Shown here piece by piece: positions 1 to 64,000 of a stretch of DNA of 64,000 nucleotides. A model generated the notes under the pieces. That model saw nothing but the letters and a program-made list of their open reading frames with translations, made no database searches and had not been told where the DNA came from. A program made the position numbers and the translations under genes. The stretch is from Xanthostigma xanthostigma (Eukaryota; Arthropoda; Insecta; Raphidioptera; Raphidiidae): assembly GCA_963575645.1 (NCBI GenBank), contig OY754468.1, positions 52,463,665 to 52,527,664 of the forward strand, in the 5' to 3' direction. Each line of letters opens with the position of its first letter. The stretch's first letter is position 1.

Positions 1-893
1 TTTTTATAGAAAACAAAAGAAATCGTTTTTGTCGTTTTTACTTTGTTGGAAACGTGATGCATTTTTGTTTAAGGAAGTACCCTCGGTACGCAGTAAGTCA
101 AAGAATTTCAGTCTTCTACTTGAGTAACGTAATATATAATTTGGCAACACCGCATGCCTTGCCATAGTTACTTATTGTACGCAGCATAAGTCAGCACGCG
201 ATGTCAAATTCGCATTAATTTATGAAAATGCTTTTCTTTATTCCTGTCATTTCGGAAATAATAATATACTATCATTTTTTTGGAATACTATGCTTTTAGC
301 ATTTACTCAATTTACGTATGTTTTTACGATATCAAAACTGCTGCAGTTTCGTAACTTACCTTTGAATGACGCGCCACAAACTATAATATTGCGGTGTTGC
401 CATGTTTATGAATTGCTAAAAAGCTCGGCTTTGTTTTAGTTATTTCTATTAACATAAGCAAGCTTTATACGTTTTGGAAAAAGAAAAATGTTCATAGAAT
501 ATTCGTTTATATTTCCTCAAAATTTTATCAAAATCTGTTTGTCAATTCCAACGTAATAAATGATGGAGTGCGTCAAAATCACAGATTCCCATAAGACTCC
601 ATGTTAAGTGGAGCGAAATAAAATGATCAATATCTTTTTTCAAAGTCAACCAAAGATCACAAAAATTTAACTGAGTCATTTTTGAAAAGGTTTCGACATA
701 TCTGCAAATTTTCGTAATTTTCTGTTTGTTAATTCATTTATCGAGGGTACTTCCTTAATTATTAATTTGTCAGTAATAATATATTATTGATATCAATTCC
801 TGACGTTCAATAATAGTTATTTCAAAGATCAGGATTTGAAAAAGAATGTAAAATTAATCGTGGACATTTTTTTATTTCAGCAGTGATACAGAA
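1..893. other. 5' flank of row, mostly one TTAA-flanked repeat
   Basis: No coding region is supported here. Most of it is the inverted-repeat element at 73-754. A TTTATTTCAG splice acceptor at 871-880 sits just before the first row coding exon, so a non-coding upstream exon probably lies further left or outside the window. Confidence 0.6.
73..754. mobile_element. TTAA-flanked MITE
   Basis: The ends GGAAGTACCCTCG and CGAGGGTACTTCC are inverted repeats, and each is bordered outside by TTAA (69-72 and 755-758). A TTAA target duplication is typical of piggyBac-like elements. No transposase reading frame is visible, so this is a non-autonomous copy. The element at 50578-51851 has the same TTAA flank and similar GG...CCCTCGA ends. 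Confidence 0.7.
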
Positions 894-3800
894 ATGCCCT
901 CGAAAAAGCGCACGAGGCTGGAAGAAAGGCTTCAAAAAGAAGCTCAAAAATTGAAAAGTCAATTGGAAAAGGGTTAGTGATGAAGAAGATTTGTTTAAAT
1001 TATATTTCTGTCGTTAAAAAGAAAATTTTGCGCCTGATCGATAAGCAGTACGCAGTACGAACGATAAACTTATGATAACATTTTTTTTTTGTTCATAGAA
1101 TTGGCCCCAAAACGGGGATCTGGTGAACCGTTACACCTCCAGTGTTGGGAAGATGAACTGAGTCCTGCACAGCTATCGCGCAGTTCAAAAGTTGATCAAG
1201 AACTGACCGATATTACCAACAAACTAGATGCTTTGATCAAACAGCATGGAGGCGAACTGATTTATAAAGGCGATCTTTCGATGGCCTATCAACTCGGCAC
1301 TACGTTAGTAAATTTATGAATACTTACAATTTTAAAAGTTGCAGAATTAGAGGCCAATTGATTGCACTGATTTTTCCATAGATACATATATTTAATAGAT
1401 TGCGGATACACTAGCGCCTCCTGTACCTCTTAGAAGCCATTTTGTACGTGGAAAACGCCGTAAAAAGCGCGCGAGATTCAAAAATATTAATTATTTTATA
1501 ATATGATTTTATTGAGAAAAACAACAAAACTCACAGTAAACAGTGATATTTCGCTCCAAAACTTATTTTTATACTGAAACGTTTCAAAAATTACAAAATT
1601 AACCATAAATATAATGTAAAAGCTTAGAACATTTTACATTGTCAATTTGGTATCAAGGTTGACAAGCATTGATGCCAATCTGACAATGTAAAATATTCTA
1701 AGCTTTTATATTATATTTATGCTCAGTTCTGTAATTTTTTAAATGTTTCAATATAAAAATAGGTTTTGGAGCGAAATATCACTGTTTACTGCGAGTTTTA
1801 TTGTTTTTCCATTAACATCATATTATAGAATATTTAATCTTTTTGAATCCCGCGCGCTTTTTACGGCGTTTTCCACGTACAAAATGGCTTCTAATTGGAA
1901 CCATTCCGCACAATGCTCAAGGATAGGCATCCGCTATCTATTAATATATATATATAGATTGATAGAACATGATTAATAACAAACAATAAAAAAAAGATAC
2001 TTGAAATTTCTACAAAATATTCTCTCTCTCTCTCGACATCGTTTCAGACAATCAGTCCATCTTCAGGAGAGTACACTTTGATTGGATAATTTAAAAACTA
2101 AAAAAGCATCGAATATTTACATGTATTAGAATATTTAATATTATATTTCTTTTCTTTTTTTTTTTAATAGACCCCCGGCTTTGGCATCACTATCGAATAA
2201 TTCATCGACTCCAGCCGTGCAAAGCAAGCAGGCAAACACATATCAGCTCATGGTGGACCCACGATTGGGACTTGTTGTCGGACAGGTTCAAACACCTACA
2301 GGTAAAACTTTTAAATTCACCATTTGCCATAAACTCAGCAATCCGTTTCCGATTGTTTCTTTATTTTTTACTAGCGGTCCCATCCGGTTTTACCCGGGTG
2401 CAAAAGAATGAATGGGGAAGGAAGGGACATGAGTACACACATTCATCTTAGTTTACCGAGATGAATGTCGTGTCCAAATTTCATGATGATCGGAGTTACC
2501 GTTCAAAAGCTTTTGTCGATAAAGAGCAGTATTTAAACTTTTTTTAACTAATAATAAATTTTTTTAAATGAATTAAATAAAATTAAAATAAATTTAAATG
2601 TAAGCCTCAGAAGAAAGCAATGTAAAAAATAAAAAAAATAAATAAAAATATATTCACCCAACATGGGGCTCGAACCCACGACCCTGATATTGACAGTCGC
2701 ATGCGCTACCGATTGATCTAGTTAGTGCATTTCACATGAATAGAAGCTTATTTTTGAGATACTTTTTGCAACATTTTTCATTAAAGCTCCGCTCCTAATC
2801 GTCGTAGCGTAATATTATATAGCCTATAGCCTTCCTCGGTAAATGGGCTATCCAACAAAAAAAATTTTATTCAATTTGAACCAGTAGTTCCTGAGATTTG
2901 CGCGTTCAAACAAACAAACTCTTCAGCTTTATATATTAGTATAGATTTGTCGCTGCAACCGTACTGAATTTTTAATTTGAACATTTTTGTTTGCATCGTA
3001 GGTAAAGCCCAAACTGTTGCACCTCCGGCAACTCCGACAACGCCGCAATCTTCGGGCGGCAGCAAAAATAAAAAGGGCGGTCGCAATTCGACAAGCGGGT
3101 CGAGAAATCGTCAACAGACCGCCCAGCAAGGCAGCGGTGAGTTTCGTAAATCTGTCGTGACGTTTTCGTAATAAAATTAGAAGAAGAAAAATAACTTTAA
3201 ACATTACCATTGCAGCTTCTGTTCCGTCAATGCCAACGGGAGTTCGACCGACGGAGAGTACTGCCGTCGGCGGATTGGCAACCGGTAAACCGGCTCCTAT
3301 CGTTGATCTCACTACAGACGACGGACGTCCTGCTGCCGATTCCAGAGAAGTCTCCTTCAATAAACTGCAAGGTAACACAATTGAATGGCCACTTATCACG
3401 AGTTTGCTGCAAAAACACTTTTACCTTTAGCGTTTATACAGTATGTAAACACGTAAGGTGAAATTAACATTGGGAAAAAATGACTGGATCAGAGTGAGCC
3501 TTGAAATCTTGTTTTTCAATTTGACAGATAATATTCTTTTGCAAAATGAATGTGTATACTACCGAAGAAAATATTCAAATGATAACAACATAATCGGACT
3601 TTTTTTATTAATGGGACATTAAATTCCCAAAAATACTTAAATATGGTGCGAGATCAAATATCTCCGCCTATTCGTGTTGAACCTAAAGACATTGGGTCAC
3701 TGATTTACCAACGCGCATACGTCATACCAGTCAGACAATTTTTGAATGAAATGTTTCCAAACAGATGGAGTTGTTTTTTTGTTTTATTTTTGTACAAAAA

Positions 3801-6800
3801 AATTAAAATAATGATTTATAAGAGCTTTTTATTATTAAAAAAGTCAAGTAAAATAAAAATAAATCAAAATAAAACAGAAATCCTCAAGATTACCACGATA
3901 ATTCAATAGAAATAACAATTAATGCAGTCATGGCTAACTCTGATCCAAGTATTTTTTCCCAATGCTAATTTCCCTATGTGCACCTTACGCGTTTACATAC
4001 TGTATATTGTACGATTGAAGACTTTTGACGCATTCTCGGAAAATTCGGCGGTTTCTTAAATTAAAGACTTGTCAATGCATTAGGATTCCAATTTTGGATT
4101 GGAGATTTTAAATGGCGGAGATAATTTAATAAGTATTCGTGAAAGATTGAAGTTTGTAAACTTCGGCACGTTTGCCGTTTATAATATGAACCCTTTTGAA
4201 ACTCTGAATGTTTTTTAATGGTATTTTTTTTATTTTATGAGAAATGAGAAGTACAAATGCCAAAACAATAACAGGTTTAGTAAAATAGATTTCTTTTTTT
4301 GGATATTTAAAATCTTTTCGTTATACAAAGTGTACATTTTCAACGTTGATTTCAGGCAAGACGTTCCCGTCGTTGGTCGTGGTAGCCAGGCCGCACTTAA
4401 AAGCCAAGGAATCGGCCAACATCAACGACAGACCGACGCTCGATGCCAAAGTAAAATCGGTGCTGATGCATACGCCGACCAAATTCACCGAGTGGCTCAT
4501 TCAACAGGGTCTCGTCCGATCGGAACAGACTTGCGCACTACATCCCAGCTCGAAACTTAAACTCGGTAATTATTTCTTTTAGACGGAGAGCTGGCTACGG
4601 AGAAAATGGGTGACTCGGTGCAGAGCTGAAAATTTGCAGAATAATAGGAGATAGTACAAGTAAGTAGGGAAAAAATTGCCAGAAGGTTAGGCGGAAGATA
4701 AAGAGCCGCCAGAAGGCGCTAATGTTGCGAAAAATCAGTGCACTTCTGGCAATTTCTATACTTATTCTGTCATTCAAAACTAGATTATAATATATTATAT
4801 ATATTATACATTATATAGTTATAAGGGCATACTGAAAATTCAAACACGATATAATAATTACATTCGACAAATATTCAAAATTAATGTCATTTTGATAGAA
4901 ATAAAATTAATCGTCATATATTTTCATTAATAAAATTACGTTGTTATGACAACGTAATTTTATTAATTTATTTAATTTTATTTCTATCAAAATGACATTA
5001 ATTTTGAATATTTGTCGAATGTAATTATTATATCATGTTTGAATTTTCAGTATGCCCTTATAACTATATAATGTATAATATATAATCTAGTTTTGAATTA
5101 CAGAATAAGTATAGAAATTGCCGGAAGTGCACTGATTTTTCGCAACATTAGCGTCTTCTGGCGGCTCTTTATCTTCCGCCTAACCTTCTGGCAATTTTTT
5201 CCCTACTTACTTGTACTATCTCCTATTATTCTGCAAATTTTCAGCTCTGCACCGAGTCACCCATTTTCTCCGTAGCCAGCTCTTAGTCCATTTCTCTTTA
5301 CACGACTTACTTTATAGGCTCTGTGCACGAAGCCTACTAGCGCTGCTACTGGGCAATAGAGAATTATTGAACTCACTTTTTATGGAAATCACGACATGTT
5401 TCTATGGTGATAAGTCAGAAACTTTAGCTGGCCATTATGAGTCAAAAAAAATTGTAATAAGGAAAACTGATGTAAATTTGTTTACGCTGACAGCGAAACT
5501 TCAAATTAGGGCGCCAATGGTCTTTATTTTACTTAAATCGCCATCAGCGCAACAGCCCGGAACACAACAAGCATTTCCAGATCGCTTAGTTTTCCTATGT
5601 TTTCTTTGTAACTAAAAAACTTCATAAAATTATAACTATTTTCACTTTTAATAAACATTGCTCACTGACATACGGAAAATTTGAGTTTGAAGTTTCCCCT
5701 AGTGCTCACCACGAACGCTCGCATCGAAAAATTTGTAACTCCGCCTCCCTGCGCATAGCCCATAGAACGTCTCAAACTTCAAAATTATCTACTTTGATCT
5801 CCGATAATCGATTCTTACCGAAACGATTTTTTTACTCGACAGGAATGTACAGCGATGTATCGAAATTCCCGTATTCCGGTGGATATGTCTGGATAAGCGA
5901 ATGTTGTCCGCAGCGTTTCGTTTCCGTATTCAGCGGTTCTTTGTTCGAAGCCGCTTCACATCCTCCGAGCGTCTTGCTTAAATTGATCTATCATTGGGCG
6001 TGCCAGACAAACGTACAAAACATCGTACAGTGGGTGAGTTCTTGTAGAGTGTTGTAAAACAATAATAATAATAATAATTTATTCCACTTTTTCCATATAC
6101 ATAATAATATAGGACCTATAGGGGGCTATGTTGCCCGTACATAGGATGGCCCTTACAAACTAAATATATAATTAAATTTATTCAACTCATGCGCGTTATT
6201 CATGTTTTATCATGCCTAAAAACCGAACCCTAAATAGCCATTTACCGACTGGTGACAATTACTTGTCATAACTCAATGAAGATTCCTACTAGCTCGGCCA
6301 TTGTGGAGTAATGAAAATAAACGTAACTATTTTCTGAGTCGTAACGAAATAGTAGGTAACAACAACTCCCTGTTGTTACCCATTGAGGCTAAAATTGAGA
6401 GGCCGAATGTTTTCGACATGGAGTTTATTCATAACCGGCTAACCTCAAACCAAAACATTGAATCGTGCTGTTTGGTGCTGTTAGTATTGACAGTTTTTTT
6501 TATAAAGAAATAAATAGATATTTACAACATCTCATTATAATTAAAACATGAATAACGCGCAATTGTTGAATAAAATTATGGGCGCAACTTGTAGGCTAAG
6601 TCATGACCTGTCCGCGCGATGAATGACTTAGACTACTAGTTACGCCAATAACTATTATTTAACATATCATTTTACTTCCTTCTTTTTATACTTATACTTT
6701 TTTTATTTATTTTATTCTCTTTTCACTTTTTGATTTCAATTATGTCTTTAGGTTTTTTTTTTGTCACAAAAACATCATTTCTACATTTTATTAATTTACT

Positions 6801-9800
6801 AATCAACTTTTATTTGTCTTATCACTTTTTTCACTTGCTTTTTTAACACTTAAGTTTTTTAAACTATTTGGTAGAACATTAAAATACTTTTTTGCATAAC
6901 TTATATAACTCATTTTTCCTTTAGTTAATGTATTTCTTGGCACTTCAACACTTTATTTCTTGTATTTACTGGATAATTGTTATATTCAATTTTTTATTTA
7001 CTGTATTGATGAACTATTGTATTTATTGCGAATACCTGTTTAACTTTTAATGGGTTAAAATGGTTTATATTTAAATGAGATGTTTGATCGCGACGCCAGT
7101 TGTCGAGCGTTCATAATATCGTTAATCGTGATTTTTTTACAGGTCAAAGTCGATAATCTATACGTAAAAGGACTGTTTACATGGCTCAGGGCTGCTTGCA
7201 CTACGGCTTTGTACCAACATATCGGTTTGATGGGGGGCCCAGGAAAACGCATTGAAGTAAGTTTGATACAGCAATGACTTTAATAAAAAAAAAAGACTGG
7301 TTGCACTCCGGGAGTGCTGGCGGAAGTGAAAACTTGAATATTAACGTCTTAATTTTTTGCATTTAGAAGCATTGTTTATTTATTGGCAACACTTGTAAAT
7401 AAAATGGTTTGTATCATAGATTGCATTTTTATGTACGATATTTCAACGCTAGATGTCTAACGTTGTATAAAAAATAAAATGGTTTGTATCATAGATTGCA
7501 TTTTTATGTACGATATTTCAACGCTAGATGTCTAACGTTGTATAAAAAGTATCTGGCAATTACTATCACTTAGAGAGGCTCACCCAGTTCTTACTTTTCC
7601 TGACGCGAGTTTAACATTTTTTACCCATTACAAAAAAAAGTGTACAACGCCGCTAAAGAAGTTTTCACTTCAAAAATCCGAGAATTGCTGAACAGAGAGC
7701 TCTTCTGCTGTTTCATCTCAATCGCGTGCAGAGCTATACTGCACGAACGGACTTAATAAACCGTGCAAAAACGTCACGTTTGTTCGTAACGTCAACTCAC
7801 TGAGTAGCCATTTCGCGAATTTCACAAAACGCGCTTGAAGAAGTTTTACGTCAATAAAATAGAAATAATTATACGTTCACTAATCGTAGGTCGGAGTGAT
7901 TTCTTTGGGTACGACTTCACAAGACGGACATCAGCGTCAAGTGAAAGTTGAAGTACTCGGTATCCTGGACGGGGAAGCAAAACAAGTAAGACTCAGAGCC
8001 GTCGAACCGCTGGCCGACGGCGACAGGAATTACAAACGGCGATTTTCGAAGATTTTGGAACCGTTAAACCAGTGGGTGCACAAGGAAAGTATCATTATGA
8101 CCGATCTGACCGTCGACAAGAGCTGTTTGAACTCTCTCGGATTTTCACACGTGCTCCAGTCGTCTTCGGGCGACGCGACCAGCGGCAACCAAACTGTCAT
8201 GGAATATTTACGACGGATCGTGCCGAGAATGTTCCAGAATACACTCTCGCTTCTTAGCCGACAGATCATACAACAGTTTCTCGACGAATTGGTAAGTTAT
8301 TTTTGTAGCACTTTCAATTTTCTTCAATAGGGTTATTGACAAAATTTCAAAAAGTATTTAAAATTAAAGAATAAAGGTATATGTACCCGTAAAAAATATT
8401 TTTTTTTCATCAATATAACAGATTTGACTCATTATTAGTTGTTTTTTATTTTGACTTTAAATTCTGCGCCAAAACGTCAATTGACCTTGACAGCCATGTT
8501 TACTGATTGCCTACGTCACAGTAGGCAATCAGTAAACACTAAGCAAGCTGGTACAACGTGACATATAGCATTATAACCAACAAAGTGTTGCATTTAATAT
8601 GATTGACAGAGTACAATGAATACACCAGAGAACATACACTGAACAGAGATAACGAATACACATGGGGCAGTCAGTGGCACACAGCTACCGGCCATGTTGA
8701 CTGATTAATGACGTCACGCGCTGTGATTGGTGTTTGAAATCACGTGACACATAGGTTAAAAATCGTGATTTTATTTATTTATTTTAATATATTTAACGCA
8801 CTTATTTAATAAAAATAATAATTCTAAACGATATTTTAAACAATAAACTTTCATTATAACAGTTTTATATTTAATTTTAATCACTGTCAATAACCCTAAT
8901 GACAATCAGATTTCAATGAAAAATCAATTTGTACTCGGACTTTCGATGCGAAACTGTGGGAAAAAGACAGTTCTAAATGCGGGTACTGAAGCGCTCTCAA
9001 CTCAGGAATTCAATTGCAGGTTTGGAGAGAATGGTACGGATCGACAGCTGCACAAGCGTTCGACAATATGGTACAACATCTGGCCGAACAGACGCGCATC
9101 GACTCTCCGGACACGTTGATCGTGCGTTTGAACAAGATAGCCGCGAATCCGTTTAAAAACTGGAGCTTCTACCACGAACAACAACAGAAAGTCGACACTC
9201 ATCCGGTCCAACCGAGTACGTCGGGCGCATCTTCTTCCACGTCGAGCAAACGCAGCCGCAAACGTCAGTCGGTGACGCAAACCCCGCCGCCTCCGGAACC
9301 CAAGAAGGCCAAGACTCAGAAAGAACAGACGGCGCCTGTCATCGATCTCGAATCGCCGCCCCCCGAGCCTTCCGGAGCACTCGAAACGTACTATTACGGC
9401 AGACTTCCCGGAAAAGAAAGCACCATGACCCAACACGTTAATATCAACATTAAGTGCTGTGTTTGCAAGGTATCTTTTGTTTTTTTTTTTAATTTATTAA
9501 ACAATTGCCACTCAATTTTACAAATTCACGCACTGAACATAGTAAAATATCAAGATTCCAAACAGTCAATATCTCAATAGACTAAAGATACAAGAAATTT
9601 TAATTGAAATATTTAGCGTAATAATATATTATAGGTTACTAGTGTGACCTGTGCGAATTATTCGCACTAAATAAGTATAATAATTATCACTTTACAAAAT
9701 TATTTTTTAAATATGATTGCAGGTATTCAATTTGTTTCTAATTTTGCACACTGCTTATAACGTTCTTCTTTTTGTTGTATTACAATATGAAGCTCAGATG

Positions 9801-12800
9801 ACAGATCGAAGAAATATTTTACTAAAATTGTCATATAGAGGCGCAAGTAGCAAAAGCGTTGAGCTAAGCCGTCAGATGGCATCATGCAGCATTGCTGTGA
9901 CGTTGTTCAGCGTTGCTCGCTGTTTCAAAATTAAAGCCGTCAGATGGCAGTATGCAGTATTGTGTCTGTTGTATTACAATATGAAGGTCAGATGACAGAT
10001 CGAAGTGTTGACGTTGTTTCAAAATTAAAGCCGTCAGATGGCATACGTTGTTCAGCGTTGCTGTATTTTAATTAATTTACAAAAACAAAAGCAATAATAC
10101 ATTTTTTAGTTGTCGATGTCAGTAGAGCAAGCAATTATCTGTAAAATGATATATAATTTATGTGGAGAAATTGTGAGGTTTTTTCTGAAAAGGGAGGCAA
10201 ATATCTTTAACCTTAGCGTATTAATATATATGATTTTACCCGGAAATAAATGGGCTTTTAAAGAGTGATAATTTCTTTCAAATCAGTTCAATAGTTCCTG
10301 AGAATGCCCTCGATACTTAATCGAACATTAAAATATTTCAGACGTCTTTCACGAACAACATCCGATTCCTCGACCATCTTTTGGCGCACGCCCACAACAT
10401 TCCGCCCAACGCGGAGGCTGCCCAGTGTCGATTCTGTCTGGCGATGTTGTCGTCCGCCGCTGCGCTCGAAACGCACATCAACGAATCTCATCCCGGTAGC
10501 ACGTTCGTTCAAAACGCGCTCATGTGCGTCATTTGCGAAATGCGTTTCTCGACGGCGAACCAACTCACCAAACACATGTCGAGCGCGCACGTCGCTGCCG
10601 AGATGCCCTACGAGTGCGGCACGTGTCATAACCGGACGTCGTCGCACCGGGAAGCCGTCGATCATTTCTACAACAAACACGACGGCACCGCCATGTTGCA
10701 GTGTCCGTTCTGTCTGAAGGTGGGGCATGTCGAGTTTTTAACGACGCTATTGAAAATAGTACAGCTTATGAATTAGGCTTTTGAAAAAAAAATAATTATC
10801 GATTTTTTTATTGTATTTTAAAACTTTATTAATATAAATAATATTGATAATCGATGCGAAAAACTTTGAAAAAACTTTTTTTAAATTAATTATAAGCAAT
10901 TTAAAATTGATAAAATATTAAAAAAATCACGCGACTGCAAACGCACTAAAATTGTTTTTGACAGTTGTGACGTCATAATGGTAAAATGTATATACGCAGT
11001 ATACTATCAATGGCTTCTACATGTGTATTGACTAAAACATTATGACGTCACATTATGTTCGGGAAATGTCGGCGCGTTCTCGGAACTGGGTACAAAAATT
11101 TATTTTTAATTTGATATAACTTTTGAATTATAACGAAAATAAAAAAAAGAAAAATAGTTTTGTTATAAAACTTATATACGATCTTTCCATTTATGACAAA
11201 AAATTTCATTCAAAAGCCCAATTATATTTTTTTGTAGATTTCTACTACAGCTATGAATCGAACAAACTCGAGATCGAGAAGTAATTCTGTTCCTCATTTG
11301 TTACAAAATTCGGCGCGAAATAGAACTTCTATTTTATGCACTATTTTTTTTTTGATGATAATATGCAGTATGTAAACGCGTAAGGTGCACATAGGGAAAT
11401 TAGCATTGGGAAAAAATACTTGGATCAGAGTTAGCCATGACTGCATTAGTTGTTATTTCTATTGAATTATCGTGGTAATCTTGAGGATTTCTATTTTATT
11501 TTTATTTTACTTGGCTTTTTTAATAATAAAAAGCTCTTATAAATCATTATTTCAATTTTTTTGTACAAAAATAAAACAAAAAAACAACTCCATCTGTTTG
11601 GAAACATTTCATTCAAGAATTGTCTGACTGGTATGACGTATGCGCGTTTGTAAATCAGTGACCCAATATCTTAAGGTTCAACACGAATAGACGGAGATAT
11701 TTGATCTCGCATCATATTTAAGTATTTTTGGGAATGTCCCATTAATAAAAAAAGTCCGATTATGTTGTAATCATTTGAATATTTTCTTCGGTAGTATACA
11801 CATTCATTTTGCAAAAGAATATTATCTGTCAAATTGAAAAACAAGATTTCAAGGCTCGCTCTGATTTTTTCCCAATGTTAATTTCACCTTACTTGTTGAC
11901 ATACTGTAGTTTCATGTACTTAATTCTTCAATTGTTTTAAATAGGAGAATCTAGCCTGTAGTTCTTTTTTTTGACGTGATAACGTCTTATAAATTGATGA
12001 ATCACCAATCTTATAAATTGATAAAACACCGGCTGCATGCACGAAAAAGTGTAACGTTCCTAACGTTCCGCCTGACCCTGTGCGTGCTTTTCTCGAAAAC
12101 GGCCCTAACGATTTGGATGAAATTTACTGAAAAGGGATTTTGGGGGGCAAAAAATCGTTTTAGCTAGGTTTCATCTCTCGAAAAAATCGTTTTCATACAA
12201 ATTTTATCATTATAAAAATCAATTTTTTGACGTATGAAAATACTTAAATATTGTAAGTAGGTTTTGGAATTTTATATAAACAATGAAACAATTGTTTTCA
12301 AAATATTATGACAGTTAATCTTTGAGACTTAATAAATACGAAAGAAAGAAAGTTAAAAAAAAAAACAATTATATTATAGGTGGTGAGTAATTTTAATAAA
12401 TAAAATTAACCTGAATTTGAAGCAAAAGATGCAATATCATAGATTCGAATTATTATAATTATTATATAAATTTAGGTTATGTATTACGGAATACGTTATC
12501 ACGTAAAACTATCGTCCGTAAACCGACTTTACAGACAACCAATTTTTTTTTTTTTTTTGCAGTCTGTCTCCGTATGGAACGCCGGCAAACCGTACACTCA
12601 GAACGTGTCGTTCTTTTTGACTCATTTGCAAAAACACCAAAAGAAAGGAACGGCGAAGAAATGTGGAAAATGCGCCTTATGGTTCGTTCACAAGGGTACG
12701 TAACGTTAAAACGTAAAACGTATTGTGGTTACGGCTCCGCAATGTTGAATTTGACGTGTGAACTTGTTTTGCAGGTACGCTGAAAGAACATCAAATCAAA

Positions 12801-15644
12801 AGCCATTCTTCTCTGTTGGGAAAACGCGGCGTGCAGATGTGGGCGCCGACATCGACCAGCGTCATATTGGCCAGACCTAAGGACGTCACTTATGAGAAGG
12901 CGCCCGAAAAAGCGGAAGAAATGCCGCCGGTCAATCAAAACTACAGCTCCCTCACTTTCATAGTTCCCGACGGCATGTCTTGCAAAGAGTGCGATACAGA
13001 TCTCGGAGAGGACGACCATTTCCCGTACGTTTATAATTTTTTTTTTTATTATAATTGTTCGTCGATACACAATAATTTTTTAAAGTGTAACTTTTATTCT
13101 ATCGCCCCGAATTTTTCTGGCCGTCTGTCGCATGTCGCATTACAGGCGGCCGCGGAGTAGGGGTAAAGTGAAAAGCGTTCGGAGTAGGCGCTCGGTAGAG
13201 CAGCCAAGGCCAATATGGCGGCGCCCATGGTTAGCATCAGCTGACCGTGTAGTATGTATAACACATAGTCAGTCTGTCGTGCGGGCAAGTGCTGTACAGT
13301 GTTTACATGTTTTTATTCGTGTATTCATGTGAATATTGTTGTTTATAATTAATCGTGATGGATAAGTGTCTACAATCCAATAAAAGTTTCACTTGCGTCG
13401 TGGTTTCTTAAAACCACACAACTGTTTTTTTTTTTTTTTTTGTAACTTCAAAACGAGTCGACTGAACTTTATGAAACCTTAAACCGTCGACTGGGTTGTC
13501 AATTTTGACAAAATTTTAACAGTCGTTACAATGCTTTAAATACTTTTTTATGTTTTTAAAGTTCCGTACACCCAATGAAAAACCTGAACCATTATATTAA
13601 GATCATTCTCGTGTCTGTCCGTCTGTCACTGCTTATTATTTCCGAACCTATTGAACGGAAAAAGTTGAAATTTTGTACATGAGTTAGATGACCCAATCAC
13701 GAACGTATAGCGTAAATAAACGAATTCCGATTTTGGAGGTTTATTTTGGGGGGCAAATCAGAAAATAAAAAACAAAATATTTTTGAAGTGAAAACTTCTT
13801 TAGCGGCGTTGTACACTTTTTTTGTAATGGGTAAAAAATGTTAAACTAGCGTCAGGCGTCAGATCGAAAATTTTTATACAACGTTAGACATCTAGCGTTG
13901 AAATATCGTACATAAAAATGCAATCTATGATACAAACCATTTTGATCGAAAATTCGTAAGACGTTAATATTCAAGTTTTCACTTCTGCCGGCACTCCCGG
14001 AGTGCAAACCTTTTTTTTCTAGTGAACCGTGTGATATATCAAATGAAAAGGCTCGTTATTAAAAATACAAATACAGTGTAACCTCTTTATAACGAATCTC
14101 AAGGAACCAAGCATTTTCTTCGTTATAAAGAATTTTCGTTATATGGAGGGAAGAAAGAAAAATAACCAAATTTCACCTAATTAATTTATTCCAAACACAT
14201 ATAATCTGTTAACTTTGCCTGACGTTTTTTGCTATGCCAATATTTGTTCAGTATTTTATTAAGTATCTTATGCATGTCTTAAGATGTGGTGGAATCATCT
14301 TCATTAAACAATAGGAATTTTTCGATAAGTTGCATCGAGTACTTGTTGAATAGTTAGTGATGATTCAGAATCGTCCTCTTTACGTCTGTAAATATTTGCT
14401 GACGCCTAAATATGAGCATATTTCTTCGTAATAGAGAATGGCTGTTGCGCTATAAAGAGGGTATTAATGTATGGGATTTAAGGTAAACCAACCAAACTGT
14501 AAAGATTTCTATGTTTCGTTATAACGAAGGACGTTATAAAGAGGTTACACTGTACATTTTTTTTTATAATTTTAAAACGCATAATTTAAAAGGTATTAAA
14601 GAAAATATCTACGAAAATCGAGCATTCCTCCCTCTTATCTCCGAAACAACTAAGATTCAAATTAAAAAAAAAAGGGAATGTGAGGTTTCACTCATAGTTA
14701 ACAGAAAAACCTAAACCCTCTCCGCGCGAGTTCAATTTGAACTCGATCGGTTTTTATTTTAGCACATACTGCATATTATGTAGAACATTCTATAGAAATA
14801 AATAAAAAATCGCAGGATTGTGGACAATTATTAGATTTATTAATAAAACTAATAATTGTCCACAATCCTGCGATTTTTTATTTATAATTATCTCGATGGA
14901 CACGATATCTAATATATATTCTATAGAAATTTATTACTTAGTTGTCGAGCGCCTAAAATATAGAATGTCATATTCGGACCTAATATTTTCCAAATACCGA
15001 TCGCAAGTGTCCCGCGAGGTAATTTTGTTTGTTTGTTTCGTTGCAGAGGCGTTCAGAATTGTTCGAATTGTCAATACGCCACGTGCTGCGCGAAGGCAAT
15101 GCTCGAACATTCGTCTACGTGTCAGGAGAACTCACAGCCGAATGTCGCGTCGACATATTTACCGGTCGAGATGTATTGTGTCTGCGGCTTCAGCACCAAC
15201 GACGGAAACGAACTGGCAAAGCACCTGGTGCTCTGCGAACACAAGTCGGCTTATCCGACGATAGAGAGCGCCAAAGCCGCGACCGTGACGCACAGTATGC
15301 TCGGCGTTTTGGGATTGGTGCGCAAGCCGGCCGAGGAACGCCCGGCGGCGGCGGCGGCGCCGACCAAGAAGGAGATCGAAGAGAAAGAAGAAATCCACGA
15401 AGAGCAGACTCACGACGAAGGACACGAAACGAGCGGCAGCGTTAAACCGGATCCCGAGTCGGTGGTCGATATCGAACCGGAAACGATCGGAGGAGAAATA
15501 CCGGAAGCGCCGCTAGCGGACATAAAAACGGCAGAAGGCGAAATGGACGTCGACGAAGCTGTTCCGGAACAGCAGAATGAACCGATGACTGTCGATGACG
15601 CGACGACGCTGGGCGCGGAAGCCGAACAAATGGATGTCGAGTGA
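894..15644 (+). CDS. row: Row / POGZ-like zinc-finger chromatin protein with a transposase-like core (14 exons, 1143 aa)
   Basis: Exons 894-972, 1099-1303, 2171-2301, 3002-3136, 3216-3371, 4356-4565, 5843-6033, 7143-7256, 7890-8291, 9020-9469, 10342-10719, 12563-12695, 12775-13024 and 15047-15644 join in frame to 1143 aa. In Drosophila, Row is a nuclear partner of WOC and HP1c. Visible parts: basic KKRTR near the start; the motif MVDPRLGLVVG near residue 120; SUMO-interaction-like PIVDLTTDD and APVIDLES; about nine C2H2-type fingers from residue 687 (CCVCK...HLLAH, CRFC, CVIC, CGTC, CPFC, CGKC, CSNC, CVCG); an acidic C-terminal tail. Residues about 275-555 resemble a Merlin/ISXO2 transposase (see findings). 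The upstream acceptor implies a 5' UTR exon. Family assignment rests on the MVDPRLGLVVG and finger pattern. Introns are packed with MITEs. Confidence 0.85.
1432..1892. mobile_element. Foldback element, near-palindromic
   Basis: Two arms of about 200 bp (1432-1640 and 1690-1892) are inverted copies of each other, beginning with AGAAGCCATTTTGTACGTGG and ending with its complement. The arms meet around a short loop. There is no coding capacity. It lies in row intron 2. Confidence 0.75.
2369..2946 (-). repeat. Dispersed repeat with tRNA-like core (copy 1)
   Basis: Read on the minus strand, it runs from ATACTAATATATAAAGCTGA to an end with the complement of AGCGGTCCCATCCGG. A tRNA-like segment lies inside at about 2661-2735, with B-box GGGTTCGAGCCCC. 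The second copy is at 40291-40930 on the plus strand. The architecture suggests a SINE or tRNA-bearing non-autonomous element. It lies in row intron 3. Confidence 0.6.
3439..4002 (+). mobile_element. Tc1/mariner-type MITE, family B copy 1
   Basis: The TIR starts CAGTATGTAAACACGTAAGG and ends with GCGTTTACATACTG, with TA on both sides (3437-3438, 4003-4004). CAGT ends and TA duplication point to Tc1/mariner. Other copies are at 11366-11906 (inverted) and 59082-59646. An open frame of about 88 codons recurs in copies 1 and 3 but resembles no known protein. It lies in row intron 5. Confidence 0.8.
4581..5290. mobile_element. Foldback element, family A copy 1
   Basis: The left end AGACGGAGAGCTGGCTACGG is mirrored at the right by CCGTAGCCAGCTCTTAGTCC. 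The arms of about 340 bp are nearly complete inverted copies around an AT-rich loop near 4930-4965. The left end is only 15 bp past the row exon 6 donor. Related copies are at 36976-38790 and 54152-54797, and the element at 27168-27957 shares the ends. Confidence 0.8.
6061..6990 (-). mobile_element. LINE 3' end, interrupted by a TIR element
   Basis: On the minus strand, about 6803-6945 encodes VPRNTLTKGK and YFNVLPNSLKNL followed by a stop. This is the pattern seen at the C-terminus of many non-LTR reverse transcriptases. The 3' UTR ends in an (ATT)n microsatellite at 6061-6080, as in CR1/Jockey-like LINEs. It is 5'-truncated, like most LINE copies. A 370-bp inverted-repeat insertion (about 6190-6562) splits the 3' UTR. 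It lies in row intron 7. Confidence 0.6.
6190..6562. mobile_element. TIR element inside the LINE tail
   Basis: The ends GCGCGTTATTCATGTTTTA and TAAAACATGAATAACGCGC are inverted repeats, and LINE-like sequence continues on either side. The interior also holds shorter inverted repeats and no recognisable transposase. Insertion into the LINE tail makes it younger than the LINE copy. Confidence 0.6.
7294..7675 (-). mobile_element. MITE family C copy 1 (two internal 74-bp units)
   Basis: The left end GGTTGCACTCCGGGAGTGC is followed by GAAGTGAAAACTT, and the right end is the complement of AAGTGAAAACTTCTTTAGCG. Two copies of a roughly 74-bp unit containing ACGCTAGATGTCTAACGTTG lie inside. Other copies are at 13783-14016, 28495-28836 and 56545-57150. 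It lies in row intron 8, 37 bp after the exon. Confidence 0.7.
8330..8896. mobile_element. MITE family L copy 1
   Basis: The ends GGGTTATTGACA and TGTCAATAACCC are inverted repeats flanked by TA (8328-8329, 8897-8898). A near-identical copy is at 55100-55653. There is no coding capacity. It makes up most of row intron 9. Confidence 0.8.
9750..10075. repeat. Locally duplicated repeat with GCCGTCAGATGGCA units
   Basis: The segment GTTGTATTACAATATGAAG occurs twice (about 9775 and 9966), and AAAGCCGTCAGATGGCA recurs around 9867, 9932 and 10027. Short stretches have been duplicated in tandem within row intron 10. There is no coding signal. Confidence 0.55.
10772..11222 (-). mobile_element. MITE family M copy 1
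   Basis: The ends are ATTAGGCTTTTGAAAAAA and the complement of ATTGGGCTTTTGAATGAA. It is an inverted copy of 29704-30145. The interior carries TGACGTCATAATG-type palindromes. It lies in row intron 11. Confidence 0.75.
11366..11906 (-). mobile_element. Tc1/mariner-type MITE, family B copy 2
   Basis: Inverted relative to the copy at 3439-4002, with CAGTATGTAAACGCGTAAGG at the left and ...ACATACTG at the right. It is slightly shorter than the other two copies. It lies in row intron 11. Confidence 0.75.
11969..12542 (+). mobile_element. Helentron-like repeat, family D copy 1
   Basis: It begins TTGACGTGATAACGTC and ends with ACGTAAAACTATCGTCCG through CTTTACAGACAACC, followed by a T-run. The inverted motif ACGTGATAACG/CGTTATCACGT lies at the left tip and about 45 bp inside the right tip. 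The right tip can form a hairpin (CCGTAAA with TTTACAG). A 300-bp unrelated stretch sits in the middle. The right end is 20 bp from the acceptor of row exon 12. Confidence 0.55.
13082..13424 (+). mobile_element. Helentron-like repeat, family E copy 1
   Basis: The left tip contains AACTTTTATTC, mirrored by AATAAAAGTTTCACTT about 45 bp from the right tip. The right tip has a perfect hairpin, GTGGTTT CTTA AAACCAC, followed by ACAACTG and a long T-run. This fits the short subterminal inverted repeats and 3' hairpin of non-autonomous Helentrons (HINEs). A 90 percent or better identical copy is at 42163-42520. It lies in row intron 13. Confidence 0.55.
13560..13780. repeat. Possible dispersed repeat in row intron 13
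   Basis: The stretch with CTGTCCGTCTGTCACTGC and CGAACCTATTGAACGGAAAA resembles the conserved block of many insect dispersed non-autonomous repeats. No second copy in this window confirms it. There is no coding capacity. Confidence 0.3.
13783..14016 (+). mobile_element. MITE family C copy 2 (one internal unit)
   Basis: The left end is GAAGTGAAAACTTCTTTAGC; the right end is CACTCCCGGAGTGCAAACC. Only one copy of the 74-bp internal unit is present. It lies in row intron 13. Confidence 0.7.
14074..14552. mobile_element. pogo/Tc1-type MITE, family G copy 1
   Basis: The TIRs CAGTGTAACCTCTTTATAAC and its complement are flanked by TA (14072-14073, 14553-14554). The TIR pattern matches pogo/Tigger-like elements. 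A second copy is at 21368-21874. It lies in row intron 13. Confidence 0.75.
14799..14884. repeat. Perfect 36-bp inverted repeat (hairpin)
   Basis: Arms 14799-14834 and 14849-14884 are exact complements, including AATCGCAGGATTGTGGACAA, around a 14-nt AT loop. It lies about 160 bp upstream of row exon 14. Confidence 0.85.
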
Positions 15645-16103
15645 AACAGATCTGTTTCTCGTTCGTTTACGAAAGGAGTTGTCGCGGCCAACAGATACAT
15701 TCTATTTTAATCGATTGCGTTGTATGTAACTGACGCGTTATAGTGACGCAAAAGAATGAAAAAAATTATGTAAAGTACTGGTACGTACTTTTTAGTTGGT
15801 CTTTTAATTTCAGTTTATAATTATTTTTTTTTTTTAGTGTACATTGTTATTAATTTCAAAACGGACAATTTTTCAAGAAATCTCCTTTATTTTAATGTTG
15901 GTAAATGATTAACCGACTGCTTTTCGAATTTTTTACTTTCAAGTTGACGTAAAAAGTGAGTGAAAAAACGTAAATGTGAATAAGTTTAACATTTTATATT
16001 TTAATGGTTCTCTATTGACCTTGACAGAAGCTTTCATTCGATTTCAAGAAAAATATTATATATTTGCATATATTAAAATAATTTTACTAAGTTATTAAAT
16101 GTA

Positions 16104-16480
16104 TTTATTCAACACGCGTGAGTAATATGTAATTTCGGGGCCCTGCTAAACTCGGGAGAAATAATAAATTACTTCATGTTGACGCGTAGAGTGCTAATAA
16201 TGAGCCGTACAGTGTGATAATGAATTTTCTGGACCAATAGAAACTCAGTAGCAAGCCCAAGCGTGCAATAATGAAAAAAAAACTGCACGCAGCTTCTAGA
16301 CCAATAGGGACGTGGTAGGCGGTATTGTATATATGAAAACAGCATCGCAATTCAGCGAAAGTCATGGCAATCTTGTGTGCATACACTGACGGTGGGTACG
16401 TCAATCAATGAAGTGATTTATTATTTTTCCCTCTTTTATCAGGGCCCCGATTACATATTACTCCTGCTAGTTGAATAAAG
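16104..16480. mobile_element. TIR element downstream of row
   Basis: Inverted repeats of about 40 bp begin TTTATTCAAC and include AGTAATATGTAATTTCGGGG on the left, with the complement ending in TTGAATAAA on the right. No coding content is recognisable. Confidence 0.65.
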
Positions 16481-16484
16481 TATT

Positions 16485-16570
16485 ATGTGCGACCATTGAT
16501 CGAAGGAGAATATTCCACTCGCGTGCGTTTTACGCTCATGGAATCTTCTCCTTCTCTCACTAGTCGCACA
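16485..16570. repeat. Compact hairpin with nested arms
   Basis: GTGCGAC at the left and GTCGCAC at the right flank inner arms GAAGGAGAATATTCCA and TGGAATCTTCTCCTTC (one mismatch), around a GCGT-containing loop. It could be a very small MITE remnant or a structured RNA. Confidence 0.55.
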
Positions 16571-17099
16571 ATATACTATTGATTGTTTAAAGCTCTATGC
16601 TTATAACTTTTTTTATTGTATAATTTAGTTTTGTAGTATTACATAGACGACGAGTATTTTATTATTGAATACCTTTCGAAACTGTAAAAATCAGCAAAAT
16701 TTTTATATTTTTGTCAAAACGTAGAAGTGAAACTTTCTTACGCAAAATTTGTATACACAGTATAAGAAACATGTAAATTGATATCAGAATTCAGAAATAC
16801 AGTTTCCGGTGTATTAATTTCTATATTATAATGAACTCACATATGAAAAATGGAGTTCACTGTAAGCTTGAATGAATATCAATTTTCTATATTGTGCTAT
16901 TGTTTCGTGTTTAAATAGAGCAAATATTTTGAACCAAATGTACTATTTGATCTAAAAAAATGTCTGCAATGTATTATAATAATAAAGAAATTCTGTATTA
17001 CTTTAATATCTATCAATTTATTGTATTTGATATAGAAATATATGTATATTAACAAATACAATTACTTTTTTATTGAAGCTTGACTAAAAACGAGAACCA

Positions 17100-17940
17100 A
17101 AATATAGCTTATTTTTTTATTTGGAGTGTCATTTCGTGTTAGTATAAGCCGTCTGGACCTGAAAAGCGAGTTATTGGAAAATCTTGAAAATCGACTAAAA
17201 ACGCGATTTTTCCCATAGTATAGCCTTAGTTTTTTTGTGATTTTTTTAAGACATTTTTGGACAATGTCTCCGATCCGATTTAAATTCGGTAGGCTTATGT
17301 AAAATGACACGCTGAAGTCAGTAAGCCCCTCCGTTGCTTCGTATCACTTACCGTTTCGAAGATAGACCCGTTCGAAGTGGTTTTCTGGAAAGTCTGGAAT
17401 ACGCATCGGATGAATTTAAAATTCGGTGTACTGATAGAAAACGACACGCTGAATTCAATGAGCGCACCCAGAGGTCTGTATCTATTACCGTTATGGAGAT
17501 ATTGACGTTTAAATGTTTCTTCTACATTGAAATTCACTATAAAAGCCCACAGGACCTAAAGTTGAGCTTATTTTTTGATTCGGAGTGTCATTCAGTGTTA
17601 GTATAAGCCGTCTGGACCTGAAAAGCGAGTTATTGGAAAATCTTGAAAATCGACTAAAAACGCGATTTTTCCCATAGTATAGCCTTAGTTTTTTTGTGAT
17701 TTTTTTAAGACAATTTTGGACAATGTCTCCGATCCGATTTAAATTCGGTAGGCTTATGTAAAATGACACGCTGAAGTCACCGCGCCCCTCTGTTGCTTCG
17801 TATCACTTACCGTTTCGAAGATAGACCCGTTCGAAGTGGTTTTCTGGAAAGTCTGGAATACGCATCGGATGAATTTAAAATTCGGTGTACTGATAGGAAA
17901 CGAATACGCATCGGATACATTTGAAATTCGGTATAATGAT
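17100..17940. repeat. Tandem duplication, unit about 470 bp
   Basis: The stretch from about 17120 with TAGTATAAGCCGTCTGGACC is repeated from about 17597, almost identical over more than 200 bp, and GAATTTAAAATTCGGTGTAC also occurs in both units. The open frames in it are repeat shadows. Confidence 0.75.
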
Positions 17941-18996
17941 AAAAAAATATATAAATAAGTTTGTGATGCTTTATATCGTAAAATATTTTCATAATAGTTA
18001 CTACAAAATTTAACATGATAAATTGCTATATTAAATATTCATAAAACTGAAAGTTAAATATAATATATAATATATAATTTTTTGTTCCCAAATATAGGGA
18101 AAACTATCTGGCAAATAACAACTAGCTAGATAGAATTGGAATGTATATTTTTCAATTAGACAAAGATACTTTTTTTTGTGCAGTCATGATATACCTAAAC
18201 GTAATATGTATTGCATTTTAGACGCTAACGATACCAGCTGTCGAACATCTATAATCTATAATGATAATTTTTCAAGTTCGACAAAATTAGCAAGGATGAA
18301 ATTTTCTCCTACTTCATATTAATCGTAATGCAAAAACACGTTTTAACATCATGACTTTAAATCTGTTATTTATCAAAATATTTTTTTTATAATTTTTAAA
18401 ATACAATGCGGAACAGAAATCACGATTATTTTTAGGAGAGATCAATAACCGGATGTTTGACAGACCACGCCACAAATAAATACCATGAAATAATACTGAA
18501 TCGTTTACGATTTAAGAACTAAGTTACGTTGCGCTTAAAACAGTAAATTGAGCGGACGGGTTGGTTTTTGTTTTGCAAAAAAATTCAATTTTCTCGTTTC
18601 AGAAATAATCTCTTCTTATATAAGTTCTGACATCGTTATCGGTGACGACATATCCATGTTATATCGGTCGATGAAATAGCGCTTTTGTTTCTAATAAAAA
18701 AATATAATATACTTATTTCGCAGTCTGTCGGATTGTTTTGTTTTTATTTATTTTTTTTTAACAATATATCCACATTGTTATCTATAATTAGGCACCTACA
18801 AAACAGAACCGGCTCGACCCCAAGTGAACATCTTATGTAATCTGTGTTTATAGAAAATTATCATATTTTCCGAGATTATGATCGACACAAACTACATCCT
18901 AATTTCAAGCCGACCTATTCGGTTTAAACAGTACATAGTTAAGCTTCCGGTAAGCATTTTCATACTGAATCAGAAAATAAACATCAATATCTTAAC

Positions 18997-19535
18997 TGGT
19001 GATGTGCCGGATCGTTAAAAATGCATATCCGCAGATACGGATCTGAATACGGATATTTGGTTTCAAGATCCGCGAATACGGATACGGATCTTAACTTTCT
19101 TAGAGTACGCGGCGGTAAATATTGAACATCGACCTTTGGAAAGAGACTATCTGTTATGGGAAAAAGTTATAGACTTCTTTAAGAGTTAACTCTCATAACA
19201 GATTGTCTCTTTCCAAAGATCGATGTGCAATATCTGATTATAAAGATAGTTTTTTATTAGTACCTTTGAGTTATGTACTATTGGTATGGTACTCACGATA
19301 AATTTTTGCAATATAAAAGTGCCAAATACAATATTAAGAAATAAAAAATAATCTGAATGGAATTTAACAGTTTTTCATTATTACCTAATCACCTATATAT
19401 ATAAAATTTCATCTATGGATTGAAAAATAATAAGGTAAAAGATCCGCCATAAAACTAACGGATACGGATCTTTCTTCTCCCTCGGATATCCGCGGATACG
19501 GATATCCGCGGATACGGATATCCGGCACATCACTA
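18997..19535. mobile_element. hAT MITE, family F copy 1
   Basis: The ends TGGTGATGTGCCGGAT and ATATCCGGCACATCACTA are inverted repeats flanked by an exact 8-bp duplication ATCTTAAC (18989-18996, 19536-19543), diagnostic of hAT elements. Subterminal regions repeat CGGATACGGAT many times, and an inner hairpin (CTTTGGAAAGAGAC) is present. The second copy is at 44685-45206. Confidence 0.9.
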
Positions 19536-20765
19536 ATCTTAACTATAATACTTCGAGGCTCTTGTTTTTCCAGCCTCAATGATCGTGAAGATTTAGACTC
19601 GACTCTAGAAATAGCGTAATTTTATTGAGCTCTTAAAAATGTGCCGTCTCGAATGCACGTGTCTGTTTCGTTGGTGTTCAAAGCCGGCCCTGTCTACAAA
19701 ATAGAATTTTATATTCTTAACATTATTTTAGTACTCTCTTTTAGAAGAAACATTCATGGAATTTGTGTTTGCTTTAAATGCAGTATTAATGGAATACTTA
19801 GAGCAATCGGTGACAATCTACACCGCTATAAATTATATACAGCTAGTCAATTCAATGCGAGTCGGTGCAACGCGAACGAAAAAATTGCCATCGAAAGGAT
19901 CGTGGCTTACCGAATGGTGAAGTTTAATTCTTAAATTGATTTTTCTGACATTTTATAAATTTTCAACCTTTCGAGTTAGGAGCATTGGCCCGGCACGATA
20001 ACAATACGTCGGCGTCGAGACCGGTATCGGAGCACCTTAACTGTGCAGAAGTACGCGGGATCCTTTCTCCATTTGCCGATACGATCCCGATTTATCGGCG
20101 TTCGGGCTCCGACCGGAAAGCATTTCGTATACTTCTATACGTCCGGCGTGCATCGATATCGGTCGAGAAAAAAGGCTCTTCTTTCAAATACAAAATAAAA
20201 TCAGACTTTAAATTAACAAAAGCGCGTTGCATCGCACTCAAATTACCGAGTTCATAAGCTGTATCGATTCGTTATAATAATAGCTGGAATGTGCTGAATT
20301 AAATTATTTTTCAAAAACTTTTATAAGTAAATTTTGGCCATTTTTTATCACTGTGTTAATATCAATTTACATTCTACAAATAATTTTTACTTTTTTTCAT
20401 AAATAACTATAGGGGCGGATCAAATAATATCACTTTACACGATTTATGTCTTTGCAAAAAAAAAGTCTGTTTTTGCCGTTACAAAAATGGTACAATTTCG
20501 AAACTTTTTTTTAACTAAACATACTTTTTTACTATTATTGAAACATAGCACTCGAGGTACCTTCCCACTGTACGAGGGTCGAAAACGATTTATGAACGCG
20601 CATTTTAAATACGAAGAAAAAAAAACGTCACAGACTGCGAATTCGTTTCGATATAAAATATTACGGATTTGCGAATCCATTTTGTGTGACGTTACTGGCA
20701 GCGCCATCTTTCGACAATAGCAAAAAAGTAGTCAACTCGCTCACAACAGTTACAAAAGTCCTATA

Positions 20766-21002
20766 CAGTAGAGCCTCGATAATCCGTACTCAGGCTAATC
20801 CGAACGCCGCTGTAATTCGAACTGCCGACTGCCCCCCTCTCTCTCTTATCGTGGCCGCTGATCTTATGGTTCCTACACCGAAACGCAAACATAAAACTTT
20901 AACTATAGCTGAAAAGTGTGCCATAACATACTATAATCCGAACGCCCCGCCAGTCCGAACAGGGGTTGTTTTTTGGTAGTTCGGATTATCGAGGCTCTAC
21001 TG
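20766..21002 (+). mobile_element. pogo/Tigger derivative with transposase N-terminus
   Basis: The ends CAGTAGAGCCTCGATAATCC and its complement are flanked by TA. Inside, 20866-20925 encodes MVPTPKRKHKTLTIAEKCAI, which matches the N-terminal DNA-binding (CENPB/pogo helix-turn-helix) start of Tigger-type transposases. The frame then runs straight into the other terminal repeat, so almost all of the transposase has been deleted. Confidence 0.8.
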
Positions 21003-21299
21003 TACTCATCGTACAAATTACACATTAATACTGAATGATATGAGCTTAAATTGCTTTTAATAAATACAAGCTATTTTCTTTTCTACAATAATAATAATAA
21101 ATCCTAAATATACAATATTATAATGTCATGTTCCTTAAATCACAACCTCAGAAGTACAAACCTCTTAAAAAAAAAATAGGGAAAACAATACAAATTACTT
21201 AAGAAGACCCTTCACAAATATACTGTATTTATGTAATCAAAACTAAAAAAACACACAGCAGTAAATAATTCTTGTCATTCTTAAAAATCAACCTATCGC

Positions 21300-22085
21300 T
21301 ACTTCTTTTGAATAAATAAAATTATCGACCAATTTTTCAGACGATATATTAACAAAAAAATAATATACAGTGTAAACTCTTTATAACGAAACTCAAGGGA
21401 CTGAGCATTTTTTATCGTTATAGAGTTACCGTTATATGGAGTGAAGAAAAAAAAAACAACCAAATTAACAATAATCTTCAATGTACTGTATAATCTCTTT
21501 ATAACGAATTTTAAGGGACCGAACATTTTTTTCGTTATAAAGAATTTTCGTTATATGGAGGGAAGAAAGAAAAATAACCAATTTTTCAATGTGGTGGAAT
21601 AATCTTCATTAAATAATAGGAATTTTTCGATAAGTTTGGCGTCATCAAGTGCTTGTTGAATAGATGGTGATGGTTCAGAATGGTCCTCTTTATGTCTGTA
21701 AACATTTGCTGACGCCTAAATATGAACATATTTCTTCGTAATAGAGAATGGCTGTTGCGTTATAAAGAGGGTATTAATGTATAGGTTTTAAGGTAAACCA
21801 ACCAAATCGTAAAAATTTCGACGTTATAGGGAGTTTTTCGTTATAACGAAGGACGTTATAAAGAGTTTACACTGTAATTAACACATTAACGTTTCAATCC
21901 GGATTTGGATCTTCTTCAGAACTGATCTAAAAAATATAAAAAATAATTAATATTTAAATTCTAATTAGCTTTTTATAAAATTTTTTAAATCCGGATTGAA
22001 ACGTTAATGTATTAATTATATTATTTTTTTGTTAATATATTGTCTGAAAAATCGGTCGATAATTTTATTTATTGAAGAGTTCTAA
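21300..22085. mobile_element. Foldback element with a family G MITE nested inside
   Basis: The left arm (about 21305-21366, with AATTTTTCAGACGATATATT) is mirrored at about 22022-22080. Inner arms CATTAACGTTTCAATCCGGA and its complement lie at 21888-21910 and 21990-22012. The family G copy (21368-21874) is inserted next to the left arm. Confidence 0.65.
21368..21874. mobile_element. pogo/Tc1-type MITE, family G copy 2
   Basis: The ends start CAGTGTAAACTCTTTATAAC with TA flanks. The left end is present twice, at 21368 and again at about 21486, which suggests a duplicated or re-inserted terminus. Confidence 0.7.
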
Positions 22086-22375
22086 TCAGACGTTAATCAA
22101 AGTTTTGACTACTTCTTTTGTTTCAAACGACATGCGTCATTTTTTTGTTTGTTATAAATAAATAATTAATACAGGACTGATTGGTTTTTATCTAAAATAA
22201 ATATTTCTCAGAAATAAATATATGACATATTAGAAAAGAAAGAAAAAACGAGGTATTTCGCACGCGTTAAAGAAATTACCGTTTGTGGTCTTTTTTCATG
22301 GTCAAATAAAGACAAGAATTCATATACAAATGATTCATAATCTTCAAGGCTACCCAAAAATTATTAAACGAAAAA

Positions 22376-22590
22376 AATTGGTTGTCTGTAAAGTCGGTTT
22401 ACGGATGATAGTTTTACGTGATAACGTATTCCGTAATACATAACCTAAATTTTAGTAGCTGTCAAACTTGGGCCAAAGCATACTGCGCTCTCGCTTGCAC
22501 GCACAGGGACAGGCGGAACGTTACGGCGTTACACTTTTTCGTGCGTGCAGCTGGTGTTTCATCAATTTATAAGACGTTATCACGTCAAAA
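22376..22590 (-). mobile_element. Helentron-like repeat, family D copy 2
   Basis: Read on the minus strand, it starts TTTTTGACGTGATAACGTC and ends CTTTACAGACAACC next to a run of pyrimidines. It is about 215 bp with the conserved internal block GCACGAAAAAGTGTAACG. Confidence 0.65.
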
Positions 22591-22826
22591 ATTATTCACT
22601 GCTGTTTAAACAATTAAAAATAACACTTTTAATTAAAAACCTCTTTTACCACGTGCTTCTTATTTTGTGTTTATATTTATAATAGAGCAAAAGGAATTGA
22701 AGAATCAGAGCTAGAAATCGAATAACATCTTTCAAATTTAAAAATGTAAAATATTATGTACTTAGTATTTTGTACAAAATTGCCTTAATTTCTGCACAAT
22801 TAATTTGTATTGTTTATTTTCAAATA

Positions 22827-23340
22827 CAGTAGAGACGCGATAATCCGGACTAATTAAAACACAGCTGATCCGGATTATCAAAATGTTCGGATTACTGGAT
22901 GTAATTTTAATTATCAAGAAAACAAACTAAAATGCTCATATTTTGCGGCTAACTGTTTATTTGAGGCTCCCTTTTTTAATTTGTCAAGAATTTCGTTTTT
23001 TACTTGCAGTGATAAAGTAACGTGTGATCGTTTACGCGGCGCCATAGTGCGTTCTCTATGTATTTCTATCTCATTTTGACAACGACTACATACATACTAA
23101 AACCACCTAACTTCTCTCACTTCTCCGGCAACAAATATGTATGTAACTGTTTGTAACACACCGCCGGCCAATAGTGTTGACGCAAATAGTGCCGGTACAG
23201 CTACTCAATAACTAAGTATCATGATCCGGATTACTGAAACTGGAAAAATCCGGACTACAATGTACATAATACTATCAAACGACTGTCCGAATTACCAAAG
23301 AATCCGGATTATGAAGGTTCGGATTAACGCGTCTCTGCTG
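22827..23340 (-). mobile_element. pogo/Tigger derivative with 43-aa transposase N-terminus
   Basis: The ends CAGTAGAGACGCGATAATCC and its complement are flanked by TA. On the minus strand, 22914-23045 encodes MAPRKRSHVTLSLQVKNEIL... then LKKGASNKQLAAKYE, a clear CENPB/jerky-type helix-turn-helix of a Tigger transposase, before a stop. The catalytic part is absent. Its TIR differs from the element at 20766-21002, so this is a separate family. Confidence 0.8.
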
Positions 23341-23794
23341 TACGTTTAAATCATCAAAAGCTTACAATAATGTAAGAGAAAACTTTGAGGTAGTACAATT
23401 TCAAGCGGTTTTTCATCGATAATATTAATTGTACTATGTTAATAAACCAGTCAAAAGTGCATCTTGAAAAAATTACTAAAAAGGAACAAACGCATGCACT
23501 TACCGATATGTAGAAAATATTGACAGTCAAAATAGACGGATTACATAAAATATAATTAAATACGTAATAAATATTTAAAAAAAAAATGACGCTCACAAAA
23601 CAATTGCCCCAATTGGTTACAAAGAGCCATTAATAACACCGCGAAAAAAATATTCAGTTTGGGACAGTGAAATAATCTTGTGAGAATCGAAACGGTATGC
23701 TATTTGGCAAGTTATTTCCTTGTGAGTTCGATGCAGAAAATTGTATTTTTAATTTTCAGTCGCACCGAAATCAAAAACGGGACGGTAGCTTCGA

Positions 23795-24626
23795 TTATAC
23801 GCAGCAAAGCCTCTTCCACAGCGGCTTTCTATACATTTTGCGTTCTAGCGCCGTGAGTATAGCCTGGTCAAAAGCATCTTTTAGATGGGCGCAAGTTAGA
23901 GCCGAGGTTTCGATATACGGAGCGTTTAAACGTTCCGCGAGGGCGCGGGCTTGAGAAGGCGTTATCGGACACTGTCCGTAACGCCTGAGTTTATGCACGG
24001 TTTGCGGGTCGTCTCTCAAATCCGCCTGGGTACCGACTAAAATAATCGGAGCCCCGAGCTCCGAAATTTCATTCAACCATCTTGTGCGCGCCGATTCGAA
24101 ACTGGCAGGCGTGACGACCGAAAAACAGAGCATGAAAACATCAGTTTCCGGGTAGCACAGAGTTCGCAAGGGGTCCATTTCGTTCTTAAAAAGAAGAAGA
24201 AAATATTTTAATTATACGAAAAAAAAACGCAAGTGGGTATAGGTATTTCAGGTGTGAATTAATTTTTACCTGTCCAGCGGTATCACAAAGTTGTACATTT
24301 ACAGGTTGGCCGTTTACTTCAACAATTACTGCAATAAAAGTGGAATTAAACTGTGCGATTCCGAAGATAAATTATAAGTGAAACACTTTTAGCTTACCGC
24401 TGTAATTGTCGAATGCGGTGGGCTGATATTCCCTCGGGAACGTGTTGTTGCTGTACGAAACGGCCAGGGACGTCTTTCCTACGGCCCCGTCGCCGATTAG
24501 CACGCATTTGATTTGTTTTTTCGGTCTCTTTGTTTTCGCCTTTCTCGATTTAAAAATAATAGCCTGTTGCTGTTTCAACAAAGGCTGCTTAGTACAACTT
24601 ACATTCATTACCGATTGAGGTGGCAT
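23795..24626 (-). CDS. RhoU: RhoU/RhoV-like atypical Rho GTPase (3 exons, 225 aa)
   Basis: Minus-strand exons 24398-24626, 24270-24328 and 23795-24184 join to 225 aa. Rho-family G motifs are visible: GDGAVGKTS (P-loop), PTAFDNYS (switch I), [15 protein letters not shown] and ETSALT. A basic, Pro/Gln-containing N-terminal extension of about 45 aa precedes the G domain. The tail ends LWKRLCCV rather than in a CAAX box. Both are traits of the Wrch/Chp (RHOU/RHOV) branch, whose members cycle nucleotide fast, are palmitoylated and act on the cytoskeleton and junctions. The G12-equivalent glycine is present (GDGAVG). It is transcribed away from CSN2, with 432 bp between the start codons. Confidence 0.9.
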
Positions 24627-25058
24627 TTATCAAATAATAGTATTAACACAGTTTAAAAAGAAATTAAAATAAATTTTTAACAAATAACACTACAAACACA
24701 TACGTCATTATATTTACAAAATTTCAGGAAGACATTTTGAAGAGAAATCTACAGACTGACATGACTCACACCTGTTCGCGATTAAAAACAGGTAATTTAT
24801 TACACGAATGACGAACGGTGCATAATCATAAATACAGTTACCATGCAATTGTGTACCTCGCGAGCGTCGGCGAAATGTGACGAGAAAATTAGCTCACGGC
24901 ATGGTTCGACAAATCTGAAATCAGAGATACAAGAACATGTTTAAAACTTGGAAATCTGCGTTTATCTTCGGGGCGTAGTGGGAGATAGTGAGTGCGTTTG
25001 TACCGGTGAGGTTAATTTGGCTGTCATTTTTAAGAAATTTATTTAATTTTAAGTAGTT
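24627..25058. promoter_or_regulatory. Divergent promoter region, RhoU / CSN2
   Basis: 432 bp between two outward-facing start codons and free of recognisable repeats, so it probably holds both 5' UTRs and promoters. I see no clear TATA box. The segment just before CSN2 is GC-richer than its surroundings. Confidence 0.45.
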
Positions 25059-26393
25059 ATGTCGGACGTGGACGACGATTTTATGTGCGATGAAGAAGAG
25101 GATTACGGTCTAGAATATTCCGAGGACAGTAATTCGGAGCCGGATGTGGATTTAGAAAACCAATACTACAATAGCAAAGCCTTGAAGGAAGACGATCCCA
25201 AAGCTGCACTGCAGTCTTTTCAAAAAGTATTAGATTTAGAAGGAGGCGAAAAGGGAGAATGGGGCTTTAAGGCGCTTAAACAAATGATTAAAATTAATTT
25301 TAAACTTCTGAATTACCAAGAAATGATGACGAGATATGCACAATTATTAACATACATTAAAAGTGCAGTAACCCGAAATCATAGCGAAAAATCGATCAAT
25401 TCGATTCTAGATTATATATCGACGTCGAAAAACATGGAACTGTTGCAGAAATTTTACGAGACCACACTCGATGCGTTGAAGGACGCGAAAAACGATCGTT
25501 TATGGTTCAAAACAAACACCAAGCTCGGAAAGCTTTATTTCGACCGAGGAGAATATAATAAACTCGCAAAGATACTGAAACAGTTGCATCAGTCTTGTCA
25601 AACAGACGACGGCGAAGACGATTTGAAGAAAGGAACGCAACTCTTGGAAATATATGCGCTCGAAATTCAAATGTACACGGCTCAAAAAAATAACAAGAAG
25701 CTCAAGACGCTCTATGAACAGTCTCTGCACATCAAATCTGCGATACCGCATCCGTTGATAATGGGCGTGATACGAGAATGCGGCGGCAAGATGCATTTGC
25801 GGGAAGACGAGTTCGAAAAAGCCCACACGGATTTTTTTGAGGCCTTTAAAAATTACGACGAATCGGGGAGCCCTCGCCGCACGACGTGTTTGAAATATTT
25901 AGTGTTGGCAAATATGTTGATGAAGTCCGGAATAAATCCGTTCGACTCGCAAGAAGCGAAACCGTATAAAAACGATCCGGAAATCCTAGCCATGACCAAT
26001 TTAGTAATGGCTTACCAAAATAACGATATCAATGAATTTGAAAAGATACTGAAACAAAACCGAAAAAACATTATGGATGATCCGTTTATCCGCGAACACA
26101 TCGAAGATTTATTACGCAATATTCGTACGCAAGTTTTAATCAAACTGATCAAACCGTACACGAGAATTCATATTCCGTTTATTTCAAAGGAGCTCAACAT
26201 CGATGCGGCAGAAGTAGAGAGTTTGCTAGTATCTTGCATTCTAGATAATACGGTCAGAGGCCGAATCGATCAAGTTAATCAGCTGCTCGAACTGGACAAA
26301 AAGTCAGTTTCGTCCGCGAGATATATTGCCTTAGACAAGTGGACAAACCAACTTAGCTCTCTTCATTTAGCAGTTACAAATAAAATGGCATAG
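25059..26393 (+). CDS. CSN2: COP9 signalosome subunit 2 (CSN2/Alien), intronless, 444 aa
   Basis: One uninterrupted frame of 444 codons, matching the usual length of CSN2 (human 443). The acidic start [20 protein letters not shown] is characteristic. TPR-like helical repeats follow (with [16 protein letters not shown] and [20 protein letters not shown]), then a C-terminal PCI domain ([20 protein letters not shown], with [12 protein letters not shown]). CSN2 is a scaffold of the COP9 signalosome, which removes NEDD8 from cullins, and the orthologue has been described as a nuclear-receptor corepressor (Alien). An AATAAA lies near 26476. The absence of introns is unusual beside intron-rich neighbours (see findings). 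Confidence 0.97.
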
Positions 26394-26950
26394 CTTTGTT
26401 TTATTATCTTGTAATATTAATGCAGTTTGCCAAAAATGTTTTATCGTATTTTGCATTATGCTTTTCTCCGTTTAAAATAAAGGTTTACATTTATGATAAA
26501 TTTATTGTACCTTTATTTTTTCATTTTTAATTTGAACGAGATTTTGACAGGTTTAAATTTTTCAAATTATACTCAGGAGTATAGTTGTACGAGCGAGTCT
26601 TAAAAACAAGTGTGTTCTGAAATGCCGTACTCCTTGGGAAGTTAGCAGAAGCTTTAAACAGAGAAAAAAAATCTTTAATGTACACTTTTTGTAAACAGTG
26701 TCAAAAATGTAAAAAATAATTATCAAAATACATACACCAATATTACACGATTAATTTTTAAATGTAAATTTAACAAAGCTTGACGCTTTGCACCTCCTTA
26801 TCCTACCTTTTATCAACAACCGTCAGGCAAGCCAACATGACGCCAAATTGCGCCAAATGATTTCATGAACTAACGCAAAAGAAGAGGTTATAGTAACCGA
26901 TAAATTAATAAAATATTAATTGTGCTCCGTTACTAATTTTTTAAAAAGAA
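26394..26950. other. Spacer between CSN2 and sud1
   Basis: It contains the CSN2 3' UTR with AATAAA near 26476 and then the sud1 promoter and 5' UTR. No repeat or additional gene is recognisable. Confidence 0.5.
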
Positions 26951-29900
26951 ATGGAATCTTCAGACGATAAACAAACATCAAGACCGGTATCGGTTATTGA
27001 TCTTATAGATTCAGATTCAAACGACGTTGTCATAAACGAAGCTATGGGAGGTTAGTAATCAACATCTATAAATATTATATTTACCCACTTTTTACGCAGA
27101 CTTTTTCATGTGTCGTATATATGTCGCCGGGATATTGTCAAACCCGTGATATTATAATTTCACTTATAGACGGAGAGCTAGCTACGGAAATAGGTTTGCA
27201 ATTTATAGAGCAACGAAATCCCGCTAGTTAGTGTCCCATACTATCATTATTAATTAATCCGGGCGCCTGGAAGCTGTTCAGCGGTGGGTGTAAGAGTGGA
27301 TGGGCAACAAAGGGGTTGTAAAATCAACTGAAGGTGTGCAATTTATAGAGCTCTGTGTTTAGTGTGATATTATAGCTAATTATGTATTTAATTCGAATAT
27401 AACAATGCCAGGCGTTTTAATTGGGGGAAAAGTAGTGCCAGGTGACATCCAAGGTGCGGGAAAAAGTGCCAAAGTCGTCTCATTTACAGAGGACTGGGCC
27501 TATACTTTTTTATTAGAGTGGACCTTCAGGTATACTTTATTTATTATGTAATTAACTAATGAAGAATGATATCGTTGCAAGATATTATATATTGACAACT
27601 TTTCATTCATGTTTCAGGTCACGATAAAATTTGACCCAGTAAATGAGACGACTTGGCACTTTTTCCCGCACCTTGGATGTCACCTGGCACTAGTTTTCCC
27701 CCAATTAAAACGCCTGGCATTGTTATATTCGAATTAAATACATAATTAGCTATAATATCACACCAAACACAGAGCTCTATAAATTGCACACCTTCAATTG
27801 ATTTTACAACCCCTTTGTTGCCCATCCACTCTCACACCCACCGCTGAACAGCTGCCAGGCGCCCGGATTAATTAATAATGATAGTATGGCATACTTACTA
27901 GAGGGATTTCGTTGCTCTATAAATTGCAAACCTATTTCCGTAGCTAGCTCTTGGACTATTAGTGAAATTATAATATCACGACTCTTTGTCAATCGTGATA
28001 TTGTAATTTCACTAGTGAAATTACAATATCACGGATTTGACAATATCCCGGCGACATATATATATCAAAAATTAAAAAACTGTATTATGCATAATAAAAA
28101 TAAAATGCAGCAATATTGATGATATAAGGAGTTTGTTTTTTTTTTTCATTTTTTTAGGGGCAGGCATTAAACGGAGATACTCGGTTATCGATATAGCTGA
28201 TTCAGATTCGAACAGCAGTGCGCTGAACGGCCACAAAGCAACTTACGATGGACCAAACTCACAGCCTTCTACGTCGCGCCCTCGGAAAAAACAGCATTAC
28301 GTCGATTCGTGTACAGATTCAGAATCCGAGTCTTATTCGGAATCGGAAAGCTCGGAAGACATCGAATGGATTGTAGAGAGTTCGTCTTCAGACAGTGAGT
28401 CGGAAACAGAAAATGAAAACTGGGATCAAGATTGTGTAGTTTTACCAATAGTGCCTAGGGACAATGTGTTTTCTGGATGTAAGTTATGCCGTATTTTTGA
28501 AGTGAAAACTTCTTTAGCGGCGCTGTACACTTTTTTTGTAATGGGTAAAAAATGTTAAACTCGCGTCAGGAAAAGTAAGAACTGGGTGAGACTCTCTAAG
28601 TGGTAGTAATTGCCAGATACTTTTTATACAACGTTAGACATCTAGCGTTGAAATATCGTACATAAAAATGCAATCTATGATACAAACCATTATAGAACGT
28701 TAGACATCTAGCGTTGAAATATCGTACATAAAAATGCAATCTATGATACAAACCATTTTGATCGAAAATTCGTAAGACGTTAATATTCAAGTTTTCACTT
28801 CTGCCGGCACTCCCGGAGTGCAACCCGTCTTTTTTTTTAATCGATGCTCGATACAATCATCCGAAATGTTACGTAGTCCGAATCTAATTTTTTTTTAATA
28901 ATTTCTAGACTGCAAATTAGAAAGTACAGAAAAAGAAAACACAGACGTAAATATGGAATCAGATAGTATATCTTTGAATGGATTTTTAAAAACAGATAAA
29001 CTACAGACAACGTTTCTTAAGAATTGGACAGAAAACACGCCGTTTTCCGACGAGAATATCGATTTAATATCCGATCCGTTTAAATTATGCACGATAAATC
29101 AATTGATCGATGACGACAACGTTTTGAAATCAATTCGAAAAGAAATGAACGATCTGAAATGGGACAAAAGACGGTTAGATTTATACGAATTGTTTCAAAC
29201 TCAAGATCTCGTTAGTGTAAATTCGAAATGTATCCAACGGGCGTACAGTTTTCTTAAAACAGACGTCATGCCTTGGGTAAATAAATCTCTATATTTGAAA
29301 CAATACGCTCGGACAGTCTTTCATTTATCTTTTGTTTTTACGGTAGGTTAGCAAAGTGACCGGACTCGAACTGACGCATGTTTCGGCATCTTGTTCAATG
29401 TATACACATTCGGACTTCCTATTGGTGCACGACGATCTAAAAGACGATAGAAGCGTAGCGTTTATCCTGTACATAACAAATCCGATAACGGACAGCAAAA
29501 ACGGAGATACGGAATCCTGGTCGGAAGAATTCGGCGGAGCTTTGCAGCTTTTCGATTCGGACTCGGAAGGCCAACCCCGTAAGCCCGTCAGAGAAATATT
29601 CCCGAGAAATAACCAGTTTGCTTTCTTTCAAGTTACGCCGAATTCATATCATCAGGTATCGTAACGCAAAGACAGTTTTAGAAATCTTATGAAAAACGTG
29701 ACAATTGGGCTTTTGAATGAATTTTTTTTTTGTCATAAATGGAAAGATCGTATAGAAGTTTTATAACAAAACTATTTTTCTTTTTTTTATTTTCGTTATA
29801 ATTCAAAAGTTATATCAAATTAAAAATAAATTTTTGTACCCAGTTCCGAGAACGCGCCGACATTTCCCGAACATAATGTGACGTCATAATGTTTTAGTCA

Positions 29901-32900
29901 ATACACATGTAGAAGCCATTGATAGTATACTGCGTATATACATTTTACCATTATGACGTCACAACTGTCAAAAACAATTTTAGTGCGTTTGCAGTCACGT
30001 GATTTTTTTTAATATTTTATCAATTTTAAATTGCTTATAATTAATTTAAAAAAAGTTTTTCGCATCGATTATCAATATTATTTATAATAAAGTTTTAAAA
30101 TACAATAAAAAAATCGATAATTATTTTTTTTTTCAAAAGCCTAATTATTTACAGGTTGGTGAAATAAAAACGATGGACTACAGCCGTTTGAGTATTAACG
30201 GATGGTTTCACAACAACAAATTATCGGAACAAAATCCGCCCAGGTTAAGTACGCCGACGGACGGTTTGTTCGGTTCAAAAATCACGTCTCCGATCGTCGT
30301 CGACGGCTTAGATTTGAAGGAGTGGATTACACACGTCTACTTAGAAACGAACTCGAAAGCGAAAATTCAAAGTTATATCGAAGAAAATTCAGAAATCAGT
30401 TTATCGGACTATTTCGTTCAAGAAAAATGTGCAAATATTGCGAACGAACTAAACGATAAAAGTAAATATTTTTTTTTCCAATCGTGACCGGGCATAATAC
30501 CTGTTATAGGCCCCACTCACGATCAAACTTCATGCCACAGTTCAGTGTTCAGTGAAGTTGGACCGATTAATCGAAAGACTGACTGCTACCACACACAGTT
30601 CATGCAAACTGCTCATTCTTTTAAATTTTTTGTGTTCAGTTCGGTTCAGTTGTTGGCATACACTCGTCGAGTATAGATATATAAAATATATATTATATAC
30701 ATACTATAGATAATTAATAAGAACTAAATGAGTTATTTAAATGGTGAGGATTGGCTGTTCATAGCTGTGGGATTGTATTTAAAATAGGGAAATAAGAAAA
30801 AAAAGAAGAATATGGGTGAAAAATTTGTTAGAAATGCGTGATTCAAGAAGTCATGTTTATTTGATTAATGAATTACATCTTGAACCGCTTGATTGGAATA
30901 ATTATTTACGAATGGATGAATTAAATTGCAATTATTTACTGGAATTAGTTAGCCTATTTATTAAGAACCAGGACACAAATATGCGAAAATCTATTTCTGC
31001 ACAAGAAAGACTTGCAACAACATTGAGATTTTTGGCTTCTGGTTGTACAAAACACAGAACTCCAAAAACTGAACTGAAAAAAACCCACACACACAGCAGT
31101 TTACTTGAACACTGAACTAAAAGTCGTTCAAAAATCAAGATGCATTTGATGAGTTCATGCCTGACTTCAGTGTTTATTTGTCCCACACATTATCATGCTT
31201 CACTGAACTATAAGTTTGAACACTGAAGTCTGAACTGTGGCATAAAGTTTGATCGTGAGTGGGGCCTATTACTGGATATTTTTGCATGAGAAAATGTAAT
31301 AAATCGTTGAAAGTTTACCGTGTTTGCTGTGATGTTTCAGATATAAAGTGGAAATGGGTCGGGCCTCCTAACAGACGACTCTACGAAGTGGCCGATGAGG
31401 ATACCTTACCTCCGCAAGTGCAACAGTTAACGCGATTGTTTTATTCGGCGAAAATGTTCTCGCTTTTAAGAGAATACACCGATTTGGAGCTCGACTTAGA
31501 CTCGGGCAATAATCCCGGCGTGAAGATTGAGATGCAGCGCTGGACCCCTCAGTGCTATTCGGTATTTAATTTCAATTGTTTTCACGACTCGTATTTTCTG
31601 CAATTGAAGGGTACACGGAAAGAAGGCGATTTGTCAGTAAAAATTCGAAATTAATTTTTTTATGCCATCTTGTAGCCAAAAGTCGTACCTTTCTGTTGGT
31701 GTATTCATTTTAGACAAGAATACGCTAGGTCAAAAGTTATAAGCGTTGAAAGAAATGCATCAGCAAGTAAATGGTACGATCTTAAACACTTCAAAATGCT
31801 CTCCTGCAGGGCCCTCGCGCCCTATAGTGCGATGTGTGCGATGCACGCGGGCGGCACATTCAAGGGGCGGCAAATGGCCTAGTTGTGATATGTTTTTGTG
31901 CTGTATAGAAAAAATATATAACTGATATTATTTTAATTTTATTTGCATACTCAAGCCTGCGTGACAAACTCTTACGAGTAGTTATTTATTTTTTAATGAA
32001 ATTCTAATTCGAAATATTTTGCGCGCAGTTTTCGATTCGATAGTTAGTTCACATCAGCGCGTAGACAGGGCGCCCCTATCGGAAGATTCCCGCATATGTT
32101 TATATCTTGATTTTTTCCTATCGTTTCCTGCAAGATGGGAGTGAAGTAAAGTATTTTTCAATCAACAAATACTTTTTACTAATTGATAAACTAATGATTA
32201 TTTTGACTTAATGAATTTTCTCAGCTCAGCGGTGAAACTAAATTTTTCTCTCAGTCGTAAGTACGACAGGAGAAGAACACAGTAAAAAATCGCACGGAGT
32301 AAACTGTTTTTGTAGAGAACAGTTTACTTCGCGGGGAGTGATTTTTTTAGCGTGAAGAGAGAATTTTTGAAGTTCACTCTGTACGGAGTGAATTTTCAAA
32401 ATTCACTGTTTAATGTGTTTCATTTTAATTGATTATATTTCATCCCGCTTTTGTCCTGATTAAAAATTTGACTCGTTTTTACTTTTAGCCTATCATTTGT
32501 AAAGTATCTTTCACTGTTACATTTTTCACATTTTTATTTGTTTTAAAAAATTAATTATCTTATTAGTATTTTTACCTTCCAAATCGTTTTGTAATGGCGA
32601 TGTGAAGTGAAGCATTGTTGCATTTCAGGAAAGTAATGAAAGAAAAAAACCTTCGGGTGCACAATTTCAGTAACTTAAGAAAATTAGCCAAGAAGAAAAA
32701 AACAAAATGTCTGATTCTATGAAGAAGTATTTGCAAAAAGACAAGGAAACAAAGTTTCTATTAATTGCACTTACAGTATTAGTTATTTAGGATTTTTAAC
32801 GTTTTTCAATTTGTCATATCGTCTAGTGAGTTTATCCCCAATAAGGGGCGTCAATTATGAATCCGCACGCGGGTGGCGTGAGACCTTACGAGGGCCCTGC

Positions 32901-33304
32901 TCTCCTGCACAATTTACATTTTTTGACAAACCGCCTTCTTCCCGTGTACCCTTCAATTATAAATGTTCCTAGAATTACGACCGATCAAAATGACCGCCAG
33001 AAACCCTTATAATTCTGATTTCTTCTCTGTTGATATTTAGTTAATGTCGGAATCCCGCTGGTTTTCGAGTAACGAATTGGACGTGGTCCTGTACTTTGGT
33101 TGTTGCGAAAATCAAATCGGCGGTCAAGTATTGTACGTGAGTCAAGACGAAGAACAACAGAGCGCTTTAATAACGATAACTCCGTGCGACAATCGTTTAA
33201 ACGTCGTGTTTAGAGACAGCGGCACGGCCCGCATCGTCCCTCACGTGTCGGACCGAAACAGAAATCAACAATTCTACATGCTCGTCTGCACGTACAAGGA
33301 ATAA
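26951..33304 (+). CDS. sud1: Prolyl 3-hydroxylase OGFOD1 / Sudestada1 (7 exons, 629 aa)
   Basis: Exons 26951-27050, 28158-28478, 28909-29276, 29347-29655, 30155-30461, 31341-31561 and 33041-33304 join to 629 aa. OGFOD1/Sud1/Tpa1 hydroxylates a proline of ribosomal protein uS12 (RPS23) using Fe(II) and 2-oxoglutarate, affecting translation accuracy and stress granules. The 2OG-oxygenase core shows the HxD iron ligands in FLLVHDD, the second His in SYHQV and the 2OG-binding Arg in YSRLSINGWFH. The second, non-catalytic oxygenase fold follows, with WKWVGPPNRRLYE and VVLYFGCCENQIGGQV. The N-terminus has an acidic Ser-rich extension of about 150 aa containing two similar SVID-x-DSDSN motifs. An AATAAA overlaps the stop codon. 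The introns hold at least six transposons. Confidence 0.95.
27116..28065. mobile_element. Outer foldback element in sud1 intron 1
   Basis: The left tip TATGTCGCCGGGATATTGTC is mirrored at the right by GACAATATCCCGGCGACATA. The arm continues with GTGATATTATAATTTCACT, present several times on the right. The element at 27168-27957 is inserted inside it. Confidence 0.7.
27168..27957. mobile_element. Foldback element with family A ends but a different interior
   Basis: The tips AGACGGAGAGCTAGCTACGG and CCGTAGCTAGCTCTTGGAC match family A tips, but the arms (GTTTGCAATTTATAGAGC...) do not match the interiors at 4581-5290 or 54152-54797. The arms of about 350 bp are close inverted copies around a centre near 27570. 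Confidence 0.75.
28495..28836 (+). mobile_element. MITE family C copy 3 (two internal units)
   Basis: It starts GAAGTGAAAACTTCTTTAGC, 16 bp after the sud1 exon 2 end, and ends CCCGGAGTGCAACCCGTC. It contains two 60-74-bp internal units. Without it, intron 2 would be about 90 bp. Confidence 0.75.
29704..30145 (+). mobile_element. MITE family M copy 2
   Basis: The ends ATTGGGCTTTTGAATGAA and the complement of ATTAGGCTTTTGAAAAAA. It is the inverted counterpart of 10772-11222. It ends 9 bp before sud1 exon 5 and makes up nearly all of intron 4, so its T-rich right end probably supplies the polypyrimidine tract. Confidence 0.75.
30507..31268 (+). mobile_element. PIF/Harbinger derivative with transposase fragment
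   Basis: The TIRs TAGGCCCCACTCACGATCAA and its complement are flanked by the 3-bp duplication TTA (30504-30506, 31269-31271), as in PIF/Harbinger. The plus frame 30816-31053 includes NQDTNMRKSISAQERLATTL, then RFLASG, the N-terminal signature of Harbinger (HARBI1-like) transposases. The catalytic DDE part is gone. It lies in sud1 intron 5. Confidence 0.85.
31807..32899 (+). mobile_element. hAT derivative with transposase remnant
   Basis: The ends CAGGGCCCTCG and CGAGGGCCCTG are flanked by the exact 8-bp duplication CTCTCCTG (31799-31806, 32900-32907). The plus strand near 32640-32755 encodes ERKKPSGAQFQ, a stop, then LKKISQEEKNKMSDSMKKYL, resembling the N-terminal linker of ZMYM-like hAT transposases. 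It lies in sud1 intron 6. Confidence 0.8.
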
Positions 33305-34399
33305 ATTTCTTGTAAGTTTTAAAATTTTATTTATATACGGTTGAAAACAAATGAACAGTGTAATTTTGAGCATCGTTTGTTTACTAAAACAATTGAATAC
33401 CATGCGTCGACAATAACTGTCACAGCTATCGATTGCTTTTAATTAAATAACGTTTTTTTATAAGGATTTGAACGAGTTAGGTTTTTAAATAGTTTAATAT
33501 CTTCTCTTTTTTTATAAAAGAACTTAGAAGTAGTGAATTTTGTACGAAAACTAAATTGTTCATGAATAGATTGGTATACCCTACACTCATGTACCTCCTG
33601 TAAATAATATTTTTACATCCTATTTTAATATTTGATAAATAATTTGTGTGAAAAAAACTTGTTAATTAACCAGCACATGCTTCGTAGTTGATTCGAAATT
33701 ATTTTTACTTTTTTGATTATACTATAAGTTCGTTCCAAGCAGCCGCGAACGGTAATAAAACCGTACACAGTCTTGTTACTGCGCAAGACTGTCTTGCGCA
33801 GTATCGATTTTTGAGCTAGTGCGCAAATTAGTCTTGCGCAGTGACAAGACTGTGTATGGTTCTATTACCGTTCACGGCTGCTTGGAACGAACCTTTTATA
33901 TTTGACAGTTTGTTCTAATTTACAACAAAATCTAGATTCTTGTTTATCGGCAAAGTTTTTTCTGTTTTGTTTCCGTTTATTATGTTTTAAAAAATTTGTT
34001 AGCTTACAATAAAAATGTATTGTTAGTTTTAAGAAGTTTTATTTTATTGACGTAGCACTATAAAATAAGTACAATTTTCAAAATAATATATAAATATATT
34101 TTGTGTACCTAATAATATGATTGTTGTTAAAATAACCAACTTCTGTGAAGTTAAAAATTGTACTTTTCATTTATGAATCCATTTAAACCTATGATTTTTT
34201 ACGTCTATTATTTTTTACAATATATATATCATTTGTCTATTAAAATGTCGGAGTGTTTGAAAATTGCAAATATTATGAATGAAAAATAAAAGAATGTTAG
34301 TTGTAATTTGTTTTTGCTTACCGATAAGTTAATAAAAAAGAATATCGACAAATTCCGAATCGAATTTGCAATTTGTGTCATTCGAAATTGGTTTAGTGA
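33305..34399. other. Spacer between sud1 and the unassigned 507-codon ORF (convergent)
   Basis: AT-rich, holding the sud1 3' UTR and one small MITE at 33727-33893. A minus-strand AATAAA near 34050 could serve the unassigned gene. No other gene is supported. Confidence 0.5.
33727..33893. mobile_element. Short foldback MITE
   Basis: The ends GTTCGTTCCAAGCAGCCGCG and CGGCTGCTTGGAACGAAC are inverted, and nearly the whole 166 bp folds on itself, with GACAAGACTGTG/CACAGTCTTGT inside. It is a single copy in this window. Confidence 0.75.
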
Positions 34400-35923
34400 T
34401 CAGTTGTTTTTTTGCATTCTTTGCAATCGTCGTTCCAGCATCGTATTGAAAAGAGGTTCGGCAATTTTAAAGAAATTTTCATTCGGTTTTTCCTTGACTG
34501 CATTATTCAGACCGATTTTCCAGTCCATCGTAAAGGTTTTCACACTTCCTGGTTTTCTAATAATATTTTCTTCAAAACTTTTCTGCAAAGTGCCCTCGTC
34601 CAATGCCATGATTTTATCGAATTCACTTTTTTCCAATATCCCGATAGAGTTTATTCGTTCAAATATATACTCTTGTTTCATTTCTTCATAATTTTTAAAG
34701 AAATCTGTGCTATTTTTAATAGCGCTATCTAAAACGTTATTAATAAACAATAGCATTTCAGTCGATGTGTTATTGTTTTCCAACAGACCTTCGATTGGTG
34801 AAAAAAAATCAAATGTTTCTTTCGGTGCGTTTGTCATGCTCAGTGCTAAATTAAGTATTTTTGATTTGTTTTTTATCGTCGACTTTAATTCACTTCGTAC
34901 ATTATTTAAGTGTATAGATCGCCGGTTTTTGTGTAGTTTTCGTAGCGGAAAATCTAAAAAAAGATGTGCGATGTTTTTTGGTTCAGACGTTATCAACGCT
35001 GAAAATAAATAATTCTTCTCTCTTTCAGTTAATTGGTCTGCATTCTTTTGTAAATTCAGTAAATTTGTTTTATTTGAAAGTCTCATTTTTCGTTTTATGT
35101 AATCGGTTTTAATATCTTCCATTGTTTTTTTGTATTCAATAAAAATCAAACGGGAGGTTATTTCACCAATCATAACAATCGCAGCAGAAGACAAATATTC
35201 ATCGTTGATATCGCATAATCGATAAGCAGTTGAAATATTCAAAGGCTTATAACCGCAGGTGATCGTTATGAATTGTCTAATTTTCATTAAAGTATCCGAG
35301 TCGAAATTTGTATTTGATAAATAATCGAGTGAAAATGAGGTTTCTTCTTCAATTTGTTTCCTTATTTGCCACTGCGATCTCGCAGTCAAAAAAGCATCAT
35401 CTAGCTCTCTTAAATTTGCATATGCGACTGAGTGTAATCGATTTTCCAAAAGAAGCGCCCAAATAACAAAAAGTTTCATAATATCGTCAGGATCATCGGC
35501 CCTTTTTTTATTCAAGTATTTATTAAAATTTTTGCTACCCAAGTTTGATTCAAATTGTAGTATGTACTTAGAAAATACGTCTTTGTTAATCGATCCTGCA
35601 GTTTTCAGTCGGTTGAAAAAATATTCGTTTAATAATTCTGATTCTGATAATTTGTTATCGTAGATAAGATTATCAGCGGAATCGATGACGAACTGTAACA
35701 TCGGTATCGATGTTGAAGGATTTCTGACGACTGCGAGTAAATTTTTTTTATCGGCATTACTTAATTTGTTGGGGAAATTTTGAACTATGAATTCAATTTT
35801 TTGTAGAGTCGCAGAAGTCATTTCTTGTCGAGTATTTTGATGAATTTCTTCGCAGTAACAATTACAGTCTTGAAAATTATTTAATCTGAAAAATGCTATA
35901 ATATTGAGCAAAACATCAAACAT
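34400..35923 (-). CDS. Unassigned 507-codon ORF
   Basis: One open frame of 507 codons on the minus strand; I do not recognise a family. The product is predicted to be mostly helical and charged, Asn- and Lys-rich, with a hydrophobic first 14 residues (MFDVLLNIIAFFRL) that could be a signal peptide, and a small cysteine cluster CNCYC near residue 20. The start is uncertain: TTTTTCAG ends 39 nt inside the ORF and could be a splice acceptor, so an unseen upstream exon may supply the N-terminus. The frame opens 10 bp from a family D repeat (35933-36175). No transposase, protease or polymerase motif is visible. The ORF is far longer than expected by chance in AT-rich DNA and its codon use is mixed, which supports a real gene. 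Confidence 0.6.
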   Translation of the reverse strand: MFDVLLNIIAFFRLNNFQDCNCYCEEIHQNTRQEMTSATLQKIEFIVQNFPNKLSNADKKNLLAVVRNPSTSIPMLQFVIDSADNLIYDNKLSESELLNEYFFNRLKTAGSINKDVFSKYILQFESNLGSKNFNKYLNKKRADDPDDIMKLFVIWALLLENRLHSVAYANLRELDDAFLTARSQWQIRKQIEEETSFSLDYLSNTNFDSDTLMKIRQFITITCGYKPLNISTAYRLCDINDEYLSSAAIVMIGEITSRLIFIEYKKTMEDIKTDYIKRKMRLSNKTNLLNLQKNADQLTEREKNYLFSALITSEPKNIAHLFLDFPLRKLHKNRRSIHLNNVRSELKSTIKNKSKILNLALSMTNAPKETFDFFSPIEGLLENNNTSTEMLLFINNVLDSAIKNSTDFFKNYEEMKQEYIFERINSIGILEKSEFDKIMALDEGTLQKSFEENIIRKPGSVKTFTMDWKIGLNNAVKEKPNENFFKIAEPLFNTMLERRLQRMQKNN

Positions 35924-36773
35924 TTAAAAAAAAATGGTTGTCTGTAAAGTCGGTTTACGGACGATAGTTTTACGTGATAACGTCATAAAGAAACATTGAT
36001 GAACTCTCTGACGCCACACGAGAAGAGAGAGAAATGCGTACAAGCCGACGCTTGGGCCGATCGTGCCTCGCTATCGCTTATACCGCGCTCTCGCTTGCAC
36101 GCTCAGGCGGAACGTGACACTTTTTCGTGCGTGCAGCCGGTGTTTCATCAATTTATAAGACGTTATCGCGTCAAAATGACCCTCGCATAATGCAAATGAG
36201 AAAGTTTGAGCCCCATATCGATTTCTCCGATAAATTTTAATTAAATTTCTAGGGTCATCGGACTCTGTATTTGCAACGCAGTTGTAAATCTATTTTTTAA
36301 TGACGCCTGCATAAATACAATGGTTATTATATTGATTTAAATTATGAATAATATCGTATTTTAATACTTACAGAGTTACAATTATAGTACTGAATGTCAA
36401 ATATAGTGACGCCTCGTTGAAATACATGGTTATTAGTAGCGCTTCTTTGTTATACTATCGGCTTAAATTAATCGTTGTGCTATTTTGTTGAAAGAAGTTC
36501 TAATTTAAATTAAAATTAGTTTTGCATTAATTATTTTATTAAATCGTGAACAATTAACTATTCATTTTCTTTTAAAATTACAGTTAACTAGAAAGATTTA
36601 TAATTTATAAGATTTTCTTATTAATTTTTTTGTTTCGACGTTCAAGATCTGTTCATTTAATTTTTTGTTTTATTGGTTTAGTTTATATAATAATTTTATT
36701 TCATTAATTTAGTATTTATTGTGATTTAAAATTTATATACGCGATGCACAGAAAACTTTGGTTTCAATACTTT
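35924..36773. other. Spacer between the unassigned ORF and the pickpocket channel gene
   Basis: Contains the family D copy at 35933-36175 and AT-rich DNA. A minus-strand AATAAA at 36715-36720 is a good polyadenylation signal for the channel gene, 54 bp past its stop. Confidence 0.6.
35933..36175 (-). mobile_element. Helentron-like repeat, family D copy 3
   Basis: On the minus strand it runs from TTTTGACGCGATAACGTC to CTTTACAGACAACC followed by a poly-T run. It includes the longer internal block also seen in copies 5 and 6 (CTCTCTTCTCGTGTGGCGTC). Confidence 0.65.
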
Positions 36774-39700
36774 TTATGCGTTGTTTTGTTTCCTGCATTC
36801 AATTACGAACCAAAACAGACGAATGGTGAAAAAATAAACAATTTCTGCAAAACTTAATACGCTGCAACCGAGAAAAAGTCCGGCCATTCCTCCAACGTAA
36901 ACTGAAATATAATCAGTCGGCTATTAAAATTTTATGGCAGTAGTAAAAACTAGTCCATTATTCTCACTTATTTATAGACGGAGAGCTGGCTACGGAGAAA
37001 ATGGGTGACTCGGTGCAGAGCTGAAAATTTGCAGAATAATAGGAGATAGTACAAGTAAGTAGGGAAAAAATTGCCAGAAGGCTAGGCGGAAGATAAAGAG
37101 CCGCCAGAAGGCGCTAATGTTGCGAAAAATCAGTGCACTTCTGGCAATTTCTATACTTATTCTGTCATTCAAAACTAGACTATAATATTATATATATTAT
37201 ACATTATATAGTTATAAGGGCATACTGAAAATTCAAACATGATATAATAAAATTCAAAATTATTAATGTCATTTTGATAGAAATAAAATTAATCGTCATA
37301 TATTTTCATTAATAAAATTACGTTGTTATAACAACGTAATTTTATTAATTTATTTAATTTTATTCCTATCAAAATGTCATTAATAATTTTGAATATTTGT
37401 CGAATGTAATTATTATATCGTGTTTGAATTTTCAGTATGCCCTTATAACTATATAATGTATAATATATATAATATATTATAATCTAGTTTTGAATGACAG
37501 AATAAGTATAGAAATTGCCAGAAGTGCACTGATTTTTCGCAACATTAGCGCCTTCTGGCGGCTCTTTATCTTCCGCCTAATCTTCTGGCAATTTTTTAAC
37601 CGACGAAAAACAAAAACGGAGGAGGTTCTCAAGTCGACGCGTATAATTTTTTTTTTTTTTTTTTTATTTATGTATGACCACGCATAACTTTTTACAGAGC
37701 AGTCCGATTTTGATAATTTTTTTTTGTTTGAAAGGGTATACCCCGAAGTTGGTCCCATATAAATTTGGTAAAAATATTCCAACCCTAAGGGTAGGAAAAC
37801 AGGGGATAATTGATTGTTCACTCACTGATTGTAATGTATGACCACACATAACTTTTTACCGAGTAGTCCAATTTTGATAATTCTTTTTTTATTGGAAAGG
37901 GTATACCCCGAAGTTAGTCCCATATAAATTTGGAAAAAAAATTTCAACCCTAAGGGTAGGAAAACGGGATTATTGATTGTTCACTCACAGATTGTAATGT
38001 ATGACTACGCATAACTTTTTACAGAGTAGTCCGATTTTGATAATTATTTTTTTATTGGATAGGGTATACCTCGAGGTTGGTCTCATATAAATTTGGAAAA
38101 AAAATCCTACCCTAAGGATGGGAAAATAGGGGTGATTTATTGTTCACTCACAGATTTTCATGCTGAGTTGTGTATTACAATTATAAATTATATAGCCACA
38201 AAAAATTATAAAATAAAAACTTTTTAACAAAAAAAATAAACCGCCGAAAAACTGAAAAGCAAAAAATAATAAATCTTTTTATTTAACTAAGTTCTATCTA
38301 AGTAGTTGAACGTATGTGACAGTCTAGTATATCTAAGTAATTTTGAGTCGGCGTCAAACAATCAATGAACAAAGATCACTAAAAGAAATAAACAAATCAA
38401 ATTAACAATGATCCAGCGATAAACATTAACATTCCAAACATGCGCTCTCCACACGACCACTCGCAAAGACGTGTGTCCTCAGTGTGTGCCCGTTCGGGTT
38501 GCTCTGTCGCTGACATTAACTTCGTGAACGCTCAGAGATTTTCGGCGAAGGATTGTTGACGCCGACTCAAAATTACTTAGATATACTAGACTGTCACATA
38601 CGTTCAACTACTTAGATAGAACTTAGTTAAATAAAAAGATTTATTATTTTTTGCTTTTCAGTTTTTCGGCGGTTTAATTTTTTTGTTAAAAAGTTTTTTT
38701 CCCTACTTACTTGTACTATCTCCTATTATTCTGCAAATTTTCAGCTCTGCACCGAGTCACCCATTTTCTCCGTAGCCAGCTCTTAGTCCATTACTCGAAC
38801 GCAAGTAGGCATGGCTGATTATGTTTTAATAGGTAATTGACAAATATTTACCACCATAATAATTGAGTGCGTAAAGCGAGGCTGCGAAAATTTAATTGAT
38901 TTTAGTCAACATACTTACCTAATAAATCGGTAAATCCAAAAATCACGTCGCGTTTGAGACGTATCCGAGGATATTCTTTAAGCCCCCATTGGAGATTTGA
39001 ACCGAGGAACCACTCCCTTGTATCCAAGTCTTCGATGACGTAAGTAACTTCGTCGCAGTTTGGGACACAGTGGCATAATTTCTCACCGTCTTTTACCAAA
39101 GTTGTTAACATTACTGAAAATTTTAAAGATGGCATTTTGGCATTTGAAACGTTCCAAATTGTAAATTTTCCAATACTTGGACATAAAATCCAAATGAAAA
39201 AATCTTTCTAAATAACGTGAAAAAAATAAATTTCAGCGCTAGAGTGTTACAAAAACATACCTGAATAATTTCCCAAGCAGTGTAATCCTTTCACGTCACA
39301 AACGGTATCTCCGTCTGAAACGTATTATTATGAAACTTTTGTAAAATGTTTTCATTATAAAGGTGGCACTTCACATGGCTATTTGTGTTCGCTATTGGGT
39401 GTTTGTTGTATTTGGCAAAATATATGACATTCAAGACAAACATGCAAATAGAGGCAAATACGACCATCCACACATGGCAGTCAAATAGCAAACACACAAA
39501 CATTTGGCAGCAGAACGCAGGTTCAAAATTCCAGGAATTTTAGCACTGTTTCATTGTCCCAATTAATTTTCAATAGTAATTGTTCCAGTTCTCGCTCACA
39601 GCACAGACACAAAAATACTGGTACAGGTTCACGGCGCGTGCGCTTCTGAATATGGCCATTGTGTGGACGGTTTATTTGCCTATTTGACTCTTTTGATGTG

Positions 39701-42700
39701 CCTCGAAAAACCGACAAGCGCACGGTAACGCGTATTTGGTATTGGGCTCATTTGTCAAATAGGCAAATAAGGCCAACACTTTGTCAAATAGACCCTCCAC
39801 ACTTGGTAATTGTTTGCCAAATACACAAATACAAATAGCCATGTGCCGGCATAAAACAAAATCGATTGAATAGAGTGTATAATGTAGACGCTCGACAATA
39901 AAGGTCAGTAAAATCAGATCGAATGTTACCTCTCTTGTGATAGAAGTGCGGAATGCATCCGCATAGCTTCTTGCACATCTGTAGCCGACATTCCATTCTG
40001 CAAATTGTGTAGCTGTACACCGGGCTGTGAGGAAGGTTCGATTCGTAAGGAAAACGGCATTTGCGCTGTGCCGCGGTAAGTTGCCTTGCGGCGTCGCTTG
40101 TGAATAGCGTTAGACCGCTCAAATAGATTTGAAGAAAATAACCATTCGGCGAGTTGATCCCTTTACTTGCTACGTCTACAACTTCTTCTGGCCCGTGGAG
40201 ATACATCTTTAATTTGTAAAATTTGTCGTTTTCATATGATCGATTTAAGCCGTTTAAATAATATTTTGCGGTATGAAAATTGCCTCAAATCCATACTAAT
40301 ATATAAAGCTGAAGAGTTTGTTTGTTTGTTTGAACGCGCTCAGAAACTACTGGTTCGGTTTGAAAAAAAAATTTTTTGTTTGATAGCCCATTTATCGAGG
40401 AAGGCTATAGGCTATATAATATCACGCTACGACCAATTGGAGCGGAACATCAATGAAAAATGTTGCAAGATGTATTTCAAAATTAATCCGTCCGACAAAT
40501 ATTATCAGGTGAAATGCCTTGACTAAATTTTGCAATATTAGCGCGTCACGTTCACAAGCCCGGATAGCTCAGTCGGTAGAGCGTAAGACTCTTAATGCCA
40601 GCGTCTTGGGTTCAAGCCCCACGTCGGCGAATATATTTTTATTTTCTACATTGCTTTCTTCTAAGGCTTACATTTCAATTTTTTAAAATTTTATTACGAC
40701 TAATTAAAATTAAATAAATCTAATTAATAACTCATTTGAAAACTGTTACAACTATAGGTACCTATACAAAAATATTTTTAACGACAAAAACTTTTGAACG
40801 GTAACTCCAATCATTATGAAGTTTGTACACAACATTCATCTCTATAAACTAAGATGAATGTGCGTACTCATGTCCCTTCGTTCCCCATTCGTTCTTTTGC
40901 ACCCGGGTGAAACCGGGCTGGACCGCTAGTTTATTATAAACGATAAAAAACGTTTTTGACGTGATAACGTCTTATAAATTGATGAAACACCAGCTGCACG
41001 CACGAAAAAGTGTAACGTTCCGCCTGACCCTGTGCGTGCAAGCGAGAGCGCAGTAGGCTTCGGCCCAAGTTTGACAGCTACTAAAATTTAGGTTATGTAT
41101 TACGGAATACGTTATCACGTAAAACTATCGTCCGTAAACCGACTTTACAAACAACCGATTTTTTTTTTACTGTCATTAAAAGAATAGAAAGTTTAAAAAC
41201 TTACCGAAATGCCTGTAGACATATTAACTACATTTGCAAATACTTCTCCATCTAGCGGATGAACGAAAAATGTTTCGTTTCTTTTTAATATTTCCCATCT
41301 GTCGGCTTTCCAATATCTAAATACACAATATTACGGAGTTAAAACCCGATAGAAATTTATCTGGCTATCGTGCGTACTTTTTTTATATCATCGATTTATA
41401 TCGATTGATATTGATATTTATTTAGTCAGTCGGGAATTTACAAAAAAAAATCCATTTGACATTGTCATTAAATACAAAATAAAACATTTAAAATACAATC
41501 ATATACACATTAAAATTTAGAGGATAAAAACTCATCAACACTATAAAGTATTTAAGAATGTAAAAAAACCTTACTCGGGAGAAAAATATACAGCGAGTTG
41601 TGAATTGAAGGAATAGCAAATTCCCATCTCGGTTATAATTTGTTCGATCTTGTATTGGCGTCCGCTCGAACCTGAATTCGTAACGGTTGGAACAAATTCA
41701 AACGCCAAATCTAACAACAGCTGCATGTACTGGTCGCTGTCGAAACCGTCGAAATATGGAACGTCTTTGAAGGTTGTAAACGAAGCTTCGGATAGTTTTG
41801 TAATAAAATTTCTTAACTTCTCCTTGTCCTCTACCTGCGAGTTTCTATGAAATAAAATAAATCAGTAGGGCACAGTGTTTAAATTTGAATTATTGAATTT
41901 TAATGCATACTCGATATATTTATTGACTTTTAATTCGTTCAATTTGAAACTCGGACAGATTGTTGCAGCTGGAAACGATGTGTTCCAACTGAATCGATCT
42001 CGTTCCATCGAAATTACCGTTGGATTCTCTTGGTAGCGTTGCCACGTCGCGAAACTAAGTGACACAGCTCCGTATATGGCTCCGATTATAAAAATTAGCC
42101 ATATTAATCTGAAACAAAAATTAAATAGATGAGAATCGTTCGAAATTAAAAACATTATTTATTAAAGTGAAACTTTTATTCTATCGCCCCGATTTTTTCT
42201 GGCCGTCTGTTGCATGTCGCATTACAGGCGGCCGCGGAGTAGGGGTAAAGTGAAAGGCGTTCGGAGTAGGCGCTCGGTAGAGCAGCCAAGGCCAATATGG
42301 CGGCGTCCATGGTTAGCATCAGCTGACCGTGTAGTATGTATAACACATAGTCAGTCTGTCATGCGGGCAAGTGCTGTACAGTGTTTACATGTTTTTATTC
42401 GTGTATTCATGTGAATATTGTTGTTTATAATTAATCGTGATGGATAAGTGTCTACAATCCAACGCCTACAATCCAATAAAAGTTTCACTTGCGTCGTGGT
42501 TTCTTAAAACCACACAACTGTTTTTTTTTTTTTGTTACAGTGACAATTTTGAGTTATTGAAATTTAGTATCGACCGATATTAGTGTAAATATAATAATAT
42601 GACCATTCCGATTTTTTATAAATTAACAAAATGCTTATGGAAATTAATATTTAGTACATTTCAATAGGATGTCGACATTTCTGCGTCAAATGATTTAAAC

Positions 42701-42884
42701 CGTGTACAGAACTCATTTTTAAAAATAAAACAAAGAAATTGAAACCGGCCGTTAATGCCCTTTTTGCAAACGGTTTTTTAGTAGCAATTTTCTTTTCAGT
42801 AATATAATTTTTGAGTTTATTGTTTTCATTGACTTTTAAATATGTTGATGTGTAAGTATTTTTTGAATTAAATTTTTTATACAT
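36774..42884 (-). CDS. DEG/ENaC sodium channel, pickpocket family (8 exons, 486 aa)
   Basis: Minus-strand exons 42658-42884, 41911-42108, 41575-41844, 41205-41316, 39930-40206, 39261-39314, 38919-39113 and 36774-36901 join to 486 aa. Pickpocket channels are trimeric amiloride-sensitive cation channels used in insect mechano-, chemo- and osmosensation. Family marks: cytoplasmic SSVHGLNHL (the HG gating motif) before TM1 (WLIFIIGAIYGAVSL); FPAATICPSFK after TM1; extracellular Cys-rich YTICRMECRLQMCKKLCGCI and CHCVPNCDEVTYV; TM2 VYVGGMAGLFLGCSVLSFAE with the GxS selectivity filter (GCS). The length is typical of the family. The intron before the last exon carries a nested transposon. I cannot assign a specific ppk number. 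Confidence 0.92.
36976..38790. mobile_element. Foldback element, family A copy 2, split by a nested insertion
   Basis: The tips AGACGGAGAGCTGGCTACGG and CCGTAGCCAGCTCTTAGTCC match copy 1. The right arm is interrupted inside its T-run at about 37598 and resumes with CCCTACTTACTTG at 38701. Confidence 0.8.
37598..38700. repeat. Composite insertion: three 165-bp tandem repeats plus a foldback
   Basis: Starts AACCGACGAAAAAC. Three tandem copies of a roughly 165-bp unit (starting near 37671, 37836 and 38001, each with CATAACTTTTTACAGAG) are followed by a foldback with arms at 38212-38355 and 38555-38697 ending in AACCGCCGAAAAACTG. The left tip of the insert resembles the foldback tip, so the pieces may form one element. 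Confidence 0.65.
39361..39852. mobile_element. TIR element in a channel-gene intron
   Basis: The ends AGGTGGCACTTCACATGGC and the complement of TGCCGGCACATGGCTATTTG are imperfect inverted repeats, and both subterminal regions are rich in TATTTG-type short repeats. No transposase is recognisable. Confidence 0.6.
40291..40930 (+). repeat. Dispersed repeat with tRNA-like core (copy 2)
   Basis: It begins ATACTAATATATAAAGCTGA and ends CCGGGCTGGACCGCTAG. At 40558-40630 it contains a tRNA-Lys(CTT)-like sequence with A-box TAGCTCAGTCGGTAGAG, anticodon loop CTCTTAA and B-box GGGTTCAAGCCCC, but with poor acceptor and anticodon stem pairing. Confidence 0.65.
40954..41157 (+). mobile_element. Helentron-like repeat, family D copy 4
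   Basis: It starts TTTTGACGTGATAACGTC, ends CTTTACAAACAACC and is followed by a T-run. At about 204 bp it is the shortest complete copy. Confidence 0.65.
42163..42520 (+). mobile_element. Helentron-like repeat, family E copy 2
   Basis: Near-identical to 13082-13424: AAGTGAAACTTTTATTC at the left, AATAAAAGTTTCACTT near the right, then the GTGGTTT...AAACCAC hairpin, ACAACTG and a T-run. It has a 14-bp duplication (ACAATCCAACGCCT) before the right subterminal repeat. Confidence 0.6.
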
Positions 42885-43351
42885 TTTAAAAATGTATGTG
42901 TTTTAACGATGAACAACCGACACGTTTTGTAGCTATTGAAAATTCATTATAGCTAGTCGATAAAAATTATTTTGCATATTTAATGAAGTTCTTTCTTTTT
43001 CTAAAACTGATTTCCAACTTGATAAAAGTGATTAATACATAATGTACAAAAAGTATTGCATAAATTATTAATGTCAAGCTTTGTGTAGCTTCGATCATTA
43101 GAAGGTCATTTCTGTTTATACGAACTCTATTAAAAGTTAGAAATCGCTTTTTTATAATGCCCCTATTATATTTATGTACTGAAATTTTGGCCAAGTTAAA
43201 ATGCGCGCATTGTGCGTTCAATTATGCAACTGTTTTCTTGATTACATGTTGATTACTTTATGCACATTATTATATACAACCAGCAAAAAAAAAAGCAACA
43301 TAACCTAAAAACCTCTATTTTATGCAGTATTTATGACTTATTTATGTAAAT
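42885..43351. promoter_or_regulatory. Divergent promoter region, channel gene / ZAD zinc finger
   Basis: 467 bp between outward-facing start codons, AT-rich, with no recognisable transposon. It probably holds both promoters. Confidence 0.4.
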
Positions 43352-46300
43352 ATGGAAGAATCATTAATTTTATCAAATGATTTGAATCGCGTATGTCGAA
43401 CGTGTTTATCTGAAAAAAATTTAGATGAATTGCAGTCAGTTTTTGACGAACGAGTAAATGATATGATAATGGAATTAGCCTCCGTTAAGGTAAATTTTTT
43501 TTTTTGTTTAAATTGTTAAGATATGTAATGCTTGCTTTTTACCTAATGTTTTAGCGTTATTGTTTATTGAATGTGAGCACTTTTTGCAAGTGAAGTGTTT
43601 TCGTAGTTTAGTGGGTTTATTTAAATAAAGAAATGAGGTTAAGGATTTGAAAAAATAACAAATGAACGTTTGCAGATCTTACAAGATGACGGTCTACCAG
43701 GTGTGATATGCGTTCAGTGTGTGCTGCAAGCAGGCCTTGCATACTCGTTTAAACAGCAATGCGAACGCTCCGATTTGAAGCTTCGAAATGTTTTATTTCC
43801 GTTAGAGCAGCAAGCATCGAACGAAGATATTTTTTTACGGTCTGGCTATAATCACACCCAACCACAAATAGTCGAAGAAAATGTTTTGGAAAACGCCACC
43901 ATCGAAGTGAAATACGATAATACAATAGTAAAATATAATAACTCAATTCTTAAATATGACAACACGATAGAAATAAGCAATTTTGTTAAAATCGAAACAG
44001 TTGATGCTTCCATACAAGTAGGGGTAAGATTATTATTATATAATTATATTATTTATCTCGTAAGGTATGCACACGCGGTATATAATGCCTCTACTACACA
44101 CGTGGCCAGCACCGCCACTCAAATAAGTGCCTATCATCGCCGCGATGATTGCCTAACCCTCCACACAATCGTGCCGGTCCGATTGTGTGTACGGGCGCAC
44201 GATGCTGGCCACGCATTCCTTTGATGTACCGACAATCAACCGATTACAGGCGATTATGTCCACGCACCGACGAATATGCCCTCTACACAATCGTGAGTGC
44301 CTGTAAGTGGCGGTGCTGGCCACGTGTGTAGTGGAGGCTTAATATATTTAAATTTTCAGAAATCGTTCATAACAAAGCAGAGGCCTAAAAGGTCGACAAA
44401 TACAGATTTTTTCAATAGTTTAATAAGAGACGAACAGCTGGCCATCGATATTGATATTAACGAAGACAGATTGGAAGTTCAGAATGAGTGCGACAGTGAA
44501 ACAAAAACCGATGAGAGAGACGAAACAAAGACTGATTACTCCTGTACGGAGTGCGGTAGAAAATTTAGATTATTAAGCGGCTTAAAAGTTCATTTGGCGA
44601 AGCACGGCAAAAAACATAAGTGCGAAGTATGCAATAAAGACTTTTCGTGTAAGTAATATTATTTTTTTATTTGTTGATATCTACTAGTGATGTGCCGGGT
44701 CGTTAAAAATGTATATCCGCGGATACGGATCTGAATACTGATATTTGGTTTCAAGATCCGCGGATACGGATACGGATCTTAACTTTCTTAGAGTACGCGG
44801 CGGTAAATATTGCACATCGACCTTTGGAAAGAGACTATCTGTTATGGGAAAAAGTTATTGACCTCTTTAAGAGTTAACTCTCATAACAGATTGTCTCTTT
44901 CCAAAGATCGATGTGCAATATCTCATTATAAAGATAGTTTTTTAGTACCTTTGAGTTATGTACTATTGGTATGGTACTCACTACGATAAATGTTTGCAAT
45001 ATAAAGGTGCCAAATACGATTTTAAAAAATAAAAAATAATCTGAATGGAATTTAACAGTTTTTCATTATTACCTAATCACCTATATATATAAAATTTCAT
45101 CTATGAATTGAAAATCAATAAGGTAAAAGATCCGCCAAAAACTAACGGATATGGATCTTCCTTCTCCCTCGGATATCCGCGGATACGGATATCCGGCACA
45201 TCACTAATATCTACACACGGCTGTTATTGTGTTACGATAAAGTTTTTGTAGTGTAGATAAATGAAATCTTCCACACTCACAAATAGAACATTGAACAAAT
45301 AATTTGAGTAGATTTTCTTCGCAAAACAATAAACGCACCACCCCGTCATTTTACCTCATCCTCGAAAAAAGTTTTTTGACCTCAATAGTGAGGAAGATGC
45401 ATCTCACTATAATAATCGTTGTATGTATAACGACGTATTGTATTTTTCCGCGATAAATAAATGATTATTATTCGACAGTGTCCAAACAATTGAGTAACCA
45501 CATGAAGTTGCATCCGGACTTTCGACCGTACAATTGTTCGGTGTGCGAGAAGGCGTTCGCGCTGAGCGCCAGCTTAGCCAAGCATATGAGGACGCACGGG
45601 GGTGAAAGACGACACCTGTGCACCACTTGCGGCAAACGATTCTACGAGCCGAGCCATCTAGTCGTTCATATGCGCACACATACGGGAGAAAAGCCAATCG
45701 TTTGCGCCGTATGCGGAAAAAGATTTTCAGATCCGCACGGTCTCGTTGCCCACAACAAAACACATACAGGTATTGTGAAAATAATCTACTAATTGAATGA
45801 ATGTCGGCACCTAACCTAACTAAATTATTATTGTTTAGCGATGGCTTATTTAGAGGGTTCCGTTTACGCGTTGGTTTAATTTTAGGAGAGAAAAAATACG
45901 AATGCGATATTTGCAAGAAACGATTCGCTCATTCCTTCGTACTCACGGCTCACCGGCGGGTCCATACAGGAGAGCGACCGTACGTCTGTTCGGTTTGCAG
46001 TACGGCCTTCGCTACGTCGTCTTATCTCACCATTCACATGCGGACTCACACCAAAGAGAGGCCTTACAAGTGCAGTCTTTGTCCGAAGGTAACCGGATTT
46101 CACTGACCGTTTTCTTAAGGCCATATTCATCGAACACTATTAAAGATAGAAATTACTAATCTTGGAACAAATTTATTCATTGGATTAAAATTTACTTTCA
46201 ATTCACCAATCAAAATTGCACGTAGGAAAGAATAAATATACCCTGCTCTATACTCCTTGTTCTTTTTGTTGAATATTTTGAAGTTCACCCAAAAATCCGG

Positions 46301-47871
46301 CCGATGGCGTAAGTGCAAACGTCAGAACAAAAAATTTCATAAAATAATAATGTTTTATCCTAACCCAATTGCACACAAAACTTCCACCAACTTTAATGTT
46401 TTACAACTATACATTTCACAAAAGGTTAATAAACAACACATAAATACCTTCACAAGAACAACTGTAGATATAATACTCCACGCTTATAGGTTAGGTATTA
46501 TGATTTATGTGTATGGGAAGACCCGCCATATTTATGTGGCGGCCATTATTATTTTATCAGCGAATTAATATTGGTACCCGAGTATTTGGACAGAATAGAT
46601 TTATACCTTCAGTAAATATAATTATACTTTATAGTTGGTGAATTGAATAGGTCATATGCATAAAACTCCAAATTGGTTAAAATTTTTATTTCGAAATATA
46701 TTTTAGTTCTTGATCATAACGTAATGGTTATTTTATTAATCTAATCACTGAAAAAATACAAATAATAAAAAAGAAATGTAGAAAATAAGCGCTATTTTCG
46801 AATTTTCAAAACGCATCGTGACGTCAGAGTATATATCAACAACAGTTTTCATGACGACTGTGTCGTCTCACAGTAAGATTATGTCAGTATTTAGAGAAAA
46901 CAACAAATAAACTTCATTTAGAACATTGATAATTTGACATCAAGGTTGACATGCATAGTATATCATGACGTCACATAAGCCCGCGAACATGGCCGATTGT
47001 GTCTATTTTTGAATGTGAAATTTAATATTTTTTTCTTATGATAATATTACATTTTTAAATGATTATCAATATTTTTTCCGTATTATGGCTGACTAAATAA
47101 TCTATTAAAAATATAAAAAAAAATCATGCATATGACCTATTATCGCTATTTATTCAGAGGAATAGTTACCTGAAGTACAAATGAGCCGATTAAATAACTA
47201 CTTACGTTCAGTGAATACGGCCATATAAAAATTGTGTTGAGGGTAGGTAATGCACCGTTCGATTGCAGGCTTTCATAAGCAAGTGCGCTCTCGTGGCTCA
47301 CAACATGACTCACACCGGGGAAAAGAGATTCGTGTGCACGGTGTGCGGCAAGAGGGCGGCGCGCGCGGCCGATCTCGCAATTCACATGCGCAGTCATACG
47401 GGAGAGAAACCGTACGCCTGTGATCAGTGCCCCAAACGCTATCACACGTCGAGCAATTTAGCCGCACACAGACGCAGTCATACCGGCGTACGGAATCACG
47501 TGTGCAGTCATTGTGGCAAAGCGTTCGCCGATGCTCGCACGCTCAAGTGTCACATACGAACGCATACAGGTGAGTAACCTGACCGCAGATTGCGTAAAAG
47601 TCTATTCGTAAAGGCGAACATATTCCAGCTGCCAGACCGCAAAGGTCTCGGATAAAAAGTTCTCAACAAATGAAAGTGAAAAAAATGAATGACTGCCATT
47701 ACACGTTTTGTAAAGTGGAAATTCTTTTCAGGCGAAAAACCGTACATGTGTCAAGTGTGTGGACATCGCTTTGCGCAGTCCGGTCAACTTGCGTCGCATC
47801 GTAAGACTCACGCGGTACCCGCAGTTTCGACCGTTATGGTTCCTGTTCAAATTATGACCGTTCAACAATAG
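43352..47871 (+). CDS. ZAD-type C2H2 zinc-finger protein with 12 fingers (7 exons, 569 aa)
   Basis: Exons 43352-43489, 43676-44023, 44360-44648, 45479-45769, 45886-46088, 47269-47569 and 47732-47871 join to 569 aa. The N-terminus is a ZAD (zinc-finger-associated, homodimerising) domain, typical of insect transcription factors: VCRTCLSEKNLD, then GVICVQCVLQAGLAY, giving the four zinc cysteines. An acidic linker of about 140 aa follows. Twelve C2H2 fingers with TGEK-type linkers occupy the C-terminal half. They split across exons without loss, e.g. CEVCNKDFS | LSKQLSNHMKLH. Finger 9 (CTVCGKRAARAADLAIHMRSH) lacks the usual core aromatic residue. ZAD proteins bind specific DNA sites as repressors or architectural factors. 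I cannot name the orthologue. Confidence 0.92.
44087..44338. mobile_element. TIR element in ZAD gene intron 2
   Basis: The ends GCCTCTACTACACACGTGGC and its complement (one mismatch) border a 250-bp GC-richer interior that itself repeats CACAATCGTG-type motifs. TAA/TTA lies next to the ends, which may be a PIF/Harbinger-type target. Confidence 0.65.
44685..45206. mobile_element. hAT MITE, family F copy 2
   Basis: The ends TAGTGATGTGCCGGGT and CCGGCACATCACTA are flanked by an exact 8-bp duplication ATATCTAC (44677-44684, 45207-45214). Same family as 18997-19535. It lies in ZAD gene intron 3. Confidence 0.9.
46119..47222. mobile_element. TIR element in ZAD gene intron 5
   Basis: The left end GGCCATATTCATCGAAC and the complement of the right end (GGCCGTATTCACTGAAC) are imperfect inverted repeats, and similarity continues for about 70 bp. 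The 1.1-kb interior has no recognisable transposase. Confidence 0.55.
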
Positions 47872-49149
47872 ATACAACGAATAGGTAATACGTGTAATCA
47901 GGAAGGTGATTAAAATAACAAAATTATAAGATTTGTAAATTTGCATAGACATTTGATAGCACTAAATAATGAAGTAGGTTTTTTATTTTTGTTTATTTTT
48001 ATTAAATACCAGTTTTCTGAGATTAACCTGAACAAAGAAGAAAACTTAACTTATTGACTATTGTCCATCTTAAAAGTATTATTTTTGTAAGTTATGTATG
48101 ATTTAAAATTTTTATATTAAAAAAATATATCTGATTTCAGTTGTTTTTATTATTTGTCAGTTTTATTATCCCTTTACAACCGACGAAACTTTTTTTTGTT
48201 TTTGATCATTTAGGGTTCAAAGAACCTAGAAAAATTAATAAGAAAAATTGTATACCCCTTCTTTGGGCGCCCGGTCTATGTTGCATTTTATGTGGAACGA
48301 TTTTCTGTAATACATATCCACATTTAAATATACACTTTTTTATTTATATAAGAAACAATAATTGTTTCTTATATAAATAATTATAATTATTACACTAGTG
48401 TCAAAATGAAAAAAAAAATTGGAAAAATCACCAGAAATATAATGGTCAGGGCATTGATTGAGGTATTGTAAAGATGATTAACCAAGTAACGACAAATTTT
48501 ATATAGTAAACCCCTTACGTTTCATACCCCTGGCCCTCAAACTGAATGTTGTTTTGTGCTTCCACCTACATTATGGTTTAACTAAAAGTTCAGATATTCT
48601 CACTACGGAAAACAAATGTAGTTATGATGCTAGTTACCAGACGGCCAAACCGTTGCCAGCACAATTCACTATGGAAACTATTCTACACTCGCAGATTAAA
48701 AAAATTAGCTTATGATGCTCGTCAATAGGTGGCCATCTATTGGCGAGCATCATAAGTGGTCTCATTTTGGTTCACTGGGTAACCGATCTTCCTATAATAT
48801 TTTAATCAATGGTCAGGGTTTAAACAATAGTTTCGGATAGTTTTCAGTTTTTATATGAAAAGTTCGTAAGTCCCAGCTCTACAGGAAGTTGTTAAATTTG
48901 GTGTGATCAGGGGACAAAATTCTTATTTATTAGCATTATTAGTAAATAAATGTGCAAAGGTTATTGGTTAAGTAAGGTTAACGTAAGGCTAATTTTGGGA
49001 AGGATTTATAATTTGTATTGTCAGTGTGGAAACGGGCTTTAGACAAAATGTACAGAATTTGGTAATAAACATCGCAGTTATTGGTTTGTGTTAATTTTAA
49101 ATAAAAAGCTACAATAATCATTTCTAAATCGCCAACATAACCTAGAAAA
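47872..49149. other. Spacer between the ZAD gene and Ntmt
   Basis: No gene is supported. It contains a long AT palindrome (about 48336-48382, TATATAAGAAACAAT and its complement) and a 48-nt hairpin at 48709-48756. The rest is AT-rich with nothing recognisable. Confidence 0.5.
48709..48756. repeat. 48-nt hairpin
   Basis: CTTATGATGCTCGTCAATAG pairs with CTATTGGCGAGCATCATAAG (one T:G wobble) around a short GTGGCCAT loop. It is the size of a miRNA precursor stem, but it could equally be a tiny MITE remnant. Confidence 0.5.
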
Positions 49150-50152
49150 ATGGGGGATGGCGAAGTAAACATACCTGATTCTCGATTTTACGAAGATGCA
49201 GCTAAATATTGGTCTGAAATTCCTCCAACATTAGACGGTATGTTGGGAGGCTTTGGTTTTATATCCGAAGCCGATATTCAAATGTCAAAAAGATTCTTAC
49301 AACAAATGTTCGCCTCGAAAGACGGACCAGGAAGATTAAAAGCACTCGATTGTGGCTCTGGCATTGGAAGAGTAACAAAAAATCTATTAATTCCTTTATT
49401 TCAAGAAGTTGATATGGTAGAACAAAATGCTAAGTTTTTGGAAGGATCGAAATCTTACATGGGAAAGAAGCGTAAAAAAATCGGGAAACAGTTTCCCATA
49501 GGTCTTCAAGATTTTGTTCCCGAAAGTCACGCGTATGACGTGATCTGGTGCCAGTGGGTTTTATCACATCTTAAAGATGACCATCTCGTCGCTTTTATGA
49601 AACGATGCAAGTATGTAATAATTGAATTTTTATAATTTATCAATGCTTAAAAATCGTTTCGGATCGATATCACTTTCACAGTGCACTCGGTTGATGGTCG
49701 ATGTAAGTAAAATAAAAAAGCTCTTTTTTTACAGGGAAGGTTTAAAGACCAACGGTCTAATAGTCGCTAAGGAAAATGTGACATCATCGAACGAAATTGA
49801 AGTAGATAAACAAGACTCCTCTGTTACAAGGCCTTTACCGACTCTTCTCAGACTTTTTACTAGTGCCGGTTTAAACTGCATTAAATTAGTTCAACAGACT
49901 AATTTTCCGAAAGGATTGTATGCAGTTTTTGTATTCGCATTAGCACCTGACGAATCGTCCAAATCTGATTTAAAAGTGGAAGATAAGTCTGAACCTATTG
50001 TCTGTGATGATAATAGTTCCAATGAAAATTACTCCAAAGGAACTAATCAAGATACTCGAGCTACCGAATCTTTTGAAACTGAAGATGAACCGAATTCTCC
50101 TAACTTAGAAATTAAATTACAAAATATTAATTTATCTGAAAATGTATTATAG
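49150..50152 (+). CDS. Ntmt: Alpha-N-terminal protein methyltransferase 1 (2 exons, 292 aa)
   Basis: Exons 49150-49610 and 49735-50152 join to 292 aa. NTMT1/NRMT methylates the exposed alpha-amino group of proteins beginning X-Pro-Lys, including histone H2B and ribosomal proteins in insects, using S-adenosylmethionine. Visible motifs: FYEDAAKYWSEIPPTLDGML at the N-terminus; SAM-binding LDCGSGIGRVTKNLL; VDMVEQN; DVIWCQWVLSHLKDDHL (substrate groove); GLIVAKEN; the C-terminal strand GLYAVFVFAL. Human NTMT1 is 223 aa and ends at about this last strand; here a 60-70-aa acidic, Ser/Asn-rich tail follows. An ATTAAA lies just after the stop. Confidence 0.95.
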
Positions 50153-50309
50153 TTTTTTTTTATATTAAAAAATTGTTAAAGTCAAAAGCATTACTGTTTC
50201 TAAAGTAAGTATCGGGAGTAAACGATACTTCGCATCGTTACCGATAGTTGCGTTCTACATTTCAGCGATTCCTGAACCAGGATGACACATATTTAGATCA
50301 TGTGAATAA

Positions 50310-50516
50310 GGCCTAGTTTATATGAGAGGCGTTCAACGCGCGTTGGCCCAACGCGCGTTTACAATTTCTATACAACTGTATATAACTGTTTACATGATAA
50401 CGCGCGTTGGTGGCGCGTTGAACGCGCGTTATCATGTAAACAGTTATATACAATTGTGTAGAAATTGTAAACGCGCGTTGGGCCAACGCGCGTTGAACGC
50501 TCTTGTGTGCTAGGCC
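50310..50516. mobile_element. PIF/Harbinger-like MITE rich in AACGCGCGTT palindromes, copy 1
   Basis: The ends GGCCTAGTTTATATGAGAG and the complement of CTCTTGTGTGCTAGGCC are flanked by TAA duplications (50307-50309, 50517-50519). The palindrome AACGCGCGTT occurs several times. Copy 2 is at 53564-53698. Confidence 0.75.
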
Positions 50517-50577
50517 TAATAGTAACCAACAATGAGCTAGCAGTATTCAAAATACTAATTTCTTTGAATTTTCTTAA

Positions 50578-51851
50578 GGTTATACGCCCTCGACCGTGTT
50601 AGTAAAAACTGCGTCCGTATTTTGTTGTAATAAAAAAATATTATATGACTTGGTAAATTTATTATTTCTTATGGAAATATTATATCCTGTTGATTATAGC
50701 TTTCTTTTTTAATATTTAAGAAATAATATTTAAACATTTGACATAATATCATAAAGTTGTGACTTTAGCAGTATATTTAATTAAGCCCAGTGTACACGAA
50801 TGATTTTATCTTACGTTTTGGTTTTAAAAACCTTTGAACCGTAAGACGTATAGTTTTTGAGTTATTGTATATTAAATGCAGTTTTTAATACACGGTAAAT
50901 GAGATAATATCCAATTTTCAAGTTTTAGTTATTAGCTACGTCAAAAAAATTATTTAATAAAAACAAAATTTATGAAAAACTTTTCGTGTAATCTGGGTTT
51001 CATGGTGAAATAATTAAAATCTAGAAAATAGAGATTTTGAGAGTTGTTTCGAAAATTTTTAATTAATATTTCTCCAAAACTGCACGGGAAAGTAGTTTTT
51101 TAAATTTTTACGTTATCTAAATGAGTCAAACTTTCGAATAATCAGTTTTTTAAAAATTTGTCTATAGCCAATTTGGTTTAATCTTATTTTTTTATACACT
51201 TCCGGTCAGTCTTCTCATTTATCATTGTGTTAAAAATCACAATTTTAATAATTAATAACTTGAAAACTAGACGGTCAATGTTTTTTAAAAAATGCAGTTG
51301 AATGTATGAGATATCCATAATTAACATATTAAAATTTCAGCGTATTATATTCTATACATTGCTCTATCGGGCGTATAACAACATTACTAATTATAAGCCT
51401 TAATCAGCGACGTTGATATACGTTGTTGATAGATTTGAGGTTCCAATTTTCAAGTTTTAGTTATTAGTTACGTCAAAAAAATTATTTAATAAAAACAAAA
51501 TTTAAGTATTGAGAGTTGTTTCGAAAATTTTTAATTAATATTTCTCCAAAACTGCACGGGAAAGTATAGTTTTTTAAATTTTTACGTTATCTAAATGAGT
51601 CAAACTTTCGAATAATCAGTTTTTTAAAAATTTGTCTATAGCCAATTTGGTTTAATCTTATTTTTATATACACTTCCGGTCAGTCTTCTCATTTATCACT
51701 GTGTTAAAAATCGCATTTTTAATAATTAATAACTTGAAAACTAGACGGTCAATGTTTTTTAAAAAATGCAGTTGAATGTATGAGATATCCATAATTAACA
51801 TATTAAAATTTCAGCATATTATCTATACATTGCTCTATCGGGCGTATAACC
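50578..51851. mobile_element. TTAA-flanked MITE with internal direct repeats
   Basis: The ends GGTTATACGCCCTCGA and TCGGGCGTATAACC are bordered by TTAA (50574-50577, 51852-51855). About 450 bp of the interior (from ATTTTCAAGTTTTAGTTATT) is present twice, at about 50915-51375 and 51445-51845. No transposase is visible. Confidence 0.8.
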
Positions 51852-52011
51852 TTAAGTACAGAAATATCAACATTACTGTTTATAAGTCTTAATCAGCGAC
51901 TTTGCTAACGTTGATATTAGTTGTGGTAGATTTGAGGTTGTCAATTCGATTAATTTAAAAATAAAAATACGATTTATTTAATTGAAAAGTATTTAATTAA
52001 ATAATACAAAT

Positions 52012-52663
52012 TTAAGCTTTTACTGCATATTTCCGTGGTGGGAAAGCGGAACGTTTGCGGATTTCTTTCAATGTCTTGATCCTTGTCTCACGTTTAGAAA
52101 GTGCTCTTCTAATAGCGCGCGTCTTCTTGGGTCTCAGATCCAAAGGTTTGAACTTTTTATCTTTATTGAATTTCCGCAAATTCTCCTTTTGCTTTTGGTG
52201 CATAACAATATACACACGGGCAATTGCTTTACGAACAACACGGCTGCAAATGAAATAAAATTATTAATTTTGAGATCAATATATTATCAGATTTTTCTCA
52301 TTTCTCAAATCGCCAAAAAAGATTATAAATATTGAAAATACATGCAATTTTAACATGCTTTTAACTTACATTTTTGATAATTTAGAGGCAGCTCCTCCGG
52401 TCACTTTCGCAACCCTTAAATTCGTCAGTTCCGTTTTGAGCTCATCTAATTGTTTGGTGAGCTCTTTTTTGTCTTTTGCTCGCAATTCTGAACATTTCAC
52501 CTTACCCTAAAACAAGGTTAGAAATTAATACAACAGCGAAATTAATCCAAAAATATGACGAAACACTTTTGCGTTAACTAAAATAGGATTAATTAATGCC
52601 TAAAACAATCACTTTAAATCAAATATGAATGAAATATAAACAGATTAAAATTATACGAACCAT
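52012..52663 (-). CDS. RpL35: 60S ribosomal protein L35 (uL29), 3 exons, 123 aa
   Basis: Minus-strand exons 52661-52663 (only the ATG), 52370-52506 and 52012-52243 join to 123 aa, exactly the usual eukaryotic length. Characteristic stretches: [47 protein letters not shown] and the terminal RKYAVKA. uL29 sits near the nascent peptide exit tunnel of the large subunit. A start codon split alone into exon 1 is common in ribosomal protein genes. AATAAA at 51973-51978. Confidence 0.97.
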
Positions 52664-52980
52664 TTTTGCGAATTAACACGCGACAAATCTCACAAAACTT
52701 CAACGAAGGAGCTGTCGTAAACAAATCGACATTGAAAGGAATATTGGTAGCAATTTTTTATGCGGTTGGCAATAGTAATATTAACACACGTGTAAAGATG
52801 TCACTAACTGCATTTCGCACTTTTGTTTTGAAATTCCTCCGCACGATGTCGTAGAAATTTATTTTTTCATTCATTGTCACATATTCCACGATTCTAAAAG
52901 GCTGTGCTTGGGTGTTTTGCTTTGTAATCGATTGATTTGGAGTGTGAAAATTCTTGTTAGAAAACAAACACACCTTTAAA
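52664..52980. promoter_or_regulatory. Divergent promoter region, RpL35 / ITM2
   Basis: 317 bp between outward-facing start codons. On the RpL35 strand, a CCTTTC stretch about 80 bp before the ATG could be the 5'-TOP start of a ribosomal protein mRNA. No transposon is present. Confidence 0.4.
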
Positions 52981-55900
52981 ATGACAATTATAACAAAACC
53001 GATAACTGAAAAGAAACCGGAAAAGTCAGACAATTTATTGGATAATGCCGAGAAGATTGCCAGTGCGGTAAATAAAATTTTGTTTAACATTTTTTATTTA
53101 CTTTTTCCACAATAAAATGGCACCTGTCATATTACACTCTTGTTTATGTTTTGCTTAAACAGAACGTGTTTTATCGTTAATACGGTATAATGTTTACAAA
53201 TTAACGACGAATTTATTTAATTTCAGCATTACGCATAATTTTTATTATAATTTATTGTAACAATAATTGTCAAAACAATTGATTATAGTTTTGCGCGTTA
53301 AGATTGAAATATTTTTGCATTAGTTTTCTGGAAAAATAAACTAGTAGAGTTAATGAAAGATGTTGCATAGTAAAAAGATATCAAATTTTGTTATTTCATT
53401 TTTTTAAACATATTAAATTACTTGCGGCTTGTTTTGTATTACATAATGTAAGCATATAATATCATGACGTCGCCTATACACATAAAATTATTGTTTCTAC
53501 ACTGCAAAATTACATAATTAGCAGTTATGTAATGTGTCAATGTAGACGATTTAAAAACAATAAGGCCTAGCACACATGAAGAGCGTTCAACGCGCGTTTA
53601 CAACTTCTATACAATTGTATATAACTGTTTACATGATAACGCGCGTTCAACGCGCCACCAACGCGCGTTATCATGTAAACTCTCATATAAACTAGGCCTA
53701 AGGGTTGGTATCGAGATAAAATTTATTATCTTGTGTGTAGCCCCCGCGATCGGACATAGAAGCGCCGGAAGCCGAAGATGCACAGTTCGTTGTGCTGAGG
53801 GCCAGAGCACGCCGCGTTTCAGCAGCTACCACACTCTGCCTATTTCTCACAGCGCTAATGGTTATGAGTATAGGTAAAAAGTTTACTCAAAAATCATGTC
53901 TAGTTTTTTTTATTTCATTCGAGAAAGGTCGCGGGTTCCTATACTGGCAATGAATGGCTCGTTTTTTTAATAGGCTACAGACCCGTGGCCTTTTTCAAAA
54001 ATCAAAGCAGCGTTCCCATAACAAGATGAGTTGCCATTTTTTTTTTCAATTAAATTCTGTTTCTCTATCTATTTCGTATTCTTCTGGGGTATTCGAATTT
54101 TTTAAACAGAGTGCTTTTTATCTGGATATAGATCGAGTTAATTAAGATAATGGTCTAAGAGCTGGCTACGGAGGGGTAGGGGTCACTCGGTGCAAAGCTG
54201 AAAATTTGCAGAATAATAGGAGATAGTACGAGTAAGTAGGGAAAAAATTGCCAGAAGGCTAGGCGGAAGATAAAAGAGCCGCCAGAAGGCGCTAATGTTG
54301 CGAAAAATCAGTGCACTTCTGGCAATTTCTATACTTATTCTGTAATTCAAAACTAGATTATATATTATATAGTTATAAGGGCATACTGAAAATTCAAACA
54401 TGATATAATAATTACATTTGACAAATATTCAAAATTATTAATGTCATTTTGATAGAAATAAAATTAATCGTCATATATTTTCATTAATAAAATTACGTTG
54501 TTATAACAACGTAATTTGTCGAATGTAATTATTATATCATGTTTGAATTTTCAGTATGCCCTTATAACTATATAATATATATAATATATAATCTAGTTTT
54601 GAATTCCAGAATAAATATAGAAATTGCCAGAAGTGCACTGATTTTTCGCAACATTAGCGCCTTCTGGCGGCTCTTTATCTCCCGCCTAGCCTTCTGGCAA
54701 TTTTTTCCCTACTTACTTGTACTATCTCCTATTATTCTGCAAATTTTCAGCTTTGCACTGAGTGACTCCTACCCTTCCGTAGCCAGATCTCCGTCTATAA
54801 CGTCCACATCAAAAACAATTGAAAGAATAAATGCTAATAAATACACAAAAAGCACAAGTTAATCTATACAAGAGAAGCTCAGCTGTCGAGCGTCTATATT
54901 CTACAATCTAACTAAAAGAAAAAAAATATAAAGAGTGAATTTCGGCCTAAATTAGTACTCTTCTTTACAGTGGAATTGGAATGTCAATATTGATATTTGG
55001 CATACGGAAGAATATTAAATATTACAAACAGTCGGTGACTTATCTTGTTATTGTTAAAATAATTCATATAGATTATAGAAGGTCTCTTGTATAACAATAG
55101 GGTTATTGACAAAATTTAAAAAAGTATTTAAAATTAAAGAATAAAGGTATATGTACCCGTAAAAAATATTTTTTCTCATAAATATAACAGATTTGACTCA
55201 TTACTAGTTGTTTTTTATTTTGACTTTAAATTCTGCGCCAAAACGTCAATTGACCTTGACAGCCATGTTTACTGATTGCCTACGTCACAGTAGGCAATTA
55301 GTAAACACTAAGCAAGCGGGTACAACGTGACATATAGCATTATAACCAACAAAGTGTTGCATTTAATATGATTGACAGAGTACAATGAATACACTGAACA
55401 GAGATAACGAATACACATGGGGCAGTCAGTGGCACACAGCTACCGGCCATGTTGACTGATTAATGATGTCACGCGCTGTGATTGGTGTTTGAAATCACGT
55501 GACACATAGGTTAAAAATCGTGATTTTATTTATTTATTTTAATATATTTAACGCACTTATTTAATAAAAATAATAATTCTAAACGATATTTTAGACCATA
55601 AACTTTCATTATAAGACAGTTTTATATTTAATTTTAATCACTGTCAATAACCCTATTACATAAACATTATTTTAAAGTTTTTGATCTCCCGTTAAAACCA
55701 TAACACAGCCGAACGCGGCTTTTCAGAAAACAAAAGCCTTCCTCGTTACACGAGACTCTCGATTTTGTTGTGACAGTTACATGGTCGGTTTGTTTATAAC
55801 GATACAGGTATAATCGGCGGAGTGTATCTCTATCGTCAATATGCTCGCGCGCAGATGCGCCATTTCCGCGGCTGGTGTAACATTCCGTACGACGGTATCA

Positions 55901-57329
55901 AACCGAGCATGCTCGTAGACGAAAACGATGTTCGGTCACCTCTTGCCGATTCGAAAATATTTCAACCGATCGGTCGCGACAGCAATTTACAAATGATGGA
56001 CCGGGGATATTTCAAAGAAGGCTTCGACATCGATCTAGACGACGAGGAGTACGAAAAGATTGACGTTCCGGACTTCCAAGGGGGCCGCAAAGGCCGATTC
56101 ATTCACGATTTCAATTCGAACAAAACGGGTATTATCGATCTCGACAATCGTCGCTGCTTTGTGATGCCGCTGAACAGGGGGCTCGTTTTACCGCCCAGGT
56201 CCCTCTTCGATTTGATCCACAAAATGTGGGACGGCTATTACGACGTCGACACAGAAGTTGTCAGACAGACGATGAGAGTCGTAACGCCCCCCGTTACCGA
56301 TTTCAAAGATATGGGCACATATATCAGTCGTGAATGCAATGACATGCCCACTTACAAACTCGAGAAGTTTGATTCACCAGGTAAATATACACACTTGCCT
56401 TTGCGAATGCAGTTTTCTGCTCTAACGCACAAACTTCTATAACGCGATAATTACCGCGTTATAGAAGAAATGACTGTAATTCCATCTTTGACAATATATT
56501 TTCACCGTCGAGAGACGAAATGACATTAAAATTTCTGAGGCGCTTTTTGAAGTGAAAACTTCTTTAGCGGCGTTGTACACTTTTTTTGTAATGGGTAAAA
56601 AATGTTAAACTCGCGTCAGGAAAAGTAAGAACTGGGTGAGACTCTCTAAGTGATAGTAATTGCCAGATACTTTTTATACGTTAGACATCTAGCGTTAAAA
56701 TATAGTACATAAAAATGCAATCTATGATACAAACCATTTTATTTTTTATACAACGTTAGACATCTAGCGTTGAAATATCGTACATAAAAATGCAATCTAT
56801 GATACAAACCATTTTATTTTTATACAACGTTAGACATCTAGCGTTGAAATATCGTACATAAAAATGCAATCTATGATACAAACCATTTTATTTTTATACA
56901 ACGTTAGACACCTAGCGTTGAAATATCGTACATAAAAATGCAATCTATGATACAAACCATTTTATTTTTTATACAACGTTAGACATCTAGCATTGAAATA
57001 TCGTACATAAAAATGCAATCTATGATACAAACCATTTTATTTACAAGTGTTGTCAATAAATAAACAATGCTTCTAAATGCAAAAAATTAAGACGTTGATA
57101 TTGAAGTTTTCACTTCTGCCGGCACTCCCGGAGTGCAACCCGTCTTTTTTATTCGAAGATTGTTCGTCAAGTATTAATAAATGATTTTTTTCTGTATTGT
57201 ATAGTTTTCAAAAGGTCCACCGACTTAGCAGAAGCTGCCAAGTTTGCCCTGTTTGCCGGGAAGAAAGTTTGGGAGTTAGACATCATAAATCTCAATGAAT
57301 TGGAAGTTTATGAAAAGAACAACGTTTAG
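52981..57329 (+). CDS. ITM2: ITM2/BRI-like BRICHOS membrane protein (4 exons, 305 aa)
   Basis: Exons 52981-53067, 53741-53873, 55808-56380 and 57205-57329 join to 305 aa. ITM2 proteins are type II membrane proteins whose lumenal BRICHOS domain acts as a chaperone and whose C-terminal peptide is released by proprotein convertases. The N-terminus MTIITKPITEKKPEK is cytoplasmic. One TM segment spans the exon 2/3 junction (TTLCLFLTALMVMSIG | IIGGVYLYR). The BRICHOS core shows FIHDFNSNKTGIIDLDNRRC, FVMPLNRGLVLPPRSLFDL and YISRECNDMPTYKLEKF, keeping both family cysteines. A dibasic site (VFKR-STD) precedes a final peptide of about 40 aa with no cysteine. Introns carry families L, C and a GGCCTAG MITE. 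Confidence 0.92.
53564..53698. mobile_element. PIF/Harbinger-like MITE rich in AACGCGCGTT palindromes, copy 2
   Basis: The ends GGCCTAGCACACATGAAGAG and the complement of CTCATATAAACTAGGCC are flanked by TAA (53561-53563, 53699-53701). It ends 42 bp before ITM2 exon 2. Confidence 0.75.
54152..54797. mobile_element. Foldback element, family A copy 3 (inverted)
   Basis: The tips GGTCTAAGAGCTGGCTACGG and CCGTAGCCAGATCTCCGTCT are in reverse order relative to copy 1. The arms match copy 1 closely. It lies in ITM2 intron 2. Confidence 0.8.
55100..55653. mobile_element. MITE family L copy 2
   Basis: GGGTTATTGACA...TGTCAATAACCC with TA flanks (55098-55099, 55654-55655). Near-identical to 8330-8896 with a few small indels. 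It lies in ITM2 intron 2. Confidence 0.8.
56545..57150 (+). mobile_element. MITE family C copy 4 (five internal units)
   Basis: The ends match the other family C copies (GAAGTGAAAACTTCTTTAGC ... CCCGGAGTGCAACCCGTC). Five head-to-tail copies of the 74-bp unit with GTTAGACATCTAGCGTTG occupy about 56672-57040. It lies in ITM2 intron 3. Confidence 0.8.
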
Positions 57330-57943
57330 TCGTCTTTATTGCTACAATATTAAATTATAATTATTAATTAATATACAATTTCGCTGTAATTATTTTATGT
57401 AAAATCTTTAGACATCACTTTGTGCAATGTAGTTTTATAAATTTGAAAAGTTATCGATTTATTAATTATATTATAATCCATATTTCCTGTGAATTAAATT
57501 GCATTAGGTAAATGGATAATCCCTAATGATATTACATGGTTATAAAATACATAATATTATATTTCTTATAATAATTATTATTAATTTTATTCCGAAGTGT
57601 TTGTGTACCCATGTAAAAATGAGCAATATGTGCTTATTTCTTGTTAATAGTAAAACAATAAAAATTTTATTTCAAATTTCCGATTTTTTTTTCCACATCA
57701 AAATAAAAGAGTCATTTATATCGCTTCGTACGATTTTACGTTCGCATTTAATTCAAGAATTGTATGTACACGGGCCGCAGTTTGTAGAAAGAGAGTCCGT
57801 CTGATCGATAAATTATTCAACAGATTTTCAAGAATGCGCAGTGAAAATATTTGGAAAGGTTTTTAGATTGTTTCACAACCGAGCGGAACAAGACGTATTC
57901 TACGAGCGTGCCAAAAGAGATCAGAGTCAGAAATAATATGTTT

Positions 57944-58181
57944 TTGACGTGATAACGTCTTATAAATTGATGAAACACCGGCTGCACGCACGAAAAAGTG
58001 TCACGTTCCGCCTGAGCGTGCAAGCGAGAGCGCGGTATAAGCGATAGAGAGGCACGATCGGCCCAAGCGTCGGCTTGTACGCATTTCTCTCTCTTCTCGC
58101 GTGACGTCAGAGAGTTCATCAATGTTTCTTTATGACGTTATCACGTAAAACTATCGTCCGTAAACCGACTTTACAGACAAC
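57944..58181 (+). mobile_element. Helentron-like repeat, family D copy 5
   Basis: TTTTTGACGTGATAACGTC at the left, CTTTACAGACAACC then a T-run at the right, with the long internal block (GCACGATCGGCCCAAGCGTC). Confidence 0.65.
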
Positions 58182-58204
58182 CAATTTTTTTTTTGGCAAA
58201 TATC

Positions 58205-58421
58205 GTAAAATTGATGAAACACCGGCTGCACGCACAAAAAAGTGTCACGTTCCGCCTGAACGTGCAAGCGAGAGCGCGGTATAAGCGATAGAGAGGCACG
58301 ATCGGCCCAAGCGTCGGCTTGTACGCATTTCTCTCTCTTCTCGCGTGGCGTCAGAGAGTTCATCAATGTTTCTTTATGACGTTATCACGTAAAACTATCG
58401 TCCGTAAACCGACTTTACAGA
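58205..58421 (+). mobile_element. Helentron-like repeat, family D copy 6 (left end missing)
   Basis: It starts inside the element at ATTGATGAAACACCGGCTGC and ends like copy 5. Both copies are followed by the same flank GGCAAATATCGTA, so copy 6 arose by tandem duplication of copy 5 plus its flank, not by a new insertion. Confidence 0.7.
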
Positions 58422-58544
58422 CAACCAATTTTTTTTTTGGCAAATATCGTACGTTTTCAAAATTGGCGTAATGACAAAAAATTTCAACTCGGAATGTTTT
58501 TCTTTTCTCAACTCTACCTGCCTTTATAAATATGTTGTTATCTG

Positions 58545-58765
58545 TACTAATATAATAAATGCGAAAGTAACTATCTGTTATTTTTTAACGCCTAGACCTC
58601 TGAACAGATTTCGATAAAATTTGGTAATGAGATATAGACATAGGCTACCTTCTGTCTAAAAAAACCACTAAAGATGGTGAAATAGAGGTGATTTCAAAAT
58701 TCACACGTTACGAATACTGTTGTCGCTCCGTGTTTCATCTCAATCGCGTGCAGAGCCGCGAGTAG
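58545..58765 (+). repeat. SINE-like dispersed repeat fragment
   Basis: TACTAATATAATAAATGCGA, then CCTCTGAACAGATTTCGATA and AAATTTGGTAATGAGATAT, is the conserved block found in many insect non-autonomous repeats. It is followed by CTCAATCGCGTGCAGAGC, also seen at about 7718-7735. Confidence 0.45.
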
Positions 58766-59081
58766 CAGCTAGTAATGTTATATATGATACTGCAAAAACA
58801 ACTGTGCTCAAATTTCACAGATAACAACTGAATATGTTATTTTCAATTGTCATAATAATAACAAAATATCGGGTGATTAATAAGTATGGGTATTAAATTA
58901 CATTGGATTGGGATGACGCAGTTACGCTCAGAGAACAGACGCGCACTGTACTTAGCTCACCGAATACCGACCATTTATAACAAAATAATGTCTGATGATC
59001 ACTTGCGTCATTTTAATGTAACGATTTTTGAGAAAATACTCATGGAAAAAAATATATTCAAAATATTATTTTGTGCATATA

Positions 59082-59646
59082 CAGTATGTAAACACGTAAG
59101 GTGCACATAGGGAAAAAATGACTGGATCAGACTCAGAGTGAGCCTTGAAATCTTGTTTTTCAATTTGACAGATAATATTCTTTTGCAAAATGAATGTGTA
59201 TACTACCGAAGAAAATATTCAAATGATTACAACATAATCGGACTTTTTTTATTAATGGGACATTAAATTCCCAAAAATACTTAAATATGGTGCGAAATCA
59301 AATATCTCCGCCTATTCGTGTTGAACCTAAAGACATTGGGTCACTGATTTACCAACGCGCATACGTCATACCAGTCAGACAATTTTTGAATGAAATGTTT
59401 CCAAACAGATGGAGTTGTTTTTTTGTTTTATTTTTGTACAAAAAAATTAAAATAATGGTTTATAAAAGCTTTTTATTATTAAAAAAGCCAAGTAAAATAA
59501 AAATAAATCCAAATAAAATAGAAATTCTCAAGATTACCACGATAATTCAATAGAAATAACAATTAATGCAGTCATGGCTTACTCTGATCCAAGTATTTTT
59601 TCCCAATGCATATTTCCCTATGTGCACCTTACGCGTTTACATACTG
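59082..59646 (+). mobile_element. Tc1/mariner-type MITE, family B copy 3
   Basis: CAGTATGTAAACACGTAAGG ... GCGTTTACATACTG with TA on both sides. Very similar to 3439-4002. Confidence 0.8.
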
Positions 59647-59650
59647 TATA

Positions 59651-60139
59651 CAGATTGTATCAAATCAAAACAGTTCATAGAACATTCTGTGTGTAAGACA
59701 GAGACGATATTATATAAAGCATTAAAGCAGTAAGTAAGAATGAGATAAATGATCGCTAATAGTTACTGTGGTTATACAATCTGATAGTATCGTCTTTGTT
59801 TTCTACAGTAAAAATCACAATTTTATCAAATGTCAGTATTCACTAGTGAAATTATTGATAAAATGGCTATTTATACTGTTCGGGAAAAAATCCAAATAAT
59901 TAAATTGGTTTTATGGTGGTAATTCAACCGCCAAAATAATATATTTATTTGTAGTTGTTTTAATTGATAAATTAGTAAAAAGATTTACAGTGTACGTAAT
60001 TATTTATTTACGTAACCACAGTAATAATTTATATTAGCGATCATTTATCTCATTCTTACTTACTGCTTTAGATCTTTATATATCGTCTCTGTCTTACACA
60101 CAGAATGTCCTATGGACCGTTTTGATTTGATACAATCTG
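59651..60139. mobile_element. TA-flanked foldback element
   Basis: The ends CAGATTGTATCAAATCAAAA and its complement are flanked by TA. Arms of about 130 bp contain AGAATGAGATAAATGATCGC and its complement. It begins 4 bp after the family B copy, so two TA-targeting elements sit side by side. Confidence 0.75.
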
Positions 60140-60678
60140 TATATTCTATAATCTTATCTATTGACTATTCCTACATAGCGGTTTTAAAATTCCACGCGTA
60201 CAAAATCATTGCTTTGCTGCAATCACAGAGTGCAAAACGTCAGTGTTTTGTTAAAGCTGTTCGTGTATTTGGACTTTGCAATGTTGACAAAGAATGTCTG
60301 CGTCCGGTTGAAACTGCCTTAGATAAGATAAACACATTCCATATGAACAGTATTAATTTAGTTTAGAATTTTATTTGATAAAAAAAATTGCAGTTGCATT
60401 ATTGCACATTGTTTTTGTTTTTTAACTGCTATTGCTTTAAAAATTTTTCTCGACGTTTAGTTTTTATTTCGTTTCTAATTTGAAACAGTTTTTAATTATA
60501 TCCGCCGTTGGCCCAAATTACGTCTAATCAAAATTTGGATTAAATAATTTATCATAAAAATGTACCCACGCGTAAACAAAGGATATTATGACGATAAAAA
60601 AACTCGCGCATTTTTGGAAAAATAGATAAATAAATACAAAACACATTTCCAATGAATATTTTTATTTTTACATAAACA

Positions 60679-63600
60679 TTATGTTAAATCAGAAAAGAAA
60701 TCTGCCACATTTTTTCTTTTCGATGACGGTAGATTATTAGTTAAATCTTTTTTACTATGCTTCTCTTTACAGTTGATTTTTTCAAAATCCTCGAAATACT
60801 TGATATTCCAAAATTTAATATCGTTATTGTGAGAACTCGACGCTATGAACTGGCCGTCGTTGCAAATGTCTACGCACTCGATGGGCATTGAATGCTGACC
60901 GACAATGCCCAAATGTCTGTGCGGAAACAAATGAGTCGCTCTCAGCAAACCGTCTTCCGTTGCGCACACGACAATGTTTTCAGTGACGGGTACGATGCTG
61001 TTTATCGAATGTTTTATGCCGGGAAACTCATCGCTGTGGTAGCCGAACTCTCCCCAGTTGAATAAGAATAATTTTCCTTTCGAAGTACTCACTAACAATT
61101 TTGTATCGGTCCGAAACAATCCCAAATTTGTAAATTCTTCGTCGTATTCCTCCGATTGCAAATGAAATTGCCTGAACGAAAACATAAAAACTTTAAGACC
61201 CTGTCGAAACATTATTTCCTTGCGTTCAAGACAGGGGAAAAATTAGTTGTACCTACTAAATATACAATAATTTCTGACGGGTAAAAAATGATAACTACTC
61301 GTTAAGAAATCGTATTGTTGCGTGCCCCTTGATGGGACGACTCTGGAATTTGTAGAAACTACTAGAAACAACAACAATGGAAAACAGGTAAAAAATCCGA
61401 CCTGCAGACAATCGCTTGAAGAGAAGCCAATACATGTAAAGGAAGGGATCTCGATGCATGGAGAACATTCTAGAGCATGGGCCGAAACTATAAAAGGCGA
61501 GCAAAGTGGGCAAGTCAGGTCAGTTAGTTATTCGAGCTGTTCGTGAGTTGTGTTGATACAGTGCTCTGGCATTACGAAATAAATTATACTGTGGAAATAA
61601 ATTAACTTTAGTGAGTGCAATTTATATAAATCTATTTAACATAAATAACTCTTTGTAAATACAAGTGTGAATCAGTTACTGTACTAGATAAACTTTGTGT
61701 TGTGTTCCTGTGATGTAAATATTTTGTGTACATAATTTAGTGACTCTATATTCTCTGTTATTTAGTCTTTTATTTTATTATTTAGAACTATTAGTTCTGT
61801 TTCTGTTAACGTTATTATTTCTGTTAAGTTAAAGAAGTACTCTTTCTTTGTGTGTTTTACTGTTTTGTTACAGTATTGTTAAGGAAACATACCTGTTCCG
61901 AAGATCGACCGACGTAATGGAACCGTCTCCGCTAGAAACTACAAGGTAGCGCTGCGACTCATTCGTCACCATGTCACTGATATAGTCTTCGTTTTTTCTC
62001 ATTTGAAATACGCTTTCTAATTTATTACTGCGTAAATCCCATAATTTTACTCTTCCGTCATCATCGCCTACAGAAATTGTAATCAAATAAAACTCATTCC
62101 TCAATTCAAATACATTACAAATAAAATTTCCTGCCCAAATGAAACCACACAGAAATACGGATAATCATCATGAATCCAACAAAATTAACTATCTGGCTCC
62201 CTGCTTCATAATTTGACCGTATTAACGCTGCTCAACTGTGTTGCGAACTATATTTAAGCCAACGTGCGAAATAAGATACTTCTAAATTAGCGTATGCCCT
62301 CCAATGCGACATATATCTTACTTCATACATTGAGCTAAGCATAGTTCACAGCCAGACAAATCTCACAACACACAGTCTGGCAGCGCAATCATCGTTTCAT
62401 CATTCATACGGTCAAAATTAGTGTTGGGCATAATCGATATATTTCAATAATCGAATGAATCGAAATAATCGGTTTTTATAATCGAATTATCGATTATGAA
62501 TGATGCGCAAACTTGGCAATTATTAATTTCGTTTTATTTACTTTTACAGTATAAGTGAATGATCATTCAAAATATCGATTATGAATTATGTTCTAACTTT
62601 GCAATTTCGATTTGTTAATATTACTTAACACAATATTAATAATGGAATCACTGGTATGATCGAATAGAAATAGAAATATATTTGTTATGCCCTAGATGAA
62701 TACATCGTCAGTTTACATAATGAGTTAAACATTAAAATTGAAATTTAAAAAATCCTTAATGTCATAAAAACAATTTTTTAGGAATTTGATTTAAGCTATT
62801 TGGTAGTTTATTAAATAAAACACTGCCAAAGTAGGATGGATTTTTCTGAGACGTTTTCAATCTGCATTTCTTTAGTCTAATATCTTGATTGTTTCTTATG
62901 TCATGATTATGAATATCATTTAAATTAATACAAGCACCGCGTTACTTCATTATTCAACTATAAGTTAACACTAAGTACAACAAAGTATGTACAATCTCCA
63001 GTGCTAGCAAAGACTTCCCATCCCAGTGCATGTAGATGCAGAAACCGAATGATATATCGATATATCACATAATCGACAGTGGACATAGCAATAGTACTGT
63101 GTCGGGATTTAATATTCATTCATATTTCATAATCGATTCAAGCGAATGATATCTCGGTTGCCATAATCGAATGATCGATTATTCGGCCATAATCGAAATA
63201 TTTCGATTATATCATTCATAATCGCCCAACACTAGTCAAAATCTGAAGTAGAAACCCGGACGGAGCTAGATTGCCATCAACTCAATTACCGTAGCTCGAG
63301 GTTAACTGTTTACTTACCGGACGCCAGCAGATTTTCATCCAAGACCAGTAGAGAGTAAACAGGCACTTCGTGACTATTTTCATAGAAGCATTTTAATTTC
63401 CCCGTGCTTACATCGGTTACCATTATTGCTTTGTCTTTAGACGTGGAAAACATCGTCGCTCCGTCGGTGCTAAATTCAATGTCTCGGCACGCTTTTGTAT
63501 GCAATTCCCACGTATCGACGACTGACGTCTCTTCATTATTGTACTTACAAATTATTACGTCGCCTATAATATGGAAACAGCTTTAAATTTCAGTAATTAA

Positions 63601-63941
63601 TTATTAAACATCGATTCCGCAGTGAATTAATTTAAATTACCAGTAATATTTGCCACGGCTAATAATTCTTCATTCGGATGGAAGCATATGTCCACTATAT
63701 GATCGTCCAAGACTATATCAGGAGGGTGATCACGCTTCTTTTCCTGTTCGCGAATAAAAGCTTTTATTGTTTCATCTTCTTCATCGTCCTCGGCGTTATT
63801 ATCGACTTGAGCAGTCTTATTTTCACTGTCAATTGGTGTTTCATTCGTTTCTTCATCTGATGATGTAGCGTCCGAATCAAAACTCATTTCGCTACTATCT
63901 GAATCTTCACTACTACTTGATGAATTTCTGTTTTTATCCAT
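60679..63941 (-). CDS. WDR55: WD40-repeat protein WDR55 (4 exons, 404 aa)
   Basis: Minus-strand exons 63641-63941, 63318-63563, 61893-62067 and 60679-61171 join to 404 aa (human WDR55 383). WDR55 is a nucleolar WD40 protein needed for rRNA processing. An acidic Ser/Asp/Glu N-terminus of about 70 aa precedes KAFIREQEKKRDHPPDI, typical of WDR55. The beta-propeller repeats follow: VDICFHPNEELLAVANITG, GDDDGRVKLWDLRSNKLESV, LLVSTSKGKLFLFNWGEFGY, VVCATEDGLLRATHLFPHRH and FIASSSHNNDIKFWNI. A basic C-terminal tail (KHSKKDL, SSKRKNVADFF) resembles a nucleolar signal. AATAAA lies 12 bp after the stop. Introns carry a solo LTR and a hAT element. Confidence 0.93.
61316..61872 (+). mobile_element. Solo LTR of an LTR retrotransposon (fossil)
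   Basis: A 557-bp segment starting TGTTGCGTGCCC and ending TTGTTACA, with a 4-bp direct repeat GTAT on each side (61312-61315, 61873-61876). It contains a TATAAAAG box near 61490 and AATAAA-type signals. No internal region or partner LTR is present, so it is a recombination remnant. The family is uncertain, Ty3/gypsy-like by duplication length. Intact flanking repeats suggest it is not very old. Confidence 0.65.
62419..63234 (-). mobile_element. hAT element carrying a LINE C-terminal fragment
   Basis: The ends TAGTGTTGGGCATAATCGAT and ATAATCGCCCAACACTA are flanked by the exact 8-bp duplication GTCAAAAT (62411-62418, 63235-63242), typical of hAT. Subterminal regions are full of ATCGAT/ATAATCG motifs. 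On the minus strand at about 62760-62940 it encodes HNHDIRNNQDIRLKKCRLKT, then NPSYFGSVLFNKLPNSLN, the C-terminal pattern of non-LTR reverse transcriptases. It lies in WDR55 intron 2. Confidence 0.8.
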
Positions 63942-64000
63942 TGCACTAAATATTTAAGTTTCTGGCTTTAACTGTTAATTACGTTAGTTTGTATCTCTTT

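Follow-up and report, generated by a model that had tools for sequence, protein, structure and literature searches.

Fusions of host genes with transposases are a known kind of gene. In vertebrates, the neurodevelopmental disease gene POGZ, which is linked to HP1, encodes a pogo-family domain C-terminal of its zinc fingers. Merlin transposons, which belong to another superfamily, end in terminal inverted repeats starting with 5'-GG and are flanked by a target-site duplication of 8–9 bp. Merlin transposases that are retained without signs of mobility were described as domestication candidates, and a protein with a DDE_Tnp_IS1595 domain followed by WD40 is found among the candidate functional chimeras (PMC8101967); its main text mentions neither "insect" nor "relative of woc". 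The association of Drosophila Row (relative of woc, CG8092) with HP1 proteins at promoters has been studied; Row is a partner of HP1c, which depends on it at euchromatin (review PMC9078007), and the passages on Row in this review do not mention a transposase domain. A literature search revealed no paper on a Merlin-derived host fusion in row.

Here, we describe a gene of the snakefly Xanthostigma xanthostigma, located in a stretch of 64,000 nucleotides (contig OY754468.1) that is called the window throughout, in which the middle 285 residues of the protein very probably derive from a transposase of the Merlin/IS1595 superfamily that has lost catalysis.

Gene model and presumed relation to POGZ and Row

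Modelled from splice signals and reading frame only, the gene comprises 14 coding exons which, when joined, give a single frame of 1,143 amino acids without inner stop; all 13 modelled introns have GT–AG ends, and the start codon in exon 1 is assumed. The features are as follows (positions of the window, amino acids of the spliced product).

Exons 1–5, 894–972, 1099–1303, 2171–2301, 3002–3136 and 3216–3371 (span 894..3371), plus strand: N-terminal part, including PIVDLTTDD (aa 211); from splice-site model, open frame and motif.
Exon 6, 4356..4565, plus strand: aa about 236–306; FTEWLIQQGLVRSEQTCAL corresponds to the AVEYLRQRG...C segment at the Merlin N terminus in the HMM alignment.
Exon 7, 5843..6033, plus strand: aa 306–370; CPQRFVSVFSGSLFEAA is the counterpart of Merlin S-I-x-x-G-S-F-x-E in the HMM alignment.
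Exon 8, 7143..7256, plus strand: aa 370–408; ends at GGPGKRIE, directly before the first catalytic position (HMM alignment and hhalign).
Exon 9, 7890..8291, plus strand: aa 408–542; RNase H-like core by homology, with catalytic Asp 1 changed to Gly, Asp 2 kept in MTDLT and Met or Gln in the Glu column.
Exon 10, 9020..9469, plus strand: aa 542–692; DELVWREWYG, with which the domain closes C-terminally at about aa 566, a basic linker, PVIDLESPP at aa 647 and the first Cys pair of finger 1.
Exons 11–13, 10342–10719, 12563–12695 and 12775–13024 (span 10342..13024), plus strand: C2H2-type fingers; from gene model, Pfam and motif positions.
Exon 14, 15047..15644, plus strand: second half of a POGZ-type double zinc finger (aa 928–967, crossing the exon 13/14 junction), acidic tail and stop.

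The transposase-like region thus corresponds to exons 6–10. The peptides which the initial annotation had quoted for 4356–9200 are present on the plus strand in the place and order given there; two of them, IEVGVIS and DELVWREWYG, are encoded across junctions (exons 8/9 and 9/10, respectively) and exist in the spliced product only.

The spliced protein matched the POGZ-type double zinc finger (PF25429) at aa 928–967 with 48.9 bits (E 8.8e-13, cut-off 27). A search of the genome for this finger, in which 23 candidates were scored at E up to 1, found this gene as the sole place, where the score was under the cut-off because the finger is split by an intron. The gene thus encodes a POGZ-type zinc-finger chromatin factor of the host and is probably row; the name row and the term POGZ orthologue are based on the zf-POGZ match, and Drosophila Row is the presumed orthologue by naming and finger type. 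Like vertebrate POGZ, the protein combines the double zinc finger PF25429 with a transposase-derived domain, but here the domain is of Merlin type and N-terminal of the fingers. The Merlin capture in this insect gene may parallel the capture in human POGZ.

Homology to Merlin/IS1595 transposases

A likeness to Merlin/ISXO2 transposases had been claimed for residues about 275–555, and it proved to be beyond chance. Three profiles built without this protein gave 21.1, 34.0 and 53.1 bits, compared to 6.8, 7.8 and 9.0 bits for the best of 5,000 shuffles. The highest value was obtained with a profile of 43 rows (23 prokaryotic and 20 Merlin) and covered profile positions 32–299 of 303 (315 residues shuffled 5,000 times, maximum 9.0); the reversed domain sequence scored −1.9 bits. 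Of 68 IS1595 loci returned, 62 (L086–L147) were examined and 15 were kept by a motif and length filter; together with eight rows from plasmids (a ninth plasmid stretch, L080, was unused) they make up the prokaryotic rows. The Merlin rows comprise 17 pieces, picked by eye, two longer ORFs and one intact ORF. The ORF of exon 9 had the top Merlin/IS1595 profile score among the 658 ORFs of the window. The HMM alignment to Merlin starts at domain residue 26, which is aa 281 in exon 6. Comparison by hhalign gave 97.4% (E 1.3e-11, 223 columns), and in a blastp search against 11 reference sequences an intact Merlin ORF from this genome was matched collinearly over 259 residues (E 5.4e-5), with an identity of only about 20%. 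Judged from sequence, these findings show homology of aa about 281–566 with a Merlin/IS1595 (ISXO2) transposase over most of its length.

Could the match come from chance or composition, or from a wrong gene model in which a zinc-finger gene and a transposon relic are merged? With the same profile, C2H2 ORFs of the window reach 12.2, 8.2 and 7.7 bits via their Cys pairs, but their alignments are limited to the N-terminal part of the profile, which is rich in Cys, whereas the domain matches over nearly its whole length. Likewise, the gene model is based on splice signals and frame only, but it holds 14 exons in one frame with GT–AG introns, and the zf-POGZ score rises from 26 bits with exon 14 alone to 48.9 bits on joining exons 13 and 14. 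We therefore regard this explanation as highly improbable. The three ORFs had also been considered as a second Merlin-like gene at 44–48 kb; they are C2H2 fingers whose alignments are confined to Cys-rich stretches, and this candidate was rejected.

An origin outside mobile elements, in which an RNase H-type fold would be common to a host module and Merlin/IS1595 by older ancestry or convergence, has the low identity in its favour, as well as the Pfam result and the uneven strength of the two halves. In the proposed Pfam check, DDE_Tnp_IS1595 (PF12762) was the sole family listed for the domain among 24,736 models (E up to 10; the HMMER filters drop most matches above about E 0.1), but the match was below the curated cut-off of 27 bits, with scores of 21.6 when the domain alone was searched and 18.6 in the whole protein. 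The N half was not above chance with the prokaryote-only profile (−0.2 bits) or the Merlin-only profile (7.4 bits, best shuffle 9.2), and is thus weak with two of three profiles; exons 8 and 9 alone were not above chance with one of the three, the Merlin-only profile (−0.9 versus 8.6 bits). With the combined profile, however, the C half scored 26.9 bits (best shuffle 5.8) and the N half 14.9 bits (best of 2,000 shuffles 9.5), so that the likeness extends beyond the RNase H core. Taken with IS1595 as the only family listed, this makes a non-mobile origin very unlikely, though slightly less so than a chance match or a wrong gene model, and a Merlin/IS1595 transposase remains the preferred source. 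In a tree the domain fell on the Merlin side (support 88/92, the placing not starred) with a very long end branch (4.47).

Neither the domain nor the whole protein had the N-terminal zinc ribbon of IS1595 (PF12760) among its Pfam matches at E up to 10, NCBIfam and PHROGs had no family for the domain, and a genome search with the domain found no second matching place at E under 0.02. Scans of viral contigs with exon 9 and of genome contigs with a fragment of a Merlin ORF gave six and 84 stretches, respectively, that fit a pattern, but no relative among them.

Catalytic residues and predicted fold

In the triad columns the domain has Gly instead of Asp 1, Asp 2 is kept, and the Glu is replaced by Met (HMM alignment) or Gln (MAFFT, our reading); the intact D-D-E triad of an active Merlin transposase is absent. 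The core alignment used for the MAFFT reading (A3) holds 27 cores aligned with exon 9, out of 37 that passed and 34 listed. Asp 1, Asp 2 and Glu were present in 23/23, 22/23 and 23/23 prokaryotic rows, respectively, the filter for 15 of the 23 having demanded the Asp 1 and Glu motifs. The Merlin rows, mostly pieces, have Asp in 8/20, a gap in 9/20 and Gly in 3/20 at the first position; two of the Gly rows read into an intron and one is a truncated piece. Because of the changes at Asp 1 and Glu, the domain should be catalytically dead. The loss of the first catalytic acid in IEVGVIS, as proposed initially, was thus confirmed, and the alternative splice product, which would read IEVMISL, likewise lacks the Asp. 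As for the acids said to remain, the Asp of MTDLTV is indeed in the Asp 2 column, but the Glu of TVMEYL is outside the catalytic Glu column in both alignments. Taken together, profile tests, catalytic columns and gene model support the proposed domesticated, catalytically dead transposase fused to a zinc-finger array.

The domain could, alternatively, have the same Merlin origin but now be neutral filler without a function of its own, kept open only because the gene around it is needed and a frameshift would destroy the downstream fingers. This is compatible with the origin part of our explanation. The very long branch, the change of two of three catalytic columns and the loss of the NHS motif and other conserved stretches fit this view, but motifs are still recognisable over the domain length (G-S-x-F-E, GGPG and, at the C terminus, DE..WR) and five exons were kept open. 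We consider neutral filler unlikely, although it is the least improbable of the alternatives.

The RNase H-like fold has the order b1-b2-b3-aA-b4.... A single-sequence structure model of exon 9 showed strands at 2–9, 15–27 and 30–37 and a helix at 46–65, followed by helices only. The structure check suggested for the domain thus returned the strand-strand-strand-helix order, but with low confidence (pLDDT only 48.5, pTM 0.37), and the model weakly suggests an RNase H-like fold. A search of solved structures with the domain sequence gave two matches (E up to 10), the best (E 0.99) being an unrelated enzyme; with the Merlin/IS1595 alignment A2, 12 matches were obtained (E up to 1), the best of which (E 0.12) was the ribosomal protein eL43.

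Proposed role, intron position and repeats

Like the Merlin candidates of PMC8101967, the domain is probably Merlin-derived and kept without signs of mobility. It shares collinear homology with Merlin/IS1595 transposases over aa 281–566 but, unlike them, has changed Asp 1 and Glu columns, is fused in frame to a zinc-finger array and split by introns, and terminal inverted repeats belonging to it were not recognised at the locus. The transposase-derived domain would fold as a catalytically inactive RNase H-like module and could serve as a structural platform on which the protein self-associates, binds partners or contacts DNA without catalysis, the choice of target site being left to the C2H2 fingers; we give the platform role about even chances. 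Two [VI][VI]DL motifs, counted after they had been noticed, flank the domain (PIVDL at aa 211 and PVIDL at aa 647) and are possible docking sites for the HP1 chromoshadow domain or SUMO. PxVxL had two matches, one inside the domain (P 0.054, borderline). Should row indeed carry a reused Merlin transposase in its middle, two related chromatin factors would hold transposases of different superfamilies, and a shared job of the dead transposase fold in HP1-linked transcription control, such as self-association or partner docking, would become testable.

Intron 8 of the modelled row gene lies after the Glu codon of GGPGKRIE, and the Merlin intron (L066–L068) lies 4 nt downstream of this position, inside the Asp codon. 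A search made after the fact, up to 12 nt from the donor and 12–15 nt from the acceptor, gave a single alternative exon 8/9 junction that keeps the frame; it lies at the Merlin intron position, has a weaker donor and would read IEVMISL, which aligns gap-free to VEIDESL. A shared intron was rejected as proof of descent, since the positions are 4 nt apart and, by rough reckoning, chance alone would bring some pair of introns within 4 nt in ~8% of cases; the near-coincidence is a lead. Tentatively, a POGZ-type ancestor might have captured transposases twice, pogo in vertebrate POGZ and Merlin in insect row, both as dead scaffolds, and Asp 1 may have been lost by a slide of the intron inherited from Merlin. 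Selection for dead transposase folds would then be a feature of HP1-linked finger proteins.

Between 3400 and 16000 of the window, 14 inverted pairs of at least 40 nt were found, and the two families that take in all of them but I2, I5, I10 and I14 were traced. The traced repeats at 3437–4010 and 7290–7680 are dispersed; for each, 40 places in the genome, its own included, were scored as full or near-full. The inverted pair 3437–4008 / 11360–11908, which brackets exons 6–11, was considered as old Merlin ends but is a repeat of about 570–580 bases which has inverted ends of its own and 40 scored near-full places (96–100%, own included).

Gene model and zinc fingers

The gene, putatively row as named in the initial annotation, was modelled with 14 coding exons at positions 894-15644 of the forward strand, based on splice signals and frame and with an assumed start codon. 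All 13 modelled introns have GT-AG ends, and the joined exons give a single frame of 1,143 residues that closes with a stop. The peptides which had been cited initially as signs of a captured transposase were all found in the spliced model and in the order described; two of them are formed solely by splicing, each spanning an exon junction. The Merlin/IS1595-like middle part of the protein (hereafter the domain; tested piece residues 256-570) is encoded by exons 6-10.

Exons of the domain region of row, coding for about residues 236-692
4356-4565, forward strand, exon 6
5843-6033, forward strand, exon 7
7143-7256, forward strand, exon 8
7890-8291, forward strand, exon 9
9020-9469, forward strand, exon 10

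Six C2H2 or related patterns were found at residues 687-970, and residues 928-967 matched the Pfam family zf-POGZ, a POGZ-like double zinc finger, with 48.9 bits (E 8.8e-13, cut-off 27). Since this match spans the exon 13/14 junction (exon 14 alone gives 26 bits), it supports the gene model, and it groups the gene with POGZ-type proteins. Row is regarded as the POGZ orthologue in the fly. A second zf-POGZ place was not found in the genome (623 Mb, 28 contigs, the window lying on contig G000:C5) at E up to 1.

Homology of the domain to Merlin/IS1595 transposases

The Pfam family DDE_Tnp_IS1595 matched the whole protein with 18.6 bits (E 1.9e-3) and the domain alone with 21.6 bits (E 2.3e-4), under the curated cut-off of 27. 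It was the sole family among 24,736 to be listed for the domain at E up to 10, a listing from which the HMMER filters remove most matches with E over about 0.1. Since the match was under the cut-off, we made our own profiles, from which the row protein was excluded. A profile of 23 prokaryotic IS1595 transposases gave 21.1 bits (at most 6.8 in 5,000 shuffles of the domain), addition of the intact 314-residue Merlin ORF of the same genome raised this to 34.0 bits (best of 5,000 shuffles 7.8) and addition of 19 further Merlin ORF pieces of the same genome to 53.1 bits (best of 5,000 shuffles 9.0). The E-value with this 43-row profile was 1.7e-18 for one comparison, and the match runs from residue 26 to 311 of the domain and from position 32 to 299 of the 303 in the profile. 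These profile comparisons support the Merlin/ISXO2 reading of the initial annotation. The reversed domain scored under zero with three of three profiles. A Merlin-only profile (20 rows) gave 23.8 bits (shuffles up to 9.3). In hhalign, a Merlin/IS1595 alignment of 20 rows, 18 of them used, matched the domain over 223 columns (probability 97.4%, E 1.3e-11), and blastp against 11 references gave an alignment of 259 collinear residues with the intact Merlin ORF (20% identity, E 5.4e-5).

The domain was also tested part by part, with 2,000 shuffles per part. The C-terminal half was above the shuffles with all three profiles used (26.9, 17.8 and 18.0 bits), the N-terminal half solely with the 43-row profile (14.9 versus 9.5) and not with the prokaryotic (-0.2) or the Merlin-only profile (7.4 versus 9.2). 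Exons 8 and 9 alone exceeded the shuffles with two of the three profiles (26.6 and 12.2 bits) and not with the Merlin-only profile (-0.9); exons 6-7 alone showed a narrow excess with the 43-row profile only (10.7 versus 8.3).

Among the 658 stop-to-stop ORFs of at least 40 residues in the window, the exon 9 ORF had the top score with the 43-row profile (16.2 bits), followed by a C2H2 gene ORF (12.2), another (8.2), the exon 7 ORF (8.0) and a third C2H2 ORF (7.7). The C2H2 matches are confined to the Cys-rich stretch in the N-terminal part of the profile and, therefore, short Cys-rich matches are weak evidence; it is the long match of the domain that counts.

The C2H2 gene ORFs are located at about 43337-47868 on the forward strand, and the first resembles a ZAD domain by eye. 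ORFs at 49141-50149 resemble an NTMT1-type N-terminal protein methyltransferase.

Catalytic residues, fold and origin

As had been read initially, the first catalytic Asp (D1) is replaced: the HMM alignment has Gly in its column (RIEVGVISL versus VEIDES). Of the two acidic residues thought to be retained, the Asp indeed occupies the second catalytic Asp column (IIMTDLTVD), but the Glu of TVMEYL lies at least one column off in both alignments. The catalytic Glu column contains Met in the HMM alignment and, by our reading, Gln when exon 9 is aligned with 27 bacterial cores in MAFFT; the conserved N-H-S motif is missing. The Gly in the D1 column sits on a splice junction, and the same column has Gly in three Merlin pieces, two of which run into an intron while one is truncated; therefore, alternative exon 8/9 junctions were tried, up to 12 nt from the donor and 12-15 nt from the acceptor. 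One other in-frame pair was found in this range, whose product (IEVMISL) is also devoid of the Asp. The domain should not function as a DDE enzyme, and the reading as a POGZ-type zinc-finger gene with a putatively dead Merlin-type transposase domain inside is well supported by sequence.

An AlphaFold single-sequence model of exon 9 alone (pLDDT 48.5, pTM 0.37) has three strands followed by a long helix; the fourth strand is absent. This predicted order is only a hint of the beginning of an RNase H fold.

In a 31-row tree, the branch separating prokaryotic IS1595 from Merlin (88/92, not starred) has the domain on its Merlin side. The end branch of the domain measures 4.47 changes per site, and the tree program warned about long branches meeting here. 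This would be compatible with an old capture, the branch being too long for a firm placing. The other Merlin matches of the genome are for the most part incomplete, many with stops. The exception is the open 314-residue ORF with intact D-D-E triad at locus L002 (1006-1947; G000:C5:30273511-30274452), which matched DDE_Tnp_IS1595 with 46 bits. Since a search for inverted repeats of at least 18 nt at L002 600-2400 gave a single pair (18 nt, 78%), this ORF could represent a copy that is old, kept or domesticated; alternatively, its ends may lie beyond the searched stretch.

In the Merlin copies at three other loci (L066-L068) an intron divides the D1 codon (VEI-D, phase 1); in L066, the Glu column is occupied by Lys. 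Row intron 8 as modelled has the strong donor GTAAGT and begins 4 nt before the Merlin intron position; a weaker in-frame splice pair, 4 and 7 nt downstream of the modelled one, lies exactly at that position.

Overlapping exon 8/9 splice pairs of row
7256-7260 and 7890-7897, forward strand, in-frame splice signals

This coincidence was noticed post hoc and is a lead, not proof of descent.

Working model, literature and surrounding repeats

Two [VI][VI]DL motifs flank the domain (PIVDLTTDD at 211, PVIDLESPP at 647); the motif was picked after being seen, and an equal count occurred in 1 of 2,000 whole-protein shuffles. PxVxL has two matches, at 211 and, within the domain, at 347, a count reached by 5.4% of shuffles. 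Motifs of the [VI][VI]DL type look like HP1 chromoshadow ligands and SUMO-interacting motifs. Beyond the observed sequence origin and loss of catalytic residues, we infer a working model in which the zinc fingers would carry the protein to DNA and the flanking motifs could dock HP1 or SUMO, with the fold of the dead transposase as a possible scaffold on which the protein self-associates or partners bind. According to a review (PMC9078007), Row is a binding partner of HP1 proteins, and depletion of Row abolished HP1c recruitment to euchromatin. PMC2669885 gives fly CG8092-PA a zinc finger domain as well as an AT-hook, and Row (CG8092 PA) appears among the two-hybrid constructs in PMC5351981.

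Among the matches listed, judged by titles and abstract starts and with two Row papers outside this scope, no paper connected row to a transposase of the Merlin or ISXO2 type. A Merlin survey (PMC8101967) names other candidates for domestication, and host-transposase fusions are cited there; the terms 'insect' and 'relative of woc' are absent from its main text. Host-transposase fusion is a known kind, and the Merlin pairing in row appears undescribed within the searched literature; an earlier description may exist, and the weak match may be visible already in public protein databases.

Several repeats surround the exons of the domain. Intron 6 contains a large fold-back at 4582-5288 with arms at 4582-4804 and 5066-5288 (223 nt, 95% complementary) and a second arm pair at 4798-4910 and 4972-5084 (113 nt, 99%). 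A repeat of about 570-580 bases is present in opposite directions at 3437-4010 (intron 5) and 11360-11908 (intron 11), enclosing exons 6-11; 40 near-full genome places were scored at 96-100% identity, the row place counted. A second dispersed repeat, also in opposite directions, lies at 7290-7680 (intron 8) and 13779-14018 (intron 13), with 40 scored genome places at 98% or more, again with the row place counted; in its intron 8 copy, 75 nt are perfectly duplicated in tandem at 7397-7546.
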